DNA from: Opitutaceae bacterium
GTDB lineage: Bacteria > Verrucomicrobiota > Verrucomicrobiia > Opitutales > Opitutaceae
Reading direction: 5' to 3'
NCBI GenBank assembly: GCA_025360455.1
Contig: JANYCF010000169.1
Coordinates: 1-39,889 of the forward strand
Length of the DNA stretch: 39,889 nucleotides
A program made the translations under genes and the position numbers. The notes beneath the pieces are model-generated. The model saw nothing but the letters and a program-made list of their open reading frames with translations, ran no database searches and was not told the DNA's origin. Below are positions 1 to 39,889 of the stretch, in pieces; positions within the stretch are counted from its first letter, which is position 1; each line of letters begins with the position of its first letter.

Positions 1-354
1 GCCGTCATCCGCTTGGCCGAAATAGCGAAGCTCTCGACGGCACAGGTATTCTACTGGGGCGATATAGATCAACACGGCTTCGAGATCCTCGCCTCGTTCC
101 GTTCCAAGGTGCCCCACGTCCAGAGCATCTTGATGGATACTACCACAACCGAGAGGTTCCGCTCTCTAGCGACAACTGAAACCGTCGAGGCAACTTTGCA
201 GGCTTCATTCGTCAGCGAGCACCTCACTGAAGACGAAAGCCGCGTATGGCAGCAATGCGCTGGCAGCCATTTTCGGCTAGAGCAAGAGCACCTGCCATTC
301 GCCGACACCAACGAGGCCTTACAAGGGGCAATGTCTGCACCGGCCCTGGACTGA
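1..354 (+). CDS. jetD: JetD-like (DUF2220) protein, C-terminal fragment of a Wadjet-type anti-plasmid system
   Basis: Frame 1 is open from the first base to a TGA at 352-354, so the gene begins outside the window and only about 117 residues are visible. The segment YWGDIDQHGFEILASFR is the signature of the DUF2220/JetD C-terminal domain, a toprim-like nuclease fold whose D-x-D acidic pair (DID) binds metal. The later RLEQE near the C-terminus is also typical of this family. In known Wadjet systems JetD is the nuclease that works with the SMC-like JetABC complex to cleave circular plasmid DNA. The jetABC partners would lie to the left, outside the window. The gene converges on the phosphatase at 1692-2270, with an insertion sequence between them. 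Family assignment is fairly secure; membership of a complete Wadjet operon is inferred. Confidence 0.8.
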   Translation, partial: AVIRLAEIAKLSTAQVFYWGDIDQHGFEILASFRSKVPHVQSILMDTTTTERFRSLATTETVEATLQASFVSEHLTEDESRVWQQCAGSHFRLEQEHLPFADTNEALQGAMSAPALD

Positions 355-402
355 AAGTACGAATCTCACCTCTTCCTCCCATTCCCCAACGAGATTAAGG
401 CG

Positions 403-424
403 CTGGTAATAAATAAAGGTAGCA
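403..424 (+). repeat. Left terminal inverted repeat of the IS
   Basis: 22-bp sequence identical to the reverse complement of 1667-1688. It marks the transposase 3' side of the element. Confidence 0.9.
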
Positions 425-426
425 GA

Positions 427-1634
427 TTAATATTTCGCGGTCGGCTTGATGACGTAATTCCATTCACCGTGAAACTTGGATCGTTCCAGATTCACTCCTT
501 GCATTTCTTGATTGGTCACCTTCCGGCCCAGCGGGTACTTGCGCCGGTCTAAGCGACACCGCACCTGCAGGCCTTTGGCGGTGGTGGTTTTGGCGATGAG
601 GTTGACGATGGTTTCATAGTCCCGCAATGGCTCACCGCGCCAGTTCGAGGAGATGAAGGAAAAGAGGCGGTGTTCGATCTTGTTCCATTTGCTCGTGCCT
701 GGGGGGAAGTGACAGATGGCCAGAGCGAGATTGGTCTCACCGGCAAATTTTTGCAGTTCCAATTTCCAAAGCCGTAGGCGGGAACCATTGCTGCCGCCGC
801 CATCGGCCGTGATGACAATCTGGTTGGCCTGCGGAAGAGGTGTCGGCCTTCCGCCCGCCACCAACCGCGGATGGACGCCACCGCGAAGGCGGCGGTATCA
901 TGGTCGGTGCCGACGTTGACGAAGCCGGCGTTCAGGCCCAAATCATAAATGCCATAGGGATAAGCCCGCGGCACGGTGGGTCCAGGAAAGTCATGCCCAC
1001 TGACTTGGCGCGGTTGTTTGGCGGCCAACCATTGCCGGCCCCCATTGGCATAGTTGCCGATCAGTTCCTTTTTCTTGGTGTCGACCGAAATCACCGGCAG
1101 TCCGGCGGCAAGCGTCTTCTTCACACAGGTGTTGATATGCCGAAATTGCGCGTCCCGGTCTGGATGATCGGCCCCTTCCTTGGTTTTTCGATTACCCTGC
1201 AGACTGTAATTTTGGGCGTGCAAGAGTTGAGCCACCTTGACGTAGCTGACCGGATGTTTTTTTCGCGTCAGTTCCGCCGCCAAGGTGCGCGTGCTCTTGC
1301 AGATCCAACGCAAAGGTGATTCCGGATCGCCTCGCGTGCCAGAATCAATCAGCGACTCCAAGGCTGGCAGGAGTGCCGGATTAGCCACGGTCAACCGTGT
1401 GCGGCCTCCCCCAGCGCGGCGAATGCGCTCCGCAGGGAGTCGTGGGGTGGCTTGAATATCGTGCAGGCCCTTCGCGATCGCCTTCCGCGACAAACCACAG
1501 GCCCGGCGAACCAGCGAAATTCCGCCATGACCCAAGCCCATCGCCTCACTCGCCGCAAGAACCCGTCGGGTACGCTCATTTAGGAGCGGCCAAACGGATT
1601 TAAATTTTCTCCGCAGTTCCACGAGATGACTCAT
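427..1634 (-). pseudogene. ISAzo13-family transposase, broken by a single-base frameshift
   Basis: Read from the ATG at 1634, the first frame gives a DDE transposase N-terminus with the first catalytic Asp in VISVDTKKKELIGNY and then VGTDHDTAAFAVASIRGWW. The match to the family stops near base 865. It resumes in another frame (stop at 427-429) with QIVITADGGGSNGSR, which carries the second Asp, and CHFPPGTSKWNKIEH, which carries the catalytic Glu. Together they make about 400 residues, the family's usual size. Joining the frames needs a one-base change in the G-rich stretch around 855-880. No classic slippery heptamer is visible, so inactivation or a sequencing error is more likely than programmed frameshifting, though the latter is not excluded. 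Confidence 0.85.
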
Positions 1635-1666
1635 GGGAAATTACCCTGATAGATTCCGGTCCTATT

Positions 1667-1688
1667 TGCTACCTTTATTTATTACCAG
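1667..1688 (-). repeat. Right terminal inverted repeat of the IS
   Basis: Reverse complement matches 403-424 over all 22 bp. It lies just upstream of the transposase start. Confidence 0.9.
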
Positions 1689-1691
1689 AGC

Positions 1692-2270
1692 CTAAGCACG
1701 TGAGTTCCAAACCGAAATCACCGGGTTTGACGCGGAATGAGGATCGTGCCCGAGAATACTGATCGAGGCGGTGTCCAAGGTGAAATGCCGACCGGCCAAC
1801 AACGGCAGCCCGATCCATCGCACCGCCAAAGCGCGCAGGAAATGTCCGTGCGAAAACACCGCTACCGTTCCGTCTTGCAGCCGCAACGCCGCCAGCACGC
1901 GATCCGCGCGTTGAGCAATATGCGCCACTGATTCGCCGTGCGGACAACCTTGTTGAAAAATATTCCAATCCGGCTGCTGTTCACGAATGGCCACGCTCGT
2001 CTTGCCCTCGTAGTCGCCGTAATCCCATTCCACCAAATCCGGTACGTTTTTAGCCACGGACCCAAAACCGGCTAACCCGCAGGTCCGGCTCGCCCGCTGG
2101 AGCGGACTTGTGAGTACATGGGTGAATGCCAGCCCCTGGAGCCGCTCACGCAGTTGTATCGCCTGGCGCTGGCCGTTTTCCGTGAGCGGCACATCGGTGC
2201 GACCGGTATGCTGCCCCGTAAGAGACCACGCGGTTTCCCCGTGTCGGATGAGATAAATCTGCGTGGGCAT
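1692..2270 (-). CDS. Histidine phosphatase family protein (phosphoglycerate mutase-like)
   Basis: 192 residues. The N-terminal LIRHGETAW contains the family RHGE motif (phosphorylated His at residue 10), followed by TGRTDVPLTENGQRQA. The second conserved His is in FSHGHFLRALA near residue 142. These are the hallmarks of the branch-1 histidine phosphatases (GpmB/CobC/SixA-like). Length is normal, and nothing indicates a true glycolytic mutase, so the substrate is unknown. It is the last gene in the minus-strand lipid cluster, 108 bases after the OleB-like gene, and could be part of that transcript or a separate housekeeping gene. Its stop codon lies 3 bases from the IS end. Confidence 0.85.
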   Translation of the reverse strand: MPTQIYLIRHGETAWSLTGQHTGRTDVPLTENGQRQAIQLRERLQGLAFTHVLTSPLQRASRTCGLAGFGSVAKNVPDLVEWDYGDYEGKTSVAIREQQPDWNIFQQGCPHGESVAHIAQRADRVLAALRLQDGTVAVFSHGHFLRALAVRWIGLPLLAGRHFTLDTASISILGHDPHSASNPVISVWNSRA

Positions 2271-2378
2271 AACTATGCTTTACCGGGCGAACTTTCCTGA
2301 ACAAGCCGCAAAGGACCCGACGATTAATTTCACCACCGAAACCGCCCTCGCCCGCCCTCCGCGCTGAACCAAATTGGG

Positions 2379-3257
2379 TTAGATATGCCCGGCGATGGTT
2401 TTGAGGCAAAAATCTTTGGCATCTTCCAAAAGGTAGTGCCCGGCTTCGTCGAGGTAATCGGCTTTGGCGTCGGGCAAAAGTTTTTGCCAGCGGTCGAAGT
2501 AATGCCGGTTGAAACAAAAATCTTTTCCGCCCCACAGAATCCGAACCGCTTTCGTACGGAGCTGCGGCAAGGCCTGTTCGATCTTCGCGAGCGCGATATC
2601 GTTGGGCTGGCCGGTGTTCTTTGGGATATCGCGGACGAACCGATGCGTGGCAATCCGGTTGGCCCAGGAATTGTACGGAAAGAGAAATCCGTTTTTGACG
2701 GGCTGCGGTAAAGGCTGCGTCACCGCCATCCAAGTGGCGGGCCAGGCAAAGCCGTTGAAACCACGCACCGCGATTTCGCCGATCAGCGGAATCCGGCAGA
2801 AACGAATGCTCGCCGGTATCACCGTATCTGCGAAGGCGGCTGTGTTCAGAATCACCACTCGACCGAGCTTATCCCCCAACGGCAGCATCGTGCCGAGTCC
2901 GATGGGCCCGCCCCAGTCGTGGACGATCAAGTGAATTTTCTTCAGCCCAAGACTCTCGATCAACGCGGTGAGATTATTGATGTGATTGCCCAGTGTGTAA
3001 TCGTAATCCTGCGGTTTGTCGGACAGCCCGCAGCCGAGATGATCCGGGACGATGCAGCGCATCCGATCCCGCAGCGCCAAGACGACGTTGCGGTAGAAAA
3101 ACGACCAGGTCGGATTGCCGTGCACCATGAGCACCGCTTCGTCACTGCGCGGACCTTCATCCAGATAACTCAAGGCCCCTGCCCCGGTCTCAAATGATTT
3201 TGGGGTGAAGGGATAAATCTCCTTCAGCCAGGATGGAATTTGCGCGGCGGTTACCAT
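2379..3257 (-). CDS. oleB: OleB-like alpha/beta hydrolase (haloalkane dehalogenase-like fold)
   Basis: 292 residues with a haloalkane-dehalogenase-type alpha/beta hydrolase fold. HGNPTWSF (about 46-53) forms the oxyanion-hole loop, VHDWGGPIG (about 112-120) carries the nucleophilic Asp, and DEAGHYLLED near the C-terminus carries the catalytic His. In the Ole pathway this family (OleB) is a beta-lactone decarboxylase that yields a long-chain olefin from the lactone made by OleC. The OleB assignment rests mainly on context: the ATG overlaps the TAA of the OleA-like gene by 7 bases (ATGGTAA), implying translational coupling. No OleC or OleD is present in the window, so its substrate may differ. 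A dehalogenase or another hydrolase is the alternative reading from sequence alone. Confidence 0.75.
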   Translation of the reverse strand: MVTAAQIPSWLKEIYPFTPKSFETGAGALSYLDEGPRSDEAVLMVHGNPTWSFFYRNVVLALRDRMRCIVPDHLGCGLSDKPQDYDYTLGNHINNLTALIESLGLKKIHLIVHDWGGPIGLGTMLPLGDKLGRVVILNTAAFADTVIPASIRFCRIPLIGEIAVRGFNGFAWPATWMAVTQPLPQPVKNGFLFPYNSWANRIATHRFVRDIPKNTGQPNDIALAKIEQALPQLRTKAVRILWGGKDFCFNRHYFDRWQKLLPDAKADYLDEAGHYLLEDAKDFCLKTIAGHI

Positions 3258-4288
3258 TCGAGCGCCAGCATCAGGCTATTGATTCCACTGCCAATGCCCA
3301 GCAAGGCTACTTTCTGTCCGGCGCGAACGGCACCCTGCTCCACCGCCAGCGCCAGCGTCGATGGCAGAGCGGCCGAGCCGGTGTTGCCGAGCGTTTCAAA
3401 ACTGGAAAAATCTTTCGCCAGATCGAGTCCGATGGTTTCGTACAGTTTCCGGCGATGGGTTGAGCCGACTTGGTGGCAAATGATTTTATCCGGCGTGTCT
3501 TTCGTCCAACCGGTTTCCGCCTCGAAGGCTTGCCACGTATTCTTGGCGACCTCCACGCCGGCGAGCAGCAATTGCTCGGAGTCGGTCTGCATGTCGAGCC
3601 CCTCACCTGCACTGTCGCCCTGACACAATTCGCTATGCTGCGTGGCGGCCAGACAACTGCCGGAGAGCAAGCGATGCCTCGACGCACCGGAGGGCAACAT
3701 ATTTTCGTGACAAACGATCGCGGCCACCGCCGCCGAACCGATCGTGAGATTGGCGAAGAAAGGTTTGATGGCGTTGCGATCCAGCGGCGCAGTGAGCAGA
3801 TGTTGGAGCGTCCGGTCCACCAAGGGCCGACCGTTCTCTCCTGATACGACCATGCCGCAGCGGATTAGCCCGGCGTCAATCATCGCGGCCAACGTCACCA
3901 AGCCGTTGAGAAAACCCAGACAAGCGTTCGACAGATCGAAAACCTGACACTGCGCACCGAGACCAATCTTATGATGAGCAAACGATGCGGTCGCCGGCTC
4001 CAGCATATCGCGGCAGACGGCGGAATGGATCAGCACCTCGACCTGCGCGGCAGCGACGCCGGATTTTTTCAGCACGGTCCGGCCGGCTGCGGCGCTGGCA
4101 TCGGAGGGCTTGGTGCCTACCGGCCACATCCGGCGTTCCTTGATGCCAGTCATCAGTTCCAAGCGACCGGCCGGCAGTTTGAGTCGTTCGTAGAGCGGAC
4201 GCAGCCGTTCCTCGATGTCGGCGGAGGTCCATTTCTCCTCGGGCAAGGCGATGGCGAGCGATTCGATGCAGGCATGGGCGAATTTCAT
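3251..4288 (-). CDS. oleA: OleA-like 3-oxoacyl synthase III (head-to-head acyl condensation)
   Basis: 345 residues from the ATG at 4288; a TTG two codons further upstream is possible but less likely. The protein has the thiolase-fold KAS III layout and matches OleA in detail. SAVCRDMLEPATAS contains the Glu (about residue 97) that distinguishes OleA from FabH. DLSNACLGFLNG holds the nucleophilic Cys (about 123). ICHQVGSTH holds the His (about 272) and TLGNTGSAALPS the Asn (about 302). It ends LLGIGSGINSLMLALEW, as OleA does. OleA joins two fatty acyl thioesters by non-decarboxylative Claisen condensation into a 2-alkyl-3-ketoacyl product. It lies downstream of a FabI-like gene across a 154-base gap with a palindromic repeat and overlaps the OleB-like gene. 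It may use unusual acyl chains made by this cluster; that is inference. Confidence 0.85.
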   Translation of the reverse strand: MKFAHACIESLAIALPEEKWTSADIEERLRPLYERLKLPAGRLELMTGIKERRMWPVGTKPSDASAAAGRTVLKKSGVAAAQVEVLIHSAVCRDMLEPATASFAHHKIGLGAQCQVFDLSNACLGFLNGLVTLAAMIDAGLIRCGMVVSGENGRPLVDRTLQHLLTAPLDRNAIKPFFANLTIGSAAVAAIVCHENMLPSGASRHRLLSGSCLAATQHSELCQGDSAGEGLDMQTDSEQLLLAGVEVAKNTWQAFEAETGWTKDTPDKIICHQVGSTHRRKLYETIGLDLAKDFSSFETLGNTGSAALPSTLALAVEQGAVRAGQKVALLGIGSGINSLMLALEW

Positions 4289-4335
4289 GCGCAATGGGTC
4301 CTATATCCCAGAGCTAACTCCGGATTGTTTGAAGT

Positions 4336-4412
4336 GTAGGAACTTGCTTGCAGGCGACTCACAGCGTGGCCCGTTAGCGTGCGTGCCGAGTCGCCTGTAA
4401 ACAGGCTCCTAC
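4336..4412. repeat. REP-like long inverted repeat between the FabI-like and OleA-like genes
   Basis: Two 25-base arms (4336-4360 and 4388-4412) are near-perfect inverted repeats, starting GTAGGA and ending in GCAGGCGACTC or ACAGGCGACTC when read inward, around a 27-base loop. The pattern is that of dispersed intergenic palindromes (REP/BIME-like). No T-tract follows, so a simple terminator is unlikely, but the hairpin could stabilise or attenuate the cluster mRNA. Confidence 0.8.
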
Positions 4413-4442
4413 CACAAGGCGAAAACATCGCGGACTTGAATC

Positions 4443-5303
4443 TCATTTTGAAACTTGTCCCTTCGCACTTGATACTTGCACCGCCGAAGGCGGTGCTTCG
4501 GGCCTCATCGCGAGGCGGATGACTTCTTTGTCGAAATAATTGGCACCCAGACCGGCGTCGACAACGAGTGTGGTGCCGTTGATGCCGCTGCTGCGTTCGC
4601 TGAGGAGGAACAGGGCGACATTCGCGACTTCCTGCGTGTCGAGTGCGCGTTTCCGCAAGGTGAGTTTCTCGGCGAACAGATAACTCTCGAGATAGCCGGG
4701 AATGCCGGCCGAGGCGCTCGTCTTGAGCGGACCGGAACCGACGACATTGAAACGCACTTCGCTGTCGCCACTGAAAGATTTTGCCAAGAATCGAGTACAG
4801 GAATCCAACGCGGCTTTGATCGGTCCCATGTAACCGTAGTTATCGGGGGTCACGAGCAGCGAAGAAATTCCGATGGTCACCACCGAAGCATTGCGTGCCA
4901 GATGCGGTTTGAAAGCGCGGGCCATTTCCACGAGGGAGAAGGCGGAGATGGCGGTGGCCTGGAGGAAATCCTTCCGGTTGGTCTCGGCGAAGGTCTTGAA
5001 TCCGTCGCTGTAGTTAGCGAAGGCGAGCGAATGCACGAGACCATGCAACGGCGCAAAACCCGCCGCCGCTACTTCCGTGGCCAATCGCTCAACGGTGCCT
5101 TCTTCTTCCACATCACAAATAAACACCGGCCGGTCCGCGAGCAGACTTTCCAAGGATTTCTTTCTCGCCTCGGAACGCACCGCGTAGATCACGCGCGCTC
5201 CGTGGGCTTCCAGTGATTTGGCGATGAACCAGGCGACGCTTTTCTTGTTCGCCACGCCCTGCACGAGGTAGGTTTTCCCCGTAAGTTGAAGGAAGTCGGA
5301 CAT
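4443..5303 (-). CDS. FabI-like enoyl-ACP reductase (SDR family)
   Basis: 286 residues. [21 protein letters not shown] near the N-terminus is the cofactor-binding loop characteristic of FabI, and [10 protein letters not shown] follows. The [13 protein letters not shown] segment has the Tyr-x6-Lys pair at residues 156 and 163, identical in spacing to E. coli Fab[16 protein letters not shown] matches the substrate-loop region. The extra tyrosine found in E. coli FabI at position 146 is isoleucine here, so catalysis or substrate may differ. The family reduces trans-2-enoyl-ACP with NAD(P)H. It starts one base after the FabZ-like stop codon, so the two are clearly co-transcribed. It may be a cluster-specific reductase or the cell's housekeeping enzyme. 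Confidence 0.85.
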
Positions 5304-5304
5304 G

Positions 5305-5751
5305 CTATTTCGTGGTCACTTGACCTTCGGGTGCTTTCCAAGCGACTGAAAATTCCACGGTCAGAATCCGTTTTTCGCCGCATTTAATCGCGCCGCTCAT
5401 CATGTGGAATCCGCCCATGGTTTCTTTGCGCTTCACCTCGATGAGGGTGGTATCGCCGGGATAAACGGGATTGCGAAAGCGCACCTCGTTGACCTTGGCG
5501 AGCAGTGGCACGCCCCCTGCCCCGCCTTGGCCGGCATGGAGTCGGGCCATGAGCAGTGCGCCAGTCTGAAACACCGACTCGCACAGCAACACGCCGGGCG
5601 TAATGGGCGCTCCGGGATAATGGCCTTTGTAGAAATCCTCGTCGGCTCGCCAGGTGCGGCGGGCGACGAGAGTTTCGCCTTCATGCGAAACGATTTCGTC
5701 CACGAAGAGAAACGGCGGACGGTGCGGGATGAGTTGTTGGACTTCGTTCAC
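5305..5751 (-). CDS. FabZ-like 3-hydroxyacyl-ACP dehydratase
   Basis: 148 residues from a GTG at 5751. The frame is open further up to 5829, but that would overlap the preceding gene by 68 bases, and the family N-terminus ([19 protein letters not shown]) begins right at the GTG. The hot-dog fold active site is visible as [20 protein letters not shown], with catalytic His at about 44 and Glu at about 58, the 14-residue spacing of FabZ. It would dehydrate 3-hydroxyacyl-ACP to the trans-2-enoyl form for the FabI-like enzyme one base downstream. It lies 10 bases after the FAD oxidoreductase gene. Whether it accepts special polyunsaturated or cyclised chains cannot be told from the sequence. Confidence 0.85.
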
Positions 5752-5761
5752 GGTGGGAAAA

Positions 5762-7213
5762 TTAAACGCCGGTGGACAGGACGGCACGCTTCTTGGCGGC
5801 GAGTGCTTTGTCGATCTGATTGGCGACAATTACGCCGTAGTTAATCGTGCCGAGCCAGCCTGACATTATGATGCCGACAGAGCCAGCGTGGTAAAGTCCC
5901 GGGAGCTGACCGGGTAAATCCATCGAAATTTTGAGCCCTTCGAATTTGGTGCCGAAGGACGTGCCACTCCAATGCCGGGTGTAATACTCGATGGTGCGTG
6001 GCGTCGCCGCCTCCATCCAGTCGATCTTGCCCCGTACAGCGGGAATGTAGCGCTCCAGCGCCGCGATGGATTCGTCGATCAACCGTTGCTTCTCAATCGC
6101 GTACTGCTCCGGTGAGAGGGCATTCCAGTCTTCGTACTTCGCATTGATCGAAACGACGACGGTGTAGCGATCCAAGCCCGGACGCGTATCCGGATAATAC
6201 ATCGAGAACGTCCGGCTGGTGGTGTGGAGATCGACGAGCTTTTCACTGGAGAACTTCGGTTCGTCCGAGGTGAACACGAGATCGCCAATATGAGGCAGCG
6301 ACTCGCCTTTTTTGATGCCTAAATAAACTTGGCAGGAACTGGTGTTAACGCGCACGGCCTTGGTCAGGGCCACGAATTCGGGGGTAAAATTTTCTTCGCC
6401 CGCGATCCTCAGTACCGTGTTTTTGATATTGGAGTTCGAGAGCACCGCATCACAGCGGATGGTGCGGCCATTGGCCACCACCCCCACGACTTGTTTTTGT
6501 CCGTCATGTTCTTCGGTCAGTATTTTTTCGACAACGACATGCTTGCGGAGTTCGACGCCGTTCTTCTTGAGCTCGCCGGCCATTTTCTTGATCAAGACAT
6601 CCGTGCCGCCTTGAAAGGTGTAGACGCCCTTGCTCATGAAGTTCGAGAACACGATGCCGAAGGTGATCGCCGGATCGTCCATGGTGGAACCGTTGGCGTA
6701 GGCGATCGGCTCCATCAACAAACGTTTCACATCGTCGCGGCCGGGAAAATACCTTTCGAACATCTGGCCTGTCGTCTCGGGATTGTTATCGTAGAAATTC
6801 ATCGCCCGCAGATCGGTGAAGAACCGTTCTACGGTCTCGGCTGACACCTTAAACTTTTCGATCAACTGCCGGGTGAAATCATCGCGATCAAAGGTGGTAT
6901 CGATCTGGAATTCGGGATTGATGAACCGCACTCCTTTTAACTGCACGATGGAGTTGGAGATTTCCTGACTCCAGTATTTGCGCACGGATTTGATCATGCC
7001 GATGGGAAATCCGTGCAGCGAGATATCGAAGATGTGCCCACCCTTGCGGGTGAACCAGGTGGCGAGGCCGCCGAGCTGGTAATGATGCTCCAGCAGGAGG
7101 ACTTTGTGGCCGCATTTGGCCAGCACGTTGGCCCCGGTGAGTCCACCGAGTCCGCTGCCAATGACGACCACGTCATAGTGATCCTCGATTCCTTTGAGCC
7201 AGTCGTAAGCCAT
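5762..7213 (-). CDS. FAD-dependent oxidoreductase, phytoene desaturase / RetSat / CrtISO-like
   Basis: 483 residues from the ATG at 7213; an upstream TTG at 7252 would overlap the previous gene. The N-terminus has the dinucleotide-binding motif [17 protein letters not shown] followed by [16 protein letters not shown], as in carotenoid desaturases, carotenoid isomerases and retinol saturases. The C-terminal FAD motif is [22 protein letters not shown]. Such enzymes desaturate, saturate or isomerise polyene or acyl chains. No carotenoid synthase (CrtB) or isoprenoid gene is nearby. The surrounding FabF, ACP, FabZ and FabI-like genes suggest an acyl-chain substrate, as proposed for the CrtI homologues in anammox ladderane clusters. 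It is tightly packed between the isomerase-like gene (40 bases) and the FabZ-like gene (10 bases). Confidence 0.82.
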
Positions 7214-7253
7214 GAAGGGCCGAAAGTGAGGACTTCCGGAGCGAAAGGGCAAC

Positions 7254-8123
7254 TCAGAGTTTGAGGGCGCGCAAATATTTCAGGCTATCCGGAATACAGG
7301 CGAGCGGTGTAGGGGTTTCGTCCTCGATAAAATAGTGCTGCACGCCAATTTTTTGGGCGGTGCGGAGGACGGAGGGCCAGTCGATTTGACCGGTGCCGAC
7401 GGCCACATTGTCGATCGGGGCGGCACCGCCGGTCGCTAAATGAGTGACGGCCCCCTTGCGGATGTCTTTCACATGCATCAGGGACCAACGCTTGGCGTAT
7501 TTTTTAAGGAGGGTGACGGGATCCTGACCAGCATGGAATACCCAGAAAACATCCATTTCGAAAGTGACCAGTTTCGGGTCGGTTTCGGCAATCAAAATAT
7601 CAAAGGCTGTCTTGCCGCCTTCACTCTCAAACGGGACGAATTCATAGCCGTGCGGATGATAGCCATAGCTGATGCCCTCAGCTTTGAAAGCGGCGCCCCA
7701 TTTGTTGAAATTAGCGGCGGCCTCGTGCGCTTCTTTGGCGGTGAGTCCGATTTTGCCGTCGTGGGGCAGCCACGGGGTCACGGCGTACTTCAGACCAAGC
7801 AGTTTGGCGTTGTGGATCGCGCCGGCGAGATCCTTGACCAGTACTTCATAGCCAAAGTGTGCGCCGACCGGATTCAGACCGCGGTCGTGAATCAGTTTCA
7901 CATACTCCTCAATTGGCACGCTGGGGCTGCCGGCCGCTTCGATTTCGGTAATGCCATAACTTTTCACGAGATCGAGGGCCGCCGGAAGATCGACTTTAAT
8001 CTGATCGCGCAAACTCCAGAGCTGAAGACCGAGGTGCTTGTGGTAATCGACGGCAGCGTTGAGTTGCAGAACACCAGCCAATCCGAGGGCCAGTGAGAGA
8101 AGGATAGTACGGGATATTTTCAT
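7254..8123 (-). CDS. Exported TIM-barrel protein, sugar phosphate isomerase/epimerase-like (AP endonuclease 2 fold)
   Basis: 289 residues. The first 24 form a signal peptide (basic MKISR, a hydrophobic run, then LNA before AVDYHK). The mature part has the xylose-isomerase-like TIM barrel: [50 protein letters not shown] and YFIEDE supply the metal-binding Glu, His and Asp positions typical of this family. Such secreted proteins are common in Verrucomicrobiota and Planctomycetota; the substrate is usually a carbohydrate or keto-sugar but is unknown here. It sits inside the lipid operon with short gaps (21 bases upstream, 40 downstream), so it is probably co-transcribed, but its link to lipid synthesis is unclear and it may be a passenger. 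Confidence 0.82.
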
Positions 8124-8144
8124 GGGGTGGTAGGAAGAAAATCG

Positions 8145-9584
8145 TCAGCCGGAGCTTTTTTGCAAGATGTGATAATTCGCCATCGAGATACCGCTCAACA
8201 TCGCACCAACGATACCCAGAAAACCCTGGTCCGTCCCGCACAGATAGAGATTGCTGAGGTGGGTACGGCCATCGCGGATTTTGCGCGGGGCCCCATAAAT
8301 CGCGCCGTTCAGATGGCCGGTGAATTTTCTCACCGTGCGCGGCGTAAACATGTCCGTGGTCAGCAAATTCTCCGCCAAGATTGCATCCGCGACTTTCGGC
8401 AGGAACCGACGCGCGCTGCGCTGGATTTCCGAGAACCAACGAAGTTTATCCGCCTGATAAAGCCGCTCGTCGAGCCCTGCCCACACGTCGTAATTAGCCA
8501 GACAGGTCACCCGAAATAATCCCTCAGGCAGATCGGCGCCGGCGTAGTCGAAATTATTGGGCAGACAAATCACCCCGCTCCGGGTGTCGACCTGCTTGTG
8601 GGCGCGGACGTAGTCAAACCGTTCGGAATCGTTGAAGAAAATAATCGTGTCGTCGCCCCATCCCCAGCTGGCCGGTGGCTGCTTGAAGGCTAAGATGGTT
8701 TCCACGAATGAAAGCACTCCGGTGTTTGCTTCGGCCGCAATGGTGCGGGCTGGGTCGCACATCCGCATCGTCTCGGGATAACCGGCGGAAGAAATGACGT
8801 GATCTGCCGTGATTTCGGTGCCGTCGTCCAACGTGAGCGCCGCCGCCTTGCCTTCGCGTTCGGTGATTTTCGCGACCCCACATTTCATGCGCCGCTCGCC
8901 GCCGGCTGCGCGATATTTCTCGTGCAACACGCGGATGATTACCCGCACGCCGTCGAGGGGCCGGGCAAATCCTTCAAGATAGAGCGCCTTAAACATGATA
9001 ACGAATTGCCCGAATTCCATATCACGTTCCTGAGCGCTGCCATAGTACATCAACGGACAGAAAATCATATCGGTCAGCAACGGGTCAGTGATATGACGCG
9101 CCACGATGCTGTGCGCTGAGACTGGTTTCGCATCAAGGGAAACGTCATCATAGGTGCGGACGACTTGAACCAAGGCACGCCAGCCCTCGGCTTGCTCGGG
9201 GAACTTCGCCGCGACTTCCGTATCGAGCACCGAAAAATCATTCGTAAACCGCAATGTTGCCTCGCCGTGTCGCCCGAAGGAAATTCTTGATTGCTTCTGC
9301 GGACACAGCGCGAATTCCTCGCGTTCAATCCGCAGTTGGCGTAGGAGTTTGCCCAGTGGCGTTCCCTTCACGCCGGGCGCCACGTAGTTGGTCATGGCGT
9401 GCAACCCGACATCGAATTTTCGCCCGGCGATACTGTAGAAACTGTTCAGCCCACCCGAAGCGTTGTGCCGTTCGAAAATGCAAACCTTCTTCCCGAAATG
9501 TGCCAGCCTGATACCCGCGGCGAGCCCGGACATACCAGCACCAATAATGGCTGCGTCGTAATGGGAGTCTTTCATCTGGGGCAT
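8145..9584 (-). CDS. FAD-dependent oxidoreductase, CrtI/phytoene desaturase-like (second copy)
   Basis: 479 residues. AIIGAGMSGLAAGIRLAHFG and the following FERHNASGGLNSF form the FAD-binding Rossmann motif; the C-terminal LYLCGTDQGFLGIVGAMLSG is the second FAD-contact motif of the CrtI family. It is clearly diverged from the enzyme at 5762-7213, sharing only the family frame. Having two different CrtI-like enzymes in one acyl-ACP cluster is a pattern noted in ladderane-type candidate clusters. An ATG at 9575 is an alternative start, three codons in. It begins 67 bases after the ACP gene, across a small hairpin, and is followed 21 bases later by the isomerase-like gene. Confidence 0.82.
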   Translation of the reverse strand: MPQMKDSHYDAAIIGAGMSGLAAGIRLAHFGKKVCIFERHNASGGLNSFYSIAGRKFDVGLHAMTNYVAPGVKGTPLGKLLRQLRIEREEFALCPQKQSRISFGRHGEATLRFTNDFSVLDTEVAAKFPEQAEGWRALVQVVRTYDDVSLDAKPVSAHSIVARHITDPLLTDMIFCPLMYYGSAQERDMEFGQFVIMFKALYLEGFARPLDGVRVIIRVLHEKYRAAGGERRMKCGVAKITEREGKAAALTLDDGTEITADHVISSAGYPETMRMCDPARTIAAEANTGVLSFVETILAFKQPPASWGWGDDTIIFFNDSERFDYVRAHKQVDTRSGVICLPNNFDYAGADLPEGLFRVTCLANYDVWAGLDERLYQADKLRWFSEIQRSARRFLPKVADAILAENLLTTDMFTPRTVRKFTGHLNGAIYGAPRKIRDGRTHLSNLYLCGTDQGFLGIVGAMLSGISMANYHILQKSSG

Positions 9585-9590
9585 AACAAA

Positions 9591-9612
9591 GGCGGGGTTC
9601 GGCTACCCCGCC
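9591..9612. repeat. Short GC-rich hairpin between ACP and FAD oxidoreductase genes
   Basis: GGCGGGGT (9591-9598) pairs with ACCCCGCC (9605-9612) around a 6-base loop, followed by CTACA. The related GTAGGGCG-type hairpins at 17554-17625 and 18481-18509 share the style. No T-tract follows on the coding strand, so it is more likely a repeat or mRNA-stability element than a terminator. Confidence 0.6.
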
Positions 9613-9651
9613 CTACAATCTCACTGGCATGGCCGCAAATTGCGGCGGCCA

Positions 9652-9906
9652 TCAGGCCTTGGACAGAAATTTTGGCGTCAGATAGGCCGCGCAGCTATCA
9701 AGCGAAGCGAGCTGCACGTAATCGGCCTCGGGCACTTCAATGCCGTGGCGTTTGCGGAGCTCCATGACGATGTCGAGGAAGTCCATCGAATCCAGCTGCA
9801 GTTGATCACGCAGGCGCACATCAGGTTTCACGGCGGTGAGATCTTCGTCCGGGGCAATATCGGAAATGATGTCGATAACCAGTTTCTGGCAGGCTTCTTT
9901 TGTCAT
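9652..9906 (-). CDS. Acyl carrier protein
   Basis: 84 residues, the usual ACP size. The phosphopantetheine attachment site is Ser40 in LQLDSMDFLDIVMEL, a variant of the common DSLD motif with Met after the Ser. Helices are acidic at the N-terminus, but the C-terminus is unusually ...YLTPKFLSKA. The next upstream gene is a KAS II (26-base gap), so this is most likely a dedicated carrier for the cluster rather than the housekeeping AcpP. It would present the growing chain to the KAS, dehydratase, reductase and CrtI-like enzymes. Confidence 0.9.
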   Translation of the reverse strand: MTKEACQKLVIDIISDIAPDEDLTAVKPDVRLRDQLQLDSMDFLDIVMELRKRHGIEVPEADYVQLASLDSCAAYLTPKFLSKA

Positions 9907-9932
9907 AGTGTTGGCGATAAAATCTGGGGCGA

Positions 9933-11171
9933 TTATGTGCGGTAACGTTTGATGATGAGCGTGGAATTGATTCCCAGCATACCAAAGGAATTATTCAGGA
10001 TCGCGTCAACCCGTTTAACGACCTTCGGCGTGTTGAGGATCAGGCCGGGAATATCGCACTGGGGATCAAGCTCATCCACGTTAATCGTGGGGTGCACGGT
10101 GAGGTCGTCAAAGCTGGGCAAATTCCCCGCCAATTCCAGCGCTCCCGCTGCTCCCATCGTGTGGCCGATGAAGCTTTTGGTGTTGTTGATGGCGGGAGGC
10201 TCACGGCGGGCGTGAAAGGCTTTGGCGATCGCCTGGCATTCCTGGATGTCGCCTTGTGGCGTCGATGTCGCGTGAGTGTTCACAATATCGATATCATCGA
10301 CCGTCATGCCCGCATTCATAAGGGCTTTTTGCACACATTCGGCCTGCCGCTCAGGATTGGGCAGCACGTAGTCGGTCGCATCCGAATTCACGCAATACCC
10401 CGCAATCTCCCCATAAATCTTGGCGCCGCGGGCTACGGCGTCCTCCAGTCGCTCGATGGTGTAAATGCAGCCACCTTCGGAAATAACGATACCATTACGC
10501 GCTTTATCGAAGGGACGGCTGGCTTTGGTGGGATCGGCGTGGGTGGCGAGGGCATTCTGGCTCTTGAAACCAGCGAAGATCCCGAAAGTTTGTGGGCTCT
10601 CGCTGACGCCACCGGCGATTGCCAGATCAACCTCGTTTAGCCGTAACATCTGCGCCGCGTGGATCAGTCCGATATTTCCCGCCGCACACGCTGCCCCGAT
10701 GGTATAAGCCGGGCCCGTGGATCCGAGGTTGAGCGATACTTCGCCCGCCGGGCTGTTCGCGACCGTCCTGGGATTGTGATGGTGCGACCAGAACTTCGTG
10801 TCGTAGTTAAATTTCGAGATATTATAAACTTCGTTCTCTGTCTCGACATTGCCGTGTTCGGTGATGCCAAGGTAGACACCGACCCGGCTCTTGTCGCGGG
10901 TTTCGAAAGCGATCCCCGAGTCAGCCAGTGCTTCGCGTGCACAATAAATACTGATGCTGCCGGCGCGGGTGCCGATACGTACGTCCTTTTTCTTTTGATA
11001 TTTCAGCGGGTCGAACTTGCACATGCCCGCCGGCCATTGCCCCATGAAACGCACTTCCGTCATGGCGATACCCGATACGCCGTTGAGCAAGCTATGCCGG
11101 AATTCGGCCAGATTGTTGCCGTTCGGGGCGGTCAGACCAATGCCAGTGATGACGATGCGAGTGTGCTTCAT
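9933..11171 (-). CDS. Beta-ketoacyl-ACP synthase II (FabF-like), cluster-specific
   Basis: 412 residues with a complete KAS I/II thiolase fold. The nucleophilic Cys is at about 162 in YTIGAACAAGNIGL; the two active-site His are at about 300 (VNTHATSTPQGD) and about 337 (NTKSFIGHTMGAAGALE), giving the Cys-His-His triad of an elongating decarboxylative synthase. The loop around 105-140 (ENEVYNISKFNYDTKFWSHH) is rich in aromatic and charged residues and unlike housekeeping FabF. It is the first gene of the minus-strand cluster, starting 69 bases from the divergent galE, and is followed by its ACP. FabF-type synthases of this sort are the marker enzyme used to recognise ladderane-like clusters; whether it belongs to that clade needs a phylogeny. 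Confidence 0.88.
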   Translation of the reverse strand: MKHTRIVITGIGLTAPNGNNLAEFRHSLLNGVSGIAMTEVRFMGQWPAGMCKFDPLKYQKKKDVRIGTRAGSISIYCAREALADSGIAFETRDKSRVGVYLGITEHGNVETENEVYNISKFNYDTKFWSHHHNPRTVANSPAGEVSLNLGSTGPAYTIGAACAAGNIGLIHAAQMLRLNEVDLAIAGGVSESPQTFGIFAGFKSQNALATHADPTKASRPFDKARNGIVISEGGCIYTIERLEDAVARGAKIYGEIAGYCVNSDATDYVLPNPERQAECVQKALMNAGMTVDDIDIVNTHATSTPQGDIQECQAIAKAFHARREPPAINNTKSFIGHTMGAAGALELAGNLPSFDDLTVHPTINVDELDPQCDIPGLILNTPKVVKRVDAILNNSFGMLGINSTLIIKRYRT

Positions 11172-11240
11172 GCGTGAATCCGTGAATAGGAACAGATTTG
11201 CCTAGCCAACGGGAAGCTAAAATCAATACAAGTCTGGCCC
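11172..11240. promoter_or_regulatory. Divergent intergenic region serving the lipid cluster and galE
   Basis: The 69 bases between the outward-facing KAS II and galE start codons must contain the promoter for both transcripts, or for the lipid cluster at least. The stretch is less GC-rich than the flanks, but I cannot assign -35/-10 boxes with confidence. Confidence 0.5.
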
Positions 11241-12233
11241 ATGAAAGTTCTCGTCGTCGGCGGTGCCGGTTACATTGGCAGTCATTGCGTCCGTCAGCTG
11301 CTCGCTGCGGGCCACGAACCTGTCGTCCTCGACAACTTCATCTACGGTCACCGAGCCGCGCTGACTCCTTCCGTCAAACTTTACGAGGCGAGCATGGCCG
11401 ACGCTGCTGCGCTTGATCGCATCTTCACCGCCGAACGCTTCGATGTCGTGATGCACTTCGCCGCTTACTGCTACGTGGGGGAGTCCGTCACCGCTCCGCT
11501 CAAATATTACCAGAACAACGTCGCCGCGACGCTCACCCTGCTCGAAGCCATGTTAAAGCACGGCGTGAAGAAATTCGTCTTCTCCTCGACCTGCGCGACT
11601 TTCGGCATCCCTGAAAAGATGCCAATGGACGAAAATTTACCGCAGGCACCGATTAATCCCTACGGTCAGACAAAGCTCGATGTGGAGAACATGCTCAAGG
11701 CCTTCGCCCATGCGTACGGTCTGAGTTTCGCCGTCTTCCGCTACTTCAACGCCGCCGGTGCTTCCGAAGATACGACCATCGGCGAGGCCCACGATCCCGA
11801 AACCCACCTTATTCCACTCGCCATCTGGGCCGCGATGGGCACAGCGAAACCTCTGCAGATCTTCGGTAATGACTTCCCTACTCCCGACGGCACTTGCCAA
11901 CGCGATTACGTCCATGTCGACGACCTCAGCCGCGCACATATTGCGGCCTTTGATAAACTTTCTACACCCGGCACGCAGTTATTCTACAACCTCGGAACCG
12001 GTTCACCCACTTCCGTCCTCGAAGTGATCAAAGCCATTGAAAAAATCTCCGGTCTCAAAGTCCCCGCGAACTTTGCGCCCCGTCGGGCCGGCGATCCTCC
12101 CGCCCTCTACGCCGATTCCAGCAAAGCTCAGCGCGAACTCGGTTGGACGCCAAAATTCAAGACGATCGACTCAATCGTCGCCACCGCTTGGCGCTGGCAC
12201 CAATCGCACCCGAAAGGCTACGCCGCCAAGTAA
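11241..12233 (+). CDS. galE: UDP-glucose 4-epimerase
   Basis: 330 residues. The N-terminal VVGGAGYIGSHCVRQLL is the NAD-binding GxxGxxG motif; VMHFAAYCYVGESV and FSSTCATFGIPEKMP follow as in GalE. The catalytic Tyr-x3-Lys is in NPYGQTKLDVENML. RYFNAAGASEDTTIGEAHDPETHLIP and RDYVHVDDL are also diagnostic of GalE. It interconverts UDP-glucose and UDP-galactose in the cytoplasm and could supply the surface-glycan enzymes encoded further right. It is transcribed away from the lipid cluster and followed by a palindromic repeat. Confidence 0.93.
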   Translation: MKVLVVGGAGYIGSHCVRQLLAAGHEPVVLDNFIYGHRAALTPSVKLYEASMADAAALDRIFTAERFDVVMHFAAYCYVGESVTAPLKYYQNNVAATLTLLEAMLKHGVKKFVFSSTCATFGIPEKMPMDENLPQAPINPYGQTKLDVENMLKAFAHAYGLSFAVFRYFNAAGASEDTTIGEAHDPETHLIPLAIWAAMGTAKPLQIFGNDFPTPDGTCQRDYVHVDDLSRAHIAAFDKLSTPGTQLFYNLGTGSPTSVLEVIKAIEKISGLKVPANFAPRRAGDPPALYADSSKAQRELGWTPKFKTIDSIVATAWRWHQSHPKGYAAK

Positions 12234-12258
12234 GAAGAGGGTGCGGTTTGAACGATTT

Positions 12259-12336
12259 TGTAGCCGCGCTTGAGCCGCAGGCGAAAGCGTGGTCCGAAGC
12301 GTGGCCACGTTGTCGCTACTCTCCAACGCGGCTACA
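12259..12336 (+). repeat. Dispersed palindromic element, copy 1 (GTAGCCGCGCTTGAGC family)
   Basis: A 78-base intergenic element bounded by a perfect 10-base inverted repeat (12259-12268 and 12327-12336, TGTAGCCGCG / CGCGGCTACA). It matches the element at 18573-18651 over most of its length, including the shared interior GCGAAAGCGTGGTCCGA and CCACGTTGTCGCTA. A diverged third copy lies at 28655-28780 on the other strand. Confidence 0.85.
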
Positions 12337-12381
12337 CTTGCGTCGGGAGCTGACCGCTCTGAATGCTATGCGACAAGGCAT

Positions 12382-12418
12382 AAAAAAACCGGCAACGCGC
12401 CTGAGGCACGCTGCCGGT
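12382..12418 (-). terminator. Rho-independent terminator of rpsU
   Basis: On the minus strand, a GC-rich stem of CCGGCAGCGTGCC against GCGCGTTGCCGG with a short loop is followed directly by seven T residues. It lies 22 bases downstream of the rpsU stop codon in the correct orientation. Confidence 0.9.
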
Positions 12419-12440
12419 GGAAAGTAACAGTTCGCGCAGC

Positions 12441-12638
12441 TTAGCTGGCGTAACGGGCGCGAAGCATGCAGGTGAAGGCCATGACCTTCTCCTTGCGGCG
12501 GCGACGCTCGCAGGGTTTTTCGGCGTAACGCTTGAAGCGTACGTCCTTGATGATATTCTCGCGGTCGAGCTTCTTCTTCATGCGGCGGAGCGCACGATCG
12601 ATGGGCTCATTTTTGCGCATCTTGATCTCAATAGACAT
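12441..12638 (-). CDS. rpsU: Small ribosomal subunit protein bS21
   Basis: 65 residues from the ATG at 12638; the frame is open up to 12740, but the family begins at MSIEIKMRKNEPIDRALRR. The rest, KKLDRENIIKDVRFKRYAEKPCERRRRKEK, is the highly conserved basic body of bS21. The protein binds the 30S platform close to the anti-Shine-Dalgarno region of 16S rRNA and aids initiation. The C-terminus is a little longer than usual (VMAFTCMLRARYAS). It is followed by a strong terminator and lies divergent to dnaE. Confidence 0.93.
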   Translation of the reverse strand: MSIEIKMRKNEPIDRALRRMKKKLDRENIIKDVRFKRYAEKPCERRRRKEKVMAFTCMLRARYAS

Positions 12639-12713
12639 GTTTAAATCGATTAGGTTGGTCGGAGGAAAGTTGAGAAAAAGCCAGTCTGTGCCCGCTCCGT
12701 CAATAGTAATTTT

Positions 12714-12738
12714 GAGGTCTGCTGCAGAAGCAGACCTC
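12714..12738. promoter_or_regulatory. Perfect hairpin in the rpsU-dnaE divergent region
   Basis: GAGGTCTGCT (12714-12723) and AGCAGACCTC (12729-12738) form a perfect 10-bp stem with a 5-base loop. It lies about 76 bases upstream of rpsU and 93 upstream of dnaE. On the minus strand it is followed by AAAATTACTATTGACGG, whose TTGACG could be a -35 box for rpsU. Function is unknown: operator, leader structure or repeat. Confidence 0.6.
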
Positions 12739-12830
12739 ATCGCGCCGCAGCCCTTGGGCGCAGGCGGATCACACAGATGCTCAGATTAGGGCTTGCTCGC
12801 ACCTAACCCGCTGACTCCCATGAACGAATC

Positions 12831-15800
12831 TTGGCGGCTCCCGACTCAAATTTCGTTCACCTTCACGTCCATAGCGACTATTCCCTGCTCGACGGCGCCT
12901 GCCGAATCGACCGGTTGATGGATCGAGCCGCAGAACTGGGCATGAAGTCGCTGGCCTTGACCGACCACGGCAATCTCTACGGCGCGATTGATTTCTACAA
13001 CCAGGCGAAAGCCAAAGGCATCAAGCCACTTGTCGGCTGCGAACTCTATCTCGCCCCCGGCTCACGCCTCGAACGTACGGCTCGCACGGCGGACGACGGG
13101 AAAAATATCTTCCATCTCGGCCTGCTCGTCCGCGATCTCACCGGATATCAGAATCTCCTCAAGCTCGTCTCCGATGCGCACCTGAAAGGATTCTACTACA
13201 AGCCGCGCACCGATCTCGAGCAACTCGCCCTTCACGCCAAGGGCCTAATTGGTTTCACCGGTTGTCTCGCGTCACTCGTGCCGCAGCATCTGTTGAACGA
13301 CCGCTACGATGACGCGCGCACGGCCTGCGGCCGCTTTGTTGAAATCTTCGGTCGGGAAAATTATTTTGTCGAAATCCAGGACCACGGCATTCCCGAGCAG
13401 CGAAAAATAATCCCCGGCCTGCTCAAGCTCGCCGAGGAATTTAAGTTAAAGGTGATCTGCTCAAACGACGTTCATTACGTCCGTGCGCAGGATGCCGGCC
13501 CGCACGACACGCTCCTTTGCATCCAAACCGGCTCCAAGATTGCCGAAGAGAATCGGATGAAGTTCACCGGTACGCAATTTTTCCTAAAATCGCGCGATGA
13601 GATGGCGCAGGTATTCAGCGAAGTCCCCGACTCGCTGACCAACACCCAACTCGTGGCCGAGATGTGTGATCTCACAATTCCCTTCCCCAAGGGCTCGGAG
13701 CGCTACCCGAAATATCCTCTGCCGCCCGAGATCAAGACCGACCGCAGCGGCTATCTTTTGGATTTGTGTATCGCCGGGCTGCGCCGCCGCTACGGTGTCG
13801 ATTACCACACGCCGACTAAGGCCGCTGATCCCGCCCTCGCGCAGACGCTCGTCGAACGTCTCGACTATGAACTCTCGATCATCGCTAAGACAGGCTTCAT
13901 CGACTACTTTCTCGTCGTCTGGGATTTTATCGATTGGGCCCGCCGCCAGGAAATTCCTGTTGGTCCCGGTCGTGGTTCCGGTGCCGGTTGTATCGTCGCG
14001 TACCTGCTTGGCATCACCAATCTCGATCCGCTGCGTTTCAAACTCCTCTTCGAGCGCTTTCTGAATCCTGAGCGCGTCTCACCGCCTGACTTCGATATCG
14101 ATTTCTGCATGCGCCGCCGCACTTTGGTAATCGATTACGTTCGCCAGAAATACGGTAACGACTGTGTGGCGAACATCATCACCTACGGCACCCTCGGAGC
14201 AAAAATGGTCATCCGCGACGTGGCCCGCGTGAACGATCTGCCCTACGCCGAAGCGGATCGCCTCGCGAAAATGATTCCCGACGAGCTTAACATCGAGCTC
14301 ACGAGCGCCATCGAAAAATCCGCCGAACTGCGCAACGAGATCGCCCAGAACCCCGCCGCCAAAAAAATCATCGACCAAGCCCTCGTCCTCGAAGGCATGG
14401 TGCGCAACACCGGCAAACACGCCGCAGGCATCATCATCACTGATCGTCCGCTCTCAGATTTCGTCCCGCTCACCCTGCAGGAAGGCGACGTCACGGTGCA
14501 GTACGATATGAACGCCGTCGGCAAACTCGGTTTGCTCAAGATGGATTTTCTCGGCCTGAAAACTTTGACTGTGATCGACGACGCCGTGGCCAATATCCGT
14601 CGCACCGCCACGCCGAAGTTCGACATCGAAACCGTCGGCTTCGACGACCCCAAGACTTACGAGCTGCTCAATTCCGGCCGCACCACCGGCGTGTTTCAGT
14701 TAGAATCCGGCGGCATGCAAAATCTTTGCCGGCAAATCGGACTATCCTCCATTGATGAAATTGTCGCTCTCATCGCGCTTTATCGTCCCGGCCCGATGGA
14801 CTGGATACCCGATTACATTCGCGGAAAGAAAGAACCGAGCTCCGTCAAATATCCGCACAAACTCCTCGAGGAGGTTTGCCGTGAGACGTACGGCATCATG
14901 GTTTACCAGGAACAGGTCATGGAGGCCGCCAAGATCATCGCCGGCTACACGCTCGGCGGCGCCGACATGCTGCGTCGCGCGATGGGTAAGAAGGACGCCG
15001 AGGCCATGGCGAAGGAACGCACAAAGTTCGTCGAAGGTGCCAAGCGCGTGAACAACATCGATCCGAAGACCGCCGATTCGATCTTCGACATCCTGAACAA
15101 ATTCGCCGGGTACGGCTTCAACAAATCCCACTCCGCTGCGTACGCCGTTCTCAGCTATCAGACCGGCTATCTCAAGGCCAACTACCCGGTCCAATTCATG
15201 GCGGCCATGCTCAGTTCTGAACTGGGTAATTCGGAAAAAGTTTCCCATTTCGTCGCCGAGTGTGAAGCGATGGGCCTCCAGGTTTTGGGCCCGGACGTCA
15301 ACGAATCCCGCGAAATGTTTACGCCAGTCGTGGCTGCCAAGGCAGCCAGCAGCAAGAAGCGCATCCGCTTCGGTCTCGCCGGCATCAAAGGCGTCGGCGA
15401 GCAAGCGGCGCAGAAAATCATTGAAGAACGCGAAGCCAACGGCCCCTTCAAAGATTTTGCCGACTTCATCGCCCGCGTCGATGCCCGCGCTCTCAATAAG
15501 CGGGTGCTGGAGCATCTCATCAAGACAGGGGCCTTTGATTTCTCCGGCGAATCCCGGGGCGATCTTTTCACCCGCATCGATGCAGCCCTCGCCGGTGCCG
15601 CTGCCCACGCCCGCGACAAAGCCGCCGGCCAACACAGTTTCATGGACATGCTCGCCGAGGACGCCCCGAAAAAAAACACTTCCCCTCGATCTCCGAACTC
15701 CCATCTCCCCGCTCCGTCCGTTGCGGACTTCACCTCCGCCGAACGTCTCCAGTTTGAGAAGGAACTTCTCGGATTCTATGTCTCGGGTCACCCGCTGAAT

Positions 15801-16421
15801 GCCTACAGCGGTATCACTGAAGCTTTTTGCACTTACACCGAAGAACAAGTGCTCGAACAAGGCGACCGCGTGGAGTTCCGACTCTGCGGCATCATGAGCG
15901 GCATCACCAAGCGACTTTCCAAACGAGACAATCGTCCCTGGGCTTTCTTCAATCTTGCGAGCAAGCGCGCTACGATCGCCGTCAACATGTATGCCGATGC
16001 GTACGAGAACTACGGGAAAATCCTCGCGGAAAATCTCCCCATCGTCGTCCTCGGCTCTGTTATGCGCGGCAATGATGGCGCGCGGCTCAACATCAAGGAA
16101 GTGTATCCGCTGGATGCCTACGTGCCGGGCGCAGTCAAAAAAATCTGCTGGCTCCTTCAGCCGGATCATCCGGAGTTGCCAGATTTCTTTAATCAGCTCC
16201 GCGCCGCCATCGATGCCGCCAACGGCGACACCAAGATCGAATTCGCTTTTGTTTTCGAAAATCGCGTGGCCCCGATTGCTGAAACCTCCTTCGCTTTGAA
16301 GTGGCGCGTCACCGCCGCGAAGTACCAGCAACTCCGCAGTCATCCGGCTTGTGTTGGAGTGCTCGTCGAGCCCCGCCCATTTGAAATCAAGGAAACCCGT
16401 AAATGGGCCAAACGTGGATAA
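12831..16421 (+). CDS. dnaE: DNA polymerase III subunit alpha
   Basis: 1196 residues, normal for DnaE1. The N-terminal PHP domain opens with FVHLHVHSDYSLLDG and keeps its metal-binding His and Asp (LTDHGNLYGA). The polymerase core shows GPGRGSGAGCIVAYLL, the catalytic acids in PDFDIDFCMRRR (about 420-424) and the third Asp in KMDFLGLKTL (about 572). A helix-hairpin-helix region and an OB-fold (VEFRLCGIMSGITKRLSKRDNRPWAF) follow. The start is a TTG at 12831: no in-frame ATG or GTG lies between it and the upstream stop at 12804, while the ATG at 12820 is out of frame and leads to only 36 codons. It overlaps or abuts the downstream methyltransferase gene. Confidence 0.95.
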   Translation: MAAPDSNFVHLHVHSDYSLLDGACRIDRLMDRAAELGMKSLALTDHGNLYGAIDFYNQAKAKGIKPLVGCELYLAPGSRLERTARTADDGKNIFHLGLLVRDLTGYQNLLKLVSDAHLKGFYYKPRTDLEQLALHAKGLIGFTGCLASLVPQHLLNDRYDDARTACGRFVEIFGRENYFVEIQDHGIPEQRKIIPGLLKLAEEFKLKVICSNDVHYVRAQDAGPHDTLLCIQTGSKIAEENRMKFTGTQFFLKSRDEMAQVFSEVPDSLTNTQLVAEMCDLTIPFPKGSERYPKYPLPPEIKTDRSGYLLDLCIAGLRRRYGVDYHTPTKAADPALAQTLVERLDYELSIIAKTGFIDYFLVVWDFIDWARRQEIPVGPGRGSGAGCIVAYLLGITNLDPLRFKLLFERFLNPERVSPPDFDIDFCMRRRTLVIDYVRQKYGNDCVANIITYGTLGAKMVIRDVARVNDLPYAEADRLAKMIPDELNIELTSAIEKSAELRNEIAQNPAAKKIIDQALVLEGMVRNTGKHAAGIIITDRPLSDFVPLTLQEGDVTVQYDMNAVGKLGLLKMDFLGLKTLTVIDDAVANIRRTATPKFDIETVGFDDPKTYELLNSGRTTGVFQLESGGMQNLCRQIGLSSIDEIVALIALYRPGPMDWIPDYIRGKKEPSSVKYPHKLLEEVCRETYGIMVYQEQVMEAAKIIAGYTLGGADMLRRAMGKKDAEAMAKERTKFVEGAKRVNNIDPKTADSIFDILNKFAGYGFNKSHSAAYAVLSYQTGYLKANYPVQFMAAMLSSELGNSEKVSHFVAECEAMGLQVLGPDVNESREMFTPVVAAKAASSKKRIRFGLAGIKGVGEQAAQKIIEEREANGPFKDFADFIARVDARALNKRVLEHLIKTGAFDFSGESRGDLFTRIDAALAGAAAHARDKAAGQHSFMDMLAEDAPKKNTSPRSPNSHLPAPSVADFTSAERLQFEKELLGFYVSGHPLNAYSGITEAFCTYTEEQVLEQGDRVEFRLCGIMSGITKRLSKRDNRPWAFFNLASKRATIAVNMYADAYENYGKILAENLPIVVLGSVMRGNDGARLNIKEVYPLDAYVPGAVKKICWLLQPDHPELPDFFNQLRAAIDAANGDTKIEFAFVFENRVAPIAETSFALKWRVTAAKYQQLRSHPACVGVLVEPRPFEIKETRKWAKRG

Positions 16422-17557
16422 ACAACCTCATGGCTGAAGCGAAATTCATCAACAACGCCGCGCACATCCTGAAACTGGTTCAGGCCGGTACACCCGCCGA
16501 TCAAGCTTTGCGTGAATCCTTGACGCAGGATCGCCATTACACCGCGCCGCTCGAACGCCGCGAAATCAGCCGTGCCGTCTTCGCCTATTATCGTTGGTGG
16601 CGGTGGCTCAATCCTAAGGACTCGCTGCAAAAGCAACTCGAAGCCGCTCTGGTCTTGCGCGACCGTTTCGACAAAGATCCCGCCAATATAAAAGCCGAAG
16701 CTCTCGCCGCTCGCGCTGTGCCGGATTGGGTAAAAACGGAAATGGCTGTGATTCCCGCCGATTGGCTCCGTCAGTTGCAGCGCGATCCCACGCTCTGGAT
16801 TCGGGCCAAGGCTGGCACTGGTGCAGCCATCGCCGCCCAACTCGGCCTTTGTACCTCGGCGACACAAGCACCCGATGCGCTCCGCTATGGTGGCATCACC
16901 GATTTGTATCGCACTGCCGAATTCCAAAGTGGTGCTTTTGAAATCCAAGATCTCGCCTCTCAACTCGTCAGTCACGCCTGCGCCCCACAACCTGGCGAAA
17001 CCTGGTGGGATGCCTGCGCTGGTGAAGGAGGCAAGACGATGCATCTCTCCGACCTGATGCAGAACAAAGGCCTGCTCTGGGCCAGTGATCGCTCCGCTCG
17101 CCGGCTCACCAAACTCAAGGAGCGCGCCGCTCGGGCGCAGGTCTTCAACTGTCGCGTCGCTCCGTGGGAAGGCACCGCGCAACTCCCCACCAAAACCAAG
17201 TTCGATGGCGTGCTGGTCGATGCACCGTGCAGCGGTCTTGGCACTTGGCAGCGCAATCCCCACGCGCGTTGGACCACCACGCCCAAAGATATTACCGAGC
17301 TATCTGTGATTCAGACGCAGCTCCTCAATCACATCGCCCCGTCCCTCAAGCCCGGTGGCCGGCTCATCTATGCGGTATGCACGCTCAGTCGCGCCGAGAC
17401 CACTGCTGTGGCCGACGCCTTCACCACCGCGCATCCGGAATATGAATTAATCTCTCCATTCCCAGACCCCAAATCCCAGACCCCAGCGCCCATTACCCTC
17501 TGGCCGCACGAGCTCAACGCTAACGGCATGTTCATCGCCGCATGGAAAAAAAGGTAG
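16403..17557 (+). CDS. RsmB/NOP2-family RNA (cytosine-5) methyltransferase
   Basis: 384 residues from the ATG at 16403, overlapping dnaE by 19 bases; an ATG at 16430 (after the dnaE stop) is equally plausible. An N-terminal NusB-like helical segment (AHILKLVQAGTPADQAL) is followed by the Rossmann methyltransferase. The SAM-binding motif is DACAGEGGKTMHL (about 207-219). The two cysteines of m5C enzymes are in VDAPCSGLGTWQRNPHARW and the later AVCTLSRAET, the second being the usual nucleophile. It ends with the family's FIAAWKK-type tail. The enzyme methylates cytosine C5 in rRNA or tRNA with SAM; the exact target cannot be assigned. It probably shares a transcript with dnaE. Confidence 0.88.
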   Translation: MGQTWINNLMAEAKFINNAAHILKLVQAGTPADQALRESLTQDRHYTAPLERREISRAVFAYYRWWRWLNPKDSLQKQLEAALVLRDRFDKDPANIKAEALAARAVPDWVKTEMAVIPADWLRQLQRDPTLWIRAKAGTGAAIAAQLGLCTSATQAPDALRYGGITDLYRTAEFQSGAFEIQDLASQLVSHACAPQPGETWWDACAGEGGKTMHLSDLMQNKGLLWASDRSARRLTKLKERAARAQVFNCRVAPWEGTAQLPTKTKFDGVLVDAPCSGLGTWQRNPHARWTTTPKDITELSVIQTQLLNHIAPSLKPGGRLIYAVCTLSRAETTAVADAFTTAHPEYELISPFPDPKSQTPAPITLWPHELNANGMFIAAWKKR

Positions 17558-17625
17558 GGCGAGCCGTCTCTGGCGAACCGAGGATGTGGCCAACGGTCGC
17601 GGCTCATCCGGAGGATTCGCCCTAC
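17554..17625. repeat. Palindromic intergenic element with GTAGGGCGA ends
   Basis: GTAGGGCGA (17554-17562) is repeated in inverted form as TCGCCCTAC (17617-17625), closing a loop that itself contains GC-rich inverted segments. It fills the short gap between two methyltransferase genes and begins at the stop codon of the first. Confidence 0.65.
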
Positions 17626-17633
17626 CCACCGAC

Positions 17634-18407
17634 ATGAACGACCAACCTCCCAAAGTCGACGGCGCCACGGTATGCGCTGACTTCAATGCCATCAATACCG
17701 TGCTGCATTACACGCGCGCGGCGCATTTCATCGGCCTCTGGAAATCCGAATGGACCTTGATCGAGCGTTACCTGCCCGACCGTACGGCACACATACTGGA
17801 AGCTGGCTGTGGCGCTGGTCGCGTTGCCGTGGGACTCTGGCATCAAGGTTATCGCAACATCACCGCTTTCGATTTTGCCTCCGAACTAATCGAGCAGGCT
17901 GACAGCTTAAAACAAGAACAAGGTATCACCGGGATTACCTTCCTCCAAGCCGACGCCACCCGACTGGGAGAAAGTAGTTTAATAGACTACACACGGTTCG
18001 ATGGCGTGCTCTTCATGTTCAATGGCATGATGCAGATTCCCGGAAGAGAGAATCGTCGTGCCGCGATGCGGGAACTGTCCCGTGTGTGTCGGCCCAGTGC
18101 GCCTTTTATTTTCACCACGCACGACCGCGAAGATCCCAAGGATCTCAAGGCCTGGGCCAAGGAAGCAGAACTCTGGGCGAAGGGGGAACAAAATCCCCGC
18201 CTCCTGGAATTCGGTGACCGCTATTTCTCCGACGAAACGGGCAACACCTTCATGCACCTGCCCGACCGAAAAGAGATTCAGGAAGACTTGGCTTTGACCG
18301 GTTGGACCCACGTCCACGACACCACTCGCAACGAACTCGCCAGTGAGACTCCGAAGGTCCGTAACTTTTCCGATAATTGCCGTTTCTGGGTGGCGAAAAA
18401 ATCGTAG
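17634..18407 (+). CDS. Class I SAM-dependent methyltransferase
   Basis: 257 residues from the ATG at 17634; the frame is open 16 codons further up, but that part lies in the palindromic element. Motif I is HILEAGCGAGRVAVGL (about 51-66), followed by the acidic AFDFASELIEQA and LQADATRL, then FDGVLFMFNGMMQIPGRE for motif IV. This is the Methyltransf_11/25 fold seen in many small-molecule and protein methyltransferases. Substrate unknown. It is 76 bases downstream of the RNA methyltransferase and may be co-transcribed. Confidence 0.85.
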   Translation: MNDQPPKVDGATVCADFNAINTVLHYTRAAHFIGLWKSEWTLIERYLPDRTAHILEAGCGAGRVAVGLWHQGYRNITAFDFASELIEQADSLKQEQGITGITFLQADATRLGESSLIDYTRFDGVLFMFNGMMQIPGRENRRAAMRELSRVCRPSAPFIFTTHDREDPKDLKAWAKEAELWAKGEQNPRLLEFGDRYFSDETGNTFMHLPDRKEIQEDLALTGWTHVHDTTRNELASETPKVRNFSDNCRFWVAKKS

Positions 18408-18487
18408 CGACGAAGTCCTGCGTTCCCCTCCTATTCGCTACTCCCTTCAACGCGCTAAGAGAGCGCCTAAGAAACCTGCCACGGTAG

Positions 18488-18509
18488 GGCGGATTATCCT
18501 TAATCCGCC
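18488..18509. repeat. Short hairpin GGCGGATTA / TAATCCGCC
   Basis: Two 9-base arms with a 4-base loop, preceded by GGTA as in the other GTAGGGCG-type repeats. It lies in the 271-base gap between a methyltransferase and the beta-helix gene, which also holds the larger repeat at 18573-18651. I see no gene in this gap. Confidence 0.7.
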
Positions 18510-18572
18510 GGAAATTCCGGGAATGAGTTCAGCCACAGCGGCGCGTTAAGGGAAAGCGTCTTCCCTTTATTC

Positions 18573-18651
18573 TGTAGCCGCGCTTGAGCTGGAGGCGAAA
18601 GCGTGGTCCGATGTCCTGACCACGTTGTCGCTATGCTCCCACACGGCTACA
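18573..18651 (+). repeat. Dispersed palindromic element, copy 2 (GTAGCCGCGCTTGAGC family)
   Basis: 79 bases closely matching 12259-12336, including TGTAGCCGCGCTTGAGC, AGGCGAAAGCGTGGTCCGA, CCACGTTGTCGCTA and the closing CGGCTACACT. Differences cluster at the loop, where the two arms pair. Confidence 0.85.
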
Positions 18652-18678
18652 CTTTCCTTAAACGCTCAAGACGCGCAC

Positions 18679-19740
18679 TTATTGTGAAACCAGAGCGACG
18701 CCTGATTGGATTATCTCCAACTGACCAAAATCGGCGAGACTGATGTCTTCGGCGCCGTTAGCATTGACCACGGAATTCTCCAAAGTATTCGGATTACAGG
18801 AAGCATCGTTGACGCGGATGCCGTGGGCTTTGTTGCCCGTGATGGTAACCATTCGGAATTTGTTATAGCGACAAGCCGTACCGGGAATGCTGCGTGTCTC
18901 CGCCATGAAAACACCTTGCTCCCCGTTGGCCTGGAGCTGGACGCGTTCAAAATCATTGCCCATCGAATCACGCATAAAAATCCCCTGGCTGCCGTTATCG
19001 GCTGCGATCGAATCGGTGATGCGATTGTGATTAAAACGCCAATCAAAAGAAAATCCCGCACTGCGATTATGATGCAGATTGAGTTGGGTGAAGTCGCTAT
19101 TCTCAGTCTCGTAAGCGGCCAGGCCATCAAATTCATTTTCGTAAGAATCCAGACCGGTAATTTGGATTTTACGGCACCGCTTTTCCAACACCACTCCACC
19201 CGAACGAGCCCGACGAGTAACGACATTTTCGATCAGAACCTCTTCTGCTCCCCGAATCGTGATCCCATTATTGCGGAGCACCTTTGAGTTACCGGCATTG
19301 CAGGGGCCGCCATAACATTCAAAATTCTGTTCATCCCGATCTCCATCGATCAGCAAGTCTCGCACCGTTATCCGATGAACAATTCGATCTGTCGGAGTGC
19401 TGGGACTGCCCACAATCACAACCGGGCAGTTGGCTTGCGGCGCCAGAATCAAAAGGGTGTCCGCACCGTGTCCGCGCAATTCCACGTCATCGCGTTCAAG
19501 GATGATCGGGTGTTTGATCAAAAATGTGCCGGCACCCAATTTAATAACGCCGCCCCCAACCGGTAGCGCGGCAAGAGCCGCCGTGATTGCTTCATCTTCT
19601 CCGGCCGCCACACTGAGTGTTGGCCGGGGCGCTGTGATGGGACGAATATCGTCCGCCGTCGACGACAGCCAGCCCAAGAGCATTGCTCCGAGTTGAAGAA
19701 TGATGCGGGAGTGGCGGTGACTTCGAATGAATGCGTCCAT
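18679..19740 (-). CDS. Secreted right-handed parallel beta-helix protein
   Basis: 353 residues. The N-terminus (SRIILQLGAMLLGWLSSTADD) looks like a signal peptide. GGGVIKLGAGTFLIKHPIIL and DVELRGHGADTLLIL are the typical opening turns of pectate lyase-like beta-helices. Repeated short beta-turn units follow (NGITIRGAEEVLIENVVTRR, GLDSYENEFDGLAAYETENSD and so on) with N/D and G at regular spacing. Several Cys occur in the helix (FECYGGPCNAGNSKV, ACRYNKF, NDASCNPNTLE). Such proteins bind or cleave polysaccharides, but no clear catalytic set can be assigned. It is transcribed alone. Confidence 0.83.
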   Translation of the reverse strand: MDAFIRSHRHSRIILQLGAMLLGWLSSTADDIRPITAPRPTLSVAAGEDEAITAALAALPVGGGVIKLGAGTFLIKHPIILERDDVELRGHGADTLLILAPQANCPVVIVGSPSTPTDRIVHRITVRDLLIDGDRDEQNFECYGGPCNAGNSKVLRNNGITIRGAEEVLIENVVTRRARSGGVVLEKRCRKIQITGLDSYENEFDGLAAYETENSDFTQLNLHHNRSAGFSFDWRFNHNRITDSIAADNGSQGIFMRDSMGNDFERVQLQANGEQGVFMAETRSIPGTACRYNKFRMVTITGNKAHGIRVNDASCNPNTLENSVVNANGAEDISLADFGQLEIIQSGVALVSQ

Positions 19741-19871
19741 GCAAATTAAAGTGACTATTTAGTATATCGTCCTGCCCTATTTAAAGGTGAGGAAGAATTT
19801 ACGATTTGGCGTAAATACCGCGCAAAAATCAATCGTCCCCGCCACCTCGTTCACGATTTTACCAATAAATA

Positions 19872-20474
19872 TCAGCGAACCAGCATGGCCGATAACCGAT
19901 CTCTCACTGCGGGCCACTCGGTAGGGGTGAGGCTATACATCGCGGTATTGCGGACGTAGCCGTCGTGCGGGCGCGTTTGAAAATTGCGCAGAATCCCCTC
20001 GAAGATTGCCCCGAGCCGACTGATCGCGGCGCGGGACTGTTCATTGCGTTCATCCGTCTTCAACTGCACGCGTACGGCTCCGTGTACTTCGAACGCATGG
20101 GTGAGTAGGAGGAGCTTCGCCTCGGTGTTGATCGGGGTGCGTTGCGCCTCCCGCGCCAACCAGGTCCAACCTATCTCAAGCGAACGGTGCGGTCGGCGAA
20201 TATCCAAATAGCGCGTTGCGCCCACGGCAACGCCATCGCTGCGGCGGACGATAGCGAAGGCCACTTCAGTTCCCGTCGTCTGCGTACGTAACGCTTCCGC
20301 CATCCAGCCCTCTACCTCGCCTACCGAGCTAAACATTGGAATGGGCAACCAGCGCCAGACTTCGGGTGTCTGGCTGGCCGCAAACAAAGCGGCTGTATGG
20401 TTCGGGGCCAATGGTTCCAACCGGACGTAGCGGCCCTCTAGCACGACGGGTTGGGGATTAAAAAGCGGCTGCAT
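19872..20474 (-). CDS. GNAT-family N-acetyltransferase (RimJ/RimL type)
   Basis: 200 residues from the ATG at 20474; another ATG at 20546 would add 24 residues unlike the family. LEGRYVRLEPLAPNHTAALFAAS is the typical start of RimJ-like acetyltransferases. AFAIVRRSDGVAVGATRYLDI and SLEIGWTWLAREAQRTPINTEAKLLLLTHAFE provide the acetyl-CoA-binding core, and VQLKTDERNEQSRAAISRLGAIFEGILR is the hallmark C-terminal half. It transfers acetyl from acetyl-CoA to an amine; the substrate is unknown. Confidence 0.9.
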   Translation of the reverse strand: MQPLFNPQPVVLEGRYVRLEPLAPNHTAALFAASQTPEVWRWLPIPMFSSVGEVEGWMAEALRTQTTGTEVAFAIVRRSDGVAVGATRYLDIRRPHRSLEIGWTWLAREAQRTPINTEAKLLLLTHAFEVHGAVRVQLKTDERNEQSRAAISRLGAIFEGILRNFQTRPHDGYVRNTAMYSLTPTEWPAVRDRLSAMLVR

Positions 20475-20633
20475 TGGCCGACAATGCAGCCTCGCGGTAC
20501 CGCTCCAAGAGGAAATCACCGGTAATACCTGCACAATCGGCGACATTTCATAGGGGATTACCCTGCTGAAAAAAATGTAAGACGAAAAATCCCTGTAACA
20601 ATCGACCGCCCCGGTGGTCAGATTTTCCTTCCC

Positions 20634-23600
20634 ATGAAGCTATCCCCTGCGACCGATATTTCCCGCGTCTATTCGATCCGAGTCAGGTCTTGGTTTGGTA
20701 TTTTTATCGGCAGCGCGCTAGTTCTGCTGCTTACTTTGTCTGCCAAAGCGGAGTCCCTTGTCGCCGCCATGCCCCTGATCAGCCGAGGCGGGCCCGCCTT
20801 TGCTTCTGGCTCGTCACCCAATACCCCCCCTGCTGCGGCCAATGACGCCAACTATCAGTCGATGTGGGTCTCGGATACATTACCCGCCTGGATCGCCTAC
20901 GATCTTTCCACCGTTCCGGTTGGGCAACGTCAACAAGTACTCGTGGCGTGGTATGCTTCTTGGGCGCTGGGTTACATCAATACCGCACCTGCGCCATCGC
21001 TACAATTGCCCGTCGATTATACGATCGATATTAACTTCGCCGCCGGTGGTGGGAACAGCGCGCCAACCACCGGTTGGCAAACGCTCGTTACCGTAACCGG
21101 CAATAATCGTGGCAGCCGTCAGCATTTGCTGGATCTCGCGGGCGCTAATTGGATTCGCCTTCGCGCTACGGCCGGCTCCAGCCCCACTTCATTCGCCATT
21201 GATCTTGAGGTGCATTCCGCCCCGGCCGGGGCTTCCGACTGTTGGTTGTTCATGGGTGATTCTATCACCGGTTTCGCCGCCTATCTGTTCAGTGATTTGC
21301 CCGGACGGGTCAATGCGCTCGCTCCCGGCCGCTGGCCTGTCGTGGTCCCCGCCGCCATCGGCGGCTCCAACGTCTGGTCGGCCAACGACGTGATCGACAA
21401 TTCCCTCGCACTTTATCCCGGCCGTTATGTCACCCTCAATTACGGGACCAACGGGGGCTCGGCTGGCTTTTCTGCTGCCATGGAAATTCTCATTCAAAAA
21501 GTCGTCGCCGCTGGGAAAATTCCGGTGATCCCCCACATGCCATGGTCCGACATCCCCGATCAATTGACCAAGGCTCCGCTCATCAACGCCCAGATCGATG
21601 CCCTCTATTTAAAGTATCCGGCCATCTTTCACGGCCCCGATCTCTACGCCGCTTTTCTCAATCGCCCGGATTTGATTCCTCCCGGCGATGTCCATCCCAA
21701 TGACGCCGGGAATCAGGAAATGCGGCGCCAATGGGCTTTGGCCATGACCGCCACCACCAATTCCAACCCGACGACGGTAAGCGTGAATTTGGCGCCCGAT
21801 ACGCCAACAGTTGCCACCGGAGCCACTCAGCAATTCACCGCCACTGTTTCCGGCACCAGTAACACCAGTGTGCTCTGGACTATCCAAGAAGGCAGCACTG
21901 GCGGGATCGTCAGTACCACCGGCCTTTATACGGCACCTGCCACTGCCGGCACCTATCATATCGTGGTGACCAGCGTGGCAGATAGTACCAAGTCAGCTAC
22001 CAGCACCGTCACCGTCGCCGCTGCTGTGGTTGTGAATATCACGCCAAGCACGACGAATGTTTCCAGTGGCACGACGCGACAATTCTCCTCCACCGTCACC
22101 GGATCAAGCAATACCAGTGTCACGTGGTCAGTGCAGGAAGGCAGCACGGGAGGTGCGATCAATTCAGCCGGACTGTATTCCGCTCCAAATCCCGCCGGCA
22201 CTTTCCACGTCAAAGCCACGAGTGTGGCGGACACCACCAAGTCAGCCACCGCCACCGTGACCGTGGCCGCTGCGCCTACCTTCACCAGCCCGCCCCAGAG
22301 CCAGCCGGCGTTTGTCGGCACCACTATCACTCTTTCGGCGACTGCGAACAGCACGACTACGCTCACCTACCAATGGCAAAAAGAAGGAATTAATATCCCG
22401 GGGGCCACCGCAAACACGCTCATTCTCCCCAACGCGCAGCTCAGCGATGCCGGCAATTATGCGCTGATCGCCACTAACGCCGCCGGTTCATCCACCAGCC
22501 GTTTCGCGCGACTGGTTGTACTGGTGCCACAACCCAATGCGATCGCCTACGGTACCACCGTTATTTCAACCGGCGTCACCGCGGGCGGGATAGTCAACAT
22601 GGATTACTTCGTGACCAACACCGGCACGAAGGCTTGGGGCACGAATCACTATCTCTCGATCCGGGATGCCAGCGGCACTTTCGTGGCCTGGTCCGCTTTG
22701 ATCGGCGCGCTCCCCGGTGAAAACAAAACAGCCAATCTCAACTTCCCTGCACCGCAGACCCCAGGCACCTACACTTACTTCGTCCAGGCGTTGGAGAACG
22801 GGGTGGAATTTTTCAGCACCCAGACGACCGTCATGCTTACCGTTCTCGCAGTGCAGCCGAATTCGATGACGTACAACACGACAACTTTCCCGATCAGTGT
22901 CACTCCTGGTACGACAATGAATTTTAATTATAATGTCACCAACACCGGCACTAAAACCTGGGGTGCGACGCACCAGCTGGCGTTGAGCGACAGCCAAGGC
23001 GTTTACCTGATGTTCGCCCCGCTGAATGGTGTGGCGGCGGGCCAAAGCAAGACGGTAAACCTGAGCTTCACTGCCCCCCCGGCGCCCGGCGTCTACACTT
23101 ACTCGGTGCAAGGATTGGACAACGGGGTGGAATTTTTCAACACGAAGGCCAATCTGACCTTGATCGTACTTGCGCCGCGGCCGAATGCGATGGTCTATCA
23201 TCCCACGCGCTTCCCCGATGCTGTGATGGCCGGAGCCCAGGTGAACCTGCGCTATTCACTGAGCAATGCCGGCACGCAGACCTGGGGCAGCGGTCATTAT
23301 ATTTCACTGCGTGATGCGAACGGAAGTTTCCTCTCCTTTGTCCCGCTCACCGGCGTGACGGCGGGCGGCAACAGTAACGTCGAGTTTAATTTCACCACCC
23401 CCACCACGCCCGGCATCTACACTTACTATGTCCAAGCTTTGGAAAACGGCATCGAGTTTTTCTCCACACAGGACGTGGTTGTCCTGACGGTGCTCGCGAC
23501 GCCGATGGCCAACGCCATCACGTACAACGCGACTACTTTCCCCGCCACCGCCACACCGGGTGGTACGGTGAATTTCACGAGTAATGTCACCAACCTCGGC

Positions 23601-26600
23601 ACCAAGACCTGGGGTACGAACCATTTCCTCTCACTCCGGGATGTGGATAATAACTTCCTCGGCTTTCTCCCGCTCAGCGGCATGGCTCCCGGTACTAGCA
23701 AAACTTTCAATTTCAGTTTTGTCGCTCCCACCACCACTGGTCTCTTCACATACACTGTTCAGGCCTTGGAATCCGGCATAGAATTCTTCGCAATGGCCGA
23801 CGGCCTGATTCTGAACGTTCCGTTAACCTCCGGACCCTTTACTCCGGTCACGCCTACACCAGTCATCAGCTCGTTCACTGCGAGTCCGACTTCGATTCTC
23901 ATTGGCGGCAGCACCACACTCAGCTGGCTGGCCACGGGAGCCACTTCCGTCTCAATTTCTCCGGGGGTCGGCACCGTTACCGGCACCAGCGTCCCCGTTT
24001 CACCTGCGACCACGACCACGTACACGCTCACCGCGACCAATGCCGCAGGTAGTTCAACGCAAACCTGCACGGTGAACGTTTCCTCTTCCACCCCCACCGT
24101 TACGATCTCCGGTTTCACCGCTATGCCGTCCACCGTTATCGAAGGCAATAGCACCACTCTCAACTGGAATGTCACAGGAGCCACGAGTCTCTCGATCTCA
24201 CCTGGCGTCGGCCCGGTGACCGGTACGAGCATCACGGTTACTCCGGCCACCACGACCACCTACACGCTTACGGCCACGAAAAGTCCGACCACTGTTACCC
24301 AATCCACCACCGTCACGATCACTCCCGTCTCCACGATCGCTCCGGTAATCAGCAGCTTCACCATCGACTCCGCGTCGCTCGCCACCACCGGCATGTGCAC
24401 GCTGCTTTGGGATGTTAAGGGGAATGCGAACCTTTCCATCTCACCCAACGTCGGCCCCGTGACCGGCAACTTGATCGCCGTCTCCCCGACCGCGAACACC
24501 ACCTACACCCTCTCCGCCACCAATGCCCAAGGCACGGTCACGGCCCAGGCCAGTGTGGTCTACAGCGTACCGGCCCTGACTCTTGAAAAAGCCCCGGCGC
24601 TGAAAATTAAACGCGACGATCATGTCGCCACCATCGAGATGGATTTCGACGACACTGCTTGGGCGCAGCTCTGGGATGTCGATACCATCGGACGCAATGG
24701 CTGCGGCTACCGGGTCCAATGGTGGGCCGACGCCACCGCCGTCACCACCATTCTCTCCACCGATGGTTGCACCTCGGAAAATTCCGCTGGCTCCTCTGCG
24801 GCGGTCCCCAACATGTCGTCCCCCCGCCAGCTTGTGACGCCCAATCGCGTGATCCAAATCCAGCCTTTGGCCAACAATGTCCTCTATCACGTCAGCGTCG
24901 TTCGCCTCAACGGTCTCGGGCAAATCTGCAGTCCGCCGACGGAACAAACTTTCAACGGTGGCGATGGCAGCCGCGTCGCGGCGTTGCGGTCAGCGATGAC
25001 ATTCTTCGACGACTTCAATCTGCCGATGGGCGCACCGGACGAGCGCAAGTGGAACAACGCGATGACTCCCCAGACCGATCCTCGCTTCAATCTGTTTTTC
25101 GTCAACGACCAGTGCCATGTGCACACCCTCAACGGCACCCTAAACGAAGCCGCAGGCGACAAGTCCCAAGTCGCCCAGCGCGTGCGCAAACCCATCGCCA
25201 TCGAAACCGGGGTGCGCCGCCGGATCGTTTTCGACATGGATGGGATTTTCAGTCCCCGCGGCGTCTGGTATCTCGATTTCAATCCCGTGAAAGTCGACCT
25301 CACCGGTCACATGAGTTTCTTCGATGATGATGGAGAAAAGGCTCTGCCCGCCGGCGTGCTCCGGTTGAAGGCAGGCAACCAATCCTTTTCCGTGCACATG
25401 ATCAATAATGCCGGGGCATCCTACAAACTCGCCGAGGTCATTCTCTACGAGAAAGGCCGCAAGATGAGTTCAAACGTGCGCCGCAGCTTTGATGTCCGTC
25501 TCGGCACCGATGGCGTACAAGTCTTTGTGGATGGGACGAGTGTGATCGATATTCCCTTTGCTGCTGGTGCCTTCAAGCCCGGCACCTACGACCTGCTCTG
25601 GTCCACCATCGGCTACAACTCCTCGAAGGACAATAATCCGTACTTCTTGTCCCATTGGGACAACTTCGGTTTCGACGGTCCCGACTTGGAACCGCGCGCC
25701 GTGCACAACTACGTTACCCGCATTGAGGGCACCGACTATCAACACGCCAATGCCGGGGAGAATTCGACGCCCACCTTCACGGTAAATATCCCCGACGACA
25801 TCCGGCCCACCGCTCCGGGGGCGACCAGCGAAGCGTGGTTGGTTTTCAATTACATGGTTGATCGCTATAATTACACGACGATCAAAGCCGGTGATCATGT
25901 CCTCGCCAACCTCACCAACTTCGCTTTGCCGCAACCCGCGAACAACACCGCACCGCTCGATCCGACCCTCTCCGCCGTCTGGAATAATCCCACGACGGTG
26001 CGCATCAAACTTGGCGAAGTACAACAGGGCGGAGTTTCGCCACTGCTGGTTGGCAATAATACCTTTCAGTTCTTCGCCGAAAACACCGGCATCCTCAATT
26101 TGCACGTCGAGGTTTTCACTCCCAAGAGCGCCGAGCCGCCTTACACGCCACCCTCCGCCCTGCATCGCGTGCCGATGCACGCCGAACTCCCCAAGCTGGG
26201 GCCACCCGCTCAAATCGTGTTTGTCGACGGCAAGGAAGCAACCGAAGACGGCAAGGGCGGGGCGCAAGGCCCGACCGTATCCGGCAAGACGACCGTCGAA
26301 TGTATCGTGGGGAATTCCAACTGGGCCAATTGGGATCCCCAGCAACTGAATATGCCCGCCAACAGCACCGAAATCTGGAGCAGCGGCGGTACAACCGGCA
26401 TCAAGACGGTCGAACTTTTCCTCCGCAAGAAAGGTGTCACCACCGGCTATGGCGACCGCATCGCGGTGCTCACCACTTCGCGCGACGCCCCCGCCCCGCA
26501 AATCCGCTACGTTTTCGAGGTTGATACCCGCCGCTTTGCCAATGGCGATTACGAGCTCTACGTTCTCGGCACGACCACGACCGGCGTCAAGAGCCACCCA

Positions 26601-26684
26601 ACCTTCTTCGGCTCCGCGTTTCGGTGGGATCCCACCGAGTGGGGCGGTGCCTACGAGCCGGTGCGCATCACGATCACGAATTAA
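20634..26684 (+). CDS. Giant secreted SGNH hydrolase-like protein with multiple Ig-type repeats
   Basis: 2016 residues. A signal peptide (hydrophobic run about 22-38, IFIGSALVLLLTLSAKAES) is followed by a jelly-roll-like region and an SGNH/GDSL hydrolase domain: block I is FMGDSITGF (Ser at about 210), GGSN and LNYGTNGG follow, and DVHPND holds the catalytic Asp-x-x-His near 352-354. Then come two bacterial Ig-like repeats (about 382-545), one I-set Ig domain (about 546-628), four NBR1-type Ig repeats of 109 residues (about 630-1062, each with TNxGTKxWGxxH), three PKD/Ig-like repeats of about 80 residues (1077-1318), and a C-terminal part with a concanavalin-like module (about 1455-1690). No membrane anchor or sorting signal is obvious at the end. 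Likely a surface or secreted carbohydrate-active esterase or adhesin. Confidence 0.88.
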   Translation: MKLSPATDISRVYSIRVRSWFGIFIGSALVLLLTLSAKAESLVAAMPLISRGGPAFASGSSPNTPPAAANDANYQSMWVSDTLPAWIAYDLSTVPVGQRQQVLVAWYASWALGYINTAPAPSLQLPVDYTIDINFAAGGGNSAPTTGWQTLVTVTGNNRGSRQHLLDLAGANWIRLRATAGSSPTSFAIDLEVHSAPAGASDCWLFMGDSITGFAAYLFSDLPGRVNALAPGRWPVVVPAAIGGSNVWSANDVIDNSLALYPGRYVTLNYGTNGGSAGFSAAMEILIQKVVAAGKIPVIPHMPWSDIPDQLTKAPLINAQIDALYLKYPAIFHGPDLYAAFLNRPDLIPPGDVHPNDAGNQEMRRQWALAMTATTNSNPTTVSVNLAPDTPTVATGATQQFTATVSGTSNTSVLWTIQEGSTGGIVSTTGLYTAPATAGTYHIVVTSVADSTKSATSTVTVAAAVVVNITPSTTNVSSGTTRQFSSTVTGSSNTSVTWSVQEGSTGGAINSAGLYSAPNPAGTFHVKATSVADTTKSATATVTVAAAPTFTSPPQSQPAFVGTTITLSATANSTTTLTYQWQKEGINIPGATANTLILPNAQLSDAGNYALIATNAAGSSTSRFARLVVLVPQPNAIAYGTTVISTGVTAGGIVNMDYFVTNTGTKAWGTNHYLSIRDASGTFVAWSALIGALPGENKTANLNFPAPQTPGTYTYFVQALENGVEFFSTQTTVMLTVLAVQPNSMTYNTTTFPISVTPGTTMNFNYNVTNTGTKTWGATHQLALSDSQGVYLMFAPLNGVAAGQSKTVNLSFTAPPAPGVYTYSVQGLDNGVEFFNTKANLTLIVLAPRPNAMVYHPTRFPDAVMAGAQVNLRYSLSNAGTQTWGSGHYISLRDANGSFLSFVPLTGVTAGGNSNVEFNFTTPTTPGIYTYYVQALENGIEFFSTQDVVVLTVLATPMANAITYNATTFPATATPGGTVNFTSNVTNLGTKTWGTNHFLSLRDVDNNFLGFLPLSGMAPGTSKTFNFSFVAPTTTGLFTYTVQALESGIEFFAMADGLILNVPLTSGPFTPVTPTPVISSFTASPTSILIGGSTTLSWLATGATSVSISPGVGTVTGTSVPVSPATTTTYTLTATNAAGSSTQTCTVNVSSSTPTVTISGFTAMPSTVIEGNSTTLNWNVTGATSLSISPGVGPVTGTSITVTPATTTTYTLTATKSPTTVTQSTTVTITPVSTIAPVISSFTIDSASLATTGMCTLLWDVKGNANLSISPNVGPVTGNLIAVSPTANTTYTLSATNAQGTVTAQASVVYSVPALTLEKAPALKIKRDDHVATIEMDFDDTAWAQLWDVDTIGRNGCGYRVQWWADATAVTTILSTDGCTSENSAGSSAAVPNMSSPRQLVTPNRVIQIQPLANNVLYHVSVVRLNGLGQICSPPTEQTFNGGDGSRVAALRSAMTFFDDFNLPMGAPDERKWNNAMTPQTDPRFNLFFVNDQCHVHTLNGTLNEAAGDKSQVAQRVRKPIAIETGVRRRIVFDMDGIFSPRGVWYLDFNPVKVDLTGHMSFFDDDGEKALPAGVLRLKAGNQSFSVHMINNAGASYKLAEVILYEKGRKMSSNVRRSFDVRLGTDGVQVFVDGTSVIDIPFAAGAFKPGTYDLLWSTIGYNSSKDNNPYFLSHWDNFGFDGPDLEPRAVHNYVTRIEGTDYQHANAGENSTPTFTVNIPDDIRPTAPGATSEAWLVFNYMVDRYNYTTIKAGDHVLANLTNFALPQPANNTAPLDPTLSAVWNNPTTVRIKLGEVQQGGVSPLLVGNNTFQFFAENTGILNLHVEVFTPKSAEPPYTPPSALHRVPMHAELPKLGPPAQIVFVDGKEATEDGKGGAQGPTVSGKTTVECIVGNSNWANWDPQQLNMPANSTEIWSSGGTTGIKTVELFLRKKGVTTGYGDRIAVLTTSRDAPAPQIRYVFEVDTRRFANGDYELYVLGTTTTGVKSHPTFFGSAFRWDPTEWGGAYEPVRITITN

Positions 26685-26759
26685 TCAGCCGCCTTTCCGC
26701 CGCAGGCAGATTTCCTCAAGCTTGCCGACACTTCATCAGACTGCCAACTTGGCGGTCTT

Positions 26760-27605
26760 ATGAATTCACTGCCTCTTGACCGAGCGCTCCTCTGGCTCGC
26801 CGCCCTGCTTTACTTGGCGGGCTTTGCCGCAGGTTGTGTCGCCCTCACTCGACGTCAGCAAACGACTGGCCAGCGCGTTTTACTCAACGTCCTCTTGGCC
26901 GCCGGTCTGCTCATTCAAACGATCGGTCTCCATATTCGCGGCATGGCCGTCGGCGGCTGTCCATTGGGTAATAAATTCGAGATCATCCAGTTCGTCGCTT
27001 GGTCAGGCATCGTGCTCTACTTCGTGGTCGGGCCGGCTTTTCGGGTCAGTTTGCTCGGCCTGTTCACCTCCGGTTACACCGCAAGCCTGGCTTTTCTTTC
27101 CCTGATGATCCCAGCCTGGGATGCGACGCGAGGAGAACATCTCTTTGGCAAGAATCCCTGGATTGAATTGCACGCTGCCCTCGCCGTCTTCAGCTACGGT
27201 GCCTTTGGACTGCTCGCTCTCACGTCGCTCATGCACCTCCTCCAAAACTGGAGCCTCAAACGGAAACAGTTGAATAATCTTTTTTGGTTTCTCCCCTCTG
27301 TCGTGCAACTCGACCAAATCAATTTTCGTCTCATGCTCGCGGGTGAAATTCTGCTCACGATCTCCCTTGGTGTGGGAGCGGCGTGGTGGCTGCGCGACAT
27401 TGCTTCGGTCGACACCCCGAAGATTGCCGCCACGATCACCGTCTGGCTCGCGTATGGCCTCGCCCTCGTCCTGCGCTGGCGGCACCTGCTCGTCTCCGTC
27501 CGCTATGCCTGGGTTTGCCTCCTGATGTTCGCGTTTGCCCTGCTCGCGCTTGAGACAGTCAACTCCAGTCGTCACCATCAAGTCATTCTCACCCCTGAAC
27601 GCTGA
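26760..27605 (+). CDS. CcsA/HemX-family membrane protein next to hemA
   Basis: 281 residues with about eight hydrophobic segments, for example LWLAALLYLAGFAAGCVAL, VLLNVLLAAGLLIQTIGLHI and AWVCLLMFAFALLALET. The LGNKFEIIQFVAW and PWIELHAALAVFSYGAFGLLAL segments resemble the CcsA/CcmC/HemX cytochrome c assembly family, in which conserved His near helices contact heme. The gene ends 3 bases before hemA, the arrangement seen for HemX in many bacteria, where the protein affects HemA level or heme handling. Sequence alone does not separate HemX from a cytochrome c assembly role. Confidence 0.82.
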   Translation: MNSLPLDRALLWLAALLYLAGFAAGCVALTRRQQTTGQRVLLNVLLAAGLLIQTIGLHIRGMAVGGCPLGNKFEIIQFVAWSGIVLYFVVGPAFRVSLLGLFTSGYTASLAFLSLMIPAWDATRGEHLFGKNPWIELHAALAVFSYGAFGLLALTSLMHLLQNWSLKRKQLNNLFWFLPSVVQLDQINFRLMLAGEILLTISLGVGAAWWLRDIASVDTPKIAATITVWLAYGLALVLRWRHLLVSVRYAWVCLLMFAFALLALETVNSSRHHQVILTPER

Positions 27606-27608
27606 CCC

Positions 27609-28655
27609 ATGGAGACGCCCTCGTCCGTATTCTTTCTTCTTGGTGCCAGCCATCACACGGTCCCCTTGGCCGTGCGGGAAAAACTGGCCCTCGATGCGAC
27701 CCGATCCGCCGCCCTCGCCGCGCGGATTCAAGCGTCCGCCGGGTTGCATGAATTCACTCTGCTCAACACCTGCAATCGGGTGGAACTTTACGGAGTCGCC
27801 GCGGATCAAGCCGCGCTCGGCCGCCTCCGCGTCGCGCTTTGCGAAATCACTGGCTGCCTGCCTGTAGAGGTCGATCAAGTATTCTCCCTCCGGCACAATC
27901 ACGAGGCCATCGCCCACTTGTTCTCCGTCGCCTCCGGCCTCGACTCCCAGATCGTCGGTGAAACAGAAATTCTCGGTCAAGTGAAAGCATCCTACGATGA
28001 AGCCTTGGCGAAAAAATGGACCGGCCCTGTCCTCAACCGGGTTTTCCAAAAAGCCTTTCAAGCGGCCAAACATATCCGCACCCACACCGGGATTGGCGAA
28101 GGCCAGATCAGTATCGCGACTGTGGCGGTGGATCTGGCCGGACGCATCTTCGGCGATCTGGCTCCCGTGAAAATTCTCGTGGTTGGTGCCGGTGATATCG
28201 GACTCAAGACGGTCATCGCCTTCCAAGGTCGTGGCGCAAAATCCGTCACTGTTGCGAGCCGAACTTTATCCAAAGCCGAGGAAGTCGCCGCCCAAGCCGG
28301 GGGCTGGCCCGCGAGCATGGCCGAACTCCCCGAGATCATCGCCGATGCCGATATCGTCGCCAGTTCGACCTCCGCGCCCGATGCCGTCATCACTCATGAC
28401 ATGGTAGCCGCCGCCATGAAGCGCCGCCGTTCCCGTCCGCTCTTTCTTATCGATCTCGCCCTGCCCCGTGACATCGAGCCAACAACGGCCAAAATCTCCG
28501 ACGTATATCTCTACAACCTCGACGACCTCGCCAAGATCGCAGAAGGCAACCTCGCCCGTCGTCGTGCTGAATTAACCAAGTGCAAAACGATTTTGGCCGA
28601 GCGGGCCCAGGCCCTGTGGCCACAGGTGGAGCGCAACTTGCTGAGTCTCGTATAA
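27609..28655 (+). CDS. hemA: Glutamyl-tRNA reductase
   Basis: 348 residues. The active-site Cys is residue 55 in LLNTCNRVELYG, GASHHTVPLAVREKL carries the N-terminal substrate-site His, and LFSVASGLDSQIVGETEILGQVK is diagnostic. The NADPH-binding domain starts at ILVVGAGDIGLKT. The enzyme reduces glutamyl-tRNA(Glu) to glutamate-1-semialdehyde, the first committed step of C5-pathway heme synthesis. It is about 70 residues shorter than E. coli HemA: the C-terminal dimerisation domain is mostly absent and the protein ends soon after LYNLDDLAKIAEGN. It is coupled to the CcsA/HemX gene by a 3-base gap and converges on tsaD. Confidence 0.93.
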   Translation: METPSSVFFLLGASHHTVPLAVREKLALDATRSAALAARIQASAGLHEFTLLNTCNRVELYGVAADQAALGRLRVALCEITGCLPVEVDQVFSLRHNHEAIAHLFSVASGLDSQIVGETEILGQVKASYDEALAKKWTGPVLNRVFQKAFQAAKHIRTHTGIGEGQISIATVAVDLAGRIFGDLAPVKILVVGAGDIGLKTVIAFQGRGAKSVTVASRTLSKAEEVAAQAGGWPASMAELPEIIADADIVASSTSAPDAVITHDMVAAAMKRRRSRPLFLIDLALPRDIEPTTAKISDVYLYNLDDLAKIAEGNLARRRAELTKCKTILAERAQALWPQVERNLLSLV

Positions 28656-28780
28656 TAGAGTAACCAGTCGTATGGTTTCGCTTTGCAGAGTGATGAAAGA
28701 TAAAGCAAAAGGATAACCGGCCCCGGCGTGATTTTGGAAATGTGCCACGCATTCGCTACGCTCAAGCGCAGCTACTCTAT
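28655..28780 (-). repeat. Dispersed palindromic element, diverged copy 3, between hemA and tsaD stops
   Basis: ATAGAGTA (28655-28662) and TACTCTAT (28773-28780) form perfect 8-base terminal inverted repeats. On the minus strand the sequence begins GTAGCTGCGCTTGAGC and continues GCGAATGCGTGG, matching the first third of the copies at 12259 and 18573 (GTAGCCGCGCTTGAGC ... GCGAAAGCGTGG). The middle differs. It spans the whole gap and overlaps the hemA and tsaD stop codons. Confidence 0.65.
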
Positions 28781-29817
28781 CTCAGGGCTAGCGGCAAACT
28801 CGGCTCGATCAGCAGCGCGTAGCCGGTCTCGCTCACGCCGCCAGCTTCGCGCTCGGCCCAAGCGGCAAAGGCGATCATGCCGGCGTTGTCGCCAGTGTGC
28901 TTGGCCTGCGCACGAAGGAAAGGCTGGCTGGCGCGACGGGCGATCTTTTCCAGCTCCGACTGCAAGACCTGATTGTTCGCCACGCCGCCGGAAAGTCCGA
29001 CGCTACGATACCCTCCCCGCTCCAACGCCAGCTGCGTTTTGCGCGTCAGCGCATGAATGACTGCCGCCTGATAGCTGGCGCACAGGTCCGGTTTCTTGCG
29101 TTCGATTTCTTCGGGCTGCATTTTTTCCAACTGATAACGCAGACTGGTTTTCAACCCGGAGAAACTGAAATCCAACGACGAGCGCTGCGCCATAGCCTTG
29201 GGGAAATCGTATGCGGTCGGACTGCCGGTGCGGGCAAGTTTCTCCACGTGAGGCCCGCCCGGATAGCCAAGGCCCATGAGTTTGGCGCCTTTGTCGAGTG
29301 CCTCGCCGGCGGCGTCGTCGAGCGTCGAGGACAGCATTCGGATGCGGCGATTTTCATCGATGGAGAACAGCGCGGTATTGCCACCGGAAACGAGGAGTCC
29401 GAGATGAGGGAGAAGCTTCGCCAGCGCCGCGTCGAAGTGCACGGGATTAGATTCGTGCAATGGAATGAACGGCGAAAAAGCGTGGGCCCGCAGGTGGTTC
29501 ACGCCCACCACCGGTACACCCCAGGAAAGTGCGAGGCTCTTTGCCGCGGACAACCCCATCGCCAGACACGCCGCGAGGCCGGGCCCATGTGTCACCGCAA
29601 TCTTGGTGATGCGCGCTGCCGGCACGACGACAAAGGCGCGCTGTAGCAGCGGACCGAAGTGCTGCAAGTGTTCGCGGCTGGCGAGATCAGGCACCACACC
29701 GCCGTACGTTTCGTGCAACTGAATTTGGCTGTTCACCCACTCGCCCACCAACCCGCACGCCGGGTCGAAGAGCGCGACGGCGGTTTCATCACAGGAACTT
29801 TCTAGGGCGAGAATCAT
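28777..29817 (-). CDS. tsaD: tRNA N6-adenosine threonylcarbamoyltransferase
   Basis: 346 residues, the usual TsaD length. ILALESSCDETAVAL is the universal N-terminus. VPDLASREHLQHFGPLL follows, then the metal-binding His-x3-His as VNHLRAHAFSP, the nucleotide-binding LLVSGGNTALFSI, and VGLSGGVANNQ. The third metal ligand Asp is in HTGDNAGMIAF near the C-terminus. With TsaB, TsaC and TsaE it makes the t6A37 modification of ANN-decoding tRNAs. Transcribed toward hemA. Confidence 0.94.
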   Translation of the reverse strand: MILALESSCDETAVALFDPACGLVGEWVNSQIQLHETYGGVVPDLASREHLQHFGPLLQRAFVVVPAARITKIAVTHGPGLAACLAMGLSAAKSLALSWGVPVVGVNHLRAHAFSPFIPLHESNPVHFDAALAKLLPHLGLLVSGGNTALFSIDENRRIRMLSSTLDDAAGEALDKGAKLMGLGYPGGPHVEKLARTGSPTAYDFPKAMAQRSSLDFSFSGLKTSLRYQLEKMQPEEIERKKPDLCASYQAAVIHALTRKTQLALERGGYRSVGLSGGVANNQVLQSELEKIARRASQPFLRAQAKHTGDNAGMIAFAAWAEREAGGVSETGYALLIEPSLPLALR

Positions 29818-29893
29818 GATCAGGTTTCAGCCAGTGGACCGACAGTTCGGTCCGGCGGCAAGCCGGATGAAACCTAACCCCATCATTTGCAAA

Positions 29894-29980
29894 CCGCTAA
29901 TCCGCGCTCATCTCCGCTAATGATCCGAATCAATCTCCTGCGTAGGTTTTATATTAGCGAAAATTAGCGTGAATTAGCGG
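29894..29980. repeat. Inverted repeat built from ATTAGCG units
   Basis: The 28-base arm 29894-29921, read on the minus strand, matches 29953-29980 at 23 of 28 positions; both start ATTAGCG and end ATTAGCGG. Between them are 31 bases. The arms also contain internal ATTAGCG-type repeats. It lies in the gap between divergent tsaD and lipA, so it may overlap their promoters. Confidence 0.7.
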
Positions 29981-30007
29981 GTAGTTTCTTTCACCGTGCC
30001 CTCACAC

Positions 30008-30907
30008 ATGACGCCCTCTCTCCGCAAACCCGACTGGCTTCGCGCCAAGCTGCCCTCCGGCCCGGCCTATCAGGCCACCCGCCGGCTGGTCGAGGACAAC
30101 AAGCTGCACACGGTCTGCCAGAGCGCCCAATGCCCAAACATCGGCGAATGCTGGTCGCGCGGCACCGCCACCGTCATGATCCTCGGTAACATCTGCACGC
30201 GCTCCTGTAATTTCTGCGCGATCCAAAACGGCCGCCCCACCGAAATCGATCTCGGCGAACCCGCCCGCGTGGCCGATGCCATTCAAAAAATGGGCCTGAA
30301 GTATTGCGTGATCACCTCCGTCGCCCGCGACGATTTGAAGGACGGCGGTGCCAGCGTCTGGGCCGCCACCATCCGCGCCTCCAAGTACAAGAATCCTGCC
30401 TGCGCTATTGAGGTACTCGTGCCGGATTTCAAGGGCAACCTGGACCAGGTCGACATCGTCCTCGACGCCAAGCCCGACATCTTCAACCACAACGTCGAAA
30501 CCATCGAGCGCCTCCAACGCCCCTTGCGGGTGCAGGCCCGCTACGACCGCAGTCGCAGCGTGCTCCGTCACGCGAAGAGCCGCGGCTTCACGACCAAGAC
30601 GGGACTCATGCTCGGCGTGGGTGAAACCACCGCCGAAGTTGAGCAATGCCTACGAGATCTCGCCACCGACAAAATCGACATCCTCACCATAGGCCAATAC
30701 CTCCAGCCCACGCCGCAACATTGGAAGATCGACCGCTGGGCCCCGCCCGAGGAGTTCAAGCATTTGAAAAATTATGCGCTCAGCATCGGCTTTGGCGTCG
30801 TGGAGTCCGGACCACTCGTCCGCTCGAGTTATCACGCGGACGAACAGTCGACGAAGTATACTGGCAATGAGCACTTGAATACGGCGAACACGTTGGCGTC
30901 AGCCTAA
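30008..30907 (+). CDS. lipA: Lipoyl synthase
   Basis: 299 residues from the ATG at 30008 (a GTG four codons upstream is possible). Both iron-sulfur cluster motifs are intact: the auxiliary CQSAQCPNIGEC (Cys 37, 42, 48) and the radical-SAM CTRSCNFC (Cys 63, 67, 70). IFNHNVETIERL, KTGLMLGVGE, ILTIGQYLQPT and the terminal SSYHADE complete the family pattern. It inserts two sulfurs into octanoyl groups on carrier lipoyl domains. No lipB lies beside it here; transcription appears monocistronic, followed by a 342-base gap. Confidence 0.95.
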   Translation: MTPSLRKPDWLRAKLPSGPAYQATRRLVEDNKLHTVCQSAQCPNIGECWSRGTATVMILGNICTRSCNFCAIQNGRPTEIDLGEPARVADAIQKMGLKYCVITSVARDDLKDGGASVWAATIRASKYKNPACAIEVLVPDFKGNLDQVDIVLDAKPDIFNHNVETIERLQRPLRVQARYDRSRSVLRHAKSRGFTTKTGLMLGVGETTAEVEQCLRDLATDKIDILTIGQYLQPTPQHWKIDRWAPPEEFKHLKNYALSIGFGVVESGPLVRSSYHADEQSTKYTGNEHLNTANTLASA

Positions 30908-31249
30908 TCATAACGATACCTTGACCTTAAACGGCTGCCAATTTCGACCAGCAGCTCAACACCGACTGAAATACCGGCAGCCGAGATGGCGGGTTTCGAG
31001 AGAGAGTTTGTCATATAATAGTGATGACGCCGTACCCGGGCTCGTCGATGCTATCGTTTTCGTTCCGCTGGCTGGTAGCGGCGCACCGGTTTGTCGAAAT
31101 AATCTATCGGCACGGCGACAAGCGCCAGCCCTACAAAATGCGATTTTCTGGGTGTCGAGCCGTTGCTCCATTCACAACCTGAATACACTGAAAGATGGAA
31201 CTCGGCCTCTGGAGGCCGCGTTCCACCCAAATTATCTGCCTCGTATCGA
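30908..31249. other. 342-base non-coding gap with palindromic repeats
   Basis: No convincing gene. Overlapping small frames exist on both strands but none resembles a known family. The clearest structure is the palindrome at 31196-31225; a second, looser GGCTGG/CCAGCC pairing lies around 31065-31130. It separates lipA from the end of the convergent PspC gene. Confidence 0.6.
31196..31225. repeat. Palindrome TGGAAC...GTTCCA
   Basis: A 30-base near-perfect palindrome: 13 of 14 base pairs form around a 2-base loop. It begins 26 bases past the PspC stop at 31250 when read on the minus strand. No T-tract follows, so it is more likely a dispersed repeat than a canonical terminator. Confidence 0.75.
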
Positions 31250-32455
31250 CTATACGCGCTCCAACCAATGTTGGAATGAATCAATCGCCTGATGCAGCAA
31301 AGGCGGAATTTGCTTCATCACCTCGTGGAACCCCGGCACGTAGCGATCTGCCAACCAAAGAAGGGCACCAGTAACGCCCAGCCAGATCAGACCCGTGCAC
31401 GGACTCGCCATCCAAGGGCCAGGGTAACCGCTGTTTGTCATGCCTCGATAATAACAGGCATAGCGCATCGCTTTAATTGGCCAGGTTAGAAATTTGTAGA
31501 TCACAATCACGATGATGATCGCGATCCAGACCGGAAGACCCGCTGGAGGCAGTAACCCAAATACGCTCCCATGCTTCGCGAGTGAATACACCGCGTAGAG
31601 ACCAAAAGCGAAGAGCAGAAACTTGACCCAGCGAAGAATTTCCAAAGTCAACCCCATGCCGTGCCAAGCGCGAGGATGCTGTGTCCAAGGCTTCGACCAG
31701 TTCTTCTCCCACTGTTGGGCCGGCTCCTGCATGTCGTGCTGAAATCCATGCTTCCAGCCCCGCATCTCCTGTTTGAATTTCCGCTTCCATTCCCGATGTG
31801 CCTGCTTGTCGTGAATCGTTTTCATCCCGTCATAATAGCCCGCTCTGGCTCGCCGAATAAATTCTTGCGCCGTCGCCGCCGCCGTACCGGTCGCTGCTGA
31901 TTTCTCCGCCGGAGAATTGGCCTGAGGAACGATAATCGACAGCAGTAGGTACAACACCACCCCCGCGCCATAACAGCAGCACCCTATAAAAAAAATCCAC
32001 CGAATTGTCCTAACATCCATTTTCCAAAACGCTGCGAGACCAGTACAAACCCCATTGAACATCGCGCCCTCCTCAATCCGGTACAGTCGGCGGATGGGCT
32101 TGGCTTCACTCCCCGCGCCCGTTTCGCCCGTCGCTTGCGATGATTGTGAACTCGCCGTCGTCTTCGCCTGCGTCGCATCGTCGCCTGCAGCAACTGCGGA
32201 GCCATCTTCCACCGGCCCCATTTCAGCAATCACCCCAGTGACTTCCTTCGTGATCACCACGGTTTTGTTCACGCCGAGCATCGCCCGGAATTTTTCCGCG
32301 ATCGCCTGTTCGATGTCGGCGACGATCTCAGCCTTGTCTGGATTACCTTCCAACCGTCGCGCCGCATCGTCGAGGTAGGCGCGTAGGACTTCGTAGCCAC
32401 TTTCTTCTAGCTGATACGCGTTGCCGTTGAGATTAATGATGATGACTCGGTTCAT
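31250..32455 (-). CDS. PspC-domain membrane protein
   Basis: 401 residues. An N-terminal cytoplasmic region (NRVIIINLNGNAYQLEESGY, then DIEQAIAEKF) is followed by a PspC domain at about 120-185 (RRLYRIEEGAMFNGVCTGLA, AAFWKMDVRTIRWIFFIG and a hydrophobic helix ending LLLSIIVPQ). A basic, aromatic-rich stretch (HREWKRKFKQEMRGWKHGFQ) separates it from three more predicted membrane helices. PspC proteins act in envelope-stress responses. It is 31 bases downstream of a PadR regulator gene, a pairing common in bacteria and suggestive of PadR-controlled expression. Confidence 0.88.
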   Translation of the reverse strand: MNRVIIINLNGNAYQLEESGYEVLRAYLDDAARRLEGNPDKAEIVADIEQAIAEKFRAMLGVNKTVVITKEVTGVIAEMGPVEDGSAVAAGDDATQAKTTASSQSSQATGETGAGSEAKPIRRLYRIEEGAMFNGVCTGLAAFWKMDVRTIRWIFFIGCCCYGAGVVLYLLLSIIVPQANSPAEKSAATGTAAATAQEFIRRARAGYYDGMKTIHDKQAHREWKRKFKQEMRGWKHGFQHDMQEPAQQWEKNWSKPWTQHPRAWHGMGLTLEILRWVKFLLFAFGLYAVYSLAKHGSVFGLLPPAGLPVWIAIIIVIVIYKFLTWPIKAMRYACYYRGMTNSGYPGPWMASPCTGLIWLGVTGALLWLADRYVPGFHEVMKQIPPLLHQAIDSFQHWLERV

Positions 32456-32486
32456 GGGATTAATGGGTAAAATAATTTTTAGCTTC

Positions 32487-32813
32487 TTACTTCTGTCCTA
32501 GGTTTTTCACCGTGCCGCTGATCTTCTGCCAATAGTCTAGAGTTTCGCGCAGCTGCTCCCGGCCCTTGGTGGTGAGCTTGTAGTATTTCCGCGGCGGACC
32601 GGCCTCGGATTCCTTCCATTCGTAATCCACCAACTCCTCGCGGCGCAATTTACTGAGCAGCGGATACAGCGTCCCCTCTTGGGTCGCAAAATCCGTCGCA
32701 TTTAAATCCTTCAGGATATCCGCCGCGTAGACATGATCCGCCGCGATGATTTTGAGCACGAGGAATTCCAACAGTCCTTTCCGGATGGCGAAGAATTTTT
32801 CGTCGATGCTCAT
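32487..32813 (-). CDS. PadR-family transcriptional regulator
   Basis: 108 residues. FAIRKGLLEFLVLKIIAA, VYAADILKDLNATDFATQEGTLYPLLSKLRREELVDYEW and RKYYKLTTKGREQL form the PadR winged helix-turn-helix with its C-terminal dimerisation helix (short PadR-s2 type). It lies 31 bases upstream of the PspC gene in the same direction and most likely represses that operon. Candidate operators sit just upstream of its start. Confidence 0.92.
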   Translation of the reverse strand: MSIDEKFFAIRKGLLEFLVLKIIAADHVYAADILKDLNATDFATQEGTLYPLLSKLRREELVDYEWKESEAGPPRKYYKLTTKGREQLRETLDYWQKISGTVKNLGQK

Positions 32814-32824
32814 AGATGGTGCAC

Positions 32825-32870
32825 AAGCAAGCTACCTTGCTTAATAAAGGTACTGTTTTCAGAAAAGGTA
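32825..32870 (-). promoter_or_regulatory. Candidate PadR operator/promoter region
   Basis: Two nested inverted repeats lie 12-40 bases upstream of the PadR start codon: AAGCAAG (32825-32831) with CTTGCTT (32836-32842), and TACCTT (32833-32838) with AAGGTA (32847-32852). AAGGTA recurs at 32865-32870. Symmetric 6-8-6 sites like the second are the usual form of PadR operators. Autoregulation is inferred from position. Confidence 0.5.
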
Positions 32871-32995
32871 TTCGTCAAGAATTTTCTCCAACGCCCTTCG
32901 TTAGGTAAAGCAATGACGACGAGGAGATCGTGATCGCGCCCGAATTTACTATTGGCTTCACATCTTGCCGCACTGCGCCTTGATGTTATCTACCC

Positions 32996-33556
32996 ATGAA
33001 GCCCGCCCCACCGGAGACGGCTGAACTCCTCCCCCGCCTGCGCCAGCAATTACTCCTGGCCCAGGTGCGCATCATGGAATTGGAGGACACCCGCGACGAG
33101 CTCACTCCCAAACTGACCGACACAGAAAAGCTCCTGACTGCCGCCCTAGTTCTGGCCGATCAAAAGTCCGAGGAAGCCGCCCATCTGGCCAAGACCCTCA
33201 CCGACCTTCAAGCCCAGTATGAACATCTGCGCCATATGCAGCACATCACCAATGAGGCGCTGATCGACAATCGACGCCAGTTGGCGGACACCACCACCCA
33301 GTTGACTTCTTCCCAGCAACGCAGTGTGCAACTGCAACGGGAAATCGTGGCGCTGAATGATCAAGTCAGCCAATTTAAAGCCAAGCTCCAACGCGTAACC
33401 CGAGAACTGGACGAGGAAAACTCCATCGCCACCGCGCGGTTGATTCGCTGCAACGAACTCGACGCTGAGATTCGCACGCTCAAAGCGTCGCGCAGTTGGC
33501 GCTGGACCAGCTGGCTCCGTTCCGTGGAACGCTATTTCGGCCAGCGGAAACCATGA
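32996..33556 (+). CDS. Coiled-coil protein of the glycan region
   Basis: 186 residues. Nearly the whole length (about 10-160) is heptad-rich coiled coil (LRQQLLLAQVRIMELEDTRD, LQREIVALNDQVSQFKAKLQ). The end, LKASRSWRWTSWLRSVERYF, matches the S-x-SWR-x-T-x-LR tail found after coiled coils in many polysaccharide glycosyltransferase proteins. Its stop overlaps the start of the next gene (ATGA), so it is translated together with the GT4 protein and may be its partner or chain-length ruler. No enzymatic motif is present. Confidence 0.8.
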   Translation: MKPAPPETAELLPRLRQQLLLAQVRIMELEDTRDELTPKLTDTEKLLTAALVLADQKSEEAAHLAKTLTDLQAQYEHLRHMQHITNEALIDNRRQLADTTTQLTSSQQRSVQLQREIVALNDQVSQFKAKLQRVTRELDEENSIATARLIRCNELDAEIRTLKASRSWRWTSWLRSVERYFGQRKP

Positions 33557-35481
33557 GCGCCGCAGTTGCTCTTCTCCTCCGGGGAGAAATTGAAACTCCC
33601 CGCCCCCTGCGTGCGACAACCGAAAAACTCGCGATCACCGGCTGGTGCCTGCTGGAGAATATCGCGGAAGCCCCGCCGGTGCGACTCGCGACCTCCGTCG
33701 GAATTCTTCCGATGACCACGCGCACTCCACGCACCGATGTGCTGCGCAACTTGCCCGGTCAGCCCGCAGCCGCACAGTGCGGTTTTATCATCGCGGGCCG
33801 CTTGCCTGCCGGCGTGCACCTCGCTGTCTTCGAAGCACAATTACCCGACGGCACATGGCAAAGTTTTAAGATTCTCAGTCTCGCGATTACTCCCGCCAAT
33901 TTTATCGCGGACATTGAGTCACCGGTCACCGCCGGGCCGGTCAGTCTGCGCGTTCAAGTCGAAGGGTGGGCGCTGCACACGTCGCAACCGATCCAGGAAC
34001 TGACGCTGCGCTACGGCCATCAGGAAACCCCGTGCCGCCTCGGCGGCAAACGTGCTGATGTTTTTCTCCTCCACCCCGGTTCGCCTGACGCGGCTGAATC
34101 AGGCTTTACCAGCCAAGTAATTCTCTCCGCCGGTCGCGGCCCCTTGCGCTTGAAGGCCCGGCTGCGTGATGGCTCCGTGGCGATTGCCCGCACGGCCCTC
34201 ACCATCGAAGTCCGCTCGGATGAAAACATCGGGCCCGAAATTAATTTGGCCGGAGAACGCACGCCTCTGCCCGGCTATAGCCGCCGCGAGAACCCACGTT
34301 CCGTCGGCAAGGCCAGCCGGCCCCTGAATATTCTTTATATTCTCCACGGCAGTTTTGCCTCCAACAGCGCCCTGCACGTCGCCGCGTTGGCCAACGAATT
34401 GGTCGCCGCCGCGCATGACTGCATCGTCGCTGTACCCCACGATCTCGCGACGCTCGCCCATCATGAGAATCCTGCTTTTCGCGGGATCACCTTTGAAGAA
34501 GCCGGGCAAAATCTAAATTTCACCAATGGGCGTGGCCCCGACCTGATCCATGCGTGGACCACACGCGAAAATGTCCGCCACCTGACAGAAAAAATCCACG
34601 CCCGCCACGGTTCGAAGGTGATTGTCCACCTCGAGGATAATGAGCAGGAGCTGCTCGCGCAAACCGTGGGCCGCAGCCGCGCCGAGTTGGAACAAATGCC
34701 CGTCGCCGAACTCGATCCACTGGTGCCGGGCGATCTTTCACATCCCCGCCGTGCGCGAGATTTTCTCGCCGCCGCCGATGGCATCACGATGGTCATGGAT
34801 AAACTCCGCGAGTTCGTCCCAGCCGGTCGGCCCTGCCACACGATCATGCCGGCGTCCGATGCCCGTTACTTTTTCCCCCGGCCCATCCCGGTCGAATTCC
34901 GACGCGTCTGCGATATCGCCCCCGGCACCACTCTCCTGTTTTATCATGGCAACACGCATGCCGCGAACGCCACGGAAGTGCGCGAACTTTACACCGCTGT
35001 GCTCCAGCTCAATGAGGCGGGTCATCCGGTTACCCTCCTTCGCACCGGGCTGAACACGGTCGATTTCCTCGGAACGCTCGCAGCGCGCGTGACACCGTAT
35101 GTGATCGAGCTCGGCCAGATCTTGCACCACCGCCATCTGCCTCCGCTGATGGCCTTGGCCGATATCTATGTGCAACCCGGCGCGCCCGATCCGTTCAACG
35201 ATTATCGCTTCCCTTCGAAGCTGCCCGAATTTTTTTCTCTGGGTCGTCCGGTGGTGCTACCCCGCACCAATCTCGGCACGGAACTGCGCCACGGGATCGA
35301 CGCCTATGTGCTCGATCGCGCCGATGCGCCCGGTATCGCCTCCGCCATCCTCGCACTCAGGCAAGACCGTGCGCTCTACGACCGGCTCAGCCAGGGTGCA
35401 GTGGCCTATGCGGAAAATCATTTCAGTTGGTCGCGCAGCGCAGAGACGCTTGCCAAGTTTTATTCCACCCTGACAGCTTAA
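33553..35481 (+). CDS. GT4-like glycosyltransferase with two N-terminal beta-sandwich modules
   Basis: 642 residues from the ATG at 33553, overlapping the previous stop as ATGA; the frame extends upstream only inside that gene. The first 230 or so residues hold two copies of a module with the pattern GW...L...R.DV...GF...G...L...DG (from ITGWCLLENI and from VEGWALHTSQ). A glycosyltransferase B-fold follows (LNILYILHGSFASNSALHVA), with VYVQPGAPDPFNDYR-like and RFPSKLPEFFSLGRPVVLP segments, the GT4 donor-site region. It presumably transfers a nucleotide-sugar residue to a surface glycan. Acceptor and sugar are unknown. Confidence 0.84.
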   Translation: MSAAVALLLRGEIETPRPLRATTEKLAITGWCLLENIAEAPPVRLATSVGILPMTTRTPRTDVLRNLPGQPAAAQCGFIIAGRLPAGVHLAVFEAQLPDGTWQSFKILSLAITPANFIADIESPVTAGPVSLRVQVEGWALHTSQPIQELTLRYGHQETPCRLGGKRADVFLLHPGSPDAAESGFTSQVILSAGRGPLRLKARLRDGSVAIARTALTIEVRSDENIGPEINLAGERTPLPGYSRRENPRSVGKASRPLNILYILHGSFASNSALHVAALANELVAAAHDCIVAVPHDLATLAHHENPAFRGITFEEAGQNLNFTNGRGPDLIHAWTTRENVRHLTEKIHARHGSKVIVHLEDNEQELLAQTVGRSRAELEQMPVAELDPLVPGDLSHPRRARDFLAAADGITMVMDKLREFVPAGRPCHTIMPASDARYFFPRPIPVEFRRVCDIAPGTTLLFYHGNTHAANATEVRELYTAVLQLNEAGHPVTLLRTGLNTVDFLGTLAARVTPYVIELGQILHHRHLPPLMALADIYVQPGAPDPFNDYRFPSKLPEFFSLGRPVVLPRTNLGTELRHGIDAYVLDRADAPGIASAILALRQDRALYDRLSQGAVAYAENHFSWSRSAETLAKFYSTLTA

Positions 35482-35487
35482 GGCTTC

Positions 35488-36393
35488 ATGCCCTCGCCTG
35501 ATTCCCATCCGCAACGCATCTTGGTGACCGGTGGCCGCGGTCGGCTCGCGTCTCTGATCGCCGATCATTTTCGCGCCCCCACGCATCACGTCACGTTGTT
35601 TTCCCGTTCAGGTGGCGAGGGTTTTCAACCGCTGGAGCAATTGACCGCAAATCTAGCGAAGGCGGACGCATTGCTCCATTTGGCGTGGAGCACCTTGCCC
35701 GCCACGTCGGAACAAGGCGGTGGACTCGAATGGAAGAACGATCTGCCGCAGCTGGAAGCACTGCTCCAATCCATCATCGCGCTACCCACAGCCCAACGCC
35801 CCCATTTCATTTTCTTTTCCTCTGGTGGCGCCGTGTATGGCAACGCCCCAGGTCGCTGCAATATCGAGTCTGACCGCTGCTTGCCCATCGGCTGGTATGG
35901 CCGGGCCAAGCTGGCCGCCGAAGTTCTGATTGAAAAGTATGTCGCCCGGCACGGACTGGCCTGCAGCATTCTGCGGATTTCCAATCCCTACGGCTATCCC
36001 GTGCCAAAAAATCGCGCCCAAGGCATTATTCCCCACGCCATCCGTTGTGCCGTGGAAGGACAACTGCTCTATCTTTGGGGCAACGGCACCGCGCGAAAGG
36101 ATTTCATTTACTACACCGATTTTCTTTCCGCCATTGAAACTGTTATTGGGGAAAAATTGATTGGAACCTTCAACGTGAGCGCGAACGAATCCCATACTAT
36201 CCGGGAAGTGATCAGCCTTGTTGAAAAACACACCGGCCTCCCGATCAGGCTACAGCTGCAACCCGCCCCATTCTGGGACGTTCAGGACAGCCGGCTGGAC
36301 AACAGCTACTTTGTCGCCGCCACCGGCTGGCAGCCCCAGGTTACCCTCATCGAGGGCATCCGCCGCGCCGCGGCCGGTTACGTCGATCATTAA
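35488..36393 (+). CDS. NAD-dependent epimerase/dehydratase (extended SDR)
   Basis: 301 residues. ILVTGGRGRLASLIADHF is the nucleotide-binding loop; FFSSGGAVYGNA and YGRAKLAAEVLIEKY give the catalytic Ser, Tyr-x3-Lys arrangement; ILRISNPYGYP and RKDFIYYTDFLSAI are typical of nucleotide-sugar epimerases/dehydratases related to GalE and RmlD. It starts 6 bases after the glycosyltransferase stop, so is in the same operon and likely makes or modifies its sugar donor. Exact reaction cannot be read from the sequence. Confidence 0.87.
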   Translation: MPSPDSHPQRILVTGGRGRLASLIADHFRAPTHHVTLFSRSGGEGFQPLEQLTANLAKADALLHLAWSTLPATSEQGGGLEWKNDLPQLEALLQSIIALPTAQRPHFIFFSSGGAVYGNAPGRCNIESDRCLPIGWYGRAKLAAEVLIEKYVARHGLACSILRISNPYGYPVPKNRAQGIIPHAIRCAVEGQLLYLWGNGTARKDFIYYTDFLSAIETVIGEKLIGTFNVSANESHTIREVISLVEKHTGLPIRLQLQPAPFWDVQDSRLDNSYFVAATGWQPQVTLIEGIRRAAAGYVDH

Positions 36394-36433
36394 TCATGTC
36401 CGTCTCTCCTCTGCTCAGCTCCCTCAAGCGTTT

Positions 36434-38530
36434 TCACTCAATCACAAGTGGTCCCAACCAGATCCAATCCCGGTTATCATGACCGTCCGGTCCGGGTCCG
36501 ATAAAAAGTTCCACATCGGCCGTCTGTTCGAGCGAAAAGGAGATGTTGATGACCTGTGGACCGCGATCTTTGCTTTGTCCGCTGGGATCAAGCAACCGGG
36601 TAAACAACACCGCGCGTTCTGCTTCCGGTCCGACCCGAGCGAGAGTTATTTCCACTCCATCGGTCTGTTCGTCATCGGAAGATGACGTAGTATAAGCGTC
36701 GGGCGAAAAACAGGCCGTCGTCTTCAAGGTATGGGGACCAGCGGACAAACGATAGACCAAGCGGGTAACCGGATGAGCTCCGAACCGGGGTTCGCGAGTA
36801 CTGCCGTCTAACACAGGACCATAGGTGGAAAAGAAACGAATAGGTTGCGGCTGCATCCGACTAAATATCTGCTGCTGATATTTCCGCAGGCTGCTCGTTT
36901 CGTACCAGGCACCCGCCAGCCGATCCTTCAGCAATTCCACTCCCGGAGCACAAACTAATCCGCTGTACCCATTATCTAACAGATGGAGAATACTCTGACT
37001 TCTCCGGGCCAGCGGCAGATGCACCGCCGCCCCTTCCCACGAGTAAAGCGGCTGCGGATCGATCCCCAAGGCGATTGCCCGTTTGATTAAATTCTCCTGC
37101 CCCTGCGTTGCTGGCCCAAGCACCAACGCGCCAATCTTTTCCCCGGCCAAAGCGTTGAAAGCGGCATCAAGTTGGACCGCGTCGTTCTCCACCGCACTCC
37201 GAATCATCAGCGCCCGACGCTGGGCATAATAAGGACCGATCGAATTCCAATCCTGTCCTGTGACGAGTAAAACTTCGTCTGGCATTGTCAGTCCGCGTAA
37301 GGATCGGGTGAGCTCGTTCCCGCCCCAACTGATCCCTTTCTGTGACTGATAATAGCCGTCAAGATAGCAAAATGCTTGTCCCCCGGTGAACGCCAGCAAA
37401 GCCAGCACCACCAGCCAAACCGGCCGCCGACTTTCCGCCATGCCGACCAAGACCAGCCCCATGGCCATGAGAAGCAGCATCGTGTTGGCGATAAAATAAT
37501 ATTCATGCAGCGCGTAGAGCACGGGAAATATCATAAGCACGGCACTGAACCACAGCAGCAACCGGAGTATATCCGCTCCCCGCTGCCGGGCCGTGAGCAA
37601 GGTGAGTACGACGGCGTCACCCAACAGCGGGCTCCAGGATAATTTCTCCGTAATGATCACCCATTTCTGCCGCCACATCTCAAGCGAGAACCGGGTGGTC
37701 CACGTCCCCCAATTGAAATCCCTCAGATTCGCCTCGCGAATAAATTGCGCGCTCGGATTGAGGGCCTTGATCGCATCCGCAAAATGCAGCCACCACAACG
37801 TCAGCGCAAACGGCAAGGCCACGGCCAGCGCCATCCAGATAAAATCGCCACGCCAGCGCCGGTCGCTCCTTCCCGCCCACAATCTCCGCACGGCCCACCA
37901 TCCCGTCGGCAAAAGATAGAGTAGGAAGGTCGTCACCTTCACCAACCCGGCCCCGCTGCCGGCGAGCACGGCCAACAGCAGCCAGCCCCGCTGACGACGC
38001 TCGACCGCCTCCTCGAATGCTACCCAAAACCACAGGCTGAACATCAGCACCATCGTTTCCATCAAGAAGGCCCGGGAATAGAAAATGTAGAAAGGACATG
38101 TGACCACCACTGCCAGCACCAACCAACGCCTGCCCGCCGCCACGCCCATCCGTCCGAGCAGGAGAAACACCGCGGGCAAGCCCAGATAGAAACAAACCTG
38201 ACTCACCACGCGACCCGTTTTGGTCAGATCCAAGCCGGTCAGGTTGCTCACCGTCACGACCGTCCATTGATAGAGAGGAAACTCCATCGGGATCGACCAC
38301 GGCTTGCCCAGCACCGGCGTCGGATAGGCCAGCGAGAAATCATGATCCTGTTGAATGAAATAGGCCGAGATCGCCGTTTGCGCCTGCCGGAATTCCAGAC
38401 CGGGTAAATTCTTACTCTCCCACCCCACTCGGGTCGCCCAGACATTAAACAGCAGACAGACCGCAAAAAAAGCCAGAAACCACCCGGACTCCTGCCGGCT
38501 CGGGGGCGATGCATTCCAGGGGCGTGTCAT
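36434..38530 (-). CDS. GT39/ArnT-like membrane glycosyltransferase
   Basis: 698 residues from the ATG at 38530; an earlier in-frame start at 38581 is possible. About ten hydrophobic helices follow the N-terminus (WFLAFFAVCLLFNVWA, LVLAVVVTCPFYIFYSRAFL, LLLWFSAVLMIFPVLYAL). GLEFRQAQTAISAYFIQQ, with its acidic residue in the first loop, and FYSRAFLMETMVLMF resemble the PMT/ArnT (GT39/GT83) family, which uses lipid-linked sugars outside the membrane. A C-terminal soluble beta-rich domain (about 560-698) ends DWIWLGPLVIE. The gene is oriented opposite to its glycan neighbours. Confidence 0.85.
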   Translation of the reverse strand: MTRPWNASPPSRQESGWFLAFFAVCLLFNVWATRVGWESKNLPGLEFRQAQTAISAYFIQQDHDFSLAYPTPVLGKPWSIPMEFPLYQWTVVTVSNLTGLDLTKTGRVVSQVCFYLGLPAVFLLLGRMGVAAGRRWLVLAVVVTCPFYIFYSRAFLMETMVLMFSLWFWVAFEEAVERRQRGWLLLAVLAGSGAGLVKVTTFLLYLLPTGWWAVRRLWAGRSDRRWRGDFIWMALAVALPFALTLWWLHFADAIKALNPSAQFIREANLRDFNWGTWTTRFSLEMWRQKWVIITEKLSWSPLLGDAVVLTLLTARQRGADILRLLLWFSAVLMIFPVLYALHEYYFIANTMLLLMAMGLVLVGMAESRRPVWLVVLALLAFTGGQAFCYLDGYYQSQKGISWGGNELTRSLRGLTMPDEVLLVTGQDWNSIGPYYAQRRALMIRSAVENDAVQLDAAFNALAGEKIGALVLGPATQGQENLIKRAIALGIDPQPLYSWEGAAVHLPLARRSQSILHLLDNGYSGLVCAPGVELLKDRLAGAWYETSSLRKYQQQIFSRMQPQPIRFFSTYGPVLDGSTREPRFGAHPVTRLVYRLSAGPHTLKTTACFSPDAYTTSSSDDEQTDGVEITLARVGPEAERAVLFTRLLDPSGQSKDRGPQVINISFSLEQTADVELFIGPGPDGHDNRDWIWLGPLVIE

Positions 38531-38690
38531 GGGGCCCCCATATCGACGAGAGCCACGACCGAAGCCAAGAAATTTATGCAAGCGGGACGTCTACCGGTGA
38601 TCTGGCGTCGATGGATTTTTTGCCCTCATCGGCACGGCTTGAGATACACGCTTTACTGGTCACAGCGCAGCGGTTTCAGTGGCTTGCTGT

Positions 38691-39887
38691 ATGACTGCTC
38701 CGGTTGCGCCCCAATTCCATCTCGATCTTCCCGTCTCTTGGCGGCCGGAAAACCCGAACCTGGAAATTGTCGGCTGGCTCTATGCCGGTCCTTCGGGCCA
38801 AGCCGTGGATCTTCGCGCCCAGGTGGATGGCCGGGTATTCTTCGGTATTTACGGTCTCGATCGACCGGACACGGAAAAGAATTTCAATGAGGGACTGGCT
38901 TCCCTGCGCACCGGCTTCATCCAACGCGTGCAAATCTGGCGCGGCGCAAGGGAACTGAAATTGGAATTTCACAACGGAAAAACCTGGTGCGAATTCTTCC
39001 GGACCGCCCTCGACACTTCCCTGCTGCCGGTCTCTGCCGTGCGCCCGAAACGGGTGCTGCGCGCCGCCGCCGTCTATCAAACCCTTCAGTATCTCTACCG
39101 CCATTTTCACCGTGTCTCGTTTCGCCGGATATGTCGCGAGGTCGATCACGTACTCGCCGATGTGCTGGCACCCGCGATGCAGGTCACGGGCGGCACCGAA
39201 TTTCTCGGCCACATCGAGAATCCCGGCCACTGGGTGAATATTTCGTACGAGAAATTCCGCACCACCGGATGGACTTTCGCCATTGGCGGTGAAATCAGCC
39301 GGTTGAGCGCCACCACCGGAGTACTCACCGAAAACCGACTGGTCTATCCCAAGGACCGACCGGATGTGGCCTCCCATCGCTCCGATCACGGCAACGCTCT
39401 CAAGTCCGGTTACTATGGCCTTGTCGATATTTTGCCCGAGACGCCCAGCCCCGCGAATCTGAAACTCTTTGCTCTGCTCCCCGACGGCAGTCGCCGACTA
39501 GCCTTCGCCCGCCGGTTGTATCTCGACCGGACCGATGAACATTCCGGGCCGATTCCCATCTTCCGTTCGTTCCTCTTCTACAAAGTAACCGTCGCCCTGC
39601 TGCGGGGCGTGTTGCTGGGGCGATTTGCTTTCGACAGTTGGCCAGAATCCCGCGCCGAGATTGTCCGCCTAAGAGCCGATCTCTCAGCCACACTCGGCCA
39701 CGGCGAGGAAAAGAAAATCCCCGCTGCAATCATCCGCCGGCGCGACCAAGATCCCTACACGCGTTGGTGCTGGCACAATCGCCTGACACCGCGCCTCCGC
39801 GCGGCCCTCCAGCAAGATGCCGAAGTTCGAGGAAGACCTCTTCCGCCTGCGTGGCGAGAATGGCCACTACCTGATTCCCACGGCTGA
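38691..39887 (+). CDS. N-terminal part of a multidomain glycosyltransferase, truncated by a chimeric junction
   Basis: Reads as 398 residues from the ATG at 38691 (a TTG at 38679 is the other option). It contains two of the same GW...RPD...GF/GYYG...DG beta-sandwich modules as the protein at 33553 (from [12 protein letters not shown] and from [12 protein letters not shown]), then a helical linker ending [20 protein letters not shown]. In related proteins that linker leads straight into a GT2 glycosyltransferase domain (..ISVVMPVYN..), which is absent here. After about base 39810 the frame yields no family-like sequence and stops at 39887, while another frame there encodes seryl-tRNA synthetase. 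The genuine gene therefore ends, in this window, near 39810. Confidence 0.7.
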
Positions 39888-39889
39888 AG
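39811..39889 (+). CDS. serS: Seryl-tRNA synthetase internal fragment at the window edge
   Basis: In the frame of 39817, the bases encode [11 protein letters not shown], then GHYLIPTAE, running off the window end. This matches the conserved stretch of SerRS ([11 protein letters not shown] ... YLIPTAEVPLTN) that surrounds motif 2 of the class II catalytic core. It has no start of its own and lies out of frame with the glycosyltransferase it interrupts. The sequence before 39811 does not look like SerRS in this frame, so the junction lies at about 39800-39817. Either an assembly chimera or a genomic rearrangement. Confidence 0.72.

Follow-up and report, generated by a model that had tools for sequence, protein, structure and literature searches.

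The minus-strand operon at positions 2379-11171 of the window (the whole 39,889-nucleotide stretch of Opitutaceae bacterium DNA analyzed here) seems on balance to be the acyl-supply half of a long-chain hydrocarbon pathway joined to the OleA and OleB of that pathway, and it probably yields a C31:9-type polyunsaturated hydrocarbon, whose unsaturation and chain length we infer. Pairing of such an acyl-building module with ole machinery is found in two bacterial phyla. At the level of sequence, the proposal rests on the gene set, its intact catalytic motifs, the co-occurrence of Crt1 and OleA across genomes and the linkage to OleABCD in some Planctomycetota. In the proposed pathway the dedicated ACP and KAS, together with FabZ and FabI, would extend an acyl chain, ketoreduction being left to an assumed, shared housekeeping ketoreductase, of which the array has none. 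The two CrtI-like flavoproteins, for which we infer acyl-ACP substrates, would introduce or move double bonds on the chain. OleA would condense a pair of these acyl groups in head-to-head fashion to give a beta-keto acid, and OleD (reduction) and OleC (beta-lactone formation), both from another locus, followed by OleB (decarboxylation), would then give a long olefin. The genes of the region are as follows, the likely ATG starts of OleA and Crt2 having been taken from the translations.

11241..12233, plus strand: NAD-dependent epimerase, divergently oriented; adjoins KAS in several relatives
9933..11171, minus strand: KAS, FabF-like beta-ketoacyl-ACP synthase; Cys/His/His/Lys intact, clade-specific loop FGMLGIN
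9652..9906, minus strand: acyl carrier protein (ACP), dedicated; PP-binding, DSM phosphopantetheine motif read from sequence
8145..9584, minus strand: Crt1, CrtI/carotenoid-isomerase-like FAD oxidoreductase
7254..8123, minus strand: TIM-barrel protein, AP_endonuc_2, IolE-like (46.5 bits); signal-peptide-like N-terminus read from sequence
5762..7213, minus strand: Crt2, second CrtI/carotenoid-isomerase-like FAD oxidoreductase; ORF opens at 7252, likely ATG at 7213
5305..5829, minus strand: FabZ-like 3-hydroxyacyl-ACP dehydratase; start codon uncertain
4443..5303, minus strand: FabI-like enoyl-ACP reductase; Tyr-x6-Lys kept, read from sequence
3251..4288, minus strand: OleA, head-to-head acyl condensing enzyme; ORF opens at 4294, likely ATG at 4288
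2379..3257, minus strand: OleB, haloalkane-dehalogenase-like alpha/beta hydrolase, putative beta-lactone decarboxylase; HDWGG motif

The eight genes named in a preliminary description of this DNA (KAS, ACP, Crt1, Crt2, FabZ, FabI, OleA and OleB) were all found in place on the minus strand with their catalytic motifs intact, and its inventory had missed only a ninth gene, that of the TIM-barrel protein between the two CrtI genes. Its description of a tight array with gaps of mostly 1-70 bases needs a correction, as FabI and OleA are separated by about 150 bases, the widest gap inside the array. A scan for promoters and terminators gave no excess over shuffled sequences (4 versus 4.7 and 8 versus 12.2, respectively) and was uninformative on the transcription unit. 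As the gene order recurs in other genomes, the array is more than a chance arrangement; a gene order restricted to this one genome had been set beforehand as an outcome that would speak against the cluster, and the recurrence goes against it. The FabF, ACP, FabZ and FabI models match the array proteins with every score below the model cut-off (for KAS, 311 on the NCBIfam FabF model versus a cut-off of 493.75), indicating that these are divergent members of their families.

The catalytic Cys, both His residues and Lys of KAS are intact in the window and in all 33 cluster KAS proteins compared, which bears out the Cys-His-His triad reported earlier. Two altered loops are invariant in the same 33 proteins, and five presumed housekeeping FabF rows, picked by profile, have one shared loop (5/5). 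Grouping of KAS with housekeeping FabF had been set beforehand as an outcome that would speak against a specialized cluster; in the KAS tree the cluster proteins instead formed a separate clade (100/100) apart from the five presumed housekeeping FabF proteins. The enzyme classes are those of housekeeping FASII (FabF-AcpP); the KAS itself does not group with it. Identity of the window KAS to its orthologues is 67-88% across 14 other Opitutales genomes, in which the next-best FabF-type match reaches 31-38%. Crt1 and Crt2 each form a clade common to two phyla. A sequence search of solved structures returned distant matches only, with carotene desaturase first for both, and the predicted structures had mean pLDDT values of 35 (Crt1, 4 rows) and 42 (Crt2, 3 rows). 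Note that CrtI-like enzymes catalyze many reactions, which counts against the proposed pathway.

These divergent proteins bear on an alternative that we consider unlikely, in which the substrates of the Ole enzymes are normal chains (saturated, branched or monounsaturated) and KAS, ACP and the Crt proteins only supplement these with additional chains or with ones changed slightly, such as by one double bond. The olefins of Xanthomonas and Stenotrophomonas come from core FASII chains according to PMC6463001, and the FabI and FabZ of the operon could yield saturated chains. However, ordinary chains should require neither two CrtI-like genes, each with a clade spanning two phyla, nor a KAS as divergent as this one, with its two invariant altered loops. 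The presence of FabI, which would permit a saturated chain, also counts against polyunsaturation of the product.

OleA scored 441 bits on PRK09258, above the curated cut-off of 285, and its Glu, Cys, His and Asn, which we take to be the residues with catalytic roles, align with those of the solved OleA-type chain 3fk5. On visual inspection the protein also fits the pattern EPxx[AS]x(14,18)DxxNACL given for OleA in PMC7158056. Alignment and pattern together uphold the earlier statement that the OleA catalytic residues are intact. OleB matches Abhydrolase_1, and its best NCBIfam models are haloalkane dehalogenases with scores below their cut-offs; of 15 OleA stretches that were fetched, 11 also contain OleB. 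OleC and the OleCD region were not found in this incomplete MAG assembly. In the window MAG, contig C7 ends and contig C172 begins within the genes that flank OleCD in a congener, and the OleC and OleD of the window MAG most likely fall in an assembly gap. OleC scored above cut-off in 28 of the 30 chosen genomes, and of 13 OleC stretches that were fetched, 11 have OleD no more than about 1.1 kb away. This OleC-OleD pair of the relatives, which occupies a locus separate from the array, would complete the pathway. The epimerase at 11241..12233 was ruled out as OleD, since it gave 78 bits on the OleD profile versus 468-550 for OleD proteins.

Across 223 genomes of Opitutales, the order of the window, Crt1 was found in 174 and OleA in 169; both were present in 164, Crt1 only in 10, OleA only in 5 and neither in 44. 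Of 20 Opitutales stretches that were fetched, 16 hold KAS, ACP and Crt1 together, and in 5 of the 20 these are fused to Crt2-FabZ-FabI-OleA-OleB. Three small genomes (L143-L145) showed neither KAS nor ACP near Crt1, which counts against the proposal. In Planctomycetota, ole genes accompany 11 of 20 chosen Crt1 loci, and three of these loci (L295, L298 and L299) carry all ten genes, OleABCD included, in one array. In 18 Crt1 stretches of Verrucomicrobiota outside Opitutales, KAS and OleA were seen only in L228, ACP in L228 and L236 and FabI in L235; given such sparse partners, the compact array is not a general feature of that group. The co-occurrence of Crt1 and OleA, together with the Planctomycetota arrays, makes the two modules look like one pathway, and the earlier proposal that a dedicated acyl-building module (KAS, ACP, FabZ, FabI and two CrtI-like proteins) is tied to head-to-head condensation is thereby supported.

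The same data make it improbable that the module makes a separate product, either a polyunsaturated or conjugated membrane acyl lipid or a pigment, with OleA and OleB as mere neighbors. In 11 of the 16 Opitutales stretches having KAS-ACP-Crt1, OleA lies outside the stretch, ten genomes have a Crt1 without any OleA match, and the Verrucomicrobiota stretches outside Opitutales have Crt1 mostly without ole genes. Against this, the co-occurrence over the 223 genomes and the ten-gene arrays of some Planctomycetota point to a shared product, as do the 5 of 15 fetched OleA stretches in which Crt2-FabZ-FabI-OleA-OleB is complete as its own locus, with Crt2-FabZ-FabI adjoining OleA and no KAS-ACP-Crt1 in the stretch.

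The cluster had also been called ladderane-like, a label that did not hold. The array shares with the proposed anammox ladderane FASII clusters and with the Desulfotalea psychrophila clusters a FabF-like KAS, ACP, FabZ and phytoene-dehydrogenase-like genes, the Desulfotalea likeness being taken from the description in PMC2649909 and the differences being drawn against putative anammox proteins. The array differs from the putative anammox clusters in having FabI and OleA/OleB, and its KAS, Crt1 and Crt2 form clades separate from those of the anammox proteins. Of 16 anammox KAS rows, 8 are without the catalytic Cys and the two His residues, and at L335, the single anammox locus inspected, a radical SAM/B12 gene adjoins CrtI; neither a Cys-less KAS partner nor a radical SAM gene is among the genes at 2379-11171. 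Trees and motifs thus rule out ladderane orthology. A ladderane-type pathway, in which cyclobutane-containing chains would be joined by OleA, is very improbable: although the KAS, ACP, FabZ and CrtI-like gene classes are held in common and anammox CrtI has Crt2 rather than Crt1 as its closer neighbor in the tree (94/90, with long branches), its main group scoring 146-170 bits on the Crt2 profile, the clades are distinct, the array lacks both anammox marker genes and the Crt1-positive genomes include none of the 24 putative anammox genomes.

The preferred reading, an acyl-supply module feeding OleA, has relatives among known systems. As in the OleABCD systems of Xanthomonas, Micrococcus and Shewanella, OleA and OleB are in an operon; OleC-OleD lies elsewhere in relatives, some Planctomycetota having it within the array, and here the acyl supply (KAS, ACP, FabZ, FabI and two CrtI-like flavoproteins) is encoded alongside. 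PMC6463001 has OleA condensing acyl groups without an acyl-CoA synthetase, which its authors read as use of acyl-ACP, and shows the Pfa synthase to feed OleA. The Pfa-OleABCD systems (Shewanella; the pfa-ole array of Geobacter bemidjiensis, PMC4882568) follow the same logic of a dedicated acyl synthase feeding OleA, but Pfa is a multidomain type I synthase whereas the array encodes discrete type II proteins and CrtI-like enzymes. No Pfa-type multidomain synthase with tandem ACP domains was seen in this genome, which is incomplete: no frame holds more than two of its 11 PP-binding matches.

PMC2649909 ties the FASII/phytoene-dehydrogenase clusters of Desulfotalea to C31:8 and C31:9 hydrocarbons, says that these also occur in Planctomycetes, and states that the Desulfotalea genome encodes no known PUFA route. 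In the literature as far as it was accessible, no paper was found that describes this gene set together with ole genes; the preliminary claim that no described pathway combines the two modules was partly anticipated by PMC2649909 and PMC6463001. The gene set is a concrete, widely conserved candidate for making polyunsaturated C31-type chains without Pfa, and the question of polyunsaturated hydrocarbons is now separated from that of ladderanes. In some Planctomycetes a pfa-like synthase has been proposed as the source of olefin precursors (PMC3098273), which counts against the CrtI module as that source.

Crt1 and OleA occur together in at least 20 assemblies no larger than 1.1 Mb, some of them incomplete. 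Retention of the two genes in most sampled Opitutales genomes, small assemblies included, suggests that the product is probably physiologically important. We consider it evenly balanced whether Planctomycetota and Verrucomicrobiota have a Pfa-independent type II route to polyunsaturated chains, in which the two CrtI-like enzymes would desaturate or isomerize the growing acyl-ACP and which would be hard-wired to OleABCD, with a C31:9-type product and with enough importance for Crt1 and OleA to be kept in assemblies of about 1 Mb or less.

The TIM-barrel gene also lies between both Crt genes in L016, L018, L019 and L032, the only loci that show the cluster among the 80 retained, of 348 found, in a scan of genome contigs with this gene as probe, and beside Crt1 in L108. 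No match was found in L126, L127, L128, L129 and L139, and relatives are often without the gene, which is probably a passenger outside the conserved pathway.

The array genes all lie on the minus strand of the window, which is the whole of contig C119 in a 4.85 Mb host genome (405 contigs, 92.9% complete). The window's order is probably Opitutales, judging by its named relatives, the best of which include Opitutus, Opitutaceae and Opitutia MAGs.

Genes of the array, in order along the minus strand
9933-11171, minus strand, KAS; FabF model match below cut-off
9652-9906, minus strand, ACP; ACP model match below cut-off
8145-9584, minus strand, Crt1; best NCBIfam relative carotenoid isomerase (78.6 bits)
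7254-8123, minus strand, TIM-barrel gene, between Crt1 and Crt2
5762-7213, minus strand, Crt2; best NCBIfam relative carotenoid isomerase (103.7 bits)
5305-5829, minus strand, FabZ; FabZ model match below cut-off
4443-5303, minus strand, FabI; FabI model match below cut-off
3251-4288, minus strand, OleA; above the cut-off of the curated model
2379-3257, minus strand, OleB

The preliminary description had placed eight of these genes correctly and overlooked the TIM-barrel gene. The gene order extends beyond one genome, being the same in L019 and L032 and, up to the contig ends, in L016 and L018, all four of them stretches of Verrucomicrobiota MAGs found by contig scan. The TIM-barrel gene also lies between both Crt genes in these four and adjoins Crt1 in L108; it had no match in L126-L129 or L139 and was treated as a passenger. 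Directly after OleB on the same strand is a histidine-phosphatase gene (1692-2270) that had no match in the related clusters searched. Close to the contig end, an ISAzo13-type transposase (549-1634, minus strand; match to positions 3-262 of a 387-position model) may explain why the contig breaks there.

Linkage in Planctomycetota argues most strongly for a single pathway made up of the acyl-building and ole modules. Crt1 matches were found in 97 of 392 sampled genomes of that phylum (E<=1e-15; best-match identity 37-56%). Among 20 Crt1 stretches, which were chosen rather than random and one of which is just 5.6 kb, 13 had Crt1 together with Crt2 and 11 had at least one ole gene. KAS, ACP, Crt1, Crt2, FabZ, FabI and OleA, B, C and D occur all together in L295, L298 (OleC and Crt1 both split over two frames) and L299; all ten genes were also matched in L300, with OleA about 6 kb away and cut by the stretch end. 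A MarR-like winged-helix protein, a possible regulator, adjoins the cluster in L292 (12764-13513) and L295 (12489-13139), and a zinc-ribbon protein lies between OleD and OleC in the closely related Planctomycetota stretches L282 (13623-14597) and L283 (5284-6264). Crt1 was present in 92 of 337 sampled Verrucomicrobiota genomes, a count that includes the window's order; outside the order, OleA was found in one (L228) of 18 Crt1 stretches.

Within the order, 174 of 223 genomes had Crt1 (E<=1e-20) and 169 had OleA: 164 had both, 10 Crt1 only, 5 OleA only and 44 neither (Fisher p 4e-31, kinship between genomes ignored). Absences are soft because these searches scored just the best few candidates per genome. 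Joint absences are spread over several families (G004 in f5, G007 and G089 in f8, and all listed genomes of f7, f16 and f28). At least 20 assemblies of <=1.1 Mb had both genes; KAS and ACP were not found in three Crt1 stretches from such assemblies (L143-L145). KAS-ACP-Crt1 was seen in 16 of 20 chosen Crt1 stretches and was joined to the Crt2-to-OleB genes in five of these. Elsewhere Crt2-FabZ-FabI-OleA-OleB is a locus of its own: of 15 OleA stretches chosen, five had the complete set and 11 had OleA with OleB.

Of 30 chosen genomes, 28 had an OleC (NF006754) match above cut-off; the exceptions were the window's MAG and G007, the latter lacking Crt1 and OleA as well. In 11 of 13 OleC stretches, OleD, a 3Beta_HSD/epimerase protein, is encoded no more than about 1.1 kb from OleC; the distance is 7.6 kb in L206, and L208 gave no OleD match. 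In the window's MAG, contig C7 ends within the upstream neighbor of OleC, whose match runs to base 32917 of 32923, and contig C172 starts within the downstream neighbor, matched from base 54; OleCD therefore most likely fall in an assembly gap.

The preliminary description called the array ladderane-like. PF18582 (hydrazine synthase alpha) matched 76 of 392 Planctomycetota genomes, many matches being plainly other long proteins, and genomes with a PF18582 frame of 809-844 aa (an inferred criterion) were taken as putative anammox, at least 24 in number. None of the 24 among the matches listed was in the Crt1-positive Planctomycetota set. A combined Crt1/Crt2 profile, with every candidate scored, gave a CrtI-like match in 15 of the 16 genomes searched out of these 24. 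Eight of 12 stretches around these matches (nine genomes) had FabZ-KAS-KAS-CrtI, seven with an ACP match ahead; these agree in kind with published ladderane candidate clusters and share their gene classes with the window's array. In the CrtI tree, Crt1 (99/99) and Crt2 (100/100) formed clades each spanning two phyla, and anammox CrtI a separate clade (100/100) that, with one generic sequence, was closer to Crt2 (94/90), although branches are long and the deep branching order is unsure. In a KAS tree, the cluster sequences likewise formed a clade of their own (100/100), distinct from the two anammox KAS types; Cys and both His were replaced in 8 of 16 anammox rows. Judged by sequence, the array is very unlikely to be of the ladderane type.

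The KAS tree also separated the cluster KAS clade (100/100) from five presumed housekeeping FabF. All 33 cluster KAS retained Cys, both His and Lys; their FGMLGIN and TEHGNVE loops are invariant and stand in place of the LGFGG(H/Q)N and GI-GGM of the five FabF. In E. coli FabF, these two loops serve as gate and lining of the acyl pocket.

Gene set, motifs, linkage and co-occurrence are the observed part of the proposed mechanism. Crt1 and Crt2 would act on ACP-bound chains; their carotenoid isomerase scores (78.6 and 103.7 bits) are far below the NCBIfam cut-off, leaving desaturation and double-bond isomerization both possible. As the array has no ketoreductase gene, a housekeeping ketoreductase is assumed to supply that step. 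OleA couples a pair of activated acyl groups, and the product is then turned into an olefin by OleD, OleC and OleB (PMC7158056); OleA without OleBCD gives a ketone, and acyl-ACP was concluded to be its in vivo substrate (PMC6463001).

FASII/phytoene-dehydrogenase clusters of Kuenenia and Desulfotalea have been tied to polyunsaturated hydrocarbons (Rattray 2009, PMC2649909), and pfa-like clusters of Deltaproteobacteria and Planctomycetes were proposed as a source of olefin precursors (2011, PMC3098273); a Geobacter bemidjiensis pfa-ole array is described in a review (PMC4882568). Opitutae are among the classes with OleA homologues (PMC7064751), and oleABCD was seen in large and small Opitutae genomes as a possible carbon store (2017, PMC5673642). 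No description of the present gene set was found in the literature searched, most subscription papers lying outside its scope.

A further gene of the window (20634-26684, plus strand) encodes a protein of 2016 aa that combines Ig, CARDB and GDSL-lipase domains. Contig C84 of the same genome (L001-L004) carries a biosynthetic cluster unrelated to the array, with two big NRPS/PKS-like frames of 2405 and 1654 aa, each having two carrier domains.
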